This document shows, one piece after another, positions 1 to 64,000 of a DNA stretch of 64,000 nt. The translations under genes were made by a program, and so were the position numbers. Below the pieces are notes generated by a model. The model saw nothing but the letters and a program-made list of their open reading frames with translations, did no database searches and was not told the origin of the DNA. Position 1 is the first letter of the stretch, and every line of letters starts with the position of its first letter. The DNA is from Hyphomicrobium denitrificans 1NES1 (lineage in GTDB: Bacteria; Pseudomonadota; Alphaproteobacteria; Rhizobiales; Hyphomicrobiaceae): assembly GCF_000230975.2 (NCBI RefSeq), contig NC_021172.1, positions 1,860,001 through 1,924,000 of the forward strand, read 5' to 3'.

Positions 1-207
1 CTGGTAAAGCTTTTCAAGGCCGCGCGTTACCGGGATCCGGAGCTTCTGGCAGATGAAGTGTTCCTGCTTTTCGAAGGCGCGAGGATCAATATCCAGTGCG
101 GAAAAAAGGGCCCGGCGTCTCGACTTGTCCGAATGCTGCGCAACTTGCTGGCAGCCGGCCCGCGTCTTTCTGGTTCGAAAGCCCGCCGAAGTCAGGGCGC
201 TGCCTGA
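1..207 (+). CDS. 3' end of a probable TetR/AcrR-family regulator
   Basis: The open frame enters from the left edge and stops at TGA 205-207, leaving 68 residues. The peptide contains LADEVFLLFEGARI, which resembles the last helices of the ligand-binding half of TetR-family repressors, where a variable helix ends in a similar hydrophobic stretch before a basic tail. The DNA-binding half lies outside the window, so the family call rests only on this tail and the target cannot be inferred. It is followed by about 190 bases with no gene before the SoxYZ-like gene on the same strand. Confidence 0.5.
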   Translation: MVKLFKAARYRDPELLADEVFLLFEGARINIQCGKKGPASRLVRMLRNLLAAGPRLSGSKARRSQGAA

Positions 208-397
208 TTCCGGATTCATAACGCATTGATTTCACAATGGTTTAATGGAGCCACGTAAATTCGGGCTCCGAGAGCCGTCCTGACGGTGCGCCTTGCGTAA
301 TAGATGACCTGCTCACCATATTAGTATAGCATTCGGGAAAATTTGGCAGACACCGAGAGACTGCTTGGCGGTCTTTATCCGAGACGAAGAGGACACA

Positions 398-1216
398 ATG
401 CGCAGTGCAGCTATCCGGTCGGCAGCAATGGCGATGCTCGGCGTTGCGTTGGCCTTCACGGCACCTTCAAGTTCGCGCGCGGACGATGGCTCGGTCGCGT
501 GGGATGGCATCAAAAGTGCCGCCTTCGGTGCCCGCGACATTCTCGATGGAGCAGGCAAGGTAACACTGGACGCGCCCTATCGCGCGGAAGATGCCTCGAC
601 CGTTCCGATCAGCGTCCGTCTGCCGGCGGAGTTTGCCAAGGACGTCAAATCGCTAACCTTGGTCATCGACAAGAATCCTTCTCCGATTGTCGCAACATTC
701 AACTACGGCGACGCGGCAGGAACCGGCGAGCGCGTTCTCGCAACGCGCGTTCGCATAGACCAATATTCCAACGTGCGTGCCATCGCCGAAACTGCCGACG
801 GCAAACTTTATATGGCGTCGCGTTTCGTGAAGGCTTCGGGCGGCTGTTCGGCGCCGGCCTCTAAGGATGCCGAAGAAGCTGCAAAGTCGATGGGTAAGAT
901 GAAAATCAGGACGGCCTTCAAGGATCCTGAAGCTGCGGCGGCTCAGGAAGCCGAGGTGATGATCAAGCATCCCAACAATTCCGGACTGCAGATGGATCAG
1001 GTGACGGGCCTCTACACGCCGGCGCATTTCGTCGACAAGATTGAAGTCCGCACGGGCGAGAAGCTCGTTTTCACAATGACGGGCGGCATCTCGATCAGCG
1101 AAAATCCGCACTTCCGCTTTACGTATCAGGGCAACCCGTCCGACGTGATGAGCGTGCGCGCTGAAGATTCTGAAGGCATGAAGTTTTCGGGCAACTCGAC
1201 GCCGAGTCAGTCCTAG
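398..1216 (+). CDS. SoxYZ-like fused sulfur carrier, exported
   Basis: The 272-residue product fuses a SoxY-like half to a SoxZ-like half, as in the quinoprotein-dehydrogenase-associated SoxYZ-like carriers. Residues 1-28 form a signal peptide ending near SSSRADD. The SoxY-like half ends at GGC (Cys150), the equivalent of the swinging-arm cysteine that carries sulfane sulfur in classical SoxY; here the cysteine is internal and followed by SAPASK rather than terminal. The SoxZ-like half follows (IEVRTGEKLVFTMTGGISISENPHFRF). ATG 398 is chosen because AGAGGA lies five bases upstream; a longer in-frame start at 365 has no such site. soxC begins 20 bases downstream, so the three genes are probably one operon. 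True SoxYZ are separate genes, so this may serve a reduced pathway. Confidence 0.82.
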   Translation: MRSAAIRSAAMAMLGVALAFTAPSSSRADDGSVAWDGIKSAAFGARDILDGAGKVTLDAPYRAEDASTVPISVRLPAEFAKDVKSLTLVIDKNPSPIVATFNYGDAAGTGERVLATRVRIDQYSNVRAIAETADGKLYMASRFVKASGGCSAPASKDAEEAAKSMGKMKIRTAFKDPEAAAAQEAEVMIKHPNNSGLQMDQVTGLYTPAHFVDKIEVRTGEKLVFTMTGGISISENPHFRFTYQGNPSDVMSVRAEDSEGMKFSGNSTPSQS

Positions 1217-1236
1217 CTCCTGCTGAGCGCGGCCAC

Positions 1237-2535
1237 ATGGCCGGCAAATTCTCAGACTGCGATCTGACGCCAATTGCGGGCGGTGGTCTTTTGGATCGCC
1301 GCCTTTTGCTTAAGAGCGGCGTTGTCTTTGTGGCGGCAGCATCGTCGCCCACCTGTTTTGCGCACGCCGGGACGGGCGATCCGCAGCAAGACGCAAATTG
1401 GGCCGATCCCCCTTGGCTGCACCAAACGGGCGGGCCGTTCAGCGGTTACGGCACGCCGTCGAAATACGAGAAATACGTCGTGCGCAATATTGGCGGCAAT
1501 CGCGCTCCCGCCGGTGACGGCGTCTCCTGGACGCCACTCGAATACCTTGAAGGGATCGTCACGCCGAGCGGATTGCACTTCGAACGCCACCACAACGGCG
1601 TACCGGATATCGATCCCAAACAGCACCGCCTTGTGATCCACGGCCGCGTACGTCAGGCGCTGATGTTCACAGTCGAAAATCTGCTGCGCTATCCGATGCG
1701 CTCGCAGTTTTTGTTTATTGAGTGCGGCGGCAACAGCAATGCCGGCTGGCACGAGGAACCGATCCAGCGTCCCGTCGGGTCGTTCCACGGCCTCGTCTCG
1801 TGCTCGGAGTGGACGGGCGTGCCGCTTTCGGTTCTTCTTGATGAAGCCGGCGTCGACCCCAGCGCCTCGTGGGTCATTGCGGAAGGCGCGGATGCAAACC
1901 TGTTGAACGTCAGCCTTCCACTTTCGAAGCTGATGGATGATGCAATCGTGGCACTCTATCAGAACGGCGAACGGCTCCGGCCGGAGAACGGCTATCCCGT
2001 CCGGCTCGTCGTGCCGGGTTGGGAAGGCATCACGAACGTCAAGTGGCTGAGACGTCTGCACGTCACCGACCAGCCCGCCATGACGCGCAACGAAACAGCA
2101 AAGTACACGGAGCTGCTTCCGTCCGGCAAAGCGCGGATGTTCACGTTCGTGATGGACGCGAAATCGCTGATTACGTCGCCATCGCCGGGGCAGACGTTGA
2201 AGGGCCCCAACATTTATGAGATCCACGGCCTCGCGTGGAGCGGGCGCGGGAAGATTGCCAAGGTGGACGTCTCAGCCGATGGCGGCAAATCCTGGGCGGA
2301 AGCTCTTCTCGATGGGCCGGTGATGACACGCTGCTTCACGCGCTTCCGCATGCCCTGGAAATGGAACGGAGAGCCCGCCGTTCTCAAGAGCCGGGCAACC
2401 GACGAAACCGGTTACGTGCAGCCGGAGCGGGACGTTCTCATCAAAGAGCGGGGCCGCAACGGATATTTTCACTACAATGCCATCGCAAGTTGGGCGGTCG
2501 ACGAGGATGGCGAGGTCCGGCATGTCTATTCTTAA
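1237..2535 (+). CDS. soxC: Sulfane/sulfite dehydrogenase molybdenum subunit SoxC
   Basis: A 432-residue molybdopterin oxidoreductase of the sulfite oxidase family. Residues 20-36 (DRRLLLKSG then a hydrophobic stretch) look like a twin-arginine signal, so export to the periplasm with cofactor bound is expected. Cys163 in FIECGGNSNAG is the expected molybdenum ligand, and the C-terminal third (from about residue 300) is the Mo-co dimerisation domain with VDVSADGGKSWAEA. In known Sox systems SoxC pairs with the cytochrome SoxD and oxidises sulfane sulfur bound to SoxY. Both a SoxY-like carrier upstream and a cytochrome gene overlapping its 3' end fit that role. soxA, soxB and soxX are not seen in the window. 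Confidence 0.9.
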   Translation: MAGKFSDCDLTPIAGGGLLDRRLLLKSGVVFVAAASSPTCFAHAGTGDPQQDANWADPPWLHQTGGPFSGYGTPSKYEKYVVRNIGGNRAPAGDGVSWTPLEYLEGIVTPSGLHFERHHNGVPDIDPKQHRLVIHGRVRQALMFTVENLLRYPMRSQFLFIECGGNSNAGWHEEPIQRPVGSFHGLVSCSEWTGVPLSVLLDEAGVDPSASWVIAEGADANLLNVSLPLSKLMDDAIVALYQNGERLRPENGYPVRLVVPGWEGITNVKWLRRLHVTDQPAMTRNETAKYTELLPSGKARMFTFVMDAKSLITSPSPGQTLKGPNIYEIHGLAWSGRGKIAKVDVSADGGKSWAEALLDGPVMTRCFTRFRMPWKWNGEPAVLKSRATDETGYVQPERDVLIKERGRNGYFHYNAIASWAVDEDGEVRHVYS

Positions 2536-3064
2536 GCCGACGAGCGCGCTCGTGCTGCTTATGTGCGTGGCGCTAGCGGGCCACGCTGCTGCACAAAACA
2601 ATCCGCAAACGCCGCATCTTGGAACGCCGATGTCGAAGACCGAGGTCGCCAAATGGGATCTCACGGTTTTTCCGGACGGGCGCGGACTGCCTCCCGGACA
2701 CGGCACCGCGAAAGACGGCCGCGCCATCTACTTGCAGAAATGCGCAAGCTGCCATGGCGACGAAGGCCAGGGTGCAACTGCGGAAGACCTCGTCAGCGGT
2801 CCGCACCCGCCGACGGCCGACAACCCGAGCAAGGCAATCGGGTCTTACTGGCCTTACGCGACGACGATCTTCGATTTCATCCGGCGCACCATGCCGCCCG
2901 CGGCACCGGGCTCCCTCTCGTCCGACGAGATTTATGCGCTGACGGCCTATCTTCTCGCCGCCAACAAGATCATCGCCGAAAGCGATGAAATAAATGCTCT
3001 CTCTTTACCGAAGATAAAGATGCCGAATCGGGATGGTTTCATCCCCATAGATGCCAAGAAGTGA
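2522..3064 (+). CDS. soxD: SoxD-like monohaem cytochrome c
   Basis: A 180-residue exported cytochrome. Residues 1-24 are a signal peptide (LVLLMCVALAGHAAAQ). The haem site is C74-ASC-H78 and a likely sixth ligand is Met124 in RRTMPP, with the usual LSSDEIYALTAYLL helix after it. ATG 2522 overlaps the last 14 bases of soxC in another frame, implying translational coupling and a 1:1 complex in which it takes electrons from SoxC. Classical SoxD has two haem domains; this one is short and has only one, as in many alphaproteobacterial SoxD-like proteins. About 180 bases without a gene follow. Confidence 0.82.
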   Translation: MSILKPTSALVLLMCVALAGHAAAQNNPQTPHLGTPMSKTEVAKWDLTVFPDGRGLPPGHGTAKDGRAIYLQKCASCHGDEGQGATAEDLVSGPHPPTADNPSKAIGSYWPYATTIFDFIRRTMPPAAPGSLSSDEIYALTAYLLAANKIIAESDEINALSLPKIKMPNRDGFIPIDAKK

Positions 3065-3248
3065 ACGGCGAAAGGCGCTTGCACTGTCATAATTCGCTTG
3101 TTGTCCGGCTCCGTCGCGGCTCGATCGGCTAACGTATTTGAATTAGTGTTGAAATACCCCGCTGCGTGCCCTATCTCCCCGCCCCAGCGCAATTATTGCG
3201 CTGCTCAATTGCCGGCTTGGCCGGCTGTTCAAACTTGGGAGCGGGCGA

Positions 3249-4463
3249 GTGAACAACGTACTCATCATCGGGGCTGGCGCGGCGGGTTCGGTCGTCGCGA
3301 AAAAATGCGCGATGAACCGCGACGTTTTCAAGAAAATCCATCTCGCCTCGCGCCGCATCGAAAGCTGCAAGAAAGTCCAGGCCGAGTGCGTGACGCCGAT
3401 CGAGATTTCGCAAGTGGATGCGGACAATGTCGCCGAGATGGTCGCGCTCCTGAATAAGGTCAAGCCCGACCTCGTCATTAATATGGCGCTTCCCTACCAG
3501 GATCTGCCGATCATGGATGCCTGCCTGGAAGCGGGCGTTCATTACATGGACACGGCCAATTACGAACCGCGGGACGAAGCCAAATTCACTTATAAATACC
3601 AGTGGCCCTACCACGACAAGTTCAAGGCCAAGGGTCTTATGGCCGTGCTCGGTTGCGGGTTCGATCCGGGCGTCACGAATATCTTCTGCGCCTACGCGCA
3701 GGAGAAGCTCTATGATGAGATTCACACCATCGATATCGTCGACTGCAACGCCGGCAGCCACGGCAAGGCCTTCGCGACGAACTTCAACCCCGAGATCAAT
3801 CTCCGCGAGGTGACGCAACGCGGCAAGTATTGGAAAGATGGCGAGTGGATCGAGATCGATCCGCTGTCGATCTCGACAATGATCGACTATCCGGAGGTCG
3901 GACCGGTGAAGTCGTACCTCATCTATCATGAGGAAGAAGAAAGCCTCGTCCAGAACATCAAGGGTCTGGAGCAGATCCGCTTCTGGATGACCTTCTCCGA
4001 CAACTACATCAAGCACCTCGAAGTGCTGGAAAACGTCGGCATGACGCGCATCGATCCGGTCATGTATAAAGGCAACCCCGTTATTCCGATGGAGTTCCTG
4101 AAATCGCTGCTGCCGGAACCCTCGTCGCTTGCCGAGAACTACACCGGCAAGACGTCGATCGGCGTCGTGCTCAAAGGCGAGAAGAAGGGCAAGAAAAAGC
4201 GCTACATGATCTGGAACGTCTGCGACCACGCCGAGACGAATAAGGAACTCGGCGCGCAGGCGGTTTCATATACCACCGGCGTCCCGCCCGTCGTCGGTGC
4301 CATCATGATGTTCCGCGGCGAATGGAAAGGCACAGGCGTCTTCAATGTCGAGCAGCTGCCGGCCGTTCCGTTCCTCGAAGAGCTTGGCAAACAGGGCTTG
4401 CCGTGGCACGTGAAGGAGATCGAGAAGCAGGATCAGAAGAAGCTGTTTTCCGTCGATACCTGA
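3249..4463 (+). CDS. Carboxynorspermidine/carboxyspermidine synthase (saccharopine dehydrogenase family)
   Basis: A 404-residue NAD(P)-dependent enzyme. The nucleotide-binding loop IGAGAAG is at residues 6-12, and the fold continues with VNMALPYQDLPIMDACLEAGVHYMDTANYE, typical of saccharopine-dehydrogenase-like carboxyspermidine dehydrogenases. The family condenses aspartate semialdehyde with a diamine (putrescine or diaminopropane) and reduces the product. The start is GTG 3249; AGCGGGCG just upstream is only a weak ribosome site. The decarboxylase for the next step lies about 200 bases downstream, so the pair forms a spermidine or homospermidine-like polyamine route that does not need S-adenosylmethionine. 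Which diamine is used cannot be told from sequence. Confidence 0.87.
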   Translation: MNNVLIIGAGAAGSVVAKKCAMNRDVFKKIHLASRRIESCKKVQAECVTPIEISQVDADNVAEMVALLNKVKPDLVINMALPYQDLPIMDACLEAGVHYMDTANYEPRDEAKFTYKYQWPYHDKFKAKGLMAVLGCGFDPGVTNIFCAYAQEKLYDEIHTIDIVDCNAGSHGKAFATNFNPEINLREVTQRGKYWKDGEWIEIDPLSISTMIDYPEVGPVKSYLIYHEEEESLVQNIKGLEQIRFWMTFSDNYIKHLEVLENVGMTRIDPVMYKGNPVIPMEFLKSLLPEPSSLAENYTGKTSIGVVLKGEKKGKKKRYMIWNVCDHAETNKELGAQAVSYTTGVPPVVGAIMMFRGEWKGTGVFNVEQLPAVPFLEELGKQGLPWHVKEIEKQDQKKLFSVDT

Positions 4464-4647
4464 TGAGCGAAGCCGAAATTCTTAGCGTACGCAACGACGT
4501 GGCGGGGCTTGTTGCCCGAGCCTCTATGAGGCCTCGACAGCGCTCGGCGCGCTGGCATTCGGTGCCATCTATCTTGCGCTCGCGTATCTGACGTTCGTCT
4601 ACAAATGGCCCGGTGCGACCGCTGGACCCGTTCGCGTTACAAACTAG
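4463..4647 (+). pseudogene. Frameshifted small membrane protein gene
   Basis: ATG 4463 overlaps the stop of the preceding gene (TGATG) and opens MSEAEILSVRNDVAGLVAR; the frame then runs out of sense. Around 4517-4520 the neighbouring frame takes over with SLYEASTALGALAFGAIY, continuing as a hydrophobic helix (LALAYLTFVY) and ending at TAG 4645-4647. One missing base near 4518 would join them into a protein of about 62 residues with one membrane segment. Either the gene is a recent pseudogene or the base is a sequencing error. I do not recognise the family. Its end, 19 bases before GTG 4667, supports that later start for the decarboxylase. Confidence 0.5.
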
Positions 4648-4666
4648 CGCGCAGAACTGGAATTTG

Positions 4667-5845
4667 GTGACACGATTGGCAGACCCCTCAGAGCTTCAGT
4701 TGCAGTCCTTCGATTGGGCGCGCACAATTGCGACGCCCGCGTACGTGCTCGACATGGCAGCACTCAAGCGCAATCTGGCGCGTGCTGCCGAGATCAAGCG
4801 CGAAACCGGCTGCAAGATCTTGCTCGCGACGAAGGCATTCGCGCTGCCGGCTGCTTTTCCGGCGATGCGCGACGTGCTCGACGGCACGACGGCCAGCGGC
4901 GAGTACGAAGCGCGGCTCGGTTACGAGGAATTCGGAAAGGAAGTTCACGTCTATTCGCCGGCTTACGCGCCTGGGGAAGTCGAGCGTCTGACAAAACTGG
5001 CGCAGCACATTTATTTCAATTCGCCTGAGCAGATCGAAAAGAACCTTTCGGTGCTGAAGGCGCATCCGAATCTCAAGATCGGCATCCGGATCAACCCCGG
5101 ATATTCGAACGCGACGCTCGGCGGCGCGCTCTACGATCCCTGTGCACCCTATTCCCGTTTCGGTGCAACGCGCGAGATGCTCGACCGCGTGCCGTGGGGA
5201 CATGTCGATATTCTTCACACGCATGCGCTCTGCGAATCCGGAGATGCCGGATCGATCGGCCTGATCGAGCACGTTGCTCGGGAGTTTCCGGACTTCATCC
5301 GCCGCGTCAAAACAGTGAACTTCGGCGGCGGACATTTCATCAATAAGCCGGGATACGACATCCACAAGCTGATCGCGGCGATCAAGGCATTTCGGCGCGT
5401 GTTCAACGTCGAGGTTATTCTCGAACCGGGCGCGGGCCTCGTGGTCGACACCGGATACCTCGTCGCGACCGTTCTCGATCTCCATCACAACGAGAAGGAC
5501 ATCGCCATCCTCGATGCCTCGGCATCGACGCACATGCCGGACGTGCTGGAGGTGCCCTACACGCCTTCGATCGTCGGCGCCGGCGCACCCGGCGAGAAGC
5601 GACACACGTACATTCTCGGCGGCAAGACGTGCATGACCGGCGACATCATCGGCGAATACTCGTTCGACCGGCCGCTCAAGGCCGGCGATCGCGTCGTTTT
5701 CACGGACATGATGCAATACTCCTTCGTCAAGAATAACACGTTCAACGGTGTGCCGTTGCCTGATCTTGCCGTATTGAACGAGGATTATACCTTCGCCGTG
5801 CTTCGCTCGTTCGGATACGAGGAATTCCGGCGGCGCCTCGGCTAG
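4667..5845 (+). CDS. nspC: Carboxynorspermidine decarboxylase
   Basis: A 392-residue PLP-dependent decarboxylase of the alanine-racemase fold. Lys56 in LLATKAFAL is the expected Schiff-base lysine. HTHALCESG (around 5215-5240), the glycine loop NFGGGHFINKPGYD and EPGAGLVVDTGYL match the substrate and phosphate contacts of the carboxy(nor)spermidine decarboxylase group. Start: GTG 4667 gives the usual family N-terminus just before TPAYVLD; an in-frame GTG at 4613 is possible but has no ribosome site and would overlap the small gene upstream. It completes the polyamine route begun by the dehydrogenase at 3249. Confidence 0.87.
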   Translation: MTRLADPSELQLQSFDWARTIATPAYVLDMAALKRNLARAAEIKRETGCKILLATKAFALPAAFPAMRDVLDGTTASGEYEARLGYEEFGKEVHVYSPAYAPGEVERLTKLAQHIYFNSPEQIEKNLSVLKAHPNLKIGIRINPGYSNATLGGALYDPCAPYSRFGATREMLDRVPWGHVDILHTHALCESGDAGSIGLIEHVAREFPDFIRRVKTVNFGGGHFINKPGYDIHKLIAAIKAFRRVFNVEVILEPGAGLVVDTGYLVATVLDLHHNEKDIAILDASASTHMPDVLEVPYTPSIVGAGAPGEKRHTYILGGKTCMTGDIIGEYSFDRPLKAGDRVVFTDMMQYSFVKNNTFNGVPLPDLAVLNEDYTFAVLRSFGYEEFRRRLG

Positions 5846-5941
5846 GTGGCCGGGATAGTCATTCGTTCGCCGATTGGATAAGTTCGATCCGATCGTCCGG
5901 CGAAACCGGGCCCCCCAAAAGTTGCTGGCGTCAGGACGCCC

Positions 5942-8599
5942 ATGAAATCAGAACATCCTAAACCAGTTCTGCTCGCCGATTATCGGCCCCCCGAATACCT
6001 GATCGATACGGTGGATCTCGACATTGCGCTCGATCCGATAAAGACGCGCGTCGTCTCAAAGCTATCGATCCGGCGCAATCCACAGTCGAAGATCACCGGC
6101 AAAACGCCGCTGAAGCTCGATGGCGAACTGTTGGAACTCGAAAGCATTTCGCTCAACGGCAAAAAACTCAGACGGCCCGCTTATACGGTCAGCGAGACCG
6201 GCTTGACGATCCCAGCCCCGCCGAAGGAACCGTTCACGCTTGAAGTGACGACGTTCGTCAATCCCGAAGCGAATACGGCGCTACAAGGAATTTATCTTTC
6301 GCGCGGCGTTTACTGCTCGCAATGCGAGGCACAAGGCTTCCGCCGCATTACCTATTTCTTGGACAGGCCAGACGTTCTTGCACGTTATACCGTGCGTCTC
6401 GAAGCCGATATCGCGATGGCTCCCGTTCTGCTTGCCAACGGCAATCCGATCGCGCGGGGCACGCTGGCGGGCCGTAAACGCCACTATGCTGTCTGGCACG
6501 ATCCGCACCCGAAGCCGTCTTACCTTTTCGCGATCGTCGGTGGCGATCTGGCGTTGCTTGCTTCGATGTTCACAACTCGATCCGGCCGCAAGGTCGATCT
6601 TGGGATCTACGTCGAACATGGCAAGGAAGCCCGCGCGCATTGGGCGATGGATTCGCTCAAGCGGGCGATGCGGTGGGACGAAACGCGCTTCGGCCGGGAA
6701 TATGATCTCGACGTCTTCAACATCGTTGCCGTGTCCGACTTCAACATGGGCGCGATGGAGAACAAGGGACTGAACATCTTCAACGACCGCCTGATCCTTG
6801 CGTCCCCAGAAACGGCGACGGACGCAAATTACGAGTCGATCGAAAGCGTCGTCGCGCACGAATATTTCCACAATTGGACGGGCAATCGCATCACCTGTCG
6901 CGATTGGTTTCAGCTCTGCCTCAAGGAGGGCCTGACCGTCTATCGCGATCAGGAATTTTCAGCTGAAAGCCGAAGCCGCACCGTGCAGCGCATTACCGAC
7001 GTTCGCCAATTGCGAGCCCTGCAATTTCCCGAAGACCAGGGCCCGCTTGCGCATCCGGTACGGCCGGAGAGCTACATCGAGATCAACAATTTCTATACAC
7101 CGACCGTCTACGAAAAGGGCGCCGAGGTCGTCCGCATGATCGAGACGATCCTAGGCCGCGAGAAATTCCGTGCCGGAATGGATCTCTATTTCGATCGTCA
7201 CGACGGGCAGGCTGTGACCATCGAGGACTTCGTCGCCTGCTTTGCCGATGCGAGCGGCGTCGACTTCACGGAATTCATGCGCTGGTACACGCAAAGTGGC
7301 ACGCCGGAACTGGTCTGCGATCTGACGTTCGACCGGCGCAGGAAGGCGGCCGAGCTGACCGTGCATCAGACGCTGAAGCCGTCTCCCGGCAAGGCGAAGA
7401 AGCAGCCGCAGTTCGTCCCCCTTGCCATGGCGCTCCTCGGCGAGAACGGCAAAGAAATGGATATCGCCGTCGAAGAGGGTAAAGAGATCCGTCCAGGCGT
7501 TCTGGCCGTCACCCACCATACCACCAAATTCCGTTTCGGAAACGTCACGTCGCGGCCGATACCCTCGCTGCTCAGGAACTTTTCAGCTCCGGTCAACGTC
7601 ACGATTGCGCTGTCGGATGACGATCTCGCATTCATGATGCATCACGATAGCGATCTCTTCAATCGCTGGCAGGCAAGTAACAAGTACGCCTCGCGCAGCA
7701 TCCTGGCGCACCTCGATGCCAAAAGGCCGAAAACGCTGATCGCGTCGAAAGCTTCGAAGTTCGCTGCGGCACTCGAACACGCACTCCACGATTCTACACT
7801 CGACGACGCCTACAAGGCCGAGCTTCTGAAGCTTCCCGCCGTGGCTGACGTGGCGCGCGAGAAAGCGGTTCGCGTCGATCATGCGGCAATCTTCGAAGCG
7901 CATCGCGCGTTCAGTTGCGCGGTCGCCGAAAAGCTTGCCGATACCCTCGACGAGGTTTACGCGCACACGTCGAATGGAGTCAAATTTTCTCCCAACGCCA
8001 AAAGCGCCGGCCGCCGGGCACTCAGGAACGCAGCACTGACTCTCATGACGATGCGCGGGACAGGGGACGACTACGCCCGACTCGAAGCCCACTATCGGCA
8101 AGCCTCAAACATGACGGACGCGGCGCATGCTCTCGTCCTCATCGCCGGAGTCGATTCTCCGGCACGCGACGACGTCCTTCAAGATTTCTTCGAGCGGTGG
8201 AAGGACGATCATCTGGTGATCGACATGTGGTTTGCAGCGCAGGCACAGTCGCCGCGCACCGAAACGCTCGACGAGGTGAAGGCGCTCTGCGCTCATCCGC
8301 TCTTCAAGATCACGACCCCAAACAAGGTCAGGGCCTTGATCGGGGCTTTCGCGATGGCTAATCCGCTGCAATTCAACAGGGCCGATGGCGCAGGATATGA
8401 TTTCCTGGCCGAAAAGGTTCTGGAGATCGACGCCCTCAATCCGCAGGTTGCGGCACGCATGCTCGGCGCTTTTCGAAGCTATCGCTCGCTTGAACCGAAG
8501 CGTAAAGGCCGCGCCAAGTCGGCCCTGAAACGAGCTGCAATGGCTACACGGCTATCCCGCGACTGCCGTGAAATCGTTTCTCGCATGCTCGAGGATTAA
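5942..8599 (+). CDS. pepN: Aminopeptidase N (M1 family)
   Basis: An 885-residue cytoplasmic zinc aminopeptidase, the usual length of the bacterial PepN group. GAMENKGLNIFN near residue 270 is the exopeptidase substrate motif. The zinc motif HEYFHN starts at His306, with the third ligand Glu in LKEGLTVYRDQEF. After the catalytic domain come a small beta domain (around residues 450-550) and a long helical C-terminal domain. It removes N-terminal residues from peptides during protein turnover. It stands alone on the plus strand, with 95 bases before it and about 190 after it. Confidence 0.95.
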   Translation: MKSEHPKPVLLADYRPPEYLIDTVDLDIALDPIKTRVVSKLSIRRNPQSKITGKTPLKLDGELLELESISLNGKKLRRPAYTVSETGLTIPAPPKEPFTLEVTTFVNPEANTALQGIYLSRGVYCSQCEAQGFRRITYFLDRPDVLARYTVRLEADIAMAPVLLANGNPIARGTLAGRKRHYAVWHDPHPKPSYLFAIVGGDLALLASMFTTRSGRKVDLGIYVEHGKEARAHWAMDSLKRAMRWDETRFGREYDLDVFNIVAVSDFNMGAMENKGLNIFNDRLILASPETATDANYESIESVVAHEYFHNWTGNRITCRDWFQLCLKEGLTVYRDQEFSAESRSRTVQRITDVRQLRALQFPEDQGPLAHPVRPESYIEINNFYTPTVYEKGAEVVRMIETILGREKFRAGMDLYFDRHDGQAVTIEDFVACFADASGVDFTEFMRWYTQSGTPELVCDLTFDRRRKAAELTVHQTLKPSPGKAKKQPQFVPLAMALLGENGKEMDIAVEEGKEIRPGVLAVTHHTTKFRFGNVTSRPIPSLLRNFSAPVNVTIALSDDDLAFMMHHDSDLFNRWQASNKYASRSILAHLDAKRPKTLIASKASKFAAALEHALHDSTLDDAYKAELLKLPAVADVAREKAVRVDHAAIFEAHRAFSCAVAEKLADTLDEVYAHTSNGVKFSPNAKSAGRRALRNAALTLMTMRGTGDDYARLEAHYRQASNMTDAAHALVLIAGVDSPARDDVLQDFFERWKDDHLVIDMWFAAQAQSPRTETLDEVKALCAHPLFKITTPNKVRALIGAFAMANPLQFNRADGAGYDFLAEKVLEIDALNPQVAARMLGAFRSYRSLEPKRKGRAKSALKRAAMATRLSRDCREIVSRMLED

Positions 8600-8655
8600 A
8601 GATCCCGCCGGGTCGCAGAGCCGCCGTTTTGCTCAATGCCACTTTTTTGAGATTT

Positions 8656-8736
8656 GATTCCAAGTCGATTTTTTCTCCCTCGACAGGTGAGTCGCAAATC
8701 GGTGATTGTCGAATCAATGGCATGAGGAGCCGATTC
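8656..8736 (+). promoter_or_regulatory. Cluster of four GANTC sites upstream of a histidine kinase gene
   Basis: GATTC at 8656, GAGTC at 8689, GAATC at 8711 and GATTC at 8732 lie within 81 bases of the non-coding stretch between pepN and the kinase gene. GANTC is the site methylated by CcrM in alphaproteobacteria, and clusters in promoters are linked to cell-cycle control. By chance about 0.3 sites would be expected here. That this is a CcrM-sensitive promoter is inference. Confidence 0.35.
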
Positions 8737-8787
8737 GGCCCCGGCCAGGATTGGGGCACTTACACAATTCGGCAGGGGAATTGAGAG

Positions 8788-9822
8788 ATGGCGCGGACTT
8801 GGTCCGTTCCTCACCGGGGGAACTTTGCCAGTTTGACCGCAAATCGGGTGCGCTCGCACGCCCCGCTCAAGGCGCTGCTGCATGCAGGCAGCCGCGACGT
8901 CCGGCGTGGTCCCCTTTTGATGTTATCCGCGTTGCTGACGGCCATCGGCATTGCAGTCCTGAACTTTGATTCGCAATCGCTCGCGACAGTGCTGCTCGTA
9001 GCTGGCGCGGGGCTGGCGGCAGCTCTCATCCTATCTTCCGGCCATGCATCGACCGCGGCCGTTGCCTCGAATATCCGGAACGGAGCTGCTTCGTGCCACG
9101 CTACGTCCTCCCGATTTCCCGAGCTTCTCGTTCAATCCCAGTCGAACGCGGGTCTCGACCGAGCCGCGTGGGCAAAACTCACGGCCCACATGAGTCACGA
9201 GCTCAGGACGCCCCTCAACGCCGTACTCGGATTTTCGGAGCTGATGTCGAAGGAGATTTTCGGACCGCTCGGATCGAGCGCCTATGGCGACTATGCACGC
9301 GATATTCACGCAAGCGGCCGCATGCTTCTAAAATCGGCCGAGGATGCGCTGGCGATTACGGCATTGCTGACCGCTCCGTCGCGCAAGGAGGCGCCGCGGC
9401 CATGCTACCTCAAATCAATTGTAGATGAAGCCTGCGCTTTTGCGGAGTACGATCTCGCATCGCGTGCCATCACGATCGAAACCGATGTCGATGCCGGCGT
9501 TGAGATCATCGGCGATCCACAGGCGACGCGGCAGATGCTGATCAACCTCGTCGCGGAAGCGTCACGAAATGCCTGCTCAGGCGCCGTCGTACGCATCGGA
9601 GCGTGTGCCACGAATGACACTGCCGAGCTTTCCATCGCGCTATCAGGTCAGGAAAGCTGCCAAGCCGCAAACAGCGATGACTTCGCCATGATCCTGGCAC
9701 GGACGCTGTGCGAGCTTTCAAACGCCCAACTTACCGTCACGGATACATCTGCGGGGGTACGATCGTGGGCCATCCAATTCCTGGCCGCGACCCAAAATGA
9801 TCTTTTTTCGGGGCGGGCGTGA
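8788..9822 (+). CDS. Membrane histidine kinase with degenerate ATPase domain
   Basis: A 344-residue protein. Two membrane helices lie around residues 42-82 (LLMLSALLTAIGIAVL and VLLVAGAGLAAALIL). The HisKA dimerisation domain has the phospho-acceptor in MSHELRTPLNAVLGF (His137), followed by FGPLG and YARDIHASGRMLL, typical of PleC/DivJ/PdhS-like kinases of this class. The ATP-binding domain is short: an N-box remnant (LINLVAEASRN) is present, but I see no clear D-x-G-x-G box or glycine-rich lid. It may therefore act as a phosphatase or regulatory partner rather than an active kinase. No response regulator is adjacent. Confidence 0.72.
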   Translation: MARTWSVPHRGNFASLTANRVRSHAPLKALLHAGSRDVRRGPLLMLSALLTAIGIAVLNFDSQSLATVLLVAGAGLAAALILSSGHASTAAVASNIRNGAASCHATSSRFPELLVQSQSNAGLDRAAWAKLTAHMSHELRTPLNAVLGFSELMSKEIFGPLGSSAYGDYARDIHASGRMLLKSAEDALAITALLTAPSRKEAPRPCYLKSIVDEACAFAEYDLASRAITIETDVDAGVEIIGDPQATRQMLINLVAEASRNACSGAVVRIGACATNDTAELSIALSGQESCQAANSDDFAMILARTLCELSNAQLTVTDTSAGVRSWAIQFLAATQNDLFSGRA

Positions 9823-9876
9823 GGTTTCGTCTGGGTGTGACGAAACGGACAAAGCGGCTACAGCCGAACATGAAGC

Positions 9877-10386
9877 CTAATCGGATTTGGTATCGCTATC
9901 GGCCTTGGCGGAATCGCCGCGCCTTAGAAAATTGGGTCTGCGCTTGTCGCGCCATGCTTGCAACAGTTTGCGTTCTTCGGGCGTCACGCTCGCTGCAATT
10001 TCGGCGAAAGAGTTATTGAGGCCGGTCCTGAACTGATTTTCCGTCTCTCTTAGCTTCGCCATCGCCGCTTTGAATTTTTCCTTGTCGAAGGGTTCGGTAG
10101 TCAACAGAGAATTGACATCAAGCCAGGCGTTGCGGACGGCTTCGCGCTCATCTTTCAATGAGGCTCGCGCATCGATAACCTGCCGGCGAAAAGCATCGCG
10201 ATGTTCCGCAGGCAATTTCTGCGAGAAAGCGAGAAGACCGAATTCGCCGCGTGTGTGCCGAGAATAGTAATGCCAGACGGCGGTAGCGAGCCCGCCGATA
10301 AAGAGCAGATTGAGCGCCAGCGAGAAGATCAACGCCGGATATACCAGCCGCGAACGGCGGCCGCTCTGATTTGCCTCCACCGTCAC
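9877..10386 (-). CDS. Membrane-anchored periplasmic heavy-metal-sensor-like protein
   Basis: A 169-residue protein with one N-terminal membrane helix (YPALIFSLALNLLFIGGLAT, about residues 16-36) and a charged helical periplasmic part (EHRDAFRRQVIDARASLKDEREAVRNAW), resembling the CnrX/CpxP-like heavy-metal-resistance family. The methionine and histidine metal ligands of CnrX are not obvious, so metal sensing is not certain. Its ATG overlaps the stop of the preceding gene by 4 bases. It is the third gene of a sigma-factor operon and may modulate release of the sigma factor from the membrane. Confidence 0.65.
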   Translation of the reverse strand: MTVEANQSGRRSRLVYPALIFSLALNLLFIGGLATAVWHYYSRHTRGEFGLLAFSQKLPAEHRDAFRRQVIDARASLKDEREAVRNAWLDVNSLLTTEPFDKEKFKAAMAKLRETENQFRTGLNNSFAEIAASVTPEERKLLQAWRDKRRPNFLRRGDSAKADSDTKSD

Positions 10387-10856
10387 AGCATATCCTCATC
10401 CAGCAAGACGTCGGCCTCATCGGTTTGGGCAACCTGACGGGATGCGTTCGCCGAATTCGTTCCCAAAAGCGCGCTGACAACGCTCGACTGTCCGGCAAGG
10501 ACACCGAGGATGAGCGACGCAGCCAGGGCGGTCGCGGCCAAGCCATGGTGACGGCGCAGGGCGGGTCGCTGCACCGCTTCCGAACGTGCCGCAACAAGAC
10601 GCGGCTGATGCGCGGCAGCCGTTGCGATCCGCTCCTTGAGGCTATCAAGACGCGAAGCATCGTACCGCGGTGCGCGATCGAGCAGCTCATCGAACAGTTC
10701 TGCATCGCGGAGCATTTTTCTGGCTTCGCCGCTATCGGCGATCAAAGCTGACAGTTCGTGACGGAGCGGCGCCGGCCAGCGCGTTCTATCGGCACCATAG
10801 GTGTCGAGAGCTGCCTCCAATCCATCAAGCCCGGCGGGCCTCATGTTCCGTGTCAT
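10383..10856 (-). CDS. Probable anti-sigma factor, single membrane segment
   Basis: A 157-residue protein read from ATG 10856, which is preceded by GGTGAG; an upstream in-frame start inside the sigma gene is less likely. Residues 1-100 are soluble and helical, followed by one membrane helix (GLAATALAASLILGVLAG) and a short periplasmic tail. It lies 20 bases after the ECF sigma gene, the usual place for a cognate anti-sigma factor. I see no zinc-binding H-x3-C-x2-C motif, so it is not a typical ZAS protein; the role is inferred from position and topology. Confidence 0.6.
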   Translation of the reverse strand: MTRNMRPAGLDGLEAALDTYGADRTRWPAPLRHELSALIADSGEARKMLRDAELFDELLDRAPRYDASRLDSLKERIATAAAHQPRLVAARSEAVQRPALRRHHGLAATALAASLILGVLAGQSSVVSALLGTNSANASRQVAQTDEADVLLDEDML

Positions 10857-10876
10857 TGTCTCACCGTCTCCCGCAT

Positions 10877-11509
10877 TCAGGGCTCGTTGTCGTTGCGCAA
10901 CGATTCCCATTCCGATTTCAAATCCGCTTTCAGCTGCCTGCGCGCCCGGCTCAGGAGCGACTCGACCGCTTCATCCGACACCCCCAGAATGTTGCCGATC
11001 TCGATTTGGCTTAATCCCTCGAAATGAAAGAGGGTCAGAGCCAATCGCTGCCGCTCGGGGAGCTTCTGCATCGCGCCTCCGACGCGGCGCTGGACATCCT
11101 GGCTTTCAAGTGCGGCCAACTGCTTGGCTGGCTCGGGAACCTCCGGCAACTCCTCAACCACCTTCACACGCCCTTGTCCGCGTACGCGATCAAGGCACAA
11201 ATTCGAAACAACACGGCGCAGCCACGGCCTGATACCCGCAGGCCCCATCTCCAACGTCGCGCCGGAGCGCCAAAGCCGCAGGAACGCCTCCTGCGCCACG
11301 TCTTCGGCCTCGGCATCGTCCCGGAGCATCCGTCGTGCGATCGAGACGATGCCTCCGAGGTGACGTTCCATCAGCACGCCGAAAGCCCGGCTGTCGCCAG
11401 CACCGGCCTCGGCGACGAGGATAGCCTCGTCGTTTCGAGCCTCGGCCGCAGGCCGCGGACGGGCCGAGCTGCCATCGGTCTTCATCGCCGCCACGTATGC
11501 CCTCGACAT
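10877..11509 (-). CDS. ECF-type RNA polymerase sigma factor
   Basis: A 210-residue sigma factor. Region 2 is around residues 35-100 (AFGVLMERHLGGIVSIARRMLRDDAEAEDVAQEAFLRLW) with the basic PWLRRVVSNLCLDRVR stretch. Region 4 is near residues 140-195 (LPERQRLALTLFHFEGLSQIEIGNILGVSDEAVESLLSRARRQL). There is no region 1 or 3, as expected for ECF factors. It leads an operon with the anti-sigma-like and heavy-metal-sensor-like membrane proteins, so it probably responds to an envelope or metal signal. The true start could be the internal Met at residue 9. Confidence 0.9.
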   Translation of the reverse strand: MSRAYVAAMKTDGSSARPRPAAEARNDEAILVAEAGAGDSRAFGVLMERHLGGIVSIARRMLRDDAEAEDVAQEAFLRLWRSGATLEMGPAGIRPWLRRVVSNLCLDRVRGQGRVKVVEELPEVPEPAKQLAALESQDVQRRVGGAMQKLPERQRLALTLFHFEGLSQIEIGNILGVSDEAVESLLSRARRQLKADLKSEWESLRNDNEP

Positions 11510-11636
11510 GCTTTCCGCTGCCTACCTGGCTGTCGACTTGCCACGAGGCGCATAGGGTTAAATCCTGCGCGCCAATCTGCATCATTTGTCCACATGAACG
11601 CCATAGGACCGCGCAATCCGTCGCTCGCAACCGAAC

Positions 11637-14591
11637 TCAGACAATAAGGCGCTCGAAAGCCTCTCGAACATCGGCAAGCGATTGTTTCAGCTTATGTTCC
11701 AAATCCTCGAAAGAGGCGGCCTCCCCGGCTCGGACGAGCAGCGATTTGAGGCCTTTGGGCGCGGAAGCGGAGTGAAACGGCCCCTCAAGGGTCAGGCGCA
11801 GAATTTGCGTCAGATCGTGCAGAAGCTGGCCCGCCGCCGACAGCCGGCGATGATCCTCCGCCGAAATAAGCCCTTCCGACGCGGCCGCGTCCAGAGTGAC
11901 GAGCGTCGTCTGGTCGAGGATCCGAGGATGGTCGGCGGCGAAGATAAGTTGCAGATGCTGGGCGATAAACTCCAGATCGACGAGGCCGCCGCGGACCTGT
12001 TTCAGGTCCCAAATATCCCTCGTCGCTTTTTCAGCCTCTATCCGCTCCCGCATATCCCGGATGTCGGCAGCGATCTGCGCCCGGTCGCGGCGGGTCGTCA
12101 GAACCTTGCGGATTTCCGCTTCGACGCGTGCGGACAAATCCGGCGACCCCGCAATCACGCGGGCGCGCGTCAGCGCCATGTGCTCCCAGGTCCAGGCTTC
12201 CGTCGCCTGATAGCTCGCAAAGCTCGAAAGCTGCGTTGCGACCGGCCCCTTCTGGCCGGAAGGCCGCAGCCGCATATCGACCTCATAGAGCGCACCCTCG
12301 GCCGTTCGTGCGGAAATGGCGTTGATCAGACGCTGCGTCAGGCGCGTGTAGTAATGCTGCGGAGCAAGCGGGCGCGGCCCATCCGACTGCTCGGCACCGC
12401 GATCGAAATCGTAGACGAGAATGAGATCGACGTCGGATGCCGATGTCATCTCGCGGCCGCCGAGCTTGCCCATCGCGATAACCACGGCGGAGCCACCCGG
12501 CACGCGGCCGTGCTCTTCCTGCATCTGGCGACAGACTTCGCGGAGCAGCCCGGCAATCAGACGTTCCGCGACGATCGCATAGGCGAGCCCTGCTCCCGCT
12601 GCCGAAATGCTCCCGGTCAGCGTCCTGACGCCGATAAGAAACTTCTGCTCGCTGCCGATGATCCGCGCGGTATCGAGCACTTCCTGCATCGGACCGCCAG
12701 CACTCGTCGCGCGTGCCGCGGCGAAGGACTTGATCAGCAGGTCGTCGATCGCGTCCTCATCCAAGCGGCTGCCGAGCACGTGCGGGTCGAGCACAGCATC
12801 GAGCAGACGGCGGCGTTTCGACAGGATATGTGCCAAACGCGGCGCCGATCCCATGATGTCAGCGAAAAGCCGGATCAACCCCGGTTGGGCCTTGAGCAGC
12901 GAGAAGAACTGCACGCCTCCGGGCAATTCGGACAGAAAGCGATCGAAGCTCGCGATTGCCGCGTCGGGATCGACCGTATCGGCCAAAGCCGAAATCAAGA
13001 GCGGTTGGACTTCCGTCAGGCGCTCGCGGGCTCGCGGCGACCTTACCGATGGCGTCCGGCCGTGATGCCATCCGCGAACGATAGCCAGAACCTGTGCCGG
13101 CTGCGAATAGCCGAGGCGCTTCAATTCCTCAGCGGTCTGGGGATCATCCTCGGCGCCCGAGAAGACCATGTTCGAGGTTTCGGCGGTCAAAGCGGGCGCG
13201 TCCTCGAACAGGCCGGCGTAGTGTTTCTCGACCGTTTCGAGTTTTTCGGTCAGCTCGATCGCAAGCTCTTTGGCAGTCGGATACCCTGAAAAGCGTGCGA
13301 AAGCCTCCAACGTCGATGGATTCGCGGGCAGCTCGTGCGTCTGCTCGTCCGCGACCATCTGGACCCTGTGCTCAAGGCGGCGCAGATAGCGATAGGCTTC
13401 ATCAAGCTCGGCGCGGCAGGCGGGCTTCACCCAACCTCGCTGTTCGAGCGATGCGAGCGCATCGAGCGTTGCGCGCACGCGCAAATCCGGCTGACGCCCG
13501 CCCGCAATCAACTGCTGGGTCTGCACGAAGAACTCGATTTCGCGAATGCCGCCGCGACCGAGCTTCAAGTTTTGCCCCGGAACGGTGATGCCGCCGATAT
13601 CCCTGTATGCGTGAATCTGACGCTTCATCGCGTGGATATCGGAGATCGCCGCGAAATCGAGATACTTGCGCCAGATGAACGGCGACAGCTCATCGAGAAA
13701 TGCGTTCCCTGCATCGATGTCACCGGCGATCGGACGCGCCTTGATCATCGCCGCGCGTTCCCAGTTCTGGCCGACCGTTTCGTAATAGCCGTGCGCTGCG
13801 GCCGTCGAAAGCGCGACCTGTGTTGCCCCGGCGTCGGGACGGAGGCGCAGATCGGTGCGAAAGACGTAGCCGTCGGCCGTCCGCTCTTCGAGGAGCAGAA
13901 CGAGATCACGCGTCAGACGAACGAAAAAGGAATTTAGATCGCCCGAACCCGCAAGGCGGGATTTCTCTCGGTCGAAGAATACGATCAGGTCGATGTCGCT
14001 CGAATAGTTGAGCTCGAATGCCCCGAGCTTGCCCATCGCGAGGACGAAGTAGCCGGATCCTTGCTCGGGCGCCGTCCCATCGAGCGGTTGCCAAACGCCT
14101 TGCTCTGACGCTTTGCGAAAAAGGAAGCCAACCGCCGCCGCTACGGCCGCGTCGGCACTTTCCGACAGCACGCGCGTGACGGTCATCACCGGCCAGACGC
14201 CGCCAAGATCGGCAAGCGCCGTCAAGAGCGCGACTTCCGACTTATACTGCCGCAGTACTTTTTTCGCGGCCGCCATGTCCTGCACCTCGCTCATGGCCCG
14301 AACGAGGTTTCGTGTAATGGTCGCGAAGTGATCCTCGGGCGATCGTGTCAGAACGCGGTCCAGGCGCTCCCTATCGAGGGTCGCTAACGTTGCCAGATAG
14401 AGCGAACCCTCGAAAGTGCCACGCAGCAGGGCCTCGACCTTTGGATCACGGAACACTGCTGCGAGGGCCGGCGTGTTTGCCTCGGCCTCTGCCACGAGCG
14501 ACGTCAGGCGCTCGGCGCCCCGACCGTCAGGGGCGGCAACCGGGGTTTCGGCGATGCGGGAGGCTAGGCTTGACTCGAGAGGCTGATCCAT
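11637..14591 (-). CDS. glnE: Glutamine synthetase adenylyltransferase/adenylyl-removing enzyme
   Basis: A 984-residue protein with two nucleotidyltransferase halves. The N-terminal half has NYSSDIDLIVFFD near residue 198 (adenylyl removal) and the C-terminal half has TSASDVDLILVYDFD near residue 720 (adenylylation). It adjusts glutamine synthetase activity in response to PII and glutamine. ATG 14591 begins MDQPLES just after the stop of the upstream kinase gene; a longer frame to 14660 would overlap that gene. It is the last gene of a minus-strand run with the kinase/regulator pair, although no functional link is known. Confidence 0.95.
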   Translation of the reverse strand: MDQPLESSLASRIAETPVAAPDGRGAERLTSLVAEAEANTPALAAVFRDPKVEALLRGTFEGSLYLATLATLDRERLDRVLTRSPEDHFATITRNLVRAMSEVQDMAAAKKVLRQYKSEVALLTALADLGGVWPVMTVTRVLSESADAAVAAAVGFLFRKASEQGVWQPLDGTAPEQGSGYFVLAMGKLGAFELNYSSDIDLIVFFDREKSRLAGSGDLNSFFVRLTRDLVLLLEERTADGYVFRTDLRLRPDAGATQVALSTAAAHGYYETVGQNWERAAMIKARPIAGDIDAGNAFLDELSPFIWRKYLDFAAISDIHAMKRQIHAYRDIGGITVPGQNLKLGRGGIREIEFFVQTQQLIAGGRQPDLRVRATLDALASLEQRGWVKPACRAELDEAYRYLRRLEHRVQMVADEQTHELPANPSTLEAFARFSGYPTAKELAIELTEKLETVEKHYAGLFEDAPALTAETSNMVFSGAEDDPQTAEELKRLGYSQPAQVLAIVRGWHHGRTPSVRSPRARERLTEVQPLLISALADTVDPDAAIASFDRFLSELPGGVQFFSLLKAQPGLIRLFADIMGSAPRLAHILSKRRRLLDAVLDPHVLGSRLDEDAIDDLLIKSFAAARATSAGGPMQEVLDTARIIGSEQKFLIGVRTLTGSISAAGAGLAYAIVAERLIAGLLREVCRQMQEEHGRVPGGSAVVIAMGKLGGREMTSASDVDLILVYDFDRGAEQSDGPRPLAPQHYYTRLTQRLINAISARTAEGALYEVDMRLRPSGQKGPVATQLSSFASYQATEAWTWEHMALTRARVIAGSPDLSARVEAEIRKVLTTRRDRAQIAADIRDMRERIEAEKATRDIWDLKQVRGGLVDLEFIAQHLQLIFAADHPRILDQTTLVTLDAAASEGLISAEDHRRLSAAGQLLHDLTQILRLTLEGPFHSASAPKGLKSLLVRAGEAASFEDLEHKLKQSLADVREAFERLIV

Positions 14592-14595
14592 CGGC

Positions 14596-16053
14596 TCATT
14601 GTGCAGCAATACCGGCCGACACGTCACTATCTGCACTACCGCTGGCTGGCGACGCGGCAATCATGCATTTGCCGGACAGCAGCACCGCAACCTTGAGGCC
14701 GGGCTGATTGTCCTCAAGCCGAACCTCCCCATGGTGCAGCCGCGCAACCGCCGCGACAAGGCTCAGTCCGAGCCCGGTTCCTGGCTGCGTGCGGCTTGCC
14801 TCAAGACGGACGAACCGCTTCAGCGCCCTTTCCCGGTCGTCCGCCGCGATCCCGGGGCCGTGGTCGCCGACCGAAAATGCCGGTCTGCCCTCTTCCCGAT
14901 AGGCACGAACCGTAATGGCGCTCCCGGGCTCGCCGCCACGGGAATATTTGATCGCATTGTCGATGAGATTGGCGACAGCTTGCCCAATGAGCTGGCGATT
15001 GGCGCGAACGAAGACATTCTTCTCGGCTTCGATCGACAGCGCGAAGCCCGCTTCTTCTGCGGCGGGCATGTAGAGTTCCGTCACGTCCTCGACAAAGCGT
15101 CCGAGATCGAATGTCTCGACACTTTCTTCCAGGGGCCCGGCTTCGAGACGTGCGATCAGAAGCAGCGCGTTGAAGGTCTTGATCAACTCGTCCGATTTCT
15201 CGATCGTCCTTTCCAAACCTTCCCGATACGCTTCCGCACCACGCGGGTCGCGCAGTGCCGCCTCCGCCGAATTACGCAAGCGGTTGAGCGGCGTCTTCAG
15301 ATCGTGTGCGATGTTGTCTGAAACTTCGCGCAGACCGCTCATCAGCCCTTCGATGCGATCGAGCATTTCGTTGAGGTTTCCGGCCAGCGCATCGAGTTCG
15401 CCACCGCTGCCGCTCGTTGGAATGCGACGCGTGAGATCGCCGTCGATGATCGAACGGCTCGTCGCCGTGATCGCATCCATGCGGTTGAGAATGAGGCGGC
15501 TGACGGCAAGTCCGCCGAGAAGGCCCGCGACCGACAGCACGCCGAAACCCAGCAGAAATGCCAACCGGATCGAATCTGCGAAGGCGCGCTGATCTTCGAT
15601 ATCGCGGCCGACGATCAGGCGGACATCGGAGCCGAGATCGACGGGAATGGCGACGGCGAGATGGGAGGCGCTGTCGTCTCCGGCGGGCTGATAGCTGAAG
15701 ACTCCGCCATGCGTATCTTCGGTCAATTCAGGCGGGATGCGGTTGAGGTTACCCGCGATCTTCACGCCCCCGGCATCCGCCAGATAATAGAGCCCGGTGC
15801 CGCGCAAGTGCGACATGGCCGCAACAGTCTCGGCAAGCTTCGCGCGTCCGCCGACCTTCATTTCGGACGACAGGATGCGGGCTTCGGCGGTCAGCACGCC
15901 CAGAACCTGATTGGTCAGGAGATTGTTGGTCTGCCAAAACAGAAATCCAACGACGAGGGCGGCGGCCAGAAGGAAGAATGCCACTGCCGCCGCGCTCAGT
16001 CCAAATGCCGTTGTCGACGCCGCTTTTGCGACGCGCTCAAGCAGGGCCGTCAC
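14596..16053 (-). CDS. Sensor histidine kinase, OmpR-partner type
   Basis: A 485-residue kinase read from GTG 16053, which overlaps the end of the response regulator gene by 17 bases. Two membrane helices (about residues 16-37 and 165-190) enclose a periplasmic sensor of about 130 residues. HAMP follows (LNRMDAITATSRSIIDGDLTRRI), then the HisKA motif DNIAHDLKTPLNRLRN with His near residue 250, and a full ATPase domain with N-box (ANLIDNAIKYS), GDHGPGIA and GTGLGLSLV. The signal is unknown. A DegP protease gene just upstream of the pair hints at an envelope-stress role. Confidence 0.92.
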   Translation of the reverse strand: MTALLERVAKAASTTAFGLSAAAVAFFLLAAALVVGFLFWQTNNLLTNQVLGVLTAEARILSSEMKVGGRAKLAETVAAMSHLRGTGLYYLADAGGVKIAGNLNRIPPELTEDTHGGVFSYQPAGDDSASHLAVAIPVDLGSDVRLIVGRDIEDQRAFADSIRLAFLLGFGVLSVAGLLGGLAVSRLILNRMDAITATSRSIIDGDLTRRIPTSGSGGELDALAGNLNEMLDRIEGLMSGLREVSDNIAHDLKTPLNRLRNSAEAALRDPRGAEAYREGLERTIEKSDELIKTFNALLLIARLEAGPLEESVETFDLGRFVEDVTELYMPAAEEAGFALSIEAEKNVFVRANRQLIGQAVANLIDNAIKYSRGGEPGSAITVRAYREEGRPAFSVGDHGPGIAADDRERALKRFVRLEASRTQPGTGLGLSLVAAVARLHHGEVRLEDNQPGLKVAVLLSGKCMIAASPASGSADSDVSAGIAAQ

Positions 16054-16717
16054 GGATCGTGTATCCTGCGCCCCGAACCGTATGCAGTAACGGCTTGTCG
16101 AAGTTCTTGTCGATCTTGGCGCGCAAACGCGAGACGTGCACGTCGATGACGTTCGTCTGCGGATCGAAATGATAGTCCCAGACATGCTCGAGCAGCATCG
16201 TGCGCGTCACGACCTGTCCGGCGTGCTGCATGAGATATTCGAGGAGACGGTATTCTCGCGGCTGCAGCAGGATGTGCTCTCCGCCGCGAGTTACCCGATG
16301 GGAAAGCCTGTCGAGCACGAGGTCGCCGACGGCGATACGTGTCTGTTGCTCTTCCGGAGCGGTACGGCGCCCGAGGGCTTCGACGCGCGCCAGGAGCTCG
16401 GAATAGGCATAGGGCTTCGTCAGATAATCATCGCCGCCGGCGCGCAGGCCTTTGACGCGATCGTCGACCTCGCCCAGCGCCGAAAGAATGAGGACGGGGG
16501 TGCGGTTGCCTTGGGCGCGCAGCGACTTGATGACCGAAAGACCATCGAGACGCGGCAGCATTCGGTCGACAATCAGAACATCGTAGGCGCCGTCGGTCGC
16601 AAGCGCCAGGCCTGCCTCGCCGTCGGCGGCGAGATCGGCCGTGTGCCCATTCTCTTTCAAAGACTTCTGAAGGAACTGCGCCGTTTCCCTATCGTCTTCG
16701 ACTACGAGCACGCGCAT
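16037..16717 (-). CDS. OmpR-family response regulator
   Basis: A 226-residue regulator. The receiver domain has the acidic pair at residues 8-9, phospho-acceptor Asp51 (VLIVDRMLP) and the conserved Lys in DDYLTKPYA. The winged-helix DNA-binding domain occupies the last 100 residues (LLQPREYRLLEYLMQHAGQVVTRTMLLEHVW, ending VRGAGYTIRDGPA). ATG 16717 is chosen because it starts MRVLVVEDD; the frame is open further upstream only into the DegP gene. It overlaps the downstream kinase gene, so the two are co-translated. Confidence 0.93.
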   Translation of the reverse strand: MRVLVVEDDRETAQFLQKSLKENGHTADLAADGEAGLALATDGAYDVLIVDRMLPRLDGLSVIKSLRAQGNRTPVLILSALGEVDDRVKGLRAGGDDYLTKPYAYSELLARVEALGRRTAPEEQQTRIAVGDLVLDRLSHRVTRGGEHILLQPREYRLLEYLMQHAGQVVTRTMLLEHVWDYHFDPQTNVIDVHVSRLRAKIDKNFDKPLLHTVRGAGYTIRDGPA

Positions 16718-16835
16718 GGCGTTTTTCTGATCCTGGCCTTCTCTCGGATAACTGTTTAGCTGGACGCCATCCAAAGGTCGAGGCAGCCCCGCCGTGTGGT
16801 TGACGGAGCTGCCTGAGCTTGCCATGGCGTTAACC

Positions 16836-18449
16836 TCAGCCCTTCTTGGAGGACAGTTGTACGGCCACAAATCGCTTCTGGTCGGACGACTTGATGTGCA
16901 GAAGAACGGCCGTACGCTTCAAATTCTGGGCCTTCTTGACGCCGGCCACGACGTCGTCGGGCGTTTTAACGGTTTCGCCCGAGACCTCGAGGATCACGTC
17001 CCCGGCCTTGAGGCCCTTCTCGGCGGCGTCGGATGACGGGTCGACCTCGGCAATGGCGACGCCCTCCTCGTTCGACCCCGAGCGCGCCGGCATTAGCGTG
17101 ACGCCAAGCTGGCTCAGCTCCATCTGCGAAGACTTGCTGTCGTCGTTGTTATTGCCGTTGTTGTCGTTCTCGTCGTTATCGCCGTTCATCAAGGCTTCGG
17201 CATTCTTCGGGAAGAGCCCGAGCTTGACGTTGATCACCTTCTCGGCGTTGTTGCGCCAGACCTTGATATTGACGGGCGAGTCCGGGGAGAGCTCGGCGAT
17301 CTTGCGTGCGAGGTCGCGGCTGTCCGCCACCTTGGCATCGTTCACCTGAAGAATTGCGTCCTGGGTCTTGATGCCGGCAGCCGCGGCAGGGCCGTTCGGC
17401 GTGACTTCGCTGACCAGCGCACCATGGGCTTCGCTCAGGCCGAGGCTCGCAGCCGTATCTTCGTCGACATTCTGAATCTTGACGCCAAGCCAGCCGCGCT
17501 TGACCGTGCCCGTCGCCTTAAGCTGCGTCACGACCTCATCGACGGTCTTTGCCGGAATGTCGAAGGCTATGCCGACATTGCCGCCCGACGGAGAGAAGAT
17601 CGCGGTATTGACGCCGATCACCTCGCCGTCGAGGTTAAATGTTGGGCCACCCGAGTTGCCGCGGTTCACGGCAGCGTCGATCTGCATGTAATCGTAGGGA
17701 CCGGAGCCGATGTCGCGCGCAAGCGCGGATACGATGCCGGCCGTCACCGTGCCTCCGAGACCGAAGGGGTTGCCAACGGCCAGCGCCCAGTCACCGACGC
17801 GCGGCGCCTTCTTCGAGAAGGTCACTGCAGGGAATGTCTTGGTGCTTTCAATCTTCAGGAGCGCGACGTCGGTACGCGGATCGGTGCCGATGAGCTTGGC
17901 TTCGTATTTCGTTTCGTCGTTATCGAAAGCGACCTGGATCTTCGTCGCGCCGTCGATCACGTGGTTGTTCGTCACGACATAGCCGTCGGACGAAATGACG
18001 AAGCCCGAGCCCTGGCCCTGGACGATCTTCGGGCGTTCTTCCGGCTGGCCGAATTCCTTCGGCAGACGCTTGAAGAAATCATGCAACGGGTGGTCGGGAG
18101 GAAGATCGGGAAGATTGAAGTTGCCGCCGCCTTTCTTATCGCCCTTATCGCCTTTATCGCCTTTATCGCCTTTGCTGTTCTCGGCCATTTTCGAGGCGCC
18201 GCCGTCGTTGACGACGGACACCGAAACGACAGCAGGCTTCACGCGCTCGATGAGGTCCGCAAAGGAGAGCGGGGCCCGACCCATCGGCGTTTCGATCGTC
18301 TGTGCGGCGGGCGTATCGGCCCGGACCGCGTGGGATGGAATGAAATAGCCAAATCCCGCCGCGGCAATGGCAGCGAGCGCCACGAATGACGGAGCAATTT
18401 TCGATAAACGAGCGTTCGACATCGTCGCCGCGCGATGGGGGAGTCGCAT
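16836..18449 (-). CDS. degP: Periplasmic serine protease of the DegP/MucD (Do) family
   Basis: A 537-residue HtrA protein. An N-terminal membrane or signal helix is at about residues 20-38. The catalytic triad is His163 (TNNHVID), Asp194 (RTDVALLKI) and Ser266 (NRGNSGGPT), followed by two PDZ domains separated by an Asn/Asp-rich linker (NGDNDENDNNGNNNDD). ATG 18449 has GGAG nine bases upstream; a TTG at 18464 is the alternative. A lysine/glycine/aspartate repeat (GDKGDKGDKGDKK, residues 94-106) in the LA loop is encoded by a 9-base tandem repeat. It degrades or refolds misfolded envelope proteins. The response regulator gene begins 118 bases downstream. Confidence 0.93.
   Translation of the reverse strand: MRLPHRAATMSNARLSKIAPSFVALAAIAAAGFGYFIPSHAVRADTPAAQTIETPMGRAPLSFADLIERVKPAVVSVSVVNDGGASKMAENSKGDKGDKGDKGDKKGGGNFNLPDLPPDHPLHDFFKRLPKEFGQPEERPKIVQGQGSGFVISSDGYVVTNNHVIDGATKIQVAFDNDETKYEAKLIGTDPRTDVALLKIESTKTFPAVTFSKKAPRVGDWALAVGNPFGLGGTVTAGIVSALARDIGSGPYDYMQIDAAVNRGNSGGPTFNLDGEVIGVNTAIFSPSGGNVGIAFDIPAKTVDEVVTQLKATGTVKRGWLGVKIQNVDEDTAASLGLSEAHGALVSEVTPNGPAAAAGIKTQDAILQVNDAKVADSRDLARKIAELSPDSPVNIKVWRNNAEKVINVKLGLFPKNAEALMNGDNDENDNNGNNNDDSKSSQMELSQLGVTLMPARSGSNEEGVAIAEVDPSSDAAEKGLKAGDVILEVSGETVKTPDDVVAGVKKAQNLKRTAVLLHIKSSDQKRFVAVQLSSKKG
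18132..18175 (-). repeat. 9-base tandem repeat inside degP
   Basis: About four copies of a 9-base unit (plus-strand GCCTTTATC, first copies slightly diverged) encode the Gly-Asp-Lys repeats of the LA loop region of the protease. The unit is a multiple of three, so copy-number change would lengthen or shorten the loop without frameshift. Confidence 0.8.
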
Positions 18450-18675
18450 CCCTTGGGTCTCCAAGCTGAAATTGGCCTTTTAGCCTAGCGTCCAGCGGTA
18501 ACGGAGGCGGGATTACCGCAGGATGTCAGGCACGTTAACAGTTGGTAATCTCGGGTGGCGCTCACATGCCGTTGCCGTGTCCGTGCGGGCCATACAGGGC
18601 CGGACGGACACGGCTCGTCGGAGCAAATGGCGCTGGACGGCCGGCCAAGCCCGGCCGAAGCCGGGAGAGATTAGC

Positions 18676-19146
18676 TTAGCTCTGGTCGCCCGAGAGGATC
18701 TTGGAGAGCTTGGCTTTTTCGTCGTCGGAGAGCGCCGCACTTTCGATGGCCCTGGGCCTTGCCGCCGCGCGGGCAGCCAGCGTCAGACCGGCCAGGAACA
18801 CAAGAATTGGCGTCAGCCAGAGTAGCAGCGTCGAAAGTTGGAACCTGGGCCGCAGCAGCACGAACTCACCGTAGCGGGCGACGATATAGTCGATGACCTG
18901 AGCGTCGGTATCGTGAGCAACGAGACGTTCGCGCACCAGGCGGCGCAAATCCGCCGCGAGCGGAGCATCGCTGTCGTCGATCGATTCGTTCTGGCAGACG
19001 AGACAACGTAGTTCGGACGAGATCGTGCGGGCTCGCTTTTCAAGCACGGGATCGGACAGCATTTCACCGGGCTGAACGGCGAACACCATCGACGCGTTAG
19101 CGAGGACTGCCAATGTGAAAACAGCGACTGCAAAAAGCCGGCGCAT
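18676..19146 (-). CDS. ccmH: Cytochrome c maturation protein CcmH (CycL)
   Basis: A 156-residue protein with a signal peptide (LFAVAVFTLAVLANASMVFA), the thiol pair C48-LV-C51 in LRCLVCQNES, and a C-terminal membrane helix (LLLWLTPILVFLAGLTLAA). It reduces the apocytochrome CXXCH cysteines before haem ligation. ATG 19146 starts five bases after the ccmF stop; a longer start at 19170 would overlap ccmF. It is the last gene of ccmIEFH. A GC-rich palindrome at about 18634-18662 may end the transcript. Confidence 0.93.
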   Translation of the reverse strand: MRRLFAVAVFTLAVLANASMVFAVQPGEMLSDPVLEKRARTISSELRCLVCQNESIDDSDAPLAADLRRLVRERLVAHDTDAQVIDYIVARYGEFVLLRPRFQLSTLLLWLTPILVFLAGLTLAARAAARPRAIESAALSDDEKAKLSKILSGDQS

Positions 19147-19150
19147 CGCC

Positions 19151-21136
19151 TTACTCCGCAGGAACGGCAACGGGCTGCCGCCGAGCGCGGCCGGCCGGAA
19201 CGCCGATGCGCAACCGCCGGTCGGACAGCGAGATGCCGCCGCCGATGAACATGATCAGCGCGCCGAGCCAGATAAACCGCACGAGCGGGTTGAAGTAGGC
19301 GCGAACGGCGTAGCCGCCGCCTGGCTGGGGATCGCCGATGACGAGATAGAGATCGCCGCGCCAAGCCGCATGAATGCCCGCCTCCGTCGTCGGCTGCGGC
19401 GGGGCATCGTAGAGTCGCTTCGACGGTGTCAGGCGCGTCACCGATGTGCCGTCGCGCTTGACGTCAAAGTCGGCGAAGTCCTCGCGATAATTCGGACCGC
19501 GTCCGCTTTCGACTCCGGTGAACGTCACGTCGTAGCCCGCGACCGAAAGAGTCTGACCGGGCTTCATGACGAGGATGTGCTCCTCGCGGTAGGCGCTCGT
19601 TGCGACAATGCCGACGACGAGCATGCCGATACCGAAATGCGCGAGCAGCGTGCCGTAGGCGGAACGAGGGAGATTTCGTACACGGCGAAAAATCTCGGCG
19701 CGTGAAGCTTGGCCGAGCTTGACGCGGTTCGCCCATTCGCTGAGCGCACCCATCATGACGTAGACGCCGACGCCGATACCGAGGGGCGCAAGCCACGGTC
19801 CGCGATGCCCCACAGCGAAGAAGGCGACAATCGCAACGATCGCAGCCAGCACCGCGAACGCCAGGCGCTGCATGGCACCGACGAGATCGCCGCGCTTCCA
19901 TGCGAGCATCGGACCGATGGGAAGCGCCAGCAGCAGCGGCACCATCAGCGGACCGAACGTCGAGTTGAAGAACGGCGGTCCAACCGAAATTTTCTCGCCC
20001 GTCAAGCCTTCAAGCGCCATCGGATAAAGCGTGCCGACGAGCACCGTCGCCGCGCCGGTCACGAGCAGCAGGTTATTCAGCACGAGGCTGCCCTCACGGC
20101 TGATCGGCTGAAAGAGCCCGCCGGTTTGCATCTCGCTGGCCCTGAGCGCGAAGAGCGCCAGGCCGCCGCCGGTGAACAAAATCAGGATTGCGAAAATGAA
20201 AATGCCGCGTGCCGGATCGACGGCGAACGAATGCACCGACGTCAAGACGCCCGAGCGGACGATGAACGTTCCCATCAGCGACAATGAGAATGTCAGAATC
20301 GCCAACAGGATCGTCCAGACCTTGAGGGCCTCGCGCTTCTCCATCACGAGCGCGGAGTGCAGAAGCGCCGTCCCTGCGAGCCACGGCATGAAGGAGGCGT
20401 TCTCAACGGGGTCCCAGAACCACCAGCCGCCCCATCCGAGCTCGTAGTACGCCCACCACGAGCCCATCGAAATGCCGATCGTCAGAAACATCCACGCGGC
20501 GAGCGTCCACGGCCTCACCCAGCGCGCCCACGCGGCATCGATGCGCCCCTCGATCAGCGCAGCGATGGCAAAGGAGAACGCAATCGAGAAGCCGACGTAT
20601 CCGGTATAGAGAAACGGCGGATGGAACGCGAGCGCCGGGTCTTGCAGAATCGGGTTTAATCCGCGGCCATCGGACGGCGCCGGATCGAGACGGAGAAAAG
20701 GGTTCGACGTCAGGAGCGTGAAAAGCAGGAAAGCGACCGCGATCGACGCCTGCACGGAAAGCACACGGGCTTTCAACGTGGGCGGCAGATTGTTGCCGAA
20801 CATCGCGACGGCAGCGCCGAAAAGCGCCAGGATCAGCACCCACAACAGCATCGAGCCTTCGTGGTTGCCCCAGACGCCGGCCATCTTATAGATGAGCGGC
20901 TTCGTCGAATGAGAATTCTCGGCGACGTTCGCAACCGAGAAATCCGACGTCACATAAGCGTGCATCAACGCCACGAATGCGATTGCAAGCAGGATGAACT
21001 GAGAGACGGCAGCAGGTTCGGCAACGCGCATCATCCGCTCGTCTTTGAGAGACGCGCCGGCCATCGGCAGAACGACCTGCACGACGGCGACGAGAAGCGC
21101 CAGGATCAAAGCGAAATGTCCGAACTCGACGATCAC
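19151..21136 (-). CDS. ccmF: Haem lyase subunit CcmF (CycK)
   Basis: A 661-residue polytopic membrane protein. The WWD haem-binding domain is near residue 230 (GWGGWWFWDPVENASFMPWL), with many membrane helices either side and the conserved histidines of the family expected in the periplasmic loops. With CcmH and CcmI it transfers haem from CcmE to apocytochromes c. It starts 12 bases after the ccmE stop, so the operon is tight. Confidence 0.95.
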   Translation of the reverse strand: MIVEFGHFALILALLVAVVQVVLPMAGASLKDERMMRVAEPAAVSQFILLAIAFVALMHAYVTSDFSVANVAENSHSTKPLIYKMAGVWGNHEGSMLLWVLILALFGAAVAMFGNNLPPTLKARVLSVQASIAVAFLLFTLLTSNPFLRLDPAPSDGRGLNPILQDPALAFHPPFLYTGYVGFSIAFSFAIAALIEGRIDAAWARWVRPWTLAAWMFLTIGISMGSWWAYYELGWGGWWFWDPVENASFMPWLAGTALLHSALVMEKREALKVWTILLAILTFSLSLMGTFIVRSGVLTSVHSFAVDPARGIFIFAILILFTGGGLALFALRASEMQTGGLFQPISREGSLVLNNLLLVTGAATVLVGTLYPMALEGLTGEKISVGPPFFNSTFGPLMVPLLLALPIGPMLAWKRGDLVGAMQRLAFAVLAAIVAIVAFFAVGHRGPWLAPLGIGVGVYVMMGALSEWANRVKLGQASRAEIFRRVRNLPRSAYGTLLAHFGIGMLVVGIVATSAYREEHILVMKPGQTLSVAGYDVTFTGVESGRGPNYREDFADFDVKRDGTSVTRLTPSKRLYDAPPQPTTEAGIHAAWRGDLYLVIGDPQPGGGYAVRAYFNPLVRFIWLGALIMFIGGGISLSDRRLRIGVPAGRARRQPVAVPAE

Positions 21137-21148
21137 GGCATAGCCTCC

Positions 21149-21622
21149 CTAGGGCGTCTCGCTGGTTTTCAGCGCCGCCGGGTGGTGTGCGCCTGAGCCA
21201 AGTTTCACGCCCTTCTCTTCAAGTGCCTTCGCCACGTCTCGCGGCATGTAGTTCTCGTCGTGCTTGGCGAGTACGCTATCGGCCTTGAAACCGCCATCGC
21301 CATCGAGGACACCTTCGGCGACGACACCCTGTCCCTCGCGGAAAAGATCGGGCAGAACGCCCGTGAACGTTACGGGAATATCTTTCAGCGTGTCGGTCAC
21401 CTTGAACTTGATCGTCGTTCCCTCGTGCACGACCGAACCGTTTTCGACGAGGCCGCCCAGCCTGATGCGTTGCCCGGCGGGCACGCCCTTTTCGACGATG
21501 TCGCTCGGCGTATGGAAGAAGACGACGCTGTCCTTCAGCGCAAAGAGCACGAGGATCAACGCCACTGCGAGCGTTGCGACGCCGCCTCCGATTAGAGCGC
21601 CGCGCTTTTGTTTTCGTGTCAT
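21149..21622 (-). CDS. ccmE: Haem chaperone CcmE (CycJ)
   Basis: A 157-residue membrane-anchored periplasmic protein. One N-terminal helix (LIGGGVATLAVALILVLFAL) precedes an OB-fold. His121 in LAKHDENYMP is the residue that binds haem covalently, with the tyrosine of the motif at 125. It carries haem from CcmC to CcmF. The ccmABC genes are not in this window. Confidence 0.95.
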   Translation of the reverse strand: MTRKQKRGALIGGGVATLAVALILVLFALKDSVVFFHTPSDIVEKGVPAGQRIRLGGLVENGSVVHEGTTIKFKVTDTLKDIPVTFTGVLPDLFREGQGVVAEGVLDGDGGFKADSVLAKHDENYMPRDVAKALEEKGVKLGSGAHHPAALKTSETP

Positions 21623-21645
21623 CCGAGGTCAATATCCATCGCGCT

Positions 21646-22836
21646 TCAGCCTCCAAGTCCGAGCTCGCGTGCCAGATCGTCGATGCGCGCCAAGCCAACC
21701 TGATCGCCTTTGAGATTCGTTCGAGCGTCGCTCAGTGCTTTCACGGCATCGTCGCGTCGGCCGAGGACCTGATAGGCGCGTATGAGCTTCAGCCATCCGG
21801 CTGCATCGCTGCCGTCAGCCTTGAGGCGCGTCGCAAGGCCATCGACCATTTGCGTTATGAAAGCTTGCCGTTGCTCGGGCTTCATCGCCATGACGGCAGA
21901 GGTGTCGGACGCCGAAGGCTGCGGTGCGACCGTTGCCTCAGCAGCGTTCTTTGGCGATGTGTCAGCCGAAGCCGGTTTACCGCCGGCATCGGGCGTCAAG
22001 CTTGCGAGGCGGGCTTCGAGCATTTTGCGCCACGGAGCATCGGTCGGCGCTTCATCGATCAGCTTGCGATAGTCGGCAGCCGCTTCGGAGAGCTTGCCGT
22101 CCTGCTCCTTGGCGAGCGCCAGCCAGATGCGCGGCTCTTTCTTTTCGGGAGCGATCACGAGGAGACGTTCGAGCGCCTTGCGCGCATCCCCCGGAATGAC
22201 GCCGTTCTCGATCCTGATCCGCGCATTGGCGAAACCCTGCAGCCGATCAGGCGTTTCTCCGACGAACCGCATGGCATTGGCGTAGGCGTTCGCCGCGTCG
22301 GCATAGCGACCCATCGCGTAATAGACCGGCGCGATGACGCTCCAACCCTTGCCGTCCTCGGGATGCTCGCGCAGACGTTCCTCAACTTTGGCGACGAGGT
22401 CGTTCGGCTTTTCCGAACCGGACGACTGAGTGATGCGCGCGCTCAGCGGATCGCCCGGCAGGCCCGGCGCTCCGTAGGCGAGATAAAGCGCGAGACTCGC
22501 GATTGGAAGAGCAATGGACGTGAGAACAGACGCATACGCCGCAAAGCTCGCTCGCCCGCGATGTCCAGACTCGTCCGCCCTGCTCCTTGCCGCTGTCGTG
22601 CGCAGAAGACGGCGCGCGATTTCGGAACGGGCGCTTTCGGCTTCGCCTGAGGCCAGCGTGCCGCTCGCCTCGTCGGCGGCAACTTCCTTGAGCTGATCTT
22701 TGTAGACGGCGATGTCGGCAGCAGCAGTGATGGCGTCGGGGTCTTCGGCCGCTTGCGGCGCAGCACGCAGCAGCGGTCGCGTAACGGCGAGCGTCACCAC
22801 TGCCACCAGACCGGCCACCAAAATCCAGAAAATCAT
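21646..22836 (-). CDS. ccmI: Cytochrome c maturation protein CcmI (CycH)
   Basis: A 396-residue protein. The N-terminal part has two membrane helices (IFWILVAGLVAVVTLAVT and YASVLTSIALPIASLALYLAYG) separated by a cytoplasmic loop, and the periplasmic part has tetratricopeptide-like repeats (GKGWSVIAPVYYAMGRYADAANAYANAM). The family holds apocytochrome c for the haem lyase. It is the first gene of ccmIEFH; the 146 bases upstream should contain the promoter. Confidence 0.93.
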   Translation of the reverse strand: MIFWILVAGLVAVVTLAVTRPLLRAAPQAAEDPDAITAAADIAVYKDQLKEVAADEASGTLASGEAESARSEIARRLLRTTAARSRADESGHRGRASFAAYASVLTSIALPIASLALYLAYGAPGLPGDPLSARITQSSGSEKPNDLVAKVEERLREHPEDGKGWSVIAPVYYAMGRYADAANAYANAMRFVGETPDRLQGFANARIRIENGVIPGDARKALERLLVIAPEKKEPRIWLALAKEQDGKLSEAAADYRKLIDEAPTDAPWRKMLEARLASLTPDAGGKPASADTSPKNAAEATVAPQPSASDTSAVMAMKPEQRQAFITQMVDGLATRLKADGSDAAGWLKLIRAYQVLGRRDDAVKALSDARTNLKGDQVGLARIDDLARELGLGG

Positions 22837-22982
22837 TGCCGCGCGATCCTCGACTTTAGAAACGGAATAAGATCGCGGCGGCAGGCAGGCAAGCCGACAC
22901 TGGCCGGTTCAGCGCTTCTGTCGCGGATATGACTTAACTGTGATGTGTGCCGTAACACTGTCCTGCGGCACTCTGCACTGCG

Positions 22983-23459
22983 TCAGCCAACGCTTTGCCA
23001 CGTCCCGTCCTGATTACGGCATGCCGTCCCACGCATCTGCTGAGGCCGACCGTCGACATATATCGTATGGGTGTAATCGCGGCAGTCGGCTACGCCACGC
23101 TTGTACGGCCGGCTTGGTACTACCTCGCCATAGTGTCCGGTGTCCGGATCACGCCATTGGCGCGACACGCCGGATTGGCCACGCTCAAGGGCATCGAATT
23201 CAGCCTCCTGCGCGTAACGGCGGTCGCGTTCATCGAGATTTTTGCCGATCTGGCTCCCGACGATGCCGCCAACGACGGCACCGGCGACGGTTGCCGCCAC
23301 ATTGCCGCTACCTTTTCCGAACTGATTGCCGACGAGTCCTCCGGCGACGCTGCCAAGAACCAGACCCGTGCTCTGGTTATCTATGCCGCCCTGGCCGTTG
23401 CTGCACCCGGCGAGCATGGCGACCGCCAAAAGCGGAATCGAGAAGCGCGCGACGCGCAT
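22983..23459 (-). CDS. Glycine-zipper outer-membrane lipoprotein (17-kDa antigen type)
   Basis: A 158-residue lipoprotein. Residues 1-19 form a lipoprotein signal ending in the lipobox LAGC (Cys19). A glycine-zipper segment follows (GLVLGSVAGGLVGNQFGKG and VAGAVVGGIVGSQIGK), like the rickettsial 17-kDa antigen and SlyB-type proteins. The C-terminal part (RDYTHTIYVDGRPQQMRGTACRNQDGTWQ) matches the surface-antigen domain common in Hyphomicrobiales. ATG 23459 is chosen because it gives a clean signal peptide; the frame is open far upstream without one. Confidence 0.85.
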   Translation of the reverse strand: MRVARFSIPLLAVAMLAGCSNGQGGIDNQSTGLVLGSVAGGLVGNQFGKGSGNVAATVAGAVVGGIVGSQIGKNLDERDRRYAQEAEFDALERGQSGVSRQWRDPDTGHYGEVVPSRPYKRGVADCRDYTHTIYVDGRPQQMRGTACRNQDGTWQSVG

Positions 23460-23655
23460 GGCGAACCTCGTTTTTCGGTTTTCTTTCCCTTGCGCCGATG
23501 ACCCCACCCGGCGCGTGTCCCTAATGTTGGCTAGACTGATATTGTGCGCTCGACAAGGCAGAAATCCACCACAATTCAGGCAAACAAACGACACGAGAGA
23601 CTGATGCTGCACCGCAACACGCCGATTGAGCACAAAGCGGAAGAGGTATCGCCGG

Positions 23656-25038
23656 TCAGGCGGCCGGAAGCTCCAGGATGGCTTTGAGGCCCCCATGCTC
23701 GGAGGCGTCCAGATCAAGGCGCCCGCGATAGGATACGGCAAGATCGCTGACGATCGACAGCCCAAGTCCCGAGCCGGGCTTTGTTTCGTCGAGACGCAGG
23801 CCGCGTTTGCCGATCTTGGCACGCTGTTCGGCCGAGAGGCCGGGGCCGTCGTCCTCGATTGTGATCTTCAGTTTCTTGCGCCGCGCGGAACTCGTCTGCG
23901 CCTCAAGCGCCGCCGTCAGATAAGCGTGTCCTTTCCCCCACTTGCAGGCATTGTCGAGAAGATTGCCGAGCATTTCCTCCAGATCCTGCTTTTCGCCCTG
24001 AAATTTGACGCCCGGCTGGACCGAGAACGAAATCTCGATGCCCTTTTCTCCGTGGATACGCTCGATCGCCCGGACCAGTGGCTCGACCGTCGCATCGACC
24101 GGAGTCACACGACCTATGGCGCCGGCTCGCGCAGCCATGCGCGCGCGGTCGAGATAGTGGCTGATCTGGTCGCGCATCAATTGCGCCTGCTCGGCGACCT
24201 TCGCCCCGAACTTCGAACGATCGTCGCGCGCCTCGTTGACGATGACGGCAAGCGGCGTCTTCAAGGCATGGGCAAGATTGCCAACCTGCGTACGGGCGCG
24301 CTCGATGATGTCCTGATTGGACTCGATAAGGGCATTGAGCTCGGTTTGCAGCGGTTCGATCTCGGCGGGAAGCTGGCCTTCGAGTCGCTCGACCTCGCCC
24401 GACCGGATGCTCGCCAAGCCGCGCTCAATACGGCGCAGCGGCAGCAGCCCAAACCGCACCTGAAAAACGGTCGCTGCCAGAAGTCCTATGCCGACAAGCG
24501 CCAGCGCGCTCGTCAGGCGCGTGCGGAATTTCTTGACGGTTGCCTCGAACCAATCAAGTGGGCCCGCCACGACAATCGAATATTTCGTTTTGTCCGGATC
24601 GTGCCCGGGAGAATCGATAAATTCCAGAATGCGGATCGTGGAGCCGGTCGGCCCCGGAACGTTCATCCAGCGCGTACCGGACTTGTCGGTCGGAAATTTG
24701 CGCTCGTAGGGAGAGGGAAGAACGGCGGTCGCGAGCGACGGCGAGACAAGCGTCCGCCCCGGCGCGCCGTCGATCGGACGGATCTGCCAATACCAGCCGG
24801 ATTGCGTTACCTCGAATAGCGGCTCGTAAAGGTTCGGCGGGATGACGGGTACGTCGCCGCTTGTGCCCATGCTGTCGACGGTGATCTGCGTCAGCAGCTT
24901 TCGCAGCTGCGCATCGAAACTTAGCTGCACGTCCTCGCGGTAGAGCGAATAGATGATGTAGCCCGCGAGCGGCAGCGCCAGAAGCGTCCACGCCGCCGAG
25001 GTCGCAAAGAGCCGCAAGGCGAGCGAATTAAGCCTCAT
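23656..25038 (-). CDS. feuQ: FeuQ/PhoQ-like sensor histidine kinase
   Basis: A 460-residue kinase. Membrane helices at about 8-30 and 176-198 enclose a periplasmic sensor of about 145 residues. A HAMP-like segment follows, then the H-box GNLAHALKTPLAVI with His257, and an ATPase domain with N-box (LGNLLDNACKWGKG), DDGPGLS and GSGLGLSIV. The H-box and order resemble FeuQ of rhizobia, which controls envelope and osmotic functions. The start overlaps the regulator's stop by 11 bases. Confidence 0.88.
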   Translation of the reverse strand: MRLNSLALRLFATSAAWTLLALPLAGYIIYSLYREDVQLSFDAQLRKLLTQITVDSMGTSGDVPVIPPNLYEPLFEVTQSGWYWQIRPIDGAPGRTLVSPSLATAVLPSPYERKFPTDKSGTRWMNVPGPTGSTIRILEFIDSPGHDPDKTKYSIVVAGPLDWFEATVKKFRTRLTSALALVGIGLLAATVFQVRFGLLPLRRIERGLASIRSGEVERLEGQLPAEIEPLQTELNALIESNQDIIERARTQVGNLAHALKTPLAVIVNEARDDRSKFGAKVAEQAQLMRDQISHYLDRARMAARAGAIGRVTPVDATVEPLVRAIERIHGEKGIEISFSVQPGVKFQGEKQDLEEMLGNLLDNACKWGKGHAYLTAALEAQTSSARRKKLKITIEDDGPGLSAEQRAKIGKRGLRLDETKPGSGLGLSIVSDLAVSYRGRLDLDASEHGGLKAILELPAA

Positions 25039-25699
25039 CGGGTCCTTGGCTCATGCGATAGCCGAGACCACGGACGGTCTGAATCACATCGCCGGGGATT
25101 TTTTTTCGCAAGCGACCGATAAAGACCTCGATGGTGTTTGAATCCCGGTCGAAGTCCTGGTCGTAGAGGTGCTCGACAAGCTCCGTCCGCGATACGACAC
25201 GACCGTTATGGTGCATCAGATAGGCAAGAAGGCGGAATTCGTGGGACGTCAGCTTGACCGGCAGGCCGTCGCAGGTGACGCGCGCGGACTTGGTGTCGAG
25301 ACGGATCGGACCGCATTCGATCTCGGATTTGACGTGCCCCGAAGCGCGGCGGATCTGTGCCCTGACACGAGCCAGCAATTCTTCCATGTGGAAGGGCTTG
25401 GCGAGATAGTCGTCGGCGCCGGCATCCATGCCGGTCACCTTGTCGCTCCAGCGGTCGCGAGCGGTCAGAAGGATGACCGGCATCTTGCGGTCGCTGCGGC
25501 GCCACTGTTCGAGGATCGAGATGCCGTCCATCTTCGGCAGGCCGATATCCAGGATCACGACATCGTAGGGTTCGGTGTCGCCGAGGAAATAGCCCTCTTC
25601 CCCATCGGCTGCCGTGTCGACGGCGAAACCCGCATCCCCGAGCGCCGCCGCGAGCTGGCGGTTCAGGTCCTTATCATCCTCGACGACGAGCGCGCGCAC
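25028..25699 (-). CDS. feuP: FeuP/PhoP-like response regulator
   Basis: A 223-residue OmpR-family regulator. Receiver: acidic pair at 8-9, phospho-acceptor Asp51 (VVILDIGLP), Lys in DDYLAKPFH. DNA-binding winged helix: LTSHEFRLLAYLMHHNGRVVSRTELVEHLYDQD to VRGLGYRM. GTG 25699 is preceded by GGGAG about ten bases upstream, while longer starts have no support. It forms a unit with the kinase and with the small secreted protein gene 80 bases upstream. Confidence 0.9.
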   Translation of the reverse strand: MRALVVEDDKDLNRQLAAALGDAGFAVDTAADGEEGYFLGDTEPYDVVILDIGLPKMDGISILEQWRRSDRKMPVILLTARDRWSDKVTGMDAGADDYLAKPFHMEELLARVRAQIRRASGHVKSEIECGPIRLDTKSARVTCDGLPVKLTSHEFRLLAYLMHHNGRVVSRTELVEHLYDQDFDRDSNTIEVFIGRLRKKIPGDVIQTVRGLGYRMSQGPDEA

Positions 25700-25779
25700 G
25701 CTGATCCACTCCCTTTGTGCCGAATCCGCAAGTTGTAGGAGTGTTGGAATAAAATCTCCACCCCACCAACCGGAACCCA

Positions 25780-26070
25780 TCACCGGACTGTAGCGGTAAT
25801 AACGGTGGTTCTGAGCTGTCCCGTCGGGCTGCGAACGACGATGCGATAGAAATATCCGTCCCGAGACCGGCAAAGCGTGGTCTTCACAAGCTCGCCGATA
25901 CCGTCGGCCGCCAGGGATTTCGAGACTTCCTCGACCGTTATGAGATTTTCGCTACGGACGATCTGGCCCGCCATACCCCAGTCCGTCAGGCAGTCTTCAG
26001 CGCACGCCGAGCCGGGCAGCACCAAGGCTGCCGCAGCTGTCACCGCTACCGCTCCAATAAATCCGGCCAT
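25780..26070 (-). CDS. Small secreted protein, FeuN-like by position
   Basis: A 96-residue protein with a signal peptide (FIGAVAVTAAAALVLPGSACA) and a PepSY-like body (ITVEEVSKSLAADGIGELVKTTLCRSRDGYFYRIVV), with two cysteines near residues 27 and 67. In Sinorhizobium the small periplasmic inhibitor FeuN is encoded just upstream of feuPQ; the size, export signal and position fit, but that homology is inferred, not shown. ATG 26070 has GGAAGAG upstream; in-frame starts at 26130 and 26124 are alternatives. Confidence 0.62.
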   Translation of the reverse strand: MAGFIGAVAVTAAAALVLPGSACAEDCLTDWGMAGQIVRSENLITVEEVSKSLAADGIGELVKTTLCRSRDGYFYRIVVRSPTGQLRTTVITATVR

Positions 26071-26170
26071 ACGCACTCTTCCAGACGTTAGCCGCCCATA
26101 CAGATATCTCGTTGAACGGTCCATGAACATCGCCAGAGCGCACAGTTAAAATCTGCCAAAGCCGACGGAA

Positions 26171-27484
26171 TTAACTCTTGTGCAGAGCGAGGGGGGTGTC
26201 GGCCTTGAGGCGGCCATAGATCGCCAACACCGTCCCGAACAATCCGGCGAGCGCTTGAACGGCCGTTATTGCCTGGTCGCCGAACGTCTGGATGATATCC
26301 GCCGGGAGGGCGATGCCCAAAGCCGGACCGATGGCCGGAATGACGGTCGCGGCTGCCGTGATCAGCGTCCCCCACACCGTCTTCGAACGTACCCACCATT
26401 TGCTGTCGTCATTGTCTGTGCTTTGCGTGTCGGTCGCATTACCCATCTTGCTTTCTCCTTTTGCAATTTGCCTGGGCTCGAGCAGCCCTCGGTTCGTGGC
26501 ATCGGCGGCTGCCCACGTTCGTGCCAGCGCCAACGTGGCATCGACCCGCTTCAGCCAGCCGCGTCCGAAACGCCAGAAATGCGGAAGCGCGCGATAGCGC
26601 GTGCGCCGCATCTCGGCGTAGTCGTCGAGCAGATCCGAAAGACTTTTCGCGCCGATCGCAGCGAGGGTGTCAGGACCGATCTCGCCGTCAGCCGTGACGT
26701 CGACGACGCCTTGCAGCATTCGGATCGCCGCACCGACGCCGTGGTTCACGGCAGCATCGAAATGCATCAGGGCTAGGGGCGCCGTGAAAACCGGACACGA
26801 AGCAGGATCGAAGTAGCATTGCCGGTAGATCGCCGTGACCGTCGCGTCGGGGATGCGCTTCAACTCGGCAATCAGACGCGCGCGCGATACATCGTCGACG
26901 GCCTCGCTTTTAAACGCCGCGTAGGCATCGAGCGTGATTCCGCGATTGGTCGGTCCGCCCGGATCGTAGGGATCGTTCGAATAGCCGCCTTCCATGTCGA
27001 GCACATGCGCGAGCGCCTTCAGGAAGATCGTGTCGTCGCCCGTGTTCTCCGGCTCGATGTTTTCCTTGGGCCAGCGAAGCCCGAGTAACCGCGCTTTGTC
27101 GAACCCGGCAACCGTTACCGCGTCACCCTGATTGCCGCCGAGCAAATAGAGCTTGCCGTTCGTGTCGCTGAGCAGAAAGCCGACGTGTCCGGCGTTCGGG
27201 TCGTCGCCGCGCGACAGCACGACGACAGCGCCGAGCCGGGCCGCATCGAGCGGATCGCCCCAGTCAAGATACGATCTCGCCAGCAGCGAACCCGTCCCGA
27301 CGTATCCGGCGCGGCGCAGCATGGCTCCGAGAAACGCCGCACACCACGGCGTCGCTTCGGTTTCAACGCTCGTGTCGCCGGCTTCGCGGAAATAACGCAG
27401 GATCTCGGGCGCATCGTCTTTGCCCGAAATTTCGCGCACGCCGAATTCGGCCCACGCGGCTGCGAGCCACGGCGGTTGGTCCAT
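26171..27484 (-). CDS. GTA lysis protein: TIGR02594-type peptidase, GH108 muramidase and holin-like tail in one chain
   Basis: A 437-residue protein of three parts. Residues 1-140 form an NlpC/P60-like (TIGR02594-type) domain with TPWCAAF (Cys48) and NAGHVGF (His100). Residues 150-330 form a GH108 muramidase with catalytic Glu165 in MEGGYSNDPYDPGGPTNRGIT and a peptidoglycan-binding end. The last ~75 residues, after a Ser/Asp-rich linker, are hydrophobic (GTLITAAATVIPAIGPALGI, VQALAGLFGTVLAIYG) like a holin. It is the last gene of the minus-strand GTA cluster. In RcGTA, endolysin and holin are separate genes elsewhere, so the fusion is notable. ATG 27484 is chosen as it begins MDQPPWLAAAWAEFG. 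Confidence 0.8.
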   Translation of the reverse strand: MDQPPWLAAAWAEFGVREISGKDDAPEILRYFREAGDTSVETEATPWCAAFLGAMLRRAGYVGTGSLLARSYLDWGDPLDAARLGAVVVLSRGDDPNAGHVGFLLSDTNGKLYLLGGNQGDAVTVAGFDKARLLGLRWPKENIEPENTGDDTIFLKALAHVLDMEGGYSNDPYDPGGPTNRGITLDAYAAFKSEAVDDVSRARLIAELKRIPDATVTAIYRQCYFDPASCPVFTAPLALMHFDAAVNHGVGAAIRMLQGVVDVTADGEIGPDTLAAIGAKSLSDLLDDYAEMRRTRYRALPHFWRFGRGWLKRVDATLALARTWAAADATNRGLLEPRQIAKGESKMGNATDTQSTDNDDSKWWVRSKTVWGTLITAAATVIPAIGPALGIALPADIIQTFGDQAITAVQALAGLFGTVLAIYGRLKADTPLALHKS

Positions 27485-27569
27485 TTCTGCCTCTGAAATT
27501 TTGATCCGCTCTCTTGTGGAGGATGGCGCGAACTCTGAGTGAGCGACGCGGACCGAAAGCTTTAAACTT

Positions 27570-27815
27570 GCCCTACCCCCTAACCCCTCCCCGCAAGGGG
27601 AGAGGAATGGAGAGGTCGCCACCCCCACCCCTAACCCCTCCCCGCAAGGGGGAGGGGAATAAGAGCAGAGCGATTCTGCAACCAGAGCAAACCCTACAAG
27701 GAGTGTTCGTGTGCCCCTCCCCTCGACGCGGCCCGCGAGGGTGGGGAAGGGAGCGTCATGCTGGTCTACTTCTCCCCTCCCCTCGACGGGGACAGTCGTC
27801 GGGGGTGGGGTGAAA
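27570..27815. repeat. C-rich intergenic hairpin repeats between g15 and the lysis gene
   Basis: The 365-base gap between the tail gene and the lysis gene holds two near-identical copies of CCCCTAACCCCTCCCCGCAA followed by the complementary G-run (27571-27606 and 27620-27658), and two of a CTCCCCTCCCCTCGACG type (27715-27760 and 27772-27815). Each can fold as a hairpin. The same families recur at other GTA junctions. No gene is visible here. Confidence 0.75.
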
Positions 27816-27849
27816 GGCTTGGCGTGCCGTCCGAGGCATGGCGCGGATC

Positions 27850-30800
27850 TCAGATGACGGCGGCACGGGGGACGCCGCGCCCGAAAAGCGTGTTGGTCTG
27901 AAAGACCTTCACCGAAACGGCTGATTGAACACTGCCGAAGTCGGCGATCTGATCGGCGCTCGCATAGACGATGCTCGGTGCCGATGCAGAGATCGTGCGC
28001 CTTACCGCTCCACCGTCGAGGATATCGACTTCGTATGTTTCGCTATCTTCACCGAGCGGCACATCCGGCAGTTCCCAGTTGTCGCCGCCAATCCGCGTTC
28101 GCCTGATCCAGGAAATGTTGAGATCGCCCGATGCGCGTACGCCCTTGACGTGCGCCGGCGACAACGGCCTTCGTCCAAGACCTTGATATGCGAAGGGCGT
28201 CGTCGCGTAAGAGTCGTCGCCAATATTCCGATTGCTGGGACCGTAACGCCAGTTGAGCGGCAGCTTGAGTTCGCTTTCCTGAAGCGGCACGCGCGTCACG
28301 GCGCCGTCGAGCAGAACGAATGGCGCACCTGCCGCGAGGGTATCACTCATCGCGCCTTCGGTGCCGAACTGACCACGCAATAGCCCGCTCAATTCGTAGG
28401 TTTGCGCGTCGACAAGCGTCGCATTCAGGAACTGAACGATCTCCCAATCTCCGTTACCGTTGCGAACGGCCGCCAGATTGGCGCCGCCGAGCATCGTCAC
28501 AAGATCGGCAGACGCCAGCGTGCCGTATGTCAGTCGTATGCGGAGACGCGCGCCATTATCGATCAACCCTTCGGGGCCCGAAGCAAGCGGATCGAGCGTT
28601 ACGCCGAGCGTCGCCGGCGCGCCCGCGAGCGCCTTCAACTGATACCCGGTCGTCTGCGGCGACATATAAAGTGCGACGCTACCGGGCCATGGCTTCTGCA
28701 TTGCAGCCACGTAACCGGACTGCGCATCAGCGGACATCGTCCACGAGGGCAAATCCATGAGCGTGACGGCGGGCGTCCCCACTTGCACCAGCGCCGGTTG
28801 CGGCACCGTCCGCGCCGGCACATCAATCCGGTCATAGACATCGGGATCGACGCTGAGCGCCGCGATCTCGCGCACGCCACGCTCCGTGACGTCCGTCAGG
28901 CGCAGCAATCGGTTGCGTCCCGCGATATCAACGGAAACAACGTCTCCCGGTTCGAGCGCCAGTGCCGAGGGCGGCAACTTGAAGGACGCCCGTTCACGCG
29001 CCGCCCACGTCTCATAAAGCCAGCTTTCGACGAGCGAGCCTGCGAGCCCATCGTCGAGAACGATCGGCAGATCGGCTTCGGCAATGCGACCGCTCGCGCC
29101 CGTCAACCTTCGCGCTTCGGCAACGGCCTGCGGATAAACGTCCGCGCTCGAGATGTATCGCACCTTGGCGGACGCAGGCAGGTCGGTTTCCTGCGCGCGT
29201 GTCACCTCATAAAGCGGATCGTCGGCATGTTCTTCGACAAGGCCGTAGGCCGTCAACGTCATCTGCGGCTCGGCGCGCCCGCGATGGCGAAAGACGATTT
29301 TGCCGCCGCTTTCGATGCTGTCGAAGAAATACGCAAGGCTCAACGGCTGCAAGGCGTCGCGCGCCGACATCGTATCGTCGAGCACGTAGCCGGGCACGGT
29401 TCCGGTCAGTCCCGACGCATCGAACTCCGCGAAGTCATGATCGGTCAGAATCTGGCCGACAAGCTCGCCGAGCGAAGCGCTGCCGAGTCGACCGTTGAGC
29501 CAGTGGCCAAGCGCCCAGTTGCCGCCGTCTCCCCAATATGTCGTCGCATATGGAAATGCCGGATAGGGTCGCGCATCCCAGCAATAGACATGCATGCGGC
29601 CGAGATCGACCATGCGTGCACCGGTGATCTCCGAAACCGGATTGAGGCCCACGACGTAACCACTCTTCGTCCAATCAAATGCATCGCGCAGGACCTGCAG
29701 GAAACGCGCCTGCATGAAATCGTCTCGAATGCCGCGCGAGTAGTAGGGCAGCATCGATTCAGAACTTTTCGGATCGACAAAGACATTCGGCTGGTTGGCG
29801 CCTTTGTCGACGGCGGGGCAGCCGACCTCCATGAACCAGAACGGCTTCGACTGCGGTACCCATGCGGTCGCGGTTGCACTTTCGATGCCGCCGGGCCGAT
29901 TGAAGTGCTCGTTGCTCCACCAGGAGAGAATGTCCTTGTAGCGAAACACCCACGGCTTGCCTCCTCCGTCGGTGATCGGGGTGCGAACCTGTGCGTCGCG
30001 ATCGGCGCCGGACGCATAAAACCAATCGTAGCCCTCGCCGCCCTGGACGTTCGACCGCAAGTACGCCGCATCATAGATCGACATCGCGCCCGCGATGGCA
30101 TCAAGGTGATCGCGTCCATCGCGCCAGTCGGCGAGCGGCCAGTAGATGTCGACGCCGATCGCATCGATATTTTCCGATGCCCAGAGCGGATCGAGATGAA
30201 AATAAACGTCGCCCGATCCGTCAGCCGGCTGATGACCGAAGTATTCCGACCAATCGGCAGCATAGAGAACCTTGGTCGATGCGCCGAGGATGGCTTTGAC
30301 GTCCGCAGCCAGCGCGATCAAGGCGCTGACGAACGGATAAGTGTCGGCACTGGAGCGGACTTGCGTCAGGCCGCGCAATTCCGTGCCGATGACGAAGGTA
30401 TCGACGCCGCCCGCAGCTTTCGCGAGATGCGCATGGTGCAAGACCATGCGCCGGTAGGACCACTCGTCGGGCCCGGAATATTGCACGGTACTTCCCGACA
30501 ACGAGAAGTCCGTCCGCAACGCCGTTCCAACGAAAGACGCGATCTGGCTCGCAGCCGTCGTGGTCTTGTCCGGCGTGCCTGTCTTGCCGGGCGCAGGATG
30601 GCAGGTGATGCGGCCGCGCCAGGGATAGACGGGCTGGCTGCTGCCGCCATAGGGATTGGGCAGACCGTTGCCTTCCGCGACATCCATCAGGATGAACGGC
30701 GTCAGCGTCACGTTGAGCCCGCGCGATTTGAGATCGCCGATAGCGGCGATCACGGTCTGATCGGACGGTGTACCGCCGTAGGCCGCATTGCCGTCGCGCG

Positions 30801-31797
30801 TGCTGATGAGATGTGCGCTGGTTCTATCGCGTCCGGCGACGGACCAATCGAGTGGTGCCGTCGTTTTGTGACGCGTTTCGACGCCCGGCTCGATTCTGCA
30901 ATTTCCGGCGCGCAAGTCCGTCCCGAACCAGCTGACGATCAACGACACCGACTTGGCATTCGGAAGCGATGCCTCGAGCTGGTCGACGGCCACCTGCCAA
31001 TCGGTCGGGCCAATCAGCTGATGGACGTTTTCGGATTGCGAGACGCCATCATCAAACGTCTGATGAACCGGCTCCGTCGCGTAGACGAATTCGCCCGATC
31101 CCGGGATCATCACGACGCCGCGGATATCCTGCTCTACGCTCGAAACACCGCGGAAGACTTCAAACGAGAGCTGCGGCACGCGATTGCCGAACTGAGCAAG
31201 CGGCAGGCGTTCAAAGACGATATACGCGACACCGCGATAGGCTGGTGCATTCCCCACCCCGTCGCGCGCGGCGATGAGGCTATCGGGCTCTTGCGTTTCG
31301 CTGCCGGGATAGAGCCGGAATGACGTGCGCGAGAGATCAAGCTCCTGCTCGTCGGCCCAGATGCGGCCGATACGCGTCACGACGCCCTCGCCGAGCGCCA
31401 CCGCGAAGTTCGCATAATAGCGATACTGCGTCAGCGTCGTGCCGCCGCCCGAACCGCCTTTGCCGCTTCCTGCGGACTCCGTCGTCGTGACGATCTCTTC
31501 TTCGAGGTCGGTCGCCCAGATGATCTGGCCTCCGACGCGCGCCCGGCCATAGATGCGCGGCAGCGGCGAACCCTCGGTCGAGGCGGTAACGCGAAGATCG
31601 CTGAGCCGCGGGCCCTCGACGGCGCGGCCTTGGCCTGAGGCGCCGAACAGCGCCGCATCGACATAGGCGCCCGCCAGCGCGCCGACTTGCGATCCGATCG
31701 TGGCACCGGACAGCGCCACGCCGAGAAAGCCGACACCTGCGGGGAGCATGCTGCTGCCGACCGCAGCTCCGACTGCCGCTAGTGCAAGCGTCGCCAT
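27850..31797 (-). CDS. GTA tail-tip host-contact protein (RcGTA gp15 type)
   Basis: A 1,315-residue tail protein. An N-terminal glycine-rich hydrophobic segment (LALAAVGAAVGSSMLPAGVGFLGVALSG) is followed by the RcGTA gp15 start (LSDLRVTASTEGSPLPRIYGRARVGGQIIWATDLEEE). The middle holds the GTA TIM-barrel glycoside-hydrolase-like region (VLYAADWSEYFGHQPADGSG, IDAIGVDIYWPLADW, PFWFMEVGCPAVDKG), then a phage-tail-3 type domain (PLSLAYFFDSIESGGKIVFRHRG) and a C-terminal receptor-side part. The family sits at the tail tip and cuts or binds the recipient's cell wall polymer. ATG 31797 is chosen because upstream codons come from an intergenic repeat. Confidence 0.92.
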   Translation of the reverse strand: MATLALAAVGAAVGSSMLPAGVGFLGVALSGATIGSQVGALAGAYVDAALFGASGQGRAVEGPRLSDLRVTASTEGSPLPRIYGRARVGGQIIWATDLEEEIVTTTESAGSGKGGSGGGTTLTQYRYYANFAVALGEGVVTRIGRIWADEQELDLSRTSFRLYPGSETQEPDSLIAARDGVGNAPAYRGVAYIVFERLPLAQFGNRVPQLSFEVFRGVSSVEQDIRGVVMIPGSGEFVYATEPVHQTFDDGVSQSENVHQLIGPTDWQVAVDQLEASLPNAKSVSLIVSWFGTDLRAGNCRIEPGVETRHKTTAPLDWSVAGRDRTSAHLISTRDGNAAYGGTPSDQTVIAAIGDLKSRGLNVTLTPFILMDVAEGNGLPNPYGGSSQPVYPWRGRITCHPAPGKTGTPDKTTTAASQIASFVGTALRTDFSLSGSTVQYSGPDEWSYRRMVLHHAHLAKAAGGVDTFVIGTELRGLTQVRSSADTYPFVSALIALAADVKAILGASTKVLYAADWSEYFGHQPADGSGDVYFHLDPLWASENIDAIGVDIYWPLADWRDGRDHLDAIAGAMSIYDAAYLRSNVQGGEGYDWFYASGADRDAQVRTPITDGGGKPWVFRYKDILSWWSNEHFNRPGGIESATATAWVPQSKPFWFMEVGCPAVDKGANQPNVFVDPKSSESMLPYYSRGIRDDFMQARFLQVLRDAFDWTKSGYVVGLNPVSEITGARMVDLGRMHVYCWDARPYPAFPYATTYWGDGGNWALGHWLNGRLGSASLGELVGQILTDHDFAEFDASGLTGTVPGYVLDDTMSARDALQPLSLAYFFDSIESGGKIVFRHRGRAEPQMTLTAYGLVEEHADDPLYEVTRAQETDLPASAKVRYISSADVYPQAVAEARRLTGASGRIAEADLPIVLDDGLAGSLVESWLYETWAARERASFKLPPSALALEPGDVVSVDIAGRNRLLRLTDVTERGVREIAALSVDPDVYDRIDVPARTVPQPALVQVGTPAVTLMDLPSWTMSADAQSGYVAAMQKPWPGSVALYMSPQTTGYQLKALAGAPATLGVTLDPLASGPEGLIDNGARLRIRLTYGTLASADLVTMLGGANLAAVRNGNGDWEIVQFLNATLVDAQTYELSGLLRGQFGTEGAMSDTLAAGAPFVLLDGAVTRVPLQESELKLPLNWRYGPSNRNIGDDSYATTPFAYQGLGRRPLSPAHVKGVRASGDLNISWIRRTRIGGDNWELPDVPLGEDSETYEVDILDGGAVRRTISASAPSIVYASADQIADFGSVQSAVSVKVFQTNTLFGRGVPRAAVI

Positions 31798-31857
31798 GCG
31801 TAAGTCTTTCCAAATTTTATCGCTGATTGTCAGCGGCCCGAAGGCCGAGACTCGCAT

Positions 31858-32036
31858 TCTTCTCCCCTCCCCTCCCCTCGACGGGGAGGGGTCGGGGGTG
31901 GAGTGAAGAGCCGGACGCGATGCCGAGAGCATCCTTTCGCCGAATTCATTCACCAACCGGGCACGCTGCCTATTCCGCAAGATCACTCCCGGATACTTAC
32001 CCCACTCCTAGCCCCTCCCCGCAGGGGAGAGGGGAA
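31858..32036. repeat. C-rich hairpin repeats between g14 and g15
   Basis: Two elements: CTCCCCTCCCCTCCCCTCGA with complement at 31860-31906, and CTAGCCCCTCCCCGCAGGGG at 32006-32033. The second runs into the end of g14, whose last residues (VPLSPAGRG) are read from it. Between them lies about 90 bases with no gene. Confidence 0.7.
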
Positions 32037-32469
32037 CAGGCGGAAATCGGAATGCGCCTGCGACGCGGCGGCGCCACCAGTTCGAGAAAGACACTTCACA
32101 AACCGGCGCACCTTCCATCGCGTGGATCATTGTCGAAGGGCTCGCGACGATTGCCGCGTGCTTCGCAACAACACCCGGACGCAACCGGAATATGACGGCG
32201 TCGCCCGGTTTGATATCCGACACGGAAATTCTTTTCAGATGTCGCTCCGCAGCGTCGAGCATGGTTTCCTGTCCCCCTGCTTCCGCCCAATCGCGGCTGT
32301 AAGCGGGAGGCATCTCGGCATCCGATCCGTAGACGTCGCGCCAGACGCCCCGCACGAGGCCGAGACAATCGGTGCCAATGCCACGGCGGCTCGCCTGGTG
32401 GTGATACGGCGTGCCAATCCATGCGCGCGCCGCTTCGACGATCATTGTGCGTGTCGGCCGTGTTTGCAT
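32008..32469 (-). CDS. GTA cell-wall peptidase, NlpC/P60 family (gp14 type)
   Basis: A 153-residue protein of the phage/GTA NlpC/P60 group (TIGR02219 type). The catalytic Cys is in RGIGTDCLGLVRGVWRDVYG and the His in GVVAKHAAIVASP. It cuts peptidoglycan cross-links during DNA delivery. It lies between g13 and g15, the RcGTA order. The last nine residues (VPLSPAGRG) are encoded by an intergenic hairpin repeat that has replaced or extended the native end. Confidence 0.9.
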   Translation of the reverse strand: MQTRPTRTMIVEAARAWIGTPYHHQASRRGIGTDCLGLVRGVWRDVYGSDAEMPPAYSRDWAEAGGQETMLDAAERHLKRISVSDIKPGDAVIFRLRPGVVAKHAAIVASPSTMIHAMEGAPVCEVSFSNWWRRRVAGAFRFPPVPLSPAGRG

Positions 32470-32472
32470 GGA

Positions 32473-33333
32473 TCAGCTCCGGTGCCCCACCTGCGTCAGG
32501 AATTTGTTGCCCGGCATCGACGGAAAGCCGCGAAAATTGATCACGTTAGAAAAGCGCGCCTTGCACGTCTCGATGCGCTTGTCGCACCCGGCGGTCACGA
32601 CGAAGGTATCGCCCACGGCGAGCGGCCCTTCGGCATCGACCCAAAGCTCGATCACGTCGGTGGCCGCAAGCTTCATGTGCGATTTGATTTCGATCTTCAG
32701 CCCTTCGGATGCACCCGAAGTAAATTCAAAGAGCCCGCGCGAAAAAAAGCCATTCTCAAAGCCGCCGAGACCCGAGACCGTAAAGCGCCGGGCCGAGGAG
32801 GCCATAATGATCGTTCCAGTTCCGCGAAACGTTGGCGACGAGAGATCCACCTTGCAACGCGCGTCACCGAGGTCGGCGTCACAGGTCAATTGCAGAAGCC
32901 GGCCCTTCGGTTGCTGGAGATAATGCGCAAGGCCGCGAAGCTCTGCGGTAAAGCCCGTTCCGCTGCGGCGGACTTCGCCGATGCTGCCCGAACGCATCAG
33001 CACGCGCTGGCCCGTGTCGCTCCAGTTGACGCGATAGATTTCGATGCGTGCATCATCGTAGCGTCCGGCCGCGAGATCGCCGTCAGTCAAACTCGCGGAG
33101 GAGAGCGCGCCCGTCACTTCAAGATTGTCGACGGCGAGGCCGAGGCTATTTTTGATGTCGCTCGCGGTAAAGCCGCTGGCTGCCTCGTATGTCGTCCCGT
33201 CGAAGGCCAACGTCTTGTCGTGGTCCGTAAATCCCATCACGACGCTGTCCCGGCGCGCGACGCGCCAGCACCAGCAAAGAGTCGTCGCACCCGACGCGAG
33301 ATGCGCGCCAAGGTCCGGTGAGAGCGCTTTCAT
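32473..33333 (-). CDS. GTA tail hub protein, DUF2163 (gp13 type)
   Basis: A 286-residue protein with the DUF2163 / phage BR0599 features (TTLCWCWRVARRDSVVMGFTDHDKTLAFDGTTYEAASGF at the start, CDADLGDARCKVDL with paired cysteines in the middle, and a C-terminal CDKRIETCKARFSNVINFRGFPSMPGNKFL). The cysteine-rich region is the iron-sulfur-like hub motif reported for RcGTA gp13. It overlaps g12 by 4 bases (ATGA) and is followed directly by g14. Confidence 0.92.
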   Translation of the reverse strand: MKALSPDLGAHLASGATTLCWCWRVARRDSVVMGFTDHDKTLAFDGTTYEAASGFTASDIKNSLGLAVDNLEVTGALSSASLTDGDLAAGRYDDARIEIYRVNWSDTGQRVLMRSGSIGEVRRSGTGFTAELRGLAHYLQQPKGRLLQLTCDADLGDARCKVDLSSPTFRGTGTIIMASSARRFTVSGLGGFENGFFSRGLFEFTSGASEGLKIEIKSHMKLAATDVIELWVDAEGPLAVGDTFVVTAGCDKRIETCKARFSNVINFRGFPSMPGNKFLTQVGHRS

Positions 33334-33968
33334 AGGCGCACCTCGACGATCGGAATGTTCGGAATGGCGCCCGACGTGAAGCCCGACAGGTTGATTTCGA
33401 GCCTGTCGGTATCGAAGCGCACCGGAACGTCGAATTCAAATCCGGCCGTCACGCTTTGACCGACAGCAGGAATGTGGCCCGCGAGAAACGTCACGACACC
33501 CGTCGATGTATCGACGGCGAAATCCGCTTCGACATTGCACTCAACGCCGGCCACGGCAACCCGCACCGTATCTGCCACCGGCTTCTTGATGTCGCGTGCC
33601 CAAGGCGCGAATGCACTGCCGTAAATTTTATGGAGCTGGAATGTGGCCGTCATGCCGTCACCGCTTCCAATGACCTGATCGAGCGGTGTCGGCAACACAT
33701 TCGGTGCACACGATTTCCAATCCATCGGATCGCGCCAGCGGAAAGCGTGCAGCCGGCCGCGCCGCTCTTCGAAGAACGCAATGATCCGGTGCAGGTCGTC
33801 GAGCGACTTGACGCCGTAGCCGGCGTTGTAGCTGCGGCGGCTGTCGGCCCAACGGCTGTTGCGTTCTTCGTATCCCGAGCCGAGCGCGACGACATCGGTG
33901 CGCCGCTCGGGGCCGCCTTGAGCGTTGCGCGAGATCGCCGTCGGAAATCTGACGTCGTGAAATGACAT
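33330..33968 (-). CDS. GTA distal tail protein, DUF2460 (gp12 type)
   Basis: A 212-residue protein matching the DUF2460 / TIGR02217 family (SFHDVRFPTAISRNAQGGPERRTDVVALGSGYEERN and FFEERRGRLHAFRWRDPMDWKSC). It forms the distal tail ring in RcGTA. Position between the tape measure and the hub gene is canonical, and its stop overlaps the next start. Confidence 0.93.
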   Translation of the reverse strand: MSFHDVRFPTAISRNAQGGPERRTDVVALGSGYEERNSRWADSRRSYNAGYGVKSLDDLHRIIAFFEERRGRLHAFRWRDPMDWKSCAPNVLPTPLDQVIGSGDGMTATFQLHKIYGSAFAPWARDIKKPVADTVRVAVAGVECNVEADFAVDTSTGVVTFLAGHIPAVGQSVTAGFEFDVPVRFDTDRLEINLSGFTSGAIPNIPIVEVRL

Positions 33969-33982
33969 GAGATGACTTCGCT

Positions 33983-34576
33983 TTAAAGGTTACGCTGGCC
34001 CGCGGCGGCGGCGCGGGCAATCATCGCGGCAATCTGCGTCTGCGAGCGTTTGAAGCTCGCAGCGTCGGGTGTCGAGATGTTGATCGTGATGTGCTGGCCG
34101 CAGCCACCTGCCGCCGCGACGCCAAGCCGTCCATCGGAACCACGCGTCAGCGGCATTATCGCTTCCGGGCCTTTTTCTCCTGCAAGACCCGAGGCGCCGC
34201 CCGCGAGCGGAAACGAGATCGGACTCGCGATGACGCCGCCGCTGGCGAACGGTACGGGCGCGCCATTCTGAATGACGCCGCCTTTTGCGAACGGCATCGC
34301 GCCGCTGATCAACCCCTGAAACACCGAAGCCAGGCCGCTCGTCAGCGGCTGCAGCGTCGCCTTCAACGCGAGCTTGGAAATGTTGAGGGCGAGCGACTTG
34401 AAGACATCGCCGACGCTCTTGCCTTTGATCGCAAGATCGTCGAAGGCGGACACAAGCCGGTTTGAAAACTGCTGCCCGAGGCGGCTCGTCGTCGCGAGGC
34501 TCGCTTCGAGATCGCTCGTATCGGCGGTGATCTTGACATTCCACGTCTCAAGCTGCTGCTCGTCGGTCAAAGGCAT
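33983..34576 (-). CDS. GTA tape-measure protein (gp11 type)
   Basis: A 197-residue protein. The N-terminus is helical (LEASLATTSRLGQQFSNRLVSAFDDLAIKGKSVGDVFKSLALN), followed by GGVIQNGAPVPFASGGVI and AGEKGPEAIMPLTRG, typical of the C-terminal part of phage tape measures. The short length agrees with the short tail of RcGTA-like particles. It lies between the tail chaperone gene and g12. Confidence 0.9.
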   Translation of the reverse strand: MPLTDEQQLETWNVKITADTSDLEASLATTSRLGQQFSNRLVSAFDDLAIKGKSVGDVFKSLALNISKLALKATLQPLTSGLASVFQGLISGAMPFAKGGVIQNGAPVPFASGGVIASPISFPLAGGASGLAGEKGPEAIMPLTRGSDGRLGVAAAGGCGQHITINISTPDAASFKRSQTQIAAMIARAAAAGQRNL

Positions 34577-34580
34577 CGTC

Positions 34581-34754
34581 CTATGTCTCGCAATCGGGGT
34601 ATTGCCGCATCAGCGCGTCGAGTTCGGCTCGCGTCGGCGCCGATCCTTCGCCTGCCGTTCCGAATTTGCCGCGCAGAATGGCCTGCAGTTCGCGCGGTGT
34701 CAGCGACCAGAAGACGGCGGGGGCAAGCCCAAGCACGCCAAGCCCCATTTCCAT
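34581..34754 (-). CDS. GTA tail assembly chaperone (gp10.1 type, DUF2376-like)
   Basis: A 57-residue protein, MEMGLGVLGLAPAVFWSLTP at its N-terminus then RELQAILRGKFG and ALMRQYPDCET. This matches the small rcc01693-like proteins that overlap g10 in RcGTA-type clusters. Its ATG overlaps the g10 stop (TAATG), suggesting coupled translation; in phages such pairs are tail chaperones that guide the tape measure. Confidence 0.85.
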   Translation of the reverse strand: MEMGLGVLGLAPAVFWSLTPRELQAILRGKFGTAGEGSAPTRAELDALMRQYPDCET

Positions 34755-35134
34755 TACGAGGTTCCAGCGAAAGGGTCGCGCGCTTCGGCGTTCGCCTCCT
34801 CGCCTCTGTCTTGATCGGCGACGGGCCCTCCGCCGAACGTCGCCGTCAATAGCCGCGCGACGATGTCGACATAACCTGCAGCACCGCCATTGCTCTGCAT
34901 CGACGTGATATCGGCGTCGCTGACAGCGTGCCCGGCTCCGCGTAGCCCGGCCGCAATGACGCGCATGCAATCGCGCGCCGAGAGCCTGCCTTTTTCAAAG
35001 CGTGCAGCCAGCGCCAGCATGTCGGAATCGCCGAAGGCATCTTCGAGCTCGGCAAGCGCGCCGAGCGTCAACACGAGCTTGAAGGTTGTTCCGTCGAGTT
35101 GCGCCTCGATCTCGCCACGGTGTCTGTTGGCCAT
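34754..35134 (-). CDS. GTA gp10-family protein
   Basis: A 126-residue protein beginning MANRHRGEIEAQLDGTTFKL, with LTLGALAELEDAFG, the signature of the GTA_gp10 family, and ending in an acidic tail. ATG 35134 lies 46 bases from the left end of the inserted IS1595-type element; the frame continues into the element only by chance. It is probably a tail chaperone acting with gp10.1. The element separates it from g9, so its transcription may now depend on read-through or on a promoter within the element. Confidence 0.9.
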   Translation of the reverse strand: MANRHRGEIEAQLDGTTFKLVLTLGALAELEDAFGDSDMLALAARFEKGRLSARDCMRVIAAGLRGAGHAVSDADITSMQSNGGAAGYVDIVARLLTATFGGGPVADQDRGEEANAEARDPFAGTS

Positions 35135-35171
35135 TTGGTGTCCATCAAATATCCAGGAATTCCCCTCCCCC

Positions 35172-35179
35172 CTTGCGGA
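35172..35179. repeat. Left target-site duplication of the IS1595-type element
   Basis: CTTGCGGA directly precedes the left inverted repeat and recurs at 38159-38166 directly after the right one. Eight bases is the usual duplication length for IS1595-family transposons. The repeated bases belong to a C-rich intergenic hairpin of the GTA cluster. Confidence 0.85.
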
Positions 35180-35252
35180 GGGAATTATAACCTTGACTGA
35201 ACAGAGCAAATTGTTATACTCAACCCAAAGTAATGATTGGGGGAGTGTTTTG

Positions 35253-36974
35253 ATGGATCGGATTATTGCATCTGACGTAGCAGAATTTGCAAAGTCGCAT
35301 GCGCTTGATGATTTGCCTGAGAACAAACAATTCGAACACTTCACCTCGTACATCACGGTCCGTCGCCATCACGCGCGTACGTTCGATACTGATGATATTG
35401 TCGTCGGCGGAAACAGTGAGCCGTCAATTGACTCAATCGCGATCATTGTGAACGGGACGCTCGTTACCGAACCATCCACAATCGACGAGCTAATCGAGAG
35501 GAATGGGTATCTCGAAGTAAACTTCGTTTTTGGTCAAGCTGACCGAGGCTCTCACTTCGACAGCAGCAAAATGGGTACCTTTGGGTACGGTGTTGAAGAC
35601 TTCTTTCGCGATGAGCCGACGTTGCCGAGGGGTGAGCGGGTTCGGTTAGCCGCCGAGATTAAGGACGCGATTTTCGATCAGGGCAACAAACTCCGAAAAA
35701 AGCCTACGTGCCGGCTTTACTACGCAACGACAGGGCGCTGGAATGAGGATCAGATCCCCGTTGCAAGACGCGACGCGACCGTGACGGCAATTGAGTCCAC
35801 GCAGCTTTTCAGCTCGATCGACTACCATTGCTACGGAAGCAATGAACTTCATGACCTATATGTGCGGACAAAGACTGCTGTAACCCGTGAGTTTGAGTTC
35901 AAGGAACGTCGGTCTATGCCGAAACCCGATGGCGTTAAGAGCGCGTATATCGGCTATGCTCCGGCTGCGGAGTTCATGAAGATCATCTCCGATGATAGCG
36001 GCGATGATATTCTAGGCAGCATCTTCGACGAGAACGTTCGTGATTGGCAGGACTACAACGCCGTAAACAAGGAGATGAGGGACACACTTCAGTCCCCTCA
36101 TCGGGATCGTTTCGCGCTAATGAATAACGGTGTAACGATCATTACCAGCAGGATAGGCGGGGCTGGCGACGATTTGATTCTTGAAAACTTTCAGGTCGTC
36201 AACGGTTGTCAAACAAGCAACGTTCTTTTCAATGAGAGGCACGAGGACTTGAGTAAGGTTTTCGTGCCATTGCGCCTAATCGAGACTGAGGATGAGGCGG
36301 TAAAACAAGCTATCATCACCGCGACGAACCGGCAGACCGAGCTCACCACAGAACAACTTTATGCGCTGACAGATTTCTCGCGCCAGCTTGAGGATACGTT
36401 CAAAACATATGATGAGCCTGTTCGGCTATACTACGAACGGCGTGATGGGCAATACGACCGATTCCCAGAAATAAATAAAACCAAGATTGTCGTTCCCCGC
36501 GCGCTAGTGACGGCCTTCGCAGCAATGTTTCTCAACGACCCCACGAGGGTCACGAGAAACTACAAAACCATCCGGACTAAAGTAGGTGCCGAGATATTCG
36601 CTAAAGGGCACCACATCGAACCATACTACGTTGCCGCTTACGCCGCATATCGGCTCGCGTTCCTATTACGCAATAAGCTTAAGGGTGACACCGGGGCTCG
36701 CTTCCACATACTGACGGCGCTTAGGTACCTTCTCGACTCACGTCCGTTGCCGCCTATGAATCGAAATGAAATCAAGAGTCGTTGTGAGGAGATGACTAAG
36801 CTCCTTTGGGACCACGCAAAGTCGGACGAACTTTTTGCGGAGGCTTCATCTATCGTTCACAAGGTTGTTGAAGATCAGGGCCTTGAGTTCGACCGGGACA
36901 ACATCCGCACCGAGGCGACCACCAAGGGGTTACTACAGCATTTTGGGATTAGGGTAGCCGATGATCGAGCGTGA
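35253..36974 (+). CDS. AIPR-family phage-resistance protein (transposon cargo)
   Basis: A 573-residue cytoplasmic protein. The conserved AIPR block is at about residues 285-380: FALMNNGVTIITSRIG, ILENFQVVNGCQTSNVLFN, VPLRLIETEDEAVKQAIITATNRQTEL, LYALTDFSRQLEDTF. AIPR proteins are abortive-infection or phage-resistance factors, often linked to restriction or nuclease modules; the activity here is unknown. ATG 35253 has GGGAG upstream; the longer frame to 34890 would cross the element's end and is rejected. No partner nuclease or methylase is present, so it may act alone. Confidence 0.88.
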   Translation: MDRIIASDVAEFAKSHALDDLPENKQFEHFTSYITVRRHHARTFDTDDIVVGGNSEPSIDSIAIIVNGTLVTEPSTIDELIERNGYLEVNFVFGQADRGSHFDSSKMGTFGYGVEDFFRDEPTLPRGERVRLAAEIKDAIFDQGNKLRKKPTCRLYYATTGRWNEDQIPVARRDATVTAIESTQLFSSIDYHCYGSNELHDLYVRTKTAVTREFEFKERRSMPKPDGVKSAYIGYAPAAEFMKIISDDSGDDILGSIFDENVRDWQDYNAVNKEMRDTLQSPHRDRFALMNNGVTIITSRIGGAGDDLILENFQVVNGCQTSNVLFNERHEDLSKVFVPLRLIETEDEAVKQAIITATNRQTELTTEQLYALTDFSRQLEDTFKTYDEPVRLYYERRDGQYDRFPEINKTKIVVPRALVTAFAAMFLNDPTRVTRNYKTIRTKVGAEIFAKGHHIEPYYVAAYAAYRLAFLLRNKLKGDTGARFHILTALRYLLDSRPLPPMNRNEIKSRCEEMTKLLWDHAKSDELFAEASSIVHKVVEDQGLEFDRDNIRTEATTKGLLQHFGIRVADDRA

Positions 36975-37140
36975 TGAATTTGACGAAAAAGAAGCTGCTC
37001 GTCGGCGCGACGAGGTGGTTCGCCATATGGCAAACACCCCGCCGCAACCGAAGATTAAGTCTCGACCTCATCAGGAAAAGAAAAAGAAAGCTGGCGCGGA
37101 TCACGCGGCTCATAGGGACCGCGTGGACCGTGAACGTTAG
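36961..37140 (+). CDS. Small charged IS1595 passenger protein
   Basis: A 59-residue protein, MIERDEFDEKEAARRRDEVV at the start, then RHMANTPPQPKIKSRP and a lysine-rich tail. Small proteins of this shape (acidic/basic helix, then NTPP) commonly accompany IS1595-type transposases; that is from memory of the family. It starts inside the end of the AIPR gene (14-base overlap, another frame) and its stop touches the convergent transposase stop. Function unknown. Confidence 0.65.
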   Translation: MIERDEFDEKEAARRRDEVVRHMANTPPQPKIKSRPHQEKKKKAGADHAAHRDRVDRER

Positions 37141-38102
37141 AACGGAACGTCGTTCTGTCGATCATTAGATTGTTGATAGGTCACCCGCTTGCCGACGACG
37201 CCAGCAACGGCTTTTGTTGCTCGTTCCGCATCCGTAACGTTGAGTGTAGAGCGTTCGTTGTAACGGAAATCAAACTCAGCGAGATACCGCTTTAGATGCT
37301 GCGCGCTGACATGATGATAAACACCCGTGATGCCGCGCTTCATCGTTGCGAAGTAGCTTTCGATTGTGTTCGTATGAATATCGCCGCGAACGTATTCGCC
37401 GATGCTGTGATTGACCGAATGATGGTTGGGTTCGCCATGGCGAGCGCGTGCGCCGCCATCATCGCTGACCGTACGCGTAGCCTCTGCGATCTGCGCATCC
37501 ATGATCGGGCGGAGCGTTTTTGCGCTGACGTTCGGGACATGGTGAGAACGGACCTTGCCGCTGCGCTCGACTAGAGCAAATACGGCTTCCTTGCCCGCAC
37601 CGCCGATATTGGCCTTTTTGCGCTTACTCCGATGCTTGTTCTTTTCCTTGCCGCCAACATACGTCTCGTCAAATTCGATCGTCCTGCCACTGCCGCCAAG
37701 AGGACCATGCGACGGATTGAGGTCGCGCATGCCCTCGCGAATGCGATGCGCCATAAACCATGCGGTTTTGTACGGCAGACCGATCATCCGATGAAGCTGA
37801 TGGGCGCTCATGCCCTTTTTGCTGGCACACATGAGATGTGTAGCCAGGAGCCACTTCGTCATGGGGATGTGCGAGCGCTCATAAATAGTGCCGACTGCCG
37901 CCGTGAACTTCTTGCGACAGTCCTTGCAGTGATACCAGCCGGGACCCATTGACTTGCCGCCAAGCTCTTTGACGGTCTCGCTCTGGCCGCAGAACGGGCA
38001 ATGCGCGCCGTTCGGCCAGCGGATGCCCTGGAAATGCTTCCGAGCCGCGTCGGCGTCGGTGAAAATCGGGTTCGTCAGATCAGCGGTGGCAGGCATGTTC
38101 AA
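37137..38102 (-). CDS. IS1595-family (ISXO2-like) transposase
   Basis: A 321-residue transposase. The N-terminal zinc ribbon has C35-PF-C38 and C59-KD-C62, followed by GTIYERSHIPMTKWLLA and the DDE-type core (TIEFDETYVGGKEKN near residue 145, VSAKTLRPIMD, then HTNTIESYFATMKRGITGVYHHV), ending YNERSTLNVTDAER. It is full length with no stop or frameshift, so the element is probably still mobile. Its gene lies 31 bases inside the right inverted repeat. Confidence 0.95.
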   Translation of the reverse strand: MNMPATADLTNPIFTDADAARKHFQGIRWPNGAHCPFCGQSETVKELGGKSMGPGWYHCKDCRKKFTAAVGTIYERSHIPMTKWLLATHLMCASKKGMSAHQLHRMIGLPYKTAWFMAHRIREGMRDLNPSHGPLGGSGRTIEFDETYVGGKEKNKHRSKRKKANIGGAGKEAVFALVERSGKVRSHHVPNVSAKTLRPIMDAQIAEATRTVSDDGGARARHGEPNHHSVNHSIGEYVRGDIHTNTIESYFATMKRGITGVYHHVSAQHLKRYLAEFDFRYNERSTLNVTDAERATKAVAGVVGKRVTYQQSNDRQNDVPF

Positions 38103-38158
38103 ATCTCCTGAGAAACAACATAGCCGCTCAGGTCTGTTCAGTCAAGGTGATAATTCCC

Positions 38159-38166
38159 CTTGCGGA
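38159..38166. repeat. Right target-site duplication of the IS1595-type element
   Basis: CTTGCGGA, identical to 35172-35179, follows the right inverted repeat. Confidence 0.85.
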
Positions 38167-38302
38167 GAGGGGTTAGGGGTGGGGGTAAGGCCCAGCGCAA
38201 TGCGGACTGGAGCGTGGTCGTCACGACGTCACGATTTACGTTTGATCGTCGCCTGGTTCTTCACCCCACCCCTCCCCGTCAAGGGGAGGGGAGAAGTGAG
38301 TA
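38167..38302. repeat. C-rich hairpin repeats downstream of g9
   Basis: The first element (to about 38192) is the right half of the hairpin split by the transposon; its left half is at 35160-35179. A second, CACCCCTCCCCGTCAAGGGG, lies at 38267-38290 near the end of g9. No gene is visible between them. Confidence 0.7.
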
Positions 38303-38327
38303 ACAATGCGTGAGGATGACGAAGGCA

Positions 38328-38744
38328 TCAGGACGCCGCCGTGAACGTCAGCTCGCCGGCGCTTTCGAGTGAGATGTCGAAGGTCACTTCCGCGTCGTGA
38401 CGGCCGCTGAATTCGAGGGCCGTGATCTGGAACGCGCCCTGGATCGTTCCGAAATCCGGAACGATGATTTGCCAGTCGCGGATCGTGCCGTTGAATGCGT
38501 AATCGCGTATGGTCGCATCCGACGCGCCGTCCTTGAACACGCCTGACCCGGTGATGCGCGCTGACTTGACGCCGGCGCCCGTCAAAAGCTCGCGCCACTG
38601 TCCCGCGCTTTCGGTGTTGGTGATCTCGACCGTTTCCGCGCTGATCGAAAGACTGCGTGCGCGCAATCCGGCGACCGTCACGTAGACGCCCGCACCCGTC
38701 GTATCGACCTTCAGAAGAAGGTCCTTACCTTTTTGTGCTGTCAT
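38328..38744 (-). CDS. GTA major tail tube protein (gp9 type)
   Basis: A 138-residue protein starting MTAQKGKDLLLKVDTTG, with LSISAETVEITNTESAGQWRELLTGAGVKSARITGSGVF and EVTFDISLESAGELTFTAA, the phage major tail / TIGR02126 signature. It builds the tail tube. ATG 38744 lies 20 bases from a palindromic element (38764-38809), so its leader is made of repeat sequence. In the canonical order g10 would follow immediately; here the transposon intervenes. Confidence 0.92.
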   Translation of the reverse strand: MTAQKGKDLLLKVDTTGAGVYVTVAGLRARSLSISAETVEITNTESAGQWRELLTGAGVKSARITGSGVFKDGASDATIRDYAFNGTIRDWQIIVPDFGTIQGAFQITALEFSGRHDAEVTFDISLESAGELTFTAAS

Positions 38745-38763
38745 GTTTTGAGGACTCTTTTGT

Positions 38764-38871
38764 TTGTGCCCGGCGACTCCGCTTCGCGGAGCCGGCCGCC
38801 GGTTACGGCCTTCGTGATGCTTTGATGCCTGTTCCCGCAACGCCGCTTCGCGGAGCCGGGCCGGTTACGGG
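38764..38871. repeat. Two palindromic GTA-cluster elements upstream of g9
   Basis: Copy 1 (38764-38809) reads CCCGGCGACTCCGCTTCGCG followed by the complementary GGAGCCGGCCGCCGG. Copy 2 (38833-38871) is a shortened form with CGCCGCTTCGCGGAGCCGG. They belong to the ~42-base palindrome family found in eleven places in this GTA cluster. These two lie between g8 and g9. Confidence 0.8.
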
Positions 38872-38884
38872 CGAGTTGTTTCGT

Positions 38885-39010
38885 TCCCTCTCCCCGTCCT
38901 TACGAGGAGAGGGGTAGAGTGAGGGGCGGCCGCTCATTTCCGTACTTGTTGCAGCCCCTCACCCGCCCTCTCCCCATTCCAAGTGCATCGGAATGGGGAG
39001 AGGGAGCGGT
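38885..39010. repeat. C-rich hairpin repeats between g8 and g9
   Basis: Two elements, CCCTCTCCCCGTCCTTACGA with complement (38886-38928) and CCCTCACCCGCCCTCTCCCC with its complement around a GCATCGG loop (38957-39008). The second ends four bases before the stop of g8. No gene is visible here. Confidence 0.72.
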
Positions 39011-39014
39011 CGCG

Positions 39015-39422
39015 TTATTTCACTTCCGTTACGGCGCGGAAGCGGGCGATGCCGTGAAACGTTTCGCCGTCGTTGTCGCGACGGGCTTCGGAATATTCGT
39101 GCCGAAGATTGATCAACCGGTGGCCGGAGAGCGCCAGATCCTGATCGTGCAACGCGTCGCGCGCCGCCGCGATGACGGCTTCCGCTTCTTTCCTTCCGCG
39201 CGCCCGCGACCAGACGTGCAGCGTCACGAGATGCTCGTAACCTTCGTCTGTTCCGGTCGACCAGTCGCGTTCCGTCGATTGTCCGAACGTTACGAACGGA
39301 AACTCGGCGCGCGCCGGCGCATCGTCGTAGATGCGCGGGCCGCCGAGCGCGGCAAGCGTCGACGCATCGCTCGTAAGTTTCTCGAAAATCGCCTTCTGAA
39401 GCGCAAAGCCTGCACTCGACAT
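39015..39422 (-). CDS. GTA tail terminator, DUF3168 (gp8 type)
   Basis: A 135-residue protein, MSSAGFALQKAIFEKLTSDA at the start, then YDDAPARAEFPFVTFGQS and VTLHVWSRARGRKEAEAVIAAARDALHD, the DUF3168 signature. It caps the tail tube. ATG 39422 shares one base with the stop of the 54-residue gene upstream; a GTG at 39425 is the alternative. Confidence 0.92.
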   Translation of the reverse strand: MSSAGFALQKAIFEKLTSDASTLAALGGPRIYDDAPARAEFPFVTFGQSTERDWSTGTDEGYEHLVTLHVWSRARGRKEAEAVIAAARDALHDQDLALSGHRLINLRHEYSEARRDNDGETFHGIARFRAVTEVK

Positions 39423-39586
39423 CACTTGCCTCGCGTTTGCTGATTACGATTGTCGGCTTGGTTCACGACCTTGGGGCGCTTTTCTGCGTCAGCCTCGCGC
39501 TTGGCGATGGCTTCGCGAATGAGCGCCAAAGCCCGTGTGCGCGATGCTGATGTCGCGATGCCGCCGATACTCACATCCACTTTCAT
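39422..39586 (-). CDS. Small GTA-cluster protein of unknown function, 54 residues
   Basis: A short frame from ATG 39586 to TGA 39422-39424 that exactly fills the space between g7 and g8. The product begins MKVDVSIGGIATSASRTRAL and continues with a charged helix (ALIREAIAKREADAEKRPK) and a polar tail. Its start overlaps the end of g7 by 4 bases and its stop overlaps the g8 start, so it is tightly coupled. RcGTA has no named counterpart at this place that I can recall. Confidence 0.6.
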   Translation of the reverse strand: MKVDVSIGGIATSASRTRALALIREAIAKREADAEKRPKVVNQADNRNQQTRGK

Positions 39587-39915
39587 AAATCACGCTCCTC
39601 CACCGGACACTTCAGCCAGGCTCCGCGATCCTCGACGTCGATAGCGCCAAGAATGTCAAAGATGCGAACACCAAACCGGATGCGCATGTCGGGCTGGACA
39701 TCGGCGCGATAGCGTATCCAGACATCGTGCGTCGCCGTTCCCGCCGTGCGATCCAGCGTAAAATTTTCATCAGCGCTTCGCGACCAGATCGCCGCCCAGA
39801 CTTCGGCAACCGTTTCCCATTCTGTCGTCGATCCGCCCGCACCGTCGCTTGTGCGTTGGGCGCGCTCGATGACGATGCGGTGCCGGAGATCACCGGCTTT
39901 GACTGGTGCCTTCAT
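39583..39915 (-). CDS. GTA head-closure protein (gp7 type)
   Basis: A 110-residue protein of the phage head-tail adaptor/TIGR01563 group: KAGDLRHRIVIERAQRTSDGAGG, then WETVAEVWAAIWSRSADENF and IRYRADVQPDMRIRFGVRIFDILG. It closes the capsid and joins it to the tail. Its ATG overlaps the g6 stop by 4 bases. Confidence 0.92.
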   Translation of the reverse strand: MKAPVKAGDLRHRIVIERAQRTSDGAGGSTTEWETVAEVWAAIWSRSADENFTLDRTAGTATHDVWIRYRADVQPDMRIRFGVRIFDILGAIDVEDRGAWLKCPVEERDL

Positions 39916-40487
39916 AGCCGGATCGTCCGAAACGGGTTGATGAGATCGCTGACAGCATCGGGAATGCGTGCGCCGTCTTTGCCGATTTCCAACGGATCGC
40001 GGCGCTCGTACCAATGCGCAGTCAGCATCAGGATTGCATGTTTCAGCGGCGCCGGAACACTCGACGCGCTGTCGCCAAATCCTGCCATCAGATCGATTTC
40101 GATTCCCTTCGCTGGGAGTCCTGGCGGCGGCGGCGCACTGTTGTTCCAGACCAGCCGTGGCGGCCGCGATGCGAGATCGATGAGATAGCTCTGATCCGAA
40201 ACGGTCGTCGCATTTCCGGACGCATCCTTGACGCGCACGCCGCCGACCGAGCGCAACGGTGCGATCGGCAGATCGATCTCGCGACACTTCGGCCAGCGAT
40301 CGAGCGTCAGCTTCCACGACTGCGTGATGAGGGCCAGCGACAGCGCCGTCTCGATATGCAGCCGCGACGTCAGGATGAGGCTGCCGATCAACACATCCTC
40401 GGCATCGGTGTCGATGCGCATGTGTGCCTTGGCATCGGCGACCGTCACCGGCTCCGCCGCCGGCGGGCTCGTCATCACGAGAGACAT
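39912..40487 (-). CDS. GTA head-tail connector (gp6 type)
   Basis: A 191-residue protein, VTVADAKAHMRIDTDAEDVL near the start and LTAHWYERRDPLEIG near the end, typical of the phage connector / gp6 family. ATG 40487 follows a palindromic element whose conserved tail (GCGCAATCAATAAG) supplies the leader and the GGAACATGCA just before the start, so translation initiation may depend on the repeat. Confidence 0.9.
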   Translation of the reverse strand: MSLVMTSPPAAEPVTVADAKAHMRIDTDAEDVLIGSLILTSRLHIETALSLALITQSWKLTLDRWPKCREIDLPIAPLRSVGGVRVKDASGNATTVSDQSYLIDLASRPPRLVWNNSAPPPPGLPAKGIEIDLMAGFGDSASSVPAPLKHAILMLTAHWYERRDPLEIGKDGARIPDAVSDLINPFRTIRL

Positions 40488-40503
40488 TGCATGTTCCTTA
40501 TTG

Positions 40504-40621
40504 ATTGCGCCTTGCGACTCCGCTTCGCGGAGCCGGCCGCAAGGCGCGGCCTTGTTGCGCGAACGGAGCAACAGCAAGCGCGCCCGGCGGCCGGCTCGCG
40601 GAACGCGAGTCGCCGGGCGCA
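40504..40621. repeat. Two palindromic GTA-cluster elements between g5 and g6
   Basis: Copy 3 (40504-40546) reads GCGCCTTGCGACTCCGCTTC then the complementary arm; copy 4 (40580-40621) reads GCGCCCGGCGGCCGGCTCGC then GGAACGCGAGTCGCCGGGCGC. They lie in opposite orientation 33 bases apart. Confidence 0.82.
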
Positions 40622-40710
40622 AACGAAAATGCGGGGCCACCGCGATGCGATGACCCCGCACGCATTCCGCGCGGGCGGGAGGGAAACCCGCGCGAAAAAT
40701 CGGGATGAAC

Positions 40711-40849
40711 GTCATCCTCGGCCAAGCGCAAGCGAAGGCCGGGGATCCAGCGCAAGACTCGTCGGAGACGCAATATTGTGCCTTCGGCACTCTTGATGCT
40801 GGATCCCCGAACGTCCTCGCAGGCTCGTCCGTTCGAGGATGACGGAACG
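40711..40849. repeat. Long inverted-repeat element, copy A
   Basis: About 139 bases beginning CGTCATCCTCGG and ending CGAGGATGACGG, with a second inner pair (GGGGATCCAGCGCAAG and CTGGATCCCCG) around a centre containing CAATATTG. The whole can fold into one long hairpin just downstream of the capsid gene. Copy B at 45421-45566 has its centre inverted relative to this one. No coding function is visible. Confidence 0.8.
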
Positions 40850-40854
40850 AGGTG

Positions 40855-42096
40855 CTACTCGGCGAATTTCAAGAGTTTGATCGCGTCGAAGTCCTGGACG
40901 CCACCGCCGACGCGCTTCGTGGTATAGAAAAGCACATACGGCTTGGCGCTGTAGGGATCGCGCAGCACGCGAATGCCGGCGCGGTCGACGATCAGGTAGC
41001 CGCGCGAGAAATCGCCGAACGCGATCGAGAACGAACCGCTGCCGATATCCGGCATGTCCTCGCTCTCGGCGACGGGATAGCCCATCAGTGACGGCCACTC
41101 GCCCGGAGCGTTCGCAGGCTGCCAGAGATAATTGCCTTCGCCGTCCTTGAGCTTGCGCACGGCCGCGACGGTCGAGCGGCTCATCATGAAGGTGCCGTTA
41201 GCGCGATAGGGCGCCTTCGCGGCGTAGACGAGGTCGAGCAGCTTGTCGCCCGGCGCCGTCGCGGGGAAGGCGCCGTCAAAGCCCGACGTGACGAAGCCGA
41301 TCTTTCCCCACGCCCACGATGCGTTCGCAACGGTGTCGTAGGCGAGAAAACCTTTCGGCTTGTTCGAGCCGTCGCCCGAGACAAACGCAGTGCCTTCCTG
41401 CTCGGCAAATGCGATCCGCACTTCCTCCGCCAACCACTCGTCGATATTGACGATCGTGTCGTCGAGCAGAGATTGCGATGCGGCGGGCATCGCATAGAGC
41501 TCCATCGTCGGAAACTGCAGGTTGGCGAGCGTCGGCGTCGTCGTTTGCGTGCGCGACGCGGTTTCGGCGACCCATCCCGTGCCGACTCCGGTCGTGGCGA
41601 ATGGCCGGTTATAGACCGAGCCCGACACCTGGCGGATGCCTGAGATCGCGCGCATCGGCGAGATCGCCTTCAAGGCGCGGTTGACGGCAGCTTCCGTCTC
41701 GGCGGGCACGAGATAGCCGCCGTCGGGAGCCGAGCCAGCCGATAATGCTTTCTCCTCGATGCGGGCGAGTCGTGAAGCATCGCCGCGGCGCACGTATCCG
41801 TCGAATGCGGCTTTGTGCGCGAGCTCGGATGTCGGAGACGCGCCGCTTCCGGCAAGGTGCGGACGCGCAGCTTTCAGGGCGATGCTGTCGGAAACACGTT
41901 TCGCCGAGTCGAGCGTCTCCTCGATACGCGCGAGCTTTTCCGCGACGAGTGCGTCGGACGCGCCGCGCTGCTCGATCTCAGTCAAACGCTGGTCGTTCGT
42001 TTCCTTGAAGGCTTCGAAGGCTTCAAGAAATTCTTCGAAGGCGCGCGCGGTTTCCCCGCCCGCCCCCTTCGTTTCGAGGGTGGTCGTGTCGGTCAT
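40855..42096 (-). CDS. GTA major capsid protein (gp5 type, HK97 fold)
   Basis: A 413-residue protein. The N-terminal ~110 residues are a coiled-coil scaffold-like region (EEFLEAFEAFKETNDQRLTEIEQRGA) expected to be removed by the prohead protease. The mature part begins near ALSAGSAPDGGYLVPAETEAAVNRAL and has the HK97 capsid features (GTAFVSGDGSNKPKGFLAY, AFGDFSRGYLIVDRAGIRVLRDPYS). It forms the DNA-containing head. Its 3' end is followed immediately by long inverted-repeat element A. Confidence 0.95.
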   Translation of the reverse strand: MTDTTTLETKGAGGETARAFEEFLEAFEAFKETNDQRLTEIEQRGASDALVAEKLARIEETLDSAKRVSDSIALKAARPHLAGSGASPTSELAHKAAFDGYVRRGDASRLARIEEKALSAGSAPDGGYLVPAETEAAVNRALKAISPMRAISGIRQVSGSVYNRPFATTGVGTGWVAETASRTQTTTPTLANLQFPTMELYAMPAASQSLLDDTIVNIDEWLAEEVRIAFAEQEGTAFVSGDGSNKPKGFLAYDTVANASWAWGKIGFVTSGFDGAFPATAPGDKLLDLVYAAKAPYRANGTFMMSRSTVAAVRKLKDGEGNYLWQPANAPGEWPSLMGYPVAESEDMPDIGSGSFSIAFGDFSRGYLIVDRAGIRVLRDPYSAKPYVLFYTTKRVGGGVQDFDAIKLLKFAE

Positions 42097-42117
42097 GAGT
42101 TGTCCTGTTGGGTTTTG

Positions 42118-42240
42118 AATCCCCTCTCCCCATTACCTGCACTTGAATGGGGAGAGGGCTAGGGTGAGGGGCGGCTGCCTGCTCTATCCGAGATGCAGCC
42201 CCTCACCCCAACCCTCTCCCCGCATGCGGGGAGAGGGAGA
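42118..42240. repeat. C-rich hairpin repeats between g4 and g5
   Basis: Two elements: CCCCTCTCCCCATTACCTGC with complement at 42120-42172, and CCCTCACCCCAACCCTCTCC with GCATGCGGGGAGAGGG at 42198-42239. The second abuts the stop of the prohead protease gene. No gene is visible here. Confidence 0.75.
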
Positions 42241-42945
42241 TTACATTGCCTGCATCAGCCGCGCAGCGTCGCGAAAACGGGAAGCGAGCACGGCATCGTC
42301 GTCAAACGTCCGGCCCGCGTCCCGCAGAGCCTTCAGTCCATGAAAGCCCGAGCGGAGAACCGCTCGCGCTTCCATTCGCGTCAGCCCAGCATCCCGCGTG
42401 AGCCATCGCTCGAATTCACGTTCGGTCGGCGCAGCCATCGCGAACGGCCGCGTCTTCACGCTTTCGACGCGCGCGCCGGGCAGCATCGGAAACGTGACGA
42501 CCGAAATCTCCCAAAGATCGACTTTTTCCAGGCGGCGCACGCCGGTCGCTGCATCGCGCCTGGCTTTCACCGCCTTGAAGCCGATGGATAATCCGTCGAG
42601 CGCACCGGCGCGCATGAGCGCCAGAACTTCGCGCGCTTTCGCAACCGCCGTCATCAACCGCCCGCGCACGTACAGCCCGCGTGCGTCTTCGCGGATCTCG
42701 TCCCAGACGCCGATCGGCTCGGCCGGATCGTGCTGGAACAGCATTTTGATGCGCGCGGCGCCACGACCGAGAAGGCTTTCGCGAAATGCGCCGGGCGCGA
42801 TGATGTCGTGACCCAGGTCCTCGCGATTGAAAAGACTGGCGTAGCCTTCGAACCCGCCGTCGTCGAGCGACTTTGCCTCGAGCGGCAAAGCCCGACTGCG
42901 TTTCGACAACGAAGCGGGCAGCAGGAAGGGTTCGATCGAATGCAT
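42241..42945 (-). CDS. GTA prohead protease (gp4 type)
   Basis: A 234-residue HK97-type prohead protease. FEGYASLFNREDLGHDIIAPGAF and IKMLFQHDPAEPIGVWDEIRED (catalytic His), LDGLSIGFKAVKAR (catalytic Ser) and LWEISVVTFPMLPGARV are the family blocks. It trims the capsid N-terminus during maturation. A GTG at 42951 is an alternative start; ATG 42945 is preferred. Confidence 0.93.
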   Translation of the reverse strand: MHSIEPFLLPASLSKRSRALPLEAKSLDDGGFEGYASLFNREDLGHDIIAPGAFRESLLGRGAARIKMLFQHDPAEPIGVWDEIREDARGLYVRGRLMTAVAKAREVLALMRAGALDGLSIGFKAVKARRDAATGVRRLEKVDLWEISVVTFPMLPGARVESVKTRPFAMAAPTEREFERWLTRDAGLTRMEARAVLRSGFHGLKALRDAGRTFDDDAVLASRFRDAARLMQAM

Positions 42946-43039
42946 CAGCACACCGTCATTTGAGGTTATCGCTTGGATCGTGAATTAGCGCGTGCGAATT
43001 TTCAGGCTTCTGCAGCTGGCAGTGAAGTTTGTGCCTTCA

Positions 43040-43081
43040 TGCGCCCGGCGGCCGGCTCGACGAAGGAGAGTCGCGGGCGCA
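43040..43081. repeat. Palindromic GTA-cluster element between g4 and the immunity-like gene
   Basis: Copy 5, GCGCCCGGCGGCCGGCTCGA followed by GAGAGTCGCGGGCGC. It lies beside the 57-base portal-derived direct repeat, just as copy 6 lies beside the matching repeat inside the portal gene. Confidence 0.75.
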
Positions 43082-43092
43082 ATCATCAGAGC

Positions 43093-43149
43093 GGCGCTTC
43101 CAGAGCGCGTCGCGTTCGGGCGCAAGCGCTTCGATCTGATCGAGATCAG
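43093..43149. repeat. 57-base direct repeat of portal coding sequence, distal copy
   Basis: Matches 44067-44123 at 55 of 57 bases. On the minus strand the portal copy encodes DQIEALAPERDALWKR; this copy is downstream of the immunity-like gene and is not part of an intact gene. The two copies bracket the toxin-like end of the portal gene and the immunity-like gene (about 917 bases between them). The stop codon of the immunity-like frame lies within it. Confidence 0.88.
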
Positions 43150-43543
43150 TCCATCTTCACATATTTCGGAAACTTGGGATCAGGCCGAGCGAACCATGGG
43201 CACTGCCCCACAAGTTCCATCGGATCATCCGGCACCGACTGCCACTCGCGAACAATCGCGTCGGCAATCTCTTCGCGACCGGTGCCATATTGCGCCTGGC
43301 GCGTCCATTCATAGGCCGATCCTGGAATATGTCGTACCGGCACACTGCGCCTGCGTCGAGCAGCGCCAGAATGGCGCGGCGGACGTAGTCGGTTAGCGCA
43401 TTCCCGGAAAGACCGAAATTCGCCCGCCCACCGGGCACGATCTGCCATATCCCAACGGCATCCAGATCAAGCTCGCCCGGATATTGCGATATAACTTCGC
43501 TCAGTGTCTCGCCAGTTCGGCGATGTTTGGGTTCATTGCTCAT
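43146..43543 (-). pseudogene. Frameshifted immunity-like protein gene next to the portal-toxin gene
   Basis: The gene starts at ATG 43543, overlapping the portal stop (ATGA). The first 67 residues (MSNEPKHRRTGETLSEVISQ, LDLDAVGIWQIVPGG, ALTDYVRRAILALLDAGAV) are followed in that frame by a non-conserved run to 43157. In the next frame the expected continuation is intact: VRHIPGSAYEWTRQAQYG, EIADAIVREWQSVPDDPMEL, then CPWFARPDPKFPKYV to the stop at 43146-43148. An extra TG in the GTGTG at 43341-43345 explains the shift. Small acidic proteins of this shape follow toxin tips in many Hyphomicrobiales phage-like portals; the immunity role is inferred. Confidence 0.68.
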
Positions 43544-45273
43544 TTTTGTGTATCTTGTAGCCGTTTTCTATCCACGTTTGATCTGTAGATTTCAGAACGT
43601 CGAGGGTTTCGCCATATTTTTTTGCTTTCCCGAATCCCCAAAAGCGTACCATCAGGCCGTTGGTATGCCTTTCCGTCGTATCCCTTTGGAGCCGGCACTT
43701 CAGTAGCACCGTCCAATAAGTCTGATTTTAATTTCTCGAATTCGCTTCGCTCTAATGTGCGAATATCATCTCCTGCTCTCGCCGCGCGAACTCCTAGTTC
43801 TTTTCCGCCTGGCTTCAACAAATCTTCAAGCGTCTTTTCTGCTGGCTTCAGAACCTTTGGGTTCCGCAACAGGTAGCGAGCGGCGCCCTGGATGATCTTT
43901 GCCATCGCGACGCGGTCGCCATCCGTCCACTGCCCGCCGCCGGATTGGCCTGCAGGGACGCGCGGTTGGTCTTCGCGATATTTGAGAGAGGGGGAACTGT
44001 CCGGCTTCGCGGCATATCCCGCTGCGGCGCGTTTTTCGTCGGCGGTGAGGAAGCTCGCGCCTTCGAGGCGCTTCCAGAGGGCGTCGCGCTCGGGCGCAAG
44101 CGCTTCGATCTGATCGAGATCAGGACGTAACTCGAGTCTTACGTTTGCGCTCGGCGACTCCGCTGCGCGGAGCCGGCCGCCGAGCGCGGGCCTTGTTTCG
44201 AAAGCCGGACCGAGCCAACTCGACAATGCACGCGCGGTGCGGTTCACCAGCGGCAGAACGGTTTGCCGCCAGAAGGCGCGCTGCGCTTCCTGATAATTCG
44301 AATAGGTGTTATCGCCCGGAATGCCGAGCAGCATCGGCGGCACGCCGATCGCGAGCGCGATTTCGCGCGCGGCGGCGTTCTTCGCCTCGATGAAGTCCAT
44401 GTCCTTCGGCGACAGCGACAGCGGCTTCCAGTCGAGGCCGCCTTCGAGCAGCAGCGGACGTCCGGCGGCGCGTGCGCCCTGGAAGTTCGTTTCCAGCTCG
44501 TCTTTCAAGCGTGTGAACTGCTCGTCCGTCATCTGGCCGTTCGACGCGGCATAGACGAGCGCGCCCGAGGGCCGGGCGGAATTGTCGAGCAGTGCCTTGT
44601 TCCATCCCGACGCGGTGTTGTGAATGTCGATCGCGGTCGCCGCCGCTTCGATCGGGCTCATGCCGTAGTGGTCGTTGACGGGATGGAACAAGCGCACGTG
44701 CAGGATCGGGCGCACCCCTTCAACGACGTCGTCGAGGAAGCGCACGGATCGTCCGTAGACGGTGTATTCGTAACCTTCGGGCCAGCCGTCGACGCCCGGG
44801 ATCACCTTCATGCGGTCGGGGCGCAGGATGTGCAGCTCACGCAATTCACCGTCGAGCGCGACGGCTTCGACGTAAGCGTTGCCCGAAACGAGCAGGAAGC
44901 CGTACCAGGCTTCCAGGAAATCGGTCCCCGTGTGATCGAGGCTCGGCCGCCGGATGAGCCCGATCAGCGGATGATCCTCGATCTCGTTCGTACCCTCGTA
45001 GAGGAGCAAGGGGATCGAGGCGGCGGCCTCCGCTATCATGCGCACGCAGCGATAGACGATGGCATTCTGCATGAAGCCTTCGCGCGCGAAGGCGGAATAA
45101 TCGCGCGGCGCCCACACCGGCTCGCCGAGCGTTTGGTAGGCAATGAGCGGACCGGTGGCGGTACCTTTGTTGATTACGCCCGCGCTCGGCGGCCGGGTCG
45201 CGGAACGCGAGTCGCCGAGCGCAACCAAAGAGTCCGGCAGCCAGCGCGATAGCGCCTCCGAGATCAACGACAT
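43540..45273 (-). CDS. GTA portal protein (gp3 type) with C-terminal toxin-like extension
   Basis: A 577-residue protein. Residues about 45-355 are a normal portal (FMQNAIVYRCVRMIAEAAAS, FLEAWYGFLLVSGNAYVEAV, AIGVPPMLLGIPGDNTYSNY). Two palindromic elements are read through in frame: residues ~19-37 (GDSRSATRPPSAGVINK) and ~362-375 (RPALGGRLRAAESPSA). After the usual portal end come PRVPAGQSGGGQWTDG (residues ~435-450), a linker common before toxin tips in this order, and about 130 further residues. The last part is frameshifted at a seven-A run (43617-43623): the +1 frame gives a better ending, RESKKYGETLDVLKST then ENGYKIHKNEQ, stopping at 43533-43535. ATG 45273 has AGGA upstream. Confidence 0.85.
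   Translation of the reverse strand: MSLISEALSRWLPDSLVALGDSRSATRPPSAGVINKGTATGPLIAYQTLGEPVWAPRDYSAFAREGFMQNAIVYRCVRMIAEAAASIPLLLYEGTNEIEDHPLIGLIRRPSLDHTGTDFLEAWYGFLLVSGNAYVEAVALDGELRELHILRPDRMKVIPGVDGWPEGYEYTVYGRSVRFLDDVVEGVRPILHVRLFHPVNDHYGMSPIEAAATAIDIHNTASGWNKALLDNSARPSGALVYAASNGQMTDEQFTRLKDELETNFQGARAAGRPLLLEGGLDWKPLSLSPKDMDFIEAKNAAAREIALAIGVPPMLLGIPGDNTYSNYQEAQRAFWRQTVLPLVNRTARALSSWLGPAFETRPALGGRLRAAESPSANVRLELRPDLDQIEALAPERDALWKRLEGASFLTADEKRAAAGYAAKPDSSPSLKYREDQPRVPAGQSGGGQWTDGDRVAMAKIIQGAARYLLRNPKVLKPAEKTLEDLLKPGGKELGVRAARAGDDIRTLERSEFEKLKSDLLDGATEVPAPKGYDGKAYQRPDGTLLGIRESKKIWRNPRRSEIYRSNVDRKRLQDTQK
44067..44123. repeat. 57-base direct repeat of portal coding sequence, in-gene copy
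   Basis: Partner of 43093-43149 (55 of 57 identical). It encodes the conserved portal segment DLDQIEALAPERDALWKRLE near the original end of the protein. See the distal copy for the arrangement. Confidence 0.88.
44147..44189. repeat. Palindromic GTA-cluster element inside the portal gene (C-terminal side)
   Basis: Copy 6, GCGCTCGGCGACTCCGCTGC then the complementary arm. Read on the minus strand it adds LGGRLRAAESPSAN to the portal without a stop. Confidence 0.88.
45181..45222. repeat. Palindromic GTA-cluster element inside the portal gene (N-terminal side)
   Basis: Copy 7, CGCGCTCGGCGGCCGGGTCG then GGAACGCGAGTCGCCGAGCGC. Read on the minus strand it adds LGDSRSATRPPSAG near residue 20, followed by the shared tail VINK. 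Confidence 0.88.
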
Positions 45274-45299
45274 GAAATGTCCTTTTGAAATTCTGCGCG

Positions 45300-45418
45300 C
45301 ATCCCCTCTCCCCATTGGAGAAATGGGGAAAGGGTTAGGGTGAGGGGCGGCCTCACGAGCGGTGCAAGCTGCTGCTCCTCACCCCGGCCCTCTCCCCGCA
45401 AGCGGGGCGAGGGAAAGG
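45300..45418. repeat. C-rich hairpin repeats between g2 and g3
   Basis: CCCCTCTCCCCATTGGAGAA with complement (45303-45348) and CCTCACCCCGGCCCTCTCCC with its complement around GCAAGC (45377-45416), upstream of the portal gene. No gene is visible here. Confidence 0.75.
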
Positions 45419-45420
45419 AG

Positions 45421-45566
45421 TCGTCATCCTCGAACGTGTGAGCGAAGCGATGCGCGTTCGGGGATCCAGCGCAAGAAGTGCCGAAGGCTCAATATTGTGT
45501 CTTCGACGAGTCTTGCGTCAGATCCCGGCCATCGACGCAACTGCGCTGCACGCGGCCGAGGATGAC
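45421..45566. repeat. Long inverted-repeat element, copy B
   Basis: About 146 bases beginning CGTCATCCTCGAACG and ending GGCCGAGGATGACG, with GGGGATCCAGCGCAAGAAG inside and a centre containing CAATATTG. The centre matches the reverse complement of copy A at 40711-40849. It lies directly downstream of the terminase gene. Confidence 0.8.
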
Positions 45567-45571
45567 GAGCG

Positions 45572-47098
45572 TTAGAGCATTCTCACTGTTGGCTTCATCG
45601 TATCGCTCAGAAGTAGATCGGTAATCGCCCAGACGAGCGCGTCGGCGCGGTCGGGGCTGCGGCCCTTGACCGTTCCATCGCAGCCAAACGCGCACATCTG
45701 GTCTTCGAGAGCATCGAAGCGACCGACGTGCGCGACACGACCTTCCGCATAGAGCGCCGCGACCGGCTCGGCCCGAACCCATTTTCCCCGCGTCGCTCTG
45801 ACTTTGACGACGGGGAAATTCTGTCGAAACTGCTGCAGAACGGAGACGACGAGATCTCCGCCTTGATTGACCTCGGCCACCATGCGGTCGGCCTCGAAAT
45901 CGTCGTAAGCGCCGAGGACCGCGCGCGCCCACACTTCCGGCGTTCGTCCCTGCACGGTGCGATCGGCGAGAACATAGGCGCGCTTGTCGATACCGAGACC
46001 GGCGACAACAATCCCGCACGCATCCGACGACGCCGTCGCCGTCACGGGAGGATCAACCGCGACGACGACGCGCTGCATTTCGGGCGCCCCTTCGACGCGC
46101 GCTTCCTCGATCCAATGCCGCCGCCATAAGCCGTCGCTTGCATCCTCGACGATCTCGCCGAGCAGTTCCTGCCGACCGATTGCCGAACCCGCATAACGCC
46201 GCGTCATCTCGGCGAGGAACGTCGGCGCAAGGTTCAGCGCGTTATCGGCCGTTGCGAGATTGACGGTCACGGTCGCCTCGTCTGCGATGATTTTCTTCAA
46301 CAGCTTCGTCGCGCGCGGTGTGGTCGTCACGCAGGCGCGCGGCGCATCTCCCAAGCGCAAGGCGAATTGCAGCATGTCCCACGCCTTCTCCGCGTTGCGC
46401 CATTTGGCAAGCTCGTCGCACCAGGCGGCGGTGAACTGCGGACCGCGCAACGCTTCGGCTTCGTCCGCCGAGAACAATTCCGCGACCGCGCCGCTCGGCC
46501 ACGTGAGCCGCCGCTTCGACGGTTCGAAGTCCGGGCGCTCGTGCGCGGGATGAACTGCGAGCAATCCCGATTGCCCTTCGATCATGACGTTACGGACGTC
46601 GCCTAGGGTTTTTCCGACAAGTGCGATTCTTATTGGTTGCGCCTTGCGACCCCCCTCCGGGGAGCCGGCCGCAAGGCGCGGGGGTGTTACGCCGGCCGCC
46701 GAGTGCGGCCCTGGGTCTTCGCCACGGGCAATTTCACGGACCCATTCGGCGCCGGCGCGGGTTTTGCCGGAGCCTCGGCCGCCAAGCAGCATCCACACGC
46801 GCCATGCTTTATTGATTGCACCCGGCGACTCCCCTGCGGGGAGCCGGCCGCCGGGTGCGCTCGATGGTGCGCGAGATTCGTCCAACAAGGCCGCGCTCGG
46901 CGGCCGGCTCGCGGAACGCGAGTCGGAAGCTCCAATCAAAGAAGGACAAAGCTGATCGTCCCGCGCCCAGAGCTGCCAATCGTAGGCAATGAACTCAAGC
47001 TCGGCGGCGGAGAGCTCATTCAGAACTTCGCTGAGACGTCCGTTTGCGATTGAGGCGTTCAAGACGTTCCGCAATTTCGCGGCGTAGGTCTTCCGCAT
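45572..47098 (-). CDS. GTA terminase large subunit (gp2 type) with three in-frame palindromic insertions
   Basis: A 508-residue DNA-packaging motor. Walker A is GGRGSGKT at residues 106-113, the ATPase acidic motif lies in FTAAWCDELAKW, and the nuclease acidic residues are near VVVAVDPP and DRADALVWAI. Residues ~51-97 (SDSRSASRPPSAA and GGRLPAGESPGAINK) and ~136-155 (GVTPPRLAAGSPEGGRK) are read from three palindromic elements and have no counterpart in other GTA terminases, which go straight from the WQLWARDDQL block to WRVWMLLGGRG. The start is uncertain: ATG 47098 overlaps g1 by 83 bases and TTG 47062 is an alternative. Confidence 0.9.
   Translation of the reverse strand: MRKTYAAKLRNVLNASIANGRLSEVLNELSAAELEFIAYDWQLWARDDQLCPSLIGASDSRSASRPPSAALLDESRAPSSAPGGRLPAGESPGAINKAWRVWMLLGGRGSGKTRAGAEWVREIARGEDPGPHSAAGVTPPRLAAGSPEGGRKAQPIRIALVGKTLGDVRNVMIEGQSGLLAVHPAHERPDFEPSKRRLTWPSGAVAELFSADEAEALRGPQFTAAWCDELAKWRNAEKAWDMLQFALRLGDAPRACVTTTPRATKLLKKIIADEATVTVNLATADNALNLAPTFLAEMTRRYAGSAIGRQELLGEIVEDASDGLWRRHWIEEARVEGAPEMQRVVVAVDPPVTATASSDACGIVVAGLGIDKRAYVLADRTVQGRTPEVWARAVLGAYDDFEADRMVAEVNQGGDLVVSVLQQFRQNFPVVKVRATRGKWVRAEPVAALYAEGRVAHVGRFDALEDQMCAFGCDGTVKGRSPDRADALVWAITDLLLSDTMKPTVRML
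46639..46680. repeat. Palindromic GTA-cluster element in the terminase gene, copy 8
   Basis: GCGCCTTGCGACCCCCCTCC then GGGGAGCCGGCCGCAAGGCGC. It encodes PRLAAGSPEGGRKAQ on the minus strand. A partial copy (GCCGGCCGCCGAGTGCGG, 46690-46707) follows in the same gene. Confidence 0.85.
46818..46859. repeat. Palindromic GTA-cluster element in the terminase gene, copy 9
   Basis: GCACCCGGCGACTCCCCTGC then GGGGAGCCGGCCGCCGGGTGC. It encodes APGGRLPAGESPGA followed by the shared tail INK. Confidence 0.88.
46891..46929. repeat. Palindromic GTA-cluster element in the terminase gene, copy 10
   Basis: CCGCGCTCGGCGGCCGGCTC then GCGGAACGCGAGTCGG. It is in the opposite orientation to copy 9, 31 bases away, and encodes SDSRSASRPPSAA. 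Confidence 0.85.
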
Positions 47099-47420
47099 GG
47101 GCGAGCGCCTCCTTGCTCTTGGCGTCGCCTCCCGTTGCCTTTCGCTTCGTCATCTCACGTTGCATCTCAACGGCTTTCTCCAATGCATTGACCATCTGCG
47201 ACAGCGCGCGGGACGCACGCTCGCGATCCTGCGAGGTGAGACCCTTCTGCTTTTCGAGCTTTTCGAGTTCGCCGTCGATCGTGTTGTAGACACGTTGTAC
47301 GAGGGATCTTTTTGTTGGCGCTCGGCGACTCGCATTCTGCGAGCCGGCCGCCGAGCGCGTGGTGCTCTTCGTCATGCGGACGCGCGACGTTGCCCGCCGC
47401 GCGCTCGATGCCGCTGCCAT
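47016..47420 (-). CDS. GTA small terminase (gp1 type)
   Basis: A 134-residue basic, helical protein. The C-terminal part (LVQRVYNTIDGELEKLEKQK, ALSQMVNALEKAVEMQREMTKR, ALAHAEDLRREIAERLERLNRK) resembles the gp1 family that acts as small terminase in RcGTA. Residues ~21-37 (TRSAAGSQNASRRAPTKR) are encoded by a palindromic element. ATG 47420 has AAGGTGA upstream; ATG 47375 is an alternative that would keep the element. It is the first gene of the GTA cluster, so the GTA promoter should lie in 47421-47850. Confidence 0.82.
   Translation of the reverse strand: MAAASSARRATSRVRMTKSTTRSAAGSQNASRRAPTKRSLVQRVYNTIDGELEKLEKQKGLTSQDRERASRALSQMVNALEKAVEMQREMTKRKATGGDAKSKEALAHAEDLRREIAERLERLNRKRTSQRSSE
47313..47360. 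repeat. Palindromic GTA-cluster element in g1, copy 11
   Basis: GGCGCTCGGCGACTCGCATT then the complementary arm TGCGAGCCGGCCGCCGAGCGC. It is read in a third frame relative to the copies in terminase and portal, giving RSAAGSQNASRRAP. Confidence 0.85.
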
Positions 47421-47637
47421 ACGCTGCTCACCTTTTCGATTTCTGGAAAACGCAGTTCGGCAAAACGGCCGAAATTTTCAGCGAGAACGTGTCGTCTCAC
47501 ACTTTCCGCGTTATATAGAAATGATGCCTGAGAAGCGTCGCGCTGTCAATCGCAAAAATCGCGTAACGCATTGAAAATTATTACGATTATTGAATTTCTT
47601 CAGACAAACGTCAAAGTATAAATCAGCGCTGAGGGAC

Positions 47638-47670
47638 GGGGATAAGATTTTTCCACGCCCGCAACGTTCA
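47638..47670 (-). promoter_or_regulatory. Putative GTA activator-binding motif upstream of g1
   Basis: On the plus strand GGGGATAAG (47638-47646), a T-rich spacer of 17 bases, then ACGTTCA (47664-47670), ending 218 bases upstream of g1 (minus strand). The same two blocks with the same 17-base spacing occur at 55909-55941 upstream of the GafY-like gene. CTTATCCCC resembles a DnaA box, and the GafY-like protein carries a DnaA-type DNA-binding domain. Binding is inference. Confidence 0.55.
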
Positions 47671-47850
47671 TCGTGTGACCTGGATGGCCGCCTCGGAGGG
47701 CGGCCATGACGTGTTGGAGAAATGAAGGCTCCTCACACAAGATTGGAAGTCGAAACGCTCACCCCTTCACTCCATGGCCGGGCTTGGCCCGGCCATCCAG
47801 AGCAGCATGCGCGCCCGTTTGGCCGCCGTTCGCCGGTGAACGCCGACGCG
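47671..47850. other. Non-coding gap with two GC-rich hairpins
   Basis: Between the GTA and the YcgN gene lie two perfect hairpins: ATGGCCGCC-loop-GGCGGCCAT (47684-47707) and ATGGCCGGGC-TT-GGCCCGGCCAT (47774-47795). The second lies downstream of the YcgN gene stop and could end its transcript or insulate the GTA promoter. AT-rich sequence at 47570-47625 could hold the GTA core promoter. I see no gene or tRNA. Confidence 0.45.
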
Positions 47851-48510
47851 TTAGCGTGATCGCCCGGAGGACCCGGCGCGCTCCTTAGATTGGTGACGCT
47901 GCTCAGGTTGGGCGTGATCCTCGCTCTCCCCTAAATCCGGGATGATGTAGCGCCAGTAGTTCTCTTCCTTGACGCGCCGCTCGCTCATGGCGAACGAGCG
48001 AACCGAGATGCCGGCCTGATGCACGGTCTCGGGCGAGCCCGAGACAAGCGGATGCCACCAGGGAAGATCGCGCCCCTCGCCGACAATGCGATAGCCGCAG
48101 GTCGGCGGCAGCCATCTCAGCTCACGCGCCCGTTTGACGTCGATCTCTAGGCAGTCGGGCATCTTGCTGAAACGATTCGCATAATCCCGGCACCGGCAGG
48201 TGCGGACGTTCAACATGCTGCAGGCGAGCCGGGTGGTGTAGACCTCGCTCGTGTCCTCGTCCTCGAGCTTTATGAGGCAGCAGCGGCCGCAGCCGTCGCA
48301 GAGCGATTCCCACTCCTCCGGCGACAACTGCTCAAGCGTTTTGGTCTTCCAGAACGGTTTTCCGTCGCCGTCCAACGTCGATCTCTCTTCCACTTGCCAG
48401 TGACGCCGAATTGACCACAATTTGGTCGCCTTGAGACGCCTAACGTCCGGCGCCAAGGTTTGCGGTGCGTCCGGCAGGAGGCGCCGCAATCGGCGCTTGC
48501 AATGCGTCAC
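47851..48510 (-). CDS. YcgN/UPF0260-family cysteine-cluster protein
   Basis: A 219-residue protein. The core, [36 protein letters not shown], then [21 protein letters not shown] and [23 protein letters not shown], matches the UPF0260 family with its CxxCxxCC cluster. The function of the family is not established; a metal or iron-sulfur site is plausible. The N-terminal ~45 residues before the conserved core are probably real or partly spurious; a GTG (VEERSTLDG) at about 48393 would give the more usual family length. Confidence 0.85.
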
Positions 48511-48606
48511 GTGTTTTGGTGCTGAAGGGGCTTAAGCCCCCTTGCGTTGCAAGGCAAGTCTGGCCCCGCACGGCAAGTCTGGCGTGGCGGGGCGACGTGG
48601 CAAGGG

Positions 48607-50898
48607 ATGACGGTCTTGAACGACTGGTTCTTCAGGCAAGGCGGACGCGACCGTTTCATCAACTGGCTTGCCATTGATTCGAAACTCAACTCGACGCTTG
48701 GCGAGAGTTGGTCTCGCATCAAGGATTATTGGAACGCGGGTTCGAGCTACTTCGCACGCTTCCAACTCGTCGGCTGGCGGCGGCTGTTGAACGAGTTCGC
48801 GTCCGAAGGGCTGACGATGCTCTTCGGCGGCTTCGTCGTGCTCTACGGCCTCGCCCTTCCCGCCTTCCAGGAATTCGATGAAAGCAAGTTCCAGACCGGC
48901 AAGTATGCGGTGACGTTTCTCGACGTCAACGGCAACGAGATCGGCAAGCGCGGCATCCTGCATAACGATGCGGTGCCGCTCGACCAGATTCCGGACGTCT
49001 TGATCAAGGCGACGCTCGCAACCGAGGACCGGCGCTTCTTCGAGCATTACGGTATCGACGTGCTCGGCACCGTGCGCGCACTTTTGACCAACGTACAGGC
49101 GAACGAGGTCGTGCAAGGCGGCTCGACGCTGACCCAGCAGCTCGCGAAGAATCTCTTCCTGTCGTCGGAACGCTCGCTGCAGCGAAAGATCAAGGAGCTG
49201 TTCCTCGCCTTCCTGCTTGAGAGCCGATACTCGAAACGGCAGATCCTGAAGCTCTATTTCGACCGTGCCTACATGGGCGGCGGCACGTTCGGCGTCGAAG
49301 CCGCGGCGCAGTATTATTTCGGCAAGTCGGTGCGCGACATCAATATGGCGGAAGCGGCGATGCTCGCCGGGCTTTTCAAGGCACCGACGAAATTCTCGCC
49401 TCTCGTCGATCTGGCGGCGTCGCGCGCCCGAACCAATCAGGTGCTCGATAATCTGGTCGAAGCCGGATACTACACGGCAGGGCAGGTTCATGCGGCGCGC
49501 ATGAACCCGGCCAAGATCGCCGAGAACCGGACATCGACCAGCCCGGACTGGTTCCTCGACTGGGCCTACGAAGAAGTGCAGCGCCTGGCGGAAGGCAAAG
49601 GCCAGTATGTTCTGACGGCGCGCACGACCGTCGACCTGACGTTGCAGCGGCAGGCGGAAGAAGCGCTCAACGCCACGCTGAAGCGCAACGGCCGGGCCGA
49701 TCATTTCAATTCCGGCGCCATCGTCGTGATGGAGCCCGACGGCAAGGTGCGCGCCATCGTCGGCGGACCGGACTACGGCGAAAGCCAGTTCAACCGCGCG
49801 ACGCACGCCAAACGTCAGCCCGGCTCGTCGTTCAAGGTTTACGTCTATGCGGCTGCGATGGAGAACGGCTATACGCCCGACACGATCGTACGCGACGCCT
49901 CGCGCTCGTGCGGAAACTGGTCGCCGTCGAACTACGGCGGCGGTGGCGGCTCCGGAGCACGCATGCCATTGTGGCAGGCGCTCGCACGGTCGCTGAACAC
50001 CGTTGCTACCGAACTCTCGTTTGCCGTCGGACGCGACAAGGTCATCGAGATGACGAAGCGGCTCGGCATCGATGGCGTCAAGAAGACGTGCTCGATGGCG
50101 CTCGGCGACGGCGGCATCACCGTCCTCGAACACACCGGCGGGTTCGCGACGTTCGCCAACGGCGGCAAGCGTGCGACGCCTTACGGCATCCTCGACATCA
50201 CGACCTCGAAAGGCGACCTGCTCTATTCGCGCGAACGCGATGAGCCTCCGCCGAAGCAAATCCTTTCGCAGCACGTCGCCGAAGAGATGAACACGATGCT
50301 GTATCGCGTCGTCAACGAAGGGACCGGCGGCATGGCCAACCTCGACTTCACCAATGTTGCAGGTAAGACGGGAACGTCGACCGGACCCAAAGACGCGTGG
50401 TTCATGGGCTTCACCGGCAAGTATGTTGCGGGCGTCTGGATCGGCAACGACGACAACCATGCGATGCGTGCCGGTGTCACCGGAGGCCATCAGGCGGCAC
50501 CCGTCTGGCACGACCTGATGACGGTCGCGCATACCGACATGAACATTCCGACGATCCCCGGCTTGGCGCCGCACCCGCGGCAGATCGAGGAGCAGCAGCG
50601 GCTTGCGGCGCTCAAGGCCGCGCAAGTTGCGGCCGGCATCGAGCCGACGAAAGCTGCCGACACGGGCAAGCCCGAAAGCATCATGCCGGACAAGACGCGT
50701 GCCGTGTTGAAAACACTGACGGCGGCACTGCGCAAAGCCGAGGGCGGCCCCGGCGAACCCGCGGCGTCGCCTGCTCCCTCCGGTGCGCCGCAGGATCCCG
50801 TGAAGGAGAAGCCGGCAGAGCGGCCCGACCGGCGCGCGACGCTTTTCGATTCATCTCCCGGCGAGTTGGCGACATCGCCCGCTCAGAGCGCGCAATAG
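48607..50898 (+). CDS. Penicillin-binding protein 1A-like bifunctional peptidoglycan synthase
   Basis: A 763-residue membrane enzyme. One membrane helix (LTMLFGGFVVLYGLALPAF, near residues 75-95) precedes a glycosyltransferase domain with catalytic Glu140 in ATEDRRFFEHYGID and GGSTLTQQLAKNLFLS. The transpeptidase domain has S407-SF-K410 (QPGSSFKVYVYAAA), SLNT (ARSLNTVATELS) and KTGTS. A low-complexity Pro/Ala tail follows. The cytoplasmic N-terminus of about 75 residues is longer than usual for PBP1A. ATG 48607 is chosen; a TTG at 48547 extends the frame without support. It leads an operon with two small membrane proteins. Confidence 0.92.
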   Translation: MTVLNDWFFRQGGRDRFINWLAIDSKLNSTLGESWSRIKDYWNAGSSYFARFQLVGWRRLLNEFASEGLTMLFGGFVVLYGLALPAFQEFDESKFQTGKYAVTFLDVNGNEIGKRGILHNDAVPLDQIPDVLIKATLATEDRRFFEHYGIDVLGTVRALLTNVQANEVVQGGSTLTQQLAKNLFLSSERSLQRKIKELFLAFLLESRYSKRQILKLYFDRAYMGGGTFGVEAAAQYYFGKSVRDINMAEAAMLAGLFKAPTKFSPLVDLAASRARTNQVLDNLVEAGYYTAGQVHAARMNPAKIAENRTSTSPDWFLDWAYEEVQRLAEGKGQYVLTARTTVDLTLQRQAEEALNATLKRNGRADHFNSGAIVVMEPDGKVRAIVGGPDYGESQFNRATHAKRQPGSSFKVYVYAAAMENGYTPDTIVRDASRSCGNWSPSNYGGGGGSGARMPLWQALARSLNTVATELSFAVGRDKVIEMTKRLGIDGVKKTCSMALGDGGITVLEHTGGFATFANGGKRATPYGILDITTSKGDLLYSRERDEPPPKQILSQHVAEEMNTMLYRVVNEGTGGMANLDFTNVAGKTGTSTGPKDAWFMGFTGKYVAGVWIGNDDNHAMRAGVTGGHQAAPVWHDLMTVAHTDMNIPTIPGLAPHPRQIEEQQRLAALKAAQVAAGIEPTKAADTGKPESIMPDKTRAVLKTLTAALRKAEGGPGEPAASPAPSGAPQDPVKEKPAERPDRRATLFDSSPGELATSPAQSAQ

Positions 50899-50910
50899 GA
50901 GGACCGCCGG

Positions 50911-51567
50911 GTGGCGTCGATCGAACTCAAATCCTACGAGCCGCCGTCGGCCATGGGACTCGTGCGCAGCATCGTCGCGATCATCTTCCGCGCGATCAGC
51001 CTGATCACGGCCGTCGCGCTCGCAACCGGAGTTGGCGTCTGGTCCAGCCGCTATATGATATCCCGAGGGTCGCCTCTTTCCGCCGACATGTACGGCCCCT
51101 GGCAACACTGGCGCGACCTTGGCCGCGAAAGCGCCGATCCTTATTCGAAGGCGCATCTTGCATCGACAGGAAAGCTCAGGATCTCGGCCGACAGCGCCGG
51201 CATTTTCGAAGCGCGCACCGACTCGCAAGGCGCGCGCCTGCACTCATCCTGCAATTATAAGATCGAGGGCGCGAGCCTGCCGGGACTTTGGTGGAGCCTT
51301 GCGGTCTTCGATTCCCGCGGACGGCTGATTCGTAACGACGCAGACCGCTACGCGTTCACCGCCGATACGATCGCACCCAATCCGAACGGATCGTTCGTCG
51401 TCACGCTCGGCCGGGACGCGCGCCCGGGCAACTGGATTCCGACGGGCGGCGCAGGACGCCTCGTTCTCGTCTTCACCGTGCTCGATCCGGCGAACGGTCT
51501 CTCCGACGAGCAGCGCGCCGAGCGCAACAAGCGCCTTCCCGTCATCACGCGGGAGAGCTGCTCATGA
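50911..51567 (+). CDS. DUF1214 membrane-anchored exported protein
   Basis: A 218-residue protein. One membrane helix (IVAIIFRAISLITAVALATGVGVW, residues 20-45) is followed by a periplasmic DUF1214 domain (LRISADSAGIFEARTDSQG, LPGLWWSLAVFDSRGRLIRN, NPNGSFVVTLGRDARPGNWIPTG). GTG 50911 is preceded by GGAGGA. It overlaps the next gene by 4 bases. Paired DUF1214 and DUF1254 proteins of this size are common near peptidoglycan genes in Hyphomicrobiales; the function is unknown. Confidence 0.82.
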   Translation: MASIELKSYEPPSAMGLVRSIVAIIFRAISLITAVALATGVGVWSSRYMISRGSPLSADMYGPWQHWRDLGRESADPYSKAHLASTGKLRISADSAGIFEARTDSQGARLHSSCNYKIEGASLPGLWWSLAVFDSRGRLIRNDADRYAFTADTIAPNPNGSFVVTLGRDARPGNWIPTGGAGRLVLVFTVLDPANGLSDEQRAERNKRLPVITRESCS

Positions 51568-52121
51568 GCTTCCTCAAGCGCATCGACTGGCGGCTGCTGC
51601 TGATTTTCATCCTAGTCGCACTCATCGTTCACATCGTCGCGACCTTCCTGGCGGTCAACGATCAGCGCGGAACGGCATATACCCGGCTGGCAAATCTTCT
51701 ACCGCACAACACGATGACGATCGTCGGTCCTGTCGAGCCGCATCAGACGCTTCTGCCGTATCTGTCGCCGGACGCACGTTATGCTTTCTGTCCGTTCGAT
51801 ACGGCGGATACGACAATGCGCGTTCATGCGCTGCTGCCCGATCTCGGATGGACTGTCGGCGTCTATGCTCCTGACGGCACCAGTCTTTATTTTGCGGCCG
51901 CTTCGTCCGAGCGGGAGACGACGATCAATCTCTCGATCATTCCCGCCGACGATCGCTTCCTTGGCTTGTCGGGCGAAGCTCAGCAAGCTGCCGATACCGA
52001 CCAGACCATCGCGGCGCCGAAGGGCTTCATCGTCGTGCGCGCCCCCGACAGGGGCGACCCTTACCGCGCCGAGACGCAATCCGTCCTTGAAAAGGCGTCG
52101 TGCGCCGTGCGGCGGACTTAA
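51564..52121 (+). CDS. DUF1254-type membrane-anchored exported protein
   Basis: A 185-residue protein with one N-terminal helix (LLLIFILVALIVHIVATFLAV) and a periplasmic domain (YTRLANLLPHNTMTIVGPVE, YLSPDARYAFCPFDTADTTM). It is the partner of the DUF1214 protein upstream (ATGA overlap). Function unknown. Confidence 0.78.
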   Translation: MSFLKRIDWRLLLIFILVALIVHIVATFLAVNDQRGTAYTRLANLLPHNTMTIVGPVEPHQTLLPYLSPDARYAFCPFDTADTTMRVHALLPDLGWTVGVYAPDGTSLYFAAASSERETTINLSIIPADDRFLGLSGEAQQAADTDQTIAAPKGFIVVRAPDRGDPYRAETQSVLEKASCAVRRT

Positions 52122-52137
52122 CGACCATACCTGACCG

Positions 52138-52320
52138 TCAGTCTTCGATCGCAAGCGTGTCGCGGCGCGGCTTACCCTTCTTCGATTTTTCCGCTGTCGG
52201 CTCCTCAGGCCGTTCGTACCGAACACCCGGAAAGAATACGATGTCCGCTGACCCACCCGCGTTCGCCGGCAAAGCTTCGGTTCGCCGCGGCGCGCTCCTG
52301 AATTCCACGATTGTCGCCAT
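52138..52320 (-). CDS. Small conserved protein of unknown function, 60 residues
   Basis: MATIVEFRSAPRRTEALPAN, then GGSADIVFFPGVRYERPEEP and a basic tail. The IVEFR and EIVxFPGVRYER blocks are typical of a small protein found across Hyphomicrobiales. It converges with the DUF1254 gene, 16 bases away. About 200 bases without a visible gene follow on its 5' side. Confidence 0.72.
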   Translation of the reverse strand: MATIVEFRSAPRRTEALPANAGGSADIVFFPGVRYERPEEPTAEKSKKGKPRRDTLAIED

Positions 52321-52527
52321 GCGTGGCCCTCCAATACACGGAGATCACTCCGTGCATGCGGCTCCCCCGTCATGAGGCTCTTCGACCACCGCCGTTATGA
52401 CACCGTACTAAAACGGTCGCGGCGAGAATGCGTTGTGGCCGCTCGAATCAGCGCACGATTCGATTAGGCTCGCGGAGCCATTAATGGAGTGTAAACCGGT
52501 CGACGCAGCTCGCCGCGCACCTTGCGA

Positions 52528-52872
52528 CTATGGCAGCAATTCATCACCGAGGAAGTTCCGCCCTTCGCGATCCTCAATCTCGACGATCCAGAGATCGCTG
52601 TCGAAACTCGCCTCGCGCTTCAAAAGCGTCTCGGCCTCCGCTTCCGGAACGAAGCCGCCGTCGAAGCGCGACACCCAGCGCCGGTCGAGGTCGGCATCGT
52701 CGAGACCTGCAGGCGCCGGTGCGTAGACGGCCGTCATCGCGTCCTGGCGAACGACCTTGATGAAGATCGCACCGGCATCGTCGTCGCCGTGGCGCGCAAC
52801 GACGCCACTTGCACCGTTGACCGCACAGCGGCGCAAATAAGCTTTGACCCAGATTTCTGATTTGAGGCGCAT
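52528..52872 (-). CDS. DUF1491 family protein
   Basis: A 114-residue soluble protein, MRLKSEIWVKAYLRRCAVNG at its start, then AGAIFIKVVRQDAMTAVYAP and SDLWIVEIEDREGRNFLGD, matching the DUF1491 family restricted to alphaproteobacteria. Function unknown. It is followed by the peptidoglycan-binding gene upstream on the same strand, 33 bases away. Confidence 0.88.
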   Translation of the reverse strand: MRLKSEIWVKAYLRRCAVNGASGVVARHGDDDAGAIFIKVVRQDAMTAVYAPAPAGLDDADLDRRWVSRFDGGFVPEAEAETLLKREASFDSDLWIVEIEDREGRNFLGDELLP

Positions 52873-52905
52873 GCCCTCACGTTAGCAGCAAGCGGAACGC
52901 GGAGC

Positions 52906-53634
52906 CTAGCGCGCAGCGGAGCGCGAAGGCGCGGCACGATGCGCCTTCGCCTGTCCCTGCAGCCGGATCAGGCGGCTCATCATGGGCCCCGAGATACGGC
53001 CGCTCGGCTTGAGCTTCTGCTCGGTTTCGAAGTCGCGAATCGCACGCGCAAGCTCCGGCGTCAGCGTGCCGCCAGCAACGCCCGTCTTGTAGCCGAGTGC
53101 ATCGAGTTTCTGCTTTACGTCCCGCACCAGCGCTTCGCCGTCGGGTGAGATCGTTTTCCCGGGACGGGCGCTGTTCTGCTCGAGCGAGGAGGAGCCGAGC
53201 ACGATCTGGCTCAGCAGCGGCTCGCTCGGCTTGCCGGTCAGCACCAGACCGTTGTCGTACTCGTAGGCGAAAATCGCGGCCCGCGTAACAAGCCCGGCAA
53301 CGCCGTCTGGCTGGCCGACATCGTAGCCGCGCGCGTCAAGCTCACGCTGGATACCCCGCGTAACCTCGGCGGTATTGACCTCGTCCTTCTGCGGTGCGGC
53401 CGGAGGATCGGTCGGTCCCGGCAGCGGTGGCGCAACCGCCGGAGGCGACGTCGGGCCGAGAGCCAGTCCCGGACCTTCGACCCATCCGCCGCGCGGCGGC
53501 AGCCCTCCGGTCTCTATCGCACTTCCTTGGCTGGCTCCTGGCCCCTTGCCTTGAAATGCCGCCATGTTGACCGCGACGCTGAGCGTCATCAGCACGGAAG
53601 CGCCGATTGCGATCTTGCGGTCCCATCCGGTCAT
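52906..53634 (-). CDS. Membrane-anchored protein with two peptidoglycan-binding domains
   Basis: A 242-residue protein. An N-terminal anchor (AIGASVLMTLSVAVNMAAF) and a Pro/Gly-rich linker (to about residue 85) precede two PG-binding-1 repeats, near residues 90-145 (IQRELDARGYDVGQPDGVAG) and 170-225 (VKQKLDALGYKTGVAGGTLTPELARAIRDFE). It probably tethers to the cell wall. The following 245 bases to the DUF5330-like gene hold divergent promoters but no gene. Confidence 0.85.
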   Translation of the reverse strand: MTGWDRKIAIGASVLMTLSVAVNMAAFQGKGPGASQGSAIETGGLPPRGGWVEGPGLALGPTSPPAVAPPLPGPTDPPAAPQKDEVNTAEVTRGIQRELDARGYDVGQPDGVAGLVTRAAIFAYEYDNGLVLTGKPSEPLLSQIVLGSSSLEQNSARPGKTISPDGEALVRDVKQKLDALGYKTGVAGGTLTPELARAIRDFETEQKLKPSGRISGPMMSRLIRLQGQAKAHRAAPSRSAAR

Positions 53635-53880
53635 GTCTGAGCGGCTCCCGTTCGCCTCTGCGGGGTGTCGAGGCGACTATGGCGGCCAGCCGTTAAGGTC
53701 TTCTTAACTGTCGAAACGGCGCTCCCGGAATGCAAAGTATTTTATTGAAATTTGCCTCAAATTTGCATCGAAGACAGTTCGAATTGTACCGCACACGCTA
53801 GCGCGATCTTGAATTGCCTTTGGTATGACATCGCCACGGGGAGACCTCTTTCTCTCCGTCAGCTTTGCGAAGGTCGAACC

Positions 53881-54258
53881 ATGGGCTTGTTGCGTATAGC
53901 CACAGTCGTTGCCATCGGGGTTGCCGTGCTGCCGTCCGACCACGACCAGCAGCAGCGCCTCTACGAGCGCGCCGGCGCCACCGCGCAGTGGGTCGTCACA
54001 TTCTGCGACCGCAACCCGGCAACATGCGCCAAGGGTTCGGAGTATTGGTCGCAATTCGTTGCCAAAGCCCAGTTCGGTGCCAAACTCGCCTACGACATGA
54101 TGCGCGATAGGCATGGCATCGGAAGTGAGACGGCTACGGTCGATCATGATGATCGGCCGTATAAGCCGGCCGTCCTTGAGCGCGAGATGGGAACGCTGAC
54201 GCCGCTCGACAAAGAACCGGTGTGGCGCGGCAAAAAAGCAAGCAAAGGCAGCATCTGA
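53881..54258 (+). CDS. DUF5330-like small exported protein
   Basis: A 125-residue protein with an N-terminal hydrophobic segment (LLRIATVVAIGVAVLP) and VVTFCDRNPATCAKGSEYWSQFVAKAQFGAKLAYDMM, which contains the paired cysteines and helix of the DUF5330 family. ATG 53881 follows GAAGGTCG; longer frames to 53752 are unsupported. Function unknown. Confidence 0.72.
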   Translation: MGLLRIATVVAIGVAVLPSDHDQQQRLYERAGATAQWVVTFCDRNPATCAKGSEYWSQFVAKAQFGAKLAYDMMRDRHGIGSETATVDHDDRPYKPAVLEREMGTLTPLDKEPVWRGKKASKGSI

Positions 54259-54340
54259 GGCCAATTCAAGCCTTGCCCCGGCGGGGTCCGGCCACTTATT
54301 TCTAGGTGGCGCCCGATGAACGGGCTGCTTGGACTTTCCG

Positions 54341-54769
54341 ATGACGATTGACGACATCCGCGCCGATTTCGCGCTCCTCGACGATTGGGAGGACCGTTAC
54401 CGGTACGTAATTGAGCTCGGGCGAGGGCTGCCGCCATTGCCTGAAGAGCTGCGGACCGAAGCGAATAAAGTCCGCGGTTGTGCCAGCCAGGTCTGGCTTG
54501 CGACGAAGCCCCTCGTGAACGGGGGAGCCGGGAAAGCCAACAGGATGGCGATGCAGGGCACGAGCGATGCTCTGATTGTTCAGGGCCTGATTGCAGTGCT
54601 CTTCGCCATCTACGAGGACAAGACCTTGGACGAGATCGTCAGGACCGACGCCCAAGGCATCTTCGCGGAACTCGGGCTCAGCGAGCACCTGACACAACAG
54701 CGTTCGAACGGCTTGGCCTCGATGGTGAAGCGCATTCACATGGATGCCGAGATGATGCTCGCGGCCTGA
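54341..54769 (+). CDS. sufE: Cysteine desulfuration protein SufE
   Basis: A 142-residue protein. Cys47 in VRGCASQVWL accepts sulfur from the SufS desulfurase. DDWEDRYRYVIELGRGLPPLP and GLIAVLFAIYEDKTLDEI are the family blocks. It supports iron-sulfur cluster assembly. It converges directly with the GafZ-like gene: the two stops are adjacent with no spacer, which leaves no room for a terminator. Confidence 0.94.
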   Translation: MTIDDIRADFALLDDWEDRYRYVIELGRGLPPLPEELRTEANKVRGCASQVWLATKPLVNGGAGKANRMAMQGTSDALIVQGLIAVLFAIYEDKTLDEIVRTDAQGIFAELGLSEHLTQQRSNGLASMVKRIHMDAEMMLAA

Positions 54770-55342
54770 TCACACTGCATCCTGCTCGATCGCCGGACGA
54801 TAGTCGCTCGTGCCCCAGTGACGGACGCGGACGGGCATTGCGCCGAGCGGCCTTTCCTCTCTCAGTAATCCATAGTGCCGCGCAAGTTGGCGCAGCGCAA
54901 TCTGCAGGATGATCTTGCCGGAGCGCTGTGGCCATCCGCTCGCTTTCTCGCTGGCTTCGAGCCCCTTCAGGTGACAGCAAACGTCGATCAAGACGCCAGC
55001 CAAATCCGGCCCGACGCTCGAAAGCGCACGCCGCACGCGCTCGCGCGCCGCGATAATGGAATCGCGCATGTCAGGCCCGTGGTCCGGCGCACTCTTGCCA
55101 CCTCCACCGGCACCGAGCAGCAGCGACCAATTGGCAGTGACGCGCGGCGTCATCTGAGCGAACCAGAAATCGGCCCTAAGGCGCTCGCCGGCGTCCACTT
55201 CTTCGTCCGACAGCATAGGACGCCCGCCCTTGTCCTTGCGTCGCGCGAGCCACGCCAGAGGGCTTTCCTTCAGGTCACGCTCGGGCGCGTGATGCAGGCC
55301 AGTCTTTGCTGCCGAAGCCGCAAGGCATCGTCTCGTTGCCAT
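54770..55342 (-). CDS. DUF6456 protein, GafZ-like GTA regulator
   Basis: A 190-residue protein. The DUF6456 core occupies the C-terminal ~150 residues (SPLAWLARRKDKGGRPMLSD, ERLRADFWFAQMTPRVTANWS, DMRDSIIAARERVRRALSSVGPDLAGVLIDVCCHLKGLEA, LQIALRQLARHYGL). In Caulobacter the pair GafY/GafZ, and in Rhodobacter the fused GafA, switch on GTA genes; to my knowledge DUF6456 is the GafZ/GafA C-terminal part and acts with RNA polymerase, including antitermination. It is encoded 38 bases after the DnaA-domain gene, matching that split pair. The GTA role is inferred from order and domain, plus the shared motif. Confidence 0.7.
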   Translation of the reverse strand: MATRRCLAASAAKTGLHHAPERDLKESPLAWLARRKDKGGRPMLSDEEVDAGERLRADFWFAQMTPRVTANWSLLLGAGGGGKSAPDHGPDMRDSIIAARERVRRALSSVGPDLAGVLIDVCCHLKGLEASEKASGWPQRSGKIILQIALRQLARHYGLLREERPLGAMPVRVRHWGTSDYRPAIEQDAV

Positions 55343-55380
55343 CGTGTCACCTCATGCATTGATTGCGTTTGCCGCGAGCG

Positions 55381-55779
55381 TCAGTGCGGTCGCTTTTCGG
55401 CGCGCATGACGAGTGTCGGCAGCGCCCAGCCGAGAAGATCCAAGGTCCGATCCAAGACCGGATCGTCGCGCCGATACTCGACTTTCAGGCACCCATAGGA
55501 GACGGTCGTGCGATCTCGGCCGAACATCGCACCGACATCGGTGAGCGTCATTCCGCAGGAAACGTGCGCGAGATACATCGCAATCTGACGCGCAAACGCA
55601 ATGTCCTTGGCGCCGCGCGTCCCGTGCCACAACGCGCCGGTCTCGAGACCGAAAACGCTCGACATCGCAAGATCGAGTGCGAGACGCGCCTGCCGATAGC
55701 GCTGCTGTTCCGCGGCACCTGGAAATGCCGGACCCCGTTGGCGCGTCTTCAATGCCAAGTTGCGAGAGACTTCAAGCAT
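55381..55779 (-). CDS. DnaA-domain-IV-like DNA-binding protein, GafY-like GTA regulator
   Basis: A 132-residue protein. The C-terminal half, ARQIAMYLAHVSCGMTLTDVGAMFGRDRTTVSYGCLKVE, is a DnaA C-terminal-type helix-turn-helix that recognises DnaA-box-like sites. There is no ATPase domain. It pairs with the DUF6456 gene downstream as GafY pairs with GafZ. A CTTATCCCC-type site occurs twice in its own promoter and once upstream of GTA g1, which fits an autoregulated GTA activator; this is inference. Alternatively it could act on chromosome replication. Confidence 0.72.
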   Translation of the reverse strand: MLEVSRNLALKTRQRGPAFPGAAEQQRYRQARLALDLAMSSVFGLETGALWHGTRGAKDIAFARQIAMYLAHVSCGMTLTDVGAMFGRDRTTVSYGCLKVEYRRDDPVLDRTLDLLGWALPTLVMRAEKRPH

Positions 55780-55908
55780 GTGTCTTTCTCATGGATTGAA
55801 CGGTTCCTCGACGCGCCATGCGCTTCCTCGTTACCGGCGCCGACCCGGTGGAGCTTTGTCGTCTGTCGCAACGGCAATGGCGGAGAGGATAGGGCCCGCA
55901 CGGACAGC

Positions 55909-55976
55909 GGGGATAAGTTTTTTTACGCACGTCCACGTTCACCTTACCGGCAAGACATACCTGCAAACTTATCCCC
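55909..55976 (-). promoter_or_regulatory. Inverted pair of DnaA-box-like motifs upstream of the GafY-like gene
   Basis: Plus strand: GGGGATAAG at 55909, then a T-run, and ACGTTCA at 55935-55941, with the same spacing as the motif before GTA g1. Opposite strand: the same GGGGATAAG core (CTTATCCCC at 55968-55976). The two cores are 59 bases apart start to start and lie 130-197 bases before ATG 55779. Other sequence in 55780-56007 is non-coding. Confidence 0.52.
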
Positions 55977-56007
55977 GTGCCGGTGAGCTGCAGCACATTG
56001 CGGCCAC

Positions 56008-56346
56008 ATGCAACATAACGTTTCGATACGGAACATCACGATACGGACAAACGACTCCGTTGCCGGTCGCTTCAATTCAAAGGCCAGATATATCGACGAC
56101 CAGCAGCGCTTATTGCCGCTGTGGCCGCGCGAGATGGCGGATCGAAGTCTCGAGGGTCGGGAGAAACTTATCGCGGCGCTTGACCGTGCGCTGCGGAGAG
56201 AGCGGTGTCATGGCCGGGCAGGCCATCCCGCCTACAACCTCGAACGTCACGCGTCACTCAGTCGGATGTTGAAGGAGGAACGCGCGGCGCTCGCAGTGCT
56301 TCTATCGCGCGCGCACCAATCGCAGCGCCGGCAGCCGTGCGAGTGA
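56008..56346 (+). CDS. Small conserved protein of unknown function, 112 residues
   Basis: The conserved-looking part is the C-terminal two thirds: RLLPLWPREMADRSLEGREK, LIAALDRALRRERCHGRAGH, PAYNLERHASLSRMLKEERA. Proteins with LLPLWP and this helical pattern occur in Hyphomicrobiales genomes as hypotheticals. The N-terminal ~30 residues are doubtful and the true start may be further in. It is divergent from the GafY-like gene and converges with mucR. Confidence 0.55.
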   Translation: MQHNVSIRNITIRTNDSVAGRFNSKARYIDDQQRLLPLWPREMADRSLEGREKLIAALDRALRRERCHGRAGHPAYNLERHASLSRMLKEERAALAVLLSRAHQSQRRQPCE

Positions 56347-56368
56347 AATCTCGGCAAGCGATAAATTA

Positions 56369-56770
56369 TTAGCGCCGCGTTCCGAGGCCCATCTTCTTGG
56401 CGAGCTGCGAGCGGGCGTTGGCATAGTTCGGCGCAACCATCGGATAATCGGGCGGCAAGCCCCACTTCTCGCGGTATTCCTCGGGCGACAGGTTGTAGTG
56501 CGTCCTGAGATGCCGCTTCAGCGATTTGAACTTCTTTCCGTCCTCAAGACAGATGATGTAGTCGGGCATCACGGATTTCTTGACCGCAATCTTCGGTTTC
56601 GTTTCTTCGCGTTCCGGCGGGGCGCTGCGTCCGGCGGCACGGCTCAGCGCGGCATGGGTCTCCGCAATCAGCCCAGGCAAATCCGTCGACGAAATTGAAT
56701 TGTTGCTGACATAGGCGGCGACGATCGTTGCAGTGATCGTCACGAGTTCAGGCTGGGCCGGGCTATCCAT
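56369..56770 (-). CDS. mucR: MucR/Ros-family zinc-finger transcriptional regulator
   Basis: A 133-residue regulator. The N-terminal helix ([33 protein letters not shown]) mediates oligomerisation, and the C-terminal zinc finger is in [35 protein letters not shown], ending in the basic [14 protein letters not shown]. The family silences AT-rich promoters, including its own. ATG 56770 gives the usual N-terminus; ATG 56818 is an alternative. Its 5' flank to 57123 is non-coding and AT-richer than the surroundings (near 56870-56960), as expected for MucR targets. Confidence 0.9.
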
Positions 56771-57123
56771 CGGTATGTCGTCCGCTTTTTCTCTCTGGCC
56801 AGTTTCCAAGGCAGGCATAGGAGACGGGTAGAGCTTGGCTTTGAGGCATACCGACGGCTTAGATCTTAGCCATATTTCGATATTGTCTAAGCCACTACAG
56901 AATTGAACTCACTTTCACTTATGAAAGCTTTGACTACAGGTGATCTTCATTGTCAATTGGTGGCTCCCACCACTTTACGGCATCACTAATGCTTGGCCCG
57001 AGGCGCGCTCAATTGTGGCGTTGCTTCATGCTGGCACCTCGTTGACGAGGACGCACAACGGGTCAAGAAACCGTCCGACGCCAAACTGCCCGGCGGCTCC
57101 TGAATGAAAGGCTCCCTATTCCA

Positions 57124-59283
57124 ATGACCGCGCCGATCGCCTCCGCTTCCGTAGAACAGGATACCGCGGCCGTGCAGGCCGTACCGCCGGTGGCACGACG
57201 CGTGCCCGTGACGGCGACGCATCATGGCGTTGTGCTCGTCGACGATTACGCTTGGCTCCGTGCCGGCAACTGGCAAGAGGTGATGCGCAAGCCTGCAACC
57301 CTCGCGACTGACATTCGCGCGCATCTCGAAGCGGAGAACGCCTACACCGACGCGATGCTCGTAGATACCAAGGCGCTGCAGGAAACGCTGTTCCTCGAGA
57401 TGAAGGCGCGGCTCAAGGAGGACGACCGGCAGGTGCCGCAGCCGGACGGACCTTTCGAATACTTCCCGCGCTTCGTTAAAGGCGGACAGTACCCCCAGCT
57501 TTGCCGGATACCGCGCGGCGGTTGCGCGGACGATGCGCAGGTGCTTCTTGACGGCAACGCCGCAGCCGAAGGCAAGAGCTATTGGGACCTCGGCGGCACG
57601 GCACATTCCAACGACCATACGCTGCTTGCCTATGCGACCGACGACAAGGGCTCGGAGCTTTATACGATCCGCATCCGCGATCTCGCGACCGGCAAAGACT
57701 TCGGCGACGAAATTCCCGACACGCGCGGCAGCCTCCAGTGGGCCAACGACAGCAAGACGCTGTTCTACATCAAGGTCGACGAGCATCAGCGCCCGCTCTT
57801 CGTCTATCGCCACGTCATCGGCACGCCCGTCAGCGATGACGTCCTGGTCTACCAGGAAGAAGATTCCGGATTTTTCGTCGGGCTGTCGGCGACGCAATCG
57901 CAGAAGTTCATCCTGATCGATATCCACGACCACGAGACAAGCGAAGTCCGGCTGATCGATGCTGACGATCCGCTGGGGCAGCCGCAGGTCGTCGCGCGGC
58001 GGCGCGTCGGCCACCAGTACGATGTCGAGCATCATGGATCGCACCTCGTGATCACGACGAACTCGGACGGCGCGGAAGATTTCCGCATCGTAACGGCGCC
58101 GGTGAACGCTCCGAACGAGGCGAACTGGCGCGAGATCGTTCCGCACAAGCCCGGCCGCCTGCTCATCGACGTCAACATCCTCGCGAACCACATGGCGCGC
58201 CTGGAACGTGAGGAAAGTCTGCCGCGCATCGTCGTGACGCCGCTGAAGACCGATGCCGAGGGTGACCTGCTCGACCGATCGGGAGAGCATTCAATCGCAT
58301 TCGACGAAGAAGCCTATGCGCTTGGCCTGAGTGCGGGCTACGAATACGATACGACGCGCATCCGCTTTACCTACTCGTCGCTCACGACGCCTGCTGAAAC
58401 CTACGATTACGACATGACGACGCGCGAGCGGGCTCTGCGCAAGCGCCAGGAAGTACCGAGCGGGCATAATCCGGCCGACTACGTGACGCGCCGGCTGTTC
58501 GCGCCAGCCAGCGACGGCGAGCTTGTTCCCGTTACCCTGCTCTACAAGAAGACGACGCCGCTCAACGGTTCGGCGCCGCTGTTCCTCTACGGCTACGGCG
58601 CTTACGGCATCTCGATGCCCGCGTCGTTCTCGACGGCGCGGCTGTCGCTCGTCGACCGCGGCTTCATTTTTGCGATCGCGCACGTTCGCGGCGGTAAGGA
58701 CAAGGGTTTCCGCTGGTACACCGACGGCAAGATGAAGAAGAAGAAAAACACCTTCACCGACTTCATCGCAGCCGGCGAGCATCTCATCGCACAAGGCTTC
58801 ACACGACGGGGACGCATCGTTGCAAACGGCGGTTCGGCGGGTGGGATGCTGATGGGCGCCGTCGCCAATATGGCGCCGGATCTGTTCCTCGGCATTATCG
58901 CCGACGTGCCGTTCGTCGACGTGCTGAACACGATGCTCGACAAGGATCTGCCGCTGACGCCGCCGGAATGGCCTGAGTGGGGAAATCCGCTGACGAACAA
59001 GGACGACTTCGACAACATCCGCAGCTATTCGCCTTACGATAATGTCGAGGCGAAGCGTTATCCCCACATCCTGGCCTTGGCCGGCCTGACCGATCCGCGC
59101 GTCACCTATTGGGAACCGGCGAAGTGGATCGCGAAGCTCCGCACGCTCAATACAAGCGACAACCTCGTGCTGCTGAAGACAAACATGGGTGCGGGCCACG
59201 GCGGCGCCTCGGGCCGCTTCGATGGGCTGAAGGACACCGCGTTCAACTTCGCCTTCGCGCTGAAGGTGGCGGGATTGGTGTAA
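57124..59283 (+). CDS. ptrB: Oligopeptidase B (prolyl oligopeptidase family, S9A)
   Basis: A 719-residue serine peptidase with an N-terminal beta-propeller (residues ~70-420) and a C-terminal hydrolase domain. The nucleophile is in ANGGSAGGMLMGAV (Ser near 570), the acid in LALAGLTDPRVTYWEP (near 655) and the His in GAGHGGASGRF (near 690). It cuts short peptides after basic residues. It stands alone on the plus strand and converges with the P450 gene 8 bases away. Confidence 0.94.
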   Translation: MTAPIASASVEQDTAAVQAVPPVARRVPVTATHHGVVLVDDYAWLRAGNWQEVMRKPATLATDIRAHLEAENAYTDAMLVDTKALQETLFLEMKARLKEDDRQVPQPDGPFEYFPRFVKGGQYPQLCRIPRGGCADDAQVLLDGNAAAEGKSYWDLGGTAHSNDHTLLAYATDDKGSELYTIRIRDLATGKDFGDEIPDTRGSLQWANDSKTLFYIKVDEHQRPLFVYRHVIGTPVSDDVLVYQEEDSGFFVGLSATQSQKFILIDIHDHETSEVRLIDADDPLGQPQVVARRRVGHQYDVEHHGSHLVITTNSDGAEDFRIVTAPVNAPNEANWREIVPHKPGRLLIDVNILANHMARLEREESLPRIVVTPLKTDAEGDLLDRSGEHSIAFDEEAYALGLSAGYEYDTTRIRFTYSSLTTPAETYDYDMTTRERALRKRQEVPSGHNPADYVTRRLFAPASDGELVPVTLLYKKTTPLNGSAPLFLYGYGAYGISMPASFSTARLSLVDRGFIFAIAHVRGGKDKGFRWYTDGKMKKKKNTFTDFIAAGEHLIAQGFTRRGRIVANGGSAGGMLMGAVANMAPDLFLGIIADVPFVDVLNTMLDKDLPLTPPEWPEWGNPLTNKDDFDNIRSYSPYDNVEAKRYPHILALAGLTDPRVTYWEPAKWIAKLRTLNTSDNLVLLKTNMGAGHGGASGRFDGLKDTAFNFAFALKVAGLV

Positions 59284-59291
59284 CGCGGGCC

Positions 59292-60491
59292 TTACCTGCT
59301 GATCACGGGCAGGCTGGCGATGGCCCGGATACCGGGCCGCGCCCGCCATCGGATTTCAGTCTCGGGCACGGCCAGCTCGAGCTTGGGCCAGCGTGTCAAC
59401 AGAGCCTCCAGCGCGCATTTGCCTTCGATCCGCGCGAGCTGATGGCCGAGGCAGAAATGAATTCCGGTTCCAAAGGCGAGATGGCGGTTCGGGCGGCGAT
59501 CGAGATCGAGCTTCTCAGGGTGTTCGGATTCTGCCGGATCCATGTTGGCGGCCACAATCATCGCCATGATTTTGTCGCCGGCCGGCAAGCGGACGCCGCC
59601 GAGTTCAATATCCCTCCGGATATAACGCGGTTTTGAGAACTGTACCGGCGAGACGAAGCGCAAGAACTCTTCAATCGCGAGATTGATCCGGGACCAATCT
59701 TCTTCGAGCCAATCGCGCCGCTCGGAATTGCGTAGGAGTTCGAATACCGATCCGCTGATCAGGTGCGTCGTCGTCTCGGTGCCGGCGCCGAGCAGCAGGA
59801 ACACCATCGAGACCATCTCATCGCCGCTGATCCTGCCACCCTCCTTTTCGACACGGACAAGTTCGGCGATCAGACCTTCACCGCCATTCTTGCGCGCGAC
59901 ATCGAGCTGCCCTTCGAGATAGCGCTTCATGGAAACCATGGCCGGAATCAAACCGAAAAAACCCATGAGATTGGTGAGCCGCGTAAAACTGTTGCTCCAT
60001 GCCATGAAGCGCGGCCGATCGGCCTCAGGCAGCCCTAGCACTTCGCAAATAACGGCGAGGGGGATACGCCGCGAATAGCGATCCACCACGTCGGCAGGGC
60101 TGCCGTCTGCGAAAAGTTCATTCGCCAGGGTGTCCGTGATTGCGCGAATGCGCGGCTCCATGTCTAGGATGGCGCGACGGCGAAAGGCTTCGTCGACGAT
60201 CTCCCTGAGCCGTGTATGGTCCGGCTCGTCCATGGTCAGCATGTTGTTTGAGACAGCGCGGACAATGCGGGGCATCCACCAACGGAGGCCTGCAACCGGC
60301 CCACCGTTCTTCCTGAGCGTGAACGTCTCGCTATCCTTCAGGACGCGGCCGGCAAGCTCGTAAGTGGTCGTGATCCAGACTTTGCCGACAATGGGAAAAT
60401 GTATCTCGGCGACAGGCCCCATGGCGCGCAGCGGAGCGACGGCCGCGGCTGTATCGCGAAAAAATTCCTGGTTTGTAATGTCGATCTTCAT
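59292..60491 (-). CDS. Cytochrome P450
   Basis: A 399-residue soluble P450. The I-helix is LLGAGTETTTHLISGS, the ExxR motif is in VFELLRNSERRDW/INLAIEEFLRFVSPVQ context with KPRYIRRDIELGG, and the haem site is FGTGIHFCLGHQLARIE with ligand Cys347. The substrate cannot be told from sequence. No ferredoxin or reductase gene is adjacent. ATG 60491 is chosen; a longer frame to 60593 is unsupported. Confidence 0.93.
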   Translation of the reverse strand: MKIDITNQEFFRDTAAAVAPLRAMGPVAEIHFPIVGKVWITTTYELAGRVLKDSETFTLRKNGGPVAGLRWWMPRIVRAVSNNMLTMDEPDHTRLREIVDEAFRRRAILDMEPRIRAITDTLANELFADGSPADVVDRYSRRIPLAVICEVLGLPEADRPRFMAWSNSFTRLTNLMGFFGLIPAMVSMKRYLEGQLDVARKNGGEGLIAELVRVEKEGGRISGDEMVSMVFLLLGAGTETTTHLISGSVFELLRNSERRDWLEEDWSRINLAIEEFLRFVSPVQFSKPRYIRRDIELGGVRLPAGDKIMAMIVAANMDPAESEHPEKLDLDRRPNRHLAFGTGIHFCLGHQLARIEGKCALEALLTRWPKLELAVPETEIRWRARPGIRAIASLPVISR

Positions 60492-60623
60492 TTTCGCACT
60501 CCCGAGCCCGCATGATCTTCGAGCAGGTGGCTGGGGTATGCGCTTCCGATGCCGGAATAATGACATCCAACGGCAATGACGTCGCCCACGCAAACAGGCT
60601 CGTCACACGCAATAGAAGCTTCT

Positions 60624-60683
60624 CCAAAAACAAAAAGGCCCGCAGATTGCGGGCCTTTCGTTTCAAGGAGCAGCGCTAGGCTG
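60624..60683 (-). terminator. Rho-independent terminator of the pentapeptide gene, repeat copy 1
   Basis: Stem GGCCCGC-AGATT-GCGGGCC (60637-60655), followed on the minus strand by a T-rich tract (complement of CAAAAACAAAAA). It lies about 50 bases after the stop of the pentapeptide gene. The surrounding 60 bases match 61582-61641 at 59 positions. Confidence 0.85.
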
Positions 60684-60710
60684 TAATCGACTCCAAGTCG
60701 CTTGGTCCGT

Positions 60711-61502
60711 TCACTGCGTTGTGGAAGGGAGCCCTTTCGCCTTGTCCCAGTTCTTCGCGCCCTTGAGATTTTTAATTCCGCCCACGTTCGCGGACGTGAA
60801 GTCGGCATTCACGAGGTTCGCGCCGCTCACGTTGGCGCCTTCGAAGCTGGAACCGCCGAGTTCGGCGTCATCCAAGTTTGCCCCGGTCAGGTCTGCATCC
60901 TTGAGGGAAGAGAATTCGATCAGAACGCGATGCATGTTTGCGCCGCGGAACGATGCGCCGTCGAGCGTTGAGTTCTTAAAGGTTCCCCGCATCAGTCCCA
61001 TCGACTGATTGGCTTCGTTGGGCGACAGGTCCGCCTTGTCGAAAACAGCGTTTCGCAAACTGGCTTTGCTGAAATCGCCCGCAACATGGGCACCTGAAAA
61101 ATCTACGCGTTCGAGATCGGCGCCTTGAAGCTGCGTTTGGAACAAGCTCGCGCCTCTCAGCTTCGCGCCGACCCATTTCGAATTCAACGACCAGGCGGAA
61201 TCCAGATTTACGCCATCGAGGTTCGAGTTTGAAAAGTCCGTATGCATCATGTGCGCCGCCTGAAGGTTGACGCGGCGAAGATCCATGCCGGACAGGTCGA
61301 GGCCGTTCAGTGCCTTTCCGGAGAGGTTGAGCTTTTTGCCCGGCTGCAGCTTTCCGATTGCTATGGCGATGTCGGCGCGGCTCATCTCAGCCTTCGTGTA
61401 AGCATCGGAACTTAAATCGACCATATCGGTCATGCTCTGCGCGGCCAGCGGCGATGCGCCCAAAATGATCGTGAGACCCAAAATTGCGATCGGCGGCTTC
61501 AT
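60711..61502 (-). CDS. Exported pentapeptide-repeat protein
   Basis: A 263-residue protein with a signal peptide (PPIAILGLTIILGASPLAAQ) and, from about residue 60 on, A(D/N)LxX pentapeptide repeats (LNGLDLSGMDLRRVNLQAAH, ADLTGANLDDAELGGSSFEG) that form a right-handed quadrilateral beta-helix. ATG 61502 has AGGAT seven bases upstream. Function unknown; it sits between two copies of the same terminator. Confidence 0.88.
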   Translation of the reverse strand: MKPPIAILGLTIILGASPLAAQSMTDMVDLSSDAYTKAEMSRADIAIAIGKLQPGKKLNLSGKALNGLDLSGMDLRRVNLQAAHMMHTDFSNSNLDGVNLDSAWSLNSKWVGAKLRGASLFQTQLQGADLERVDFSGAHVAGDFSKASLRNAVFDKADLSPNEANQSMGLMRGTFKNSTLDGASFRGANMHRVLIEFSSLKDADLTGANLDDAELGGSSFEGANVSGANLVNADFTSANVGGIKNLKGAKNWDKAKGLPSTTQ

Positions 61503-61581
61503 GTTATCCTCCGAAAATCTATGCTTTCTAAAGGACCCCCAAAAAACCGAACGAAGCAGTATACCCCCAATCACGGTGCCC

Positions 61582-61641
61582 CCAAAAACAAAAAGGCCCG
61601 CAGATTGCGGGCCTTTCGTTTCAAGGAGCAGCGCTAAGCTG
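61582..61641 (-). terminator. Rho-independent terminator of the membrane protein gene, repeat copy 2
   Basis: Same hairpin and T-tract as copy 1 (stem 61595-61613). The repeat continues eight bases into the coding end of the upstream gene, including its TAG stop (61634-61636), so copy 2 is in its natural place and copy 1 is probably the duplicate. Confidence 0.85.
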
Positions 61642-62965
61642 CGACCGTGCCGAAGGTAGGCGGTTTCGTAGCCTCCTCGAGTGCCATGTCGGATTTGAGT
61701 GCGATACCGATATACCGGACTCGACCGGCCACTTTCTCCTTTTTCACGCCAAGCTCGGCGAATTCACGCGCGAAGCTTGGAAGTGCTGCGGGTTCCTTGT
61801 TCTTGGAATCGCACCAAGAGCAATAGTCCTCGTAAAGTTCAGTAGCCGTTACGCTTGATCCGTCGCGGACCTCGACATTCTCCTTGTAGAAACGCTCCGT
61901 ATTGTTTTCAGGGGCGAGACGCGCAACCGGCGCCGCGATCCTGGTTTCGACAACTTTCGGCTCGGCCTGATGCACTTCTGCGGGCCGGGCTTCGATTGCT
62001 GGCACCTTGGCGACCTCGGTTTCGAGAGGAATCTCGATTGACCGGTTGTCGTTGGCGCCCGAACGCGGCTTGTTTGTCTGAACGGCGATCGGTGTGAGCA
62101 CCGGAGCCGCCACCGCTGCCGCAGCGGTGCTTCCTTCTGCCATCGCCAGTTTCGGCGCGGCAGGCGATTGACGGTCATAGAGCCGCCATTGACTGAATGC
62201 GACGTACATGCCGAACCCAGAACCAATTTCGAGCAGCAGCGCCACGAACAACGTCAAGGCCATCTGCACGTTCTCGATCTTGATGCCTGGGAAGAACGCC
62301 GCAGCAAGCTCGGTCAGAACCTTGGCTTGCGGATCGGCTTCCGACAGCGCAGGCGTACCTGCGGCCGCATCGATCTTCGATCTCAGCTCGGAAATGCGGC
62401 TCTCGGCTGTCTTCGCTGCGCTCGCAGATGCAAGCTCAGAGTCAAGCGCCGTCAGCTTCTGACAGAGCGACCGCTCCGTCTTCGAATTGACGTCCTTGCA
62501 GCCATTCGACCATTTCCAGGCCTTCTGCAGCTTGAGGCCGTCGATCTCGCTTTGCACCGCCTCATAGGGTCGATGCTGCGGAATCCAGCCAGCATGCTCT
62601 TCGGCACGCTTCAGCTCGGTCCTCAGATCCTGGTACGTCTGAGCTTCCTGCGCGCGGTGCCCGGTCGAGTCGAAGCGGTTCAACGCTGCGTGACCGAGCG
62701 CAGATGTCATCGAGTAGGTCGTCACGACCACCCAGACCAGCGCCGACGCAGCCGCCTGCGACCAGACTTTGTTTCGAACTGCGGCGAAGAAGAAAAACGG
62801 TACCAGTGCTTTCAAACAGTCGGCGGCAGCGGATGCTGCGCCATAGATTTGGCCGTCCAGCTCGGAGCGTCCGAGACTGAAGCCAAAACGCCAGTTCATC
62901 GCGGCCGACACGGCTAATAGTACGCCGGCTGCTAGAACCCCCAACACGCCTAAAACGTGTCTCAT
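61634..62965 (-). CDS. Four-helix membrane protein with coiled coil and C-terminal winged-helix-like domain
   Basis: A 443-residue protein from ATG 62965 (AGGAGAGGG upstream). Membrane helices lie near residues 3-22, 45-65, 70-90 and 230-250. Between helices 3 and 4 is a cytoplasmic or periplasmic coiled coil with four cysteines. A Pro/Ala-rich linker follows, then TATELYEDYCSWCDSKNKEPAALPSFAREFAELGVKKEKVAGRVRYIGIAL, which resembles the winged-helix found at the end of phage primases and their relatives. I do not recognise a function; the fusion of a membrane part to such a domain is odd. Confidence 0.7.
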   Translation of the reverse strand: MRHVLGVLGVLAAGVLLAVSAAMNWRFGFSLGRSELDGQIYGAASAAADCLKALVPFFFFAAVRNKVWSQAAASALVWVVVTTYSMTSALGHAALNRFDSTGHRAQEAQTYQDLRTELKRAEEHAGWIPQHRPYEAVQSEIDGLKLQKAWKWSNGCKDVNSKTERSLCQKLTALDSELASASAAKTAESRISELRSKIDAAAGTPALSEADPQAKVLTELAAAFFPGIKIENVQMALTLFVALLLEIGSGFGMYVAFSQWRLYDRQSPAAPKLAMAEGSTAAAAVAAPVLTPIAVQTNKPRSGANDNRSIEIPLETEVAKVPAIEARPAEVHQAEPKVVETRIAAPVARLAPENNTERFYKENVEVRDGSSVTATELYEDYCSWCDSKNKEPAALPSFAREFAELGVKKEKVAGRVRYIGIALKSDMALEEATKPPTFGTVAA

Positions 62966-63781
62966 TTCGTGTGCCCTCTCCTGTGAGGGCCGGTTTCCGT
63001 AACGCGAGACAAGACCGGCCATTTCGGCTTGTGGCTGCGCGCCCGAGGGTGGCGGCGACCAATGCTCCGGAACGCAAAACGGGCACGGCTGCGAGCGATA
63101 TCCTAATTGTCCGGCTGTGAGCTCCACTGTCATCCCCATGACAGCGGCAGACGAGCAACTGTGATACTGCGCAACCACGCGAGCCAAGAGCTACCAACTT
63201 CAGTGTCGAGTTGAGCATGCACCACCGACTTCGCCGCTCGAATCCGGTGGACGACTTTTCCTCAAGGTCGACGCGAGGTTGGAAAACGTAAACGCGAATT
63301 AAACTCCCCTCGCTCTCAGCCGTAACTGAGTCGACCTAGGATGTGAATCGTTTTGATAGGAGAATCAGAATTCTAGGATTTGCAGTGCGGGACGTTCCGA
63401 GCGCTGCGCGCGTCTGTGCACAAAGACCTGGGCACGGTTGATAACAGAACGGTTTTCAAGAGGTTTTGCACCGTCCGTCCCAGCTTCGTCATAGGAACTT
63501 CGATACAGCGTACGCGTCTGCGTGTTTGACATAGCGCGAGCAAATCTCTCGATCCGTGACGATCGTGTTACATGCATGCAGACGCCAGTTTTCGCTTACA
63601 ACTGCGCTCGCTTTGGTGCATTCTTGCAGATGGCGCGGATGTTTGCGGCCGCGCGACGGCAAATCTTTCAGCTGGCATGTCCGAGGCCATCGCAGCCGCT
63701 GAGAAAGACAAGGTCCAAATCTCAGATTTCCCATTGCCGACCTTGTGATTGCGCGTCGCCGAGTTGAGTGGAGTTTGGGCC
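62966..63781. other. 816-base stretch with no convincing gene
   Basis: Short open frames here have no ribosome sites, signal or recognisable domain. Features seen: a GC-rich region to 63240, an AT-richer stretch near 63285-63375 that could hold a promoter, and nothing like a tRNA, CRISPR or large repeat. The last 20 bases (AGTGGAGTTTGGGCC) provide a weak ribosome site for the gene at 63782. Confidence 0.4.
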
Positions 63782-64000
63782 ATGCAGCGGTTCGGCGGAT
63801 TGCTGTTGATGCTCTCTGGCGTGGTGGCATTGGGCGGCTACCTGACATTGCCGCCCGCACCGGATAACACCGCCGATTTCACAGAAGCCACGCGTATTTC
63901 GATTGCGCCTTATCACCCCCGGCGCTCGGACGAATCCGCCATGCGTACATTTTCTCCGACTTCGGCAGCGTTCCGCGAAGTCCTGAAATCCGATGAGAGG
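63782..64000 (+). CDS. 5' end of a secreted protein gene of unknown function
   Basis: The frame runs from ATG 63782 off the right edge (73 residues seen). Residues 1-23 form a signal peptide (RFGGLLLMLSGVVALGGYLT), followed by a polar segment (PAPDNTADFTEATRISIAPY, then HPRRSDESAMRTFSPTSAAF). It resembles the start of exported proteins of this order that carry a peptidoglycan-binding domain further on, but that part is outside the window. Confidence 0.6.
   Translation, partial: MQRFGGLLLMLSGVVALGGYLTLPPAPDNTADFTEATRISIAPYHPRRSDESAMRTFSPTSAAFREVLKSDER

What the first reader, a model, noticed from the sequence alone, without database searches (positions are those of the whole stretch)
43093..44123. 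Toxin-immunity cassette grafted onto the GTA portal gene and bounded by 57-base direct repeats
The portal continues past its normal end through PRVPAGQSGGGQWTDG into about 130 extra residues, and an immunity-like gene follows with ATGA overlap. A 57-base piece of portal sequence occurs in the gene (44067-44123) and again just after the immunity-like gene (43093-43149), 55 of 57 identical. This is what recombination-driven insertion or swapping of a toxin tip would leave. A DNA-packaging portal carrying a toxin domain within a gene transfer agent suggests particles could deliver or select against kin lacking immunity.
Basis: partly seen in the sequence, partly recalled or inferred. Interest (0 to 1): 0.85.

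Follow-up and report, generated by a model that had tools for sequence, protein, structure and literature searches.

The report
Swappable toxin tips on GTA portals
In Hyphomicrobium and some related bacteria, the doorway protein of a virus-like gene-transfer particle carries exchangeable toxin tips followed by matching immunity genes, which suggests that these particles may poison cells that lack the immunity.

Summary
The portal gene of an RcGTA-type gene transfer agent (Hyphomicrobium) runs 127 residues past a conserved PRVPAG..GGG.WT junction, an immunity-like gene follows, and 57 bp of the portal 3' end recur behind it (55/57). Relatives show a polymorphic toxin-immunity system mounted on the GTA portal: five portals 93-95% identical in core to this one carry three tip types between them, and tip type does not follow the portal tree. 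Orphan cassettes (portal-end repeat, toxin, immunity) lie between portal and protease. Many tips match known toxin families (CdiA-CT RNase A, CdiA_C, WHH, colicin E5); tip and immunity families co-segregate. The window's own toxin-immunity pair recurs behind a filamentous-haemagglutinin exoprotein in another alphaproteobacterium. Tipless portals exist, some with the protease close behind. In the window both toxin and immunity genes are frame-broken, and the second 57-bp copy is the stump of another cassette. Particle delivery is inferred, not shown. The nearest known kind is phage-head MuF toxins; the papers searched described no GTA-portal carrier. It makes the GTA-maintenance puzzle testable.

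The parts
43540..45315 (-). GTA portal gene (g3 homologue) with C-terminal extension, 591 aa in the native frame
   Evidence: Phage_portal 4e-88; RcGTA portal 6tba/6te9 E 3e-115
43924..43965 (-). junction motif PRVPAGQSGGGQWT between portal end and toxin tip
   Evidence: DQPRVPAG, one G and the W are invariant in the 9 rows of A1; recurs in portals, orphan cassettes and small stand-alone carriers
43543..43923 (-). toxin tip in the portal frame; its last part has lost the frame
   Evidence: HMM A4 hits in two frames, 43621-43764 and 43539-43637; relatives L032, L147, L149 with the domain in one frame; homologue on a haemagglutinin-type exoprotein
43343..43540 (-). immunity gene, N-terminal piece (within ORF 43157-43543)
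   Evidence: 60% identity to aa 1-67 of the L147 immunity protein
43149..43352 (-). immunity gene, C-terminal piece, other frame (within ORF 43146-43448)
   Evidence: 59% identity to aa 66-131 of the L147 immunity protein
44067..44123 (-). 57-bp repeat, copy inside the portal gene (PDLDQIEAL..ALWKR region)
43093..43149 (-). 57-bp repeat, downstream copy: probably the stump of the head of a second cassette
   Evidence: immunity end, repeat and palindrome align with the start of orphan cassette 1 of G007 (79% over 216 nt)
43034..43092 (-). palindromic element directly abutting the downstream 57-bp copy
   Evidence: model R1, 55.8 bits; this copy was among those the model was built from
44135..44194 (+). 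palindromic element inside the portal gene, 11 bp from the upstream 57-bp copy
   Evidence: model R1, 75.3 bits; also a model row
42241..42951 (-). GTA prohead protease (g4 homologue)
   Evidence: Peptidase_S78 2.1e-34; TIGR01543
40855..42096 (-). GTA major capsid protein (g5 homologue)
   Evidence: Phage_capsid 3.2e-86
45572..47098 (-). GTA large terminase (g2 homologue)
   Evidence: Terminase_6N and Terminase_6C
27850..31986 (-). GTA megatron (g15 homologue), marks the cluster as RcGTA-type
   Evidence: NF048004 GTA_megatron 1848 bits, cut-off 800

Best explanation
This is a polymorphic toxin-immunity system whose carrier is the portal protein of an RcGTA-type gene transfer agent. SHOWN by sequence: the portal core is conserved; behind a conserved linker motif it carries exchangeable C-terminal domains, many of them known toxin families, each as a rule followed by a co-segregating immunity gene. 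Spare cassettes, starting with a repeat of the portal 3' end, sit in tandem between portal and protease. Recombination between those repeats, or with incoming homologous DNA, would exchange the tip. INFERRED: the portal C-terminus ends in the crown, which faces the head interior, so up to 12 toxin copies could be packed with the DNA. They are freed (perhaps by the neighbouring prohead protease at the linker) and ejected into the cell that receives the DNA. Cells with the matching immunity gene survive; those without are inhibited. In the window's genome the active cassette has decayed: toxin and immunity genes are both frame-broken, and a second cassette is reduced to its head. Odds: about 0.9 for the polymorphic toxin system, about 0.55-0.6 for delivery by particles.
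For: Carrier: RcGTA-type cluster (megatron 1848 bits, TIGR02215, TIGR02217, TIGR02218, TIGR02219); megatron on the same contig about 10-19 kb from the portal in G000, G007, G008, G014, G016, G017, G021, G023 (in-frame tip) and G006 (tip out of frame). For L072, L085, L098 and L118 the coordinates fit the same distance (contig numbers not matched to accessions). Toxins: of 63 tips RNAse_A_bac 15, and one each WHH, Colicin-DNase, Colicin_E5, CdiA_C, PDDEXK_1 and weaker deaminase models; a profile of 13 RNase-A-like tips finds only CdiA-CT 5e3e in the PDB at E 0.01 or better, E 3.4e-12. Immunity: in L050 two WHH tips 88% alike are each followed by a SUKH-type protein, the two 60% alike; one of each was scanned (WHH 2.9e-15, SMI1_KNR4 3.4e-20). 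Of 114 immunity-similar pairs 111 are also tip-similar (of 184 tip-similar pairs 111 are immunity-similar); shuffled mean 9.3, maximum 27 in 5000. Swapping: a group of six portals (five 93-95% identical to the window's core) holds three unrelated tip types, two each; labels on an 18-row tree need 8 changes, shuffled mean 8.4. Orphans. Selection: dN/dS 0.06-0.14 in 7 of 8 pairs. The window's toxin and immunity recur together behind a Fil_haemagg_2 exoprotein in G456: 33% identity E 4e-16, 34% identity E 2e-17.
Against: No particle, toxicity or immunity assay exists here. A toxin fused to a fixed portal needs release before ejection; no cleavage was shown, and the linker was not shown to be a protease site. 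At least 39 of 63 tips match no Pfam family, so toxicity of those is by association. The window's own toxin has no Pfam match, and its predicted fold (pLDDT 64.6) finds no significant PDB match. Many cassettes are broken or lost: in the genus group 8 of 17 portals have an in-frame tip, this window's being broken near its end. An IS1595 transposase sits in this strain's GTA tail region, so its GTA may be inactive. The co-segregation test does not correct for relatedness, and 73 of 184 tip-similar pairs do not have similar downstream proteins. dS is near or beyond saturation in 7 of 8 pairs.
Confidence: 0.75

Rival explanations
1. The cassettes are selfish passengers or addiction modules: toxin and immunity act inside the producing cell, so that losing the GTA locus or the immunity gene is punished from within, without particle delivery.
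For: Cassettes are compact, tandem and often decayed; toxin and immunity pairs co-segregate as in toxin-antitoxin loci.
Against: Toxins are fused to a late structural protein behind a conserved linker; the window's toxin family also sits behind a MuF protein as an orphan (G475) and on an exoprotein (G456). Several tip families are secreted-toxin families (CdiA-CT).
Confidence: 0.2
2. The tips are packed effectors that help the incoming DNA or the recipient (for example countering defence), with the next gene a modulator rather than immunity against non-kin.
For: Effector domains (Nudix, 2H, ART) fused to MuF, portal or head proteins in phages are read that way in PMC9503650 (passages).
Against: The recognised domains here are RNases, DNases and CdiA-type toxins, some with a SUKH-type partner; their variety and swapping fit inter-strain conflict.
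Confidence: 0.12
3. The extension is a structural elaboration or junk from misassembly and read-through.
For: The window's own extension is frame-broken near its end.
Against: Unrelated, recognisable toxin domains at the same junction in many genomes; dN/dS 0.06-0.14 in 7 of 8 pairs; paired immunity families.
Confidence: 0.03
4. The frame breaks in the window are sequencing errors and the cassette here is active (compatible with the best explanation, apart from its part on decay).
For: Both breaks leave the two halves of each protein recognisable, and the long portal, terminase, capsid and megatron frames are open.
Against: Two breaks, one in each gene of the pair, while the neighbouring frames are open; an IMG/VR record (L145) is identical, though probably the same assembly.
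Confidence: 0.25

Closest known systems
MuF polymorphic toxins of temperate phages (PMC3482391; PMC5576092; Bxa, PMC11699363; passages of each seen)
   Same: C-terminal variable toxin on a phage-head protein, small immunity gene next to it, predicted packing in the head and delivery with DNA
   Different: Carrier here is the portal itself, in a GTA; orphan cassettes repeat the portal 3' end; no MuF domain in the window carrier
Contact-dependent growth inhibition (CdiA-CT/CdiI) with orphan cassettes (general features recalled)
   Same: Shared toxin families (RNAse_A_bac, CdiA_C), conserved carrier with swapped C-terminal tip, orphan cassettes; the window's own toxin-immunity pair occurs on a haemagglutinin-type exoprotein in G456
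   Different: The carrier is a portal, not a two-partner secretion exoprotein; delivery would be by particle, not contact
Portal-effector fusions in phages (PMC9503650, passages)
   Same: Effector domains fused to portal or MuF, inferred to be packed and injected
   Different: Those are Nudix, 2H and ART domains; in the passages seen no immunity genes, tip swapping or GTA are described for them
RcGTA-type gene transfer agents (PMC7296036, passages)
   Same: Same structural gene families; portal homologous to Rcc01684
   Different: The RcGTA portal chain is 396 aa and so has no room for a tip

Membership tests
RcGTA-type gene transfer agent | Head-tail cluster with megatron, hub, distal tail, NlpC and RcGTA tape measure families | tested here: met
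   megatron, hub, distal tail, NlpC and connector above their cut-offs; tape measure 173 bits, below its cut-off of 220; one of ten ORFs (39018-39425) without a match
[quoted passage not shown]
   needs particles
Polymorphic toxin system | Conserved carrier with variable C-terminal toxin domains | tested here: met
Polymorphic toxin system | Immunity gene directly downstream, matched to the toxin type | tested here: met
   (matching is statistical; protection untested)
Polymorphic toxin system | Orphan toxin-immunity cassettes with carrier-end homology | tested here: met
Polymorphic toxin system | Toxicity and protection | not testable with these tools
   needs expression assays
MuF toxin | MuF domain in the carrier | tested here: not met
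   the window carrier matches Phage_portal, with only a sub-cut-off SHOCT besides; a MuF protein with a related orphan toxin behind it exists in G475
CDI (CdiA) | Haemagglutinin-type two-partner secretion exoprotein | tested here: not met
   the window carrier is a portal; only the toxin-immunity pair is shared

The most novel reading that the evidence does not exclude
GTA particles of Hyphomicrobiales are kin-discriminating weapons: the portal-borne toxin enters recipients with the DNA and stops those without the matching immunity gene at the GTA locus. This would punish cells that lose the GTA cluster, restrict gene exchange to kin, and help explain why costly GTAs are kept.
Probability: 0.4. 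Interest if true: 0.95.

Novelty: new variant of a known kind. Interest (0 to 1): 0.85.

Why it matters
How GTAs are maintained is open: the models of PMC6209664 find that the cost of producer lysis outweighs the benefits of exchange (abstract start and passages). A toxin in the particle with its immunity gene in the GTA locus would give carriers a direct advantage over GTA-less cells and would make gene sharing kin-limited; both can be tested by deletions. It would also add the portal protein of domesticated particles to the known carriers of polymorphic toxins.

Tried and rejected
Single-sequence structure model of the L147 tip (pLDDT 39.9): useless. Five-row alignment model (pLDDT 64.6; blocks 31-70 at 78-86) found nothing significant in the PDB; a CDI complex, 5t86, ranks third at E 0.38, probability 0.41, and is not counted as evidence. 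PDB sequence searches with the window-type toxin gave no convincing relative (best: designed repeat proteins, E 7e-4 with no stretch passing on its own; E 0.49). PADLOC: 0 of 4 proteins matched. Rfam on 38000-47600: only microRNA matches below their gathering scores. A search of annotated phages with the portal up to aa 416 gave 1682 records, all under 60% identity; it was not used to look for tips there. A pattern search first suggested that the palindrome is nearly confined to the GTA cluster; the covariance model showed it is dispersed but dense there, so the stronger claim was dropped.

Considered and rejected: junk extension; universal extension of portals; a head protein downstream; a single transposition footprint for the 57-bp repeat.

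Rows dropped: tails under 70 aa, the chance-like hits in L107, L115 and L130, and near-identical tails (63 to 60); three more tips were then added for A2 (63). Doubtful motif hits (such as L107+6634 and L115+6238) were kept and in the shuffle test. The tree used 18 chosen loci of the 35 fetched regions plus the window; the rest were left out because the tip was broken, cut or not typed, or the portal was cut, or they were distant. One search kept 80 of 281 matches, ranked by similarity to tipped junctions, so 27 tipped of 78 is not a prevalence. One search scored 150 of 1672 candidates, so its count is a lower bound.
Full report
1. What is there. The window lies in a single-contig genome of 3.81 Mb. 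Its genus group includes Hyphomicrobium facile DSM 1565: contig NZ_FPCH01000002.1 has the same length, 1,323,007 bases, as G001 contig C4. An IMG/VR record, L145, is identical to the window over the 2416 bases compared. The cluster from the terminase (45572-47098) down to the megatron (27850-31986) is an RcGTA-type GTA: GTA_megatron 1848 bits, baseplate hub, distal tail, NlpC peptidase and head-tail connector families above their cut-offs, RcGTA_tape at 173 bits below its cut-off of 220. The portal is homologous to RcGTA Rcc01684, 396 aa.

2. The extension is optional and swappable. Among 22 genomes of the genus group (own included), 18 have a portal match; by my reading 17 of these have the GTA portal (G012 has not). 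From I read these 17 as: 8 with an in-frame tip (G000, whose tip is broken near its end, G007, G008, G013, G014, G016, G017, G021), 3 with a truncated or out-of-frame tip (G018, G001, G006), 1 cut by the contig end at the motif (G005), 3 without a tip (G002, G009, G011) and 2 with the portal itself cut near aa 340 (G003, G010). Of 14 loci printed, five (L041, L049, L053, L054, L055) end 1-26 aa past the aligned core and have the protease match 12-70 bp later: the plain state. The other nine have gaps of 175-1561 bp whose content I did not type. A portal-core tree of 18 chosen loci needs 8 tip-type changes against a shuffled mean of 8.4; one group of six portals (support 99/97) holds three unrelated tip types, two each.

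3. The tips are toxins; of 10 tips, 3 RNAse_A_bac, 1 CdiA_C, 1 WHH with Colicin-DNase, 5 none; a further RNAse_A_bac tip, and deaminase models below their cut-offs for an L051 tip; of 63 tips from many loci, 15 RNAse_A_bac and single matches to WHH, Colicin-DNase, DUF4951, Colicin_E5, CdiA_C, PDDEXK_1, Xre_MbcA_ParS_C and two deaminase models; at least 39 match nothing. A profile of 13 RNase-A-like tips finds one PDB sequence at E 0.01 or better, 5e3e, at E 3.4e-12; a GH....HV stretch and a C-terminal proline are invariant in the 13 rows. That 5e3e is the CdiA-CT RNase of Yersinia kristensenii is recalled; the PDB entry calls it a large exoprotein.

4. The next gene is immunity. For 70 tips, 68 have an ORF of 60 aa or more starting within -40 to +200 nt of the tip's stop. 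Of 114 pairs of similar downstream proteins, 111 also have similar tips; of 184 pairs of similar tips, 111 have similar downstream proteins; shuffling gives a mean of 9.3 and a maximum of 27 in 5000. Related genomes inflate this. In L050 two WHH-type tips (88% alike) are each followed by a protein of the SUKH type (60% alike); one tip (WHH 2.9e-15) and one partner (SMI1_KNR4 3.4e-20) were scanned, the others compared with them. Orphan immunity genes without their toxin also occur: L034 carries a 137-aa gene like the immunity of the L033 tip.

5. Orphan cassettes and the 57-bp repeat. Between portal and protease, L032 (G007) has four further portal-end fragments; L050 has five behind its portal (no protease match in the region fetched); L033, L035, L038, L043 and L045 have one or more. 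Most matched fragments start at portal aa 393-406; in L050 all six copies, the portal's own included, show the PDLDSIEAL stretch. They run on through FLT..EKR.A.GY, many through the junction motif, into a new tip and a next gene. In the window the immunity stop codon lies inside the downstream 57-bp copy, followed at once by a palindromic element (43034-43092). This stretch aligns with the immunity end, repeat and palindrome that open orphan cassette 1 in G007, 79% over 216 nt; in the stretch then compared, homology resumes at the protease start, and between them only the palindrome matches. So the second 57-bp copy is best read as the stump of another cassette.

6. The window's own pair. Its toxin has no Pfam match. 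An HMM of five relatives finds it in 4 of 398 genomes of the phylum sample, its own included. In the window it hits in two frames, so the toxin is frame-broken; copies in one frame exist in G007 and in metagenome contigs. The immunity gene is split likewise, and no other copy was found in the genome. In G456 (another family of the class) a homologous toxin (33% identity, E 4e-16) and immunity protein (34%, E 2e-17) follow a frame-interrupted filamentous-haemagglutinin protein (Fil_haemagg_2, 4.8e-41); a second such pair (immunity 27%, E 5e-12) and a Tox-HNH-EHHH cassette lie at the start of that contig. In G475 a related orphan lies behind a MuF protein. A toxin-immunity pair shared by exoprotein, phage-head and GTA carriers is what polymorphic toxin exchange produces. 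In 7 of 8 pairs compared, toxins or immunity genes show dN/dS 0.06-0.14 (one near-identical pair 0.5); dS is 1.0-2.3 in those seven, near or beyond saturation.

7. How it most likely works. Shown: carrier, junction, tip variety, immunity pairing, tandem spares, tip exchange. [quoted passage not shown] passages of PMC7296036; that the crown faces the head interior is general portal knowledge, recalled), release, ejection with DNA, and killing of non-immune recipients. The linker motif also joins toxin-like tips to small stand-alone proteins, often with about 50 residues before the motif (of 11 such proteins 1 matched a Pfam toxin family), and a composite of it matches in 54 of 397 genomes of the order sample. 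This suggests a function of its own, perhaps head targeting or cleavage; neither was tested.

8. Known or new. Polymorphic toxins and phage-head MuF toxins are known (PMC3482391 and PMC5576092, passages; PMC11699363, passages), and portal-effector fusions are noted in phages (PMC9503650, passages). Full-text searches for GTA with polymorphic toxin (7 papers), polymorphic toxin with portal protein and immunity (14), GTA with toxin, immunity and portal (25), Hyphomicrobium with GTA (3), GTA with toxin domain (5), and portal protein with toxin domain and fused (6) listed no paper that by its title or abstract start describes this (most hits not opened). Three GTA papers were searched for toxin and immunity terms without a relevant passage (PMC6209664, PMC11841831, PMC10883770). 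The library is open-access only, so absence from it is weak evidence.

Noticed in passing
window 38754-47365 (10 copies of 55 bits or more): A palindromic element of about 60 bp, several copies inside GTA genes (terminase, portal, head-tail connector). The genome search gave 57 matches at E 0.1 or better (150 of 1672 candidates scored, so a lower bound), 10 of them strong ones in this 8.6-kb stretch; 94 matches lie in 13 relatives' GTA loci (141 kb). No Rfam family reaches its gathering score there.
   Followed up: partly
window 37137-38102: IS1595-family transposase between the GTA major tail protein and the tape measure gene; this strain's GTA may be interrupted.
   Followed up: no
window 42146-42238 and 45322-45414: 93-bp repeat, 80% identical, in the two intergenic gaps that flank the portal-protease segment.
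   Followed up: no
L035, L038, L043 (portal or orphan tips): A second junction motif, NPYHD...GRFT.ADG, in place of PRVPAG..GGG.WT.
   Followed up: partly
L228, L232, L236, L239 and others: Short stand-alone proteins (about 45-50 aa before the motif) with the same junction motif; similar ones lie in the GTA regions of L061 and L063.
   Followed up: partly
L046 (G003) and L047 (G010): Two sister species have the GTA portal cut near residue 340 and no protease or capsid match in the 8 kb fetched downstream: possibly a shared breakpoint.
   Followed up: no
L147 1363-1404: A natural stop codon inside the junction motif separates portal and tip in this metagenome contig.
   Followed up: no
L262 (G475) 3751-5496: A MuF protein with a C-terminal extension, a further small gene and an orphan tip that repeats a stretch of the carrier (LLDVFTDDKPSAPAPET), the same cassette logic on a MuF carrier.
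   Followed up: partly
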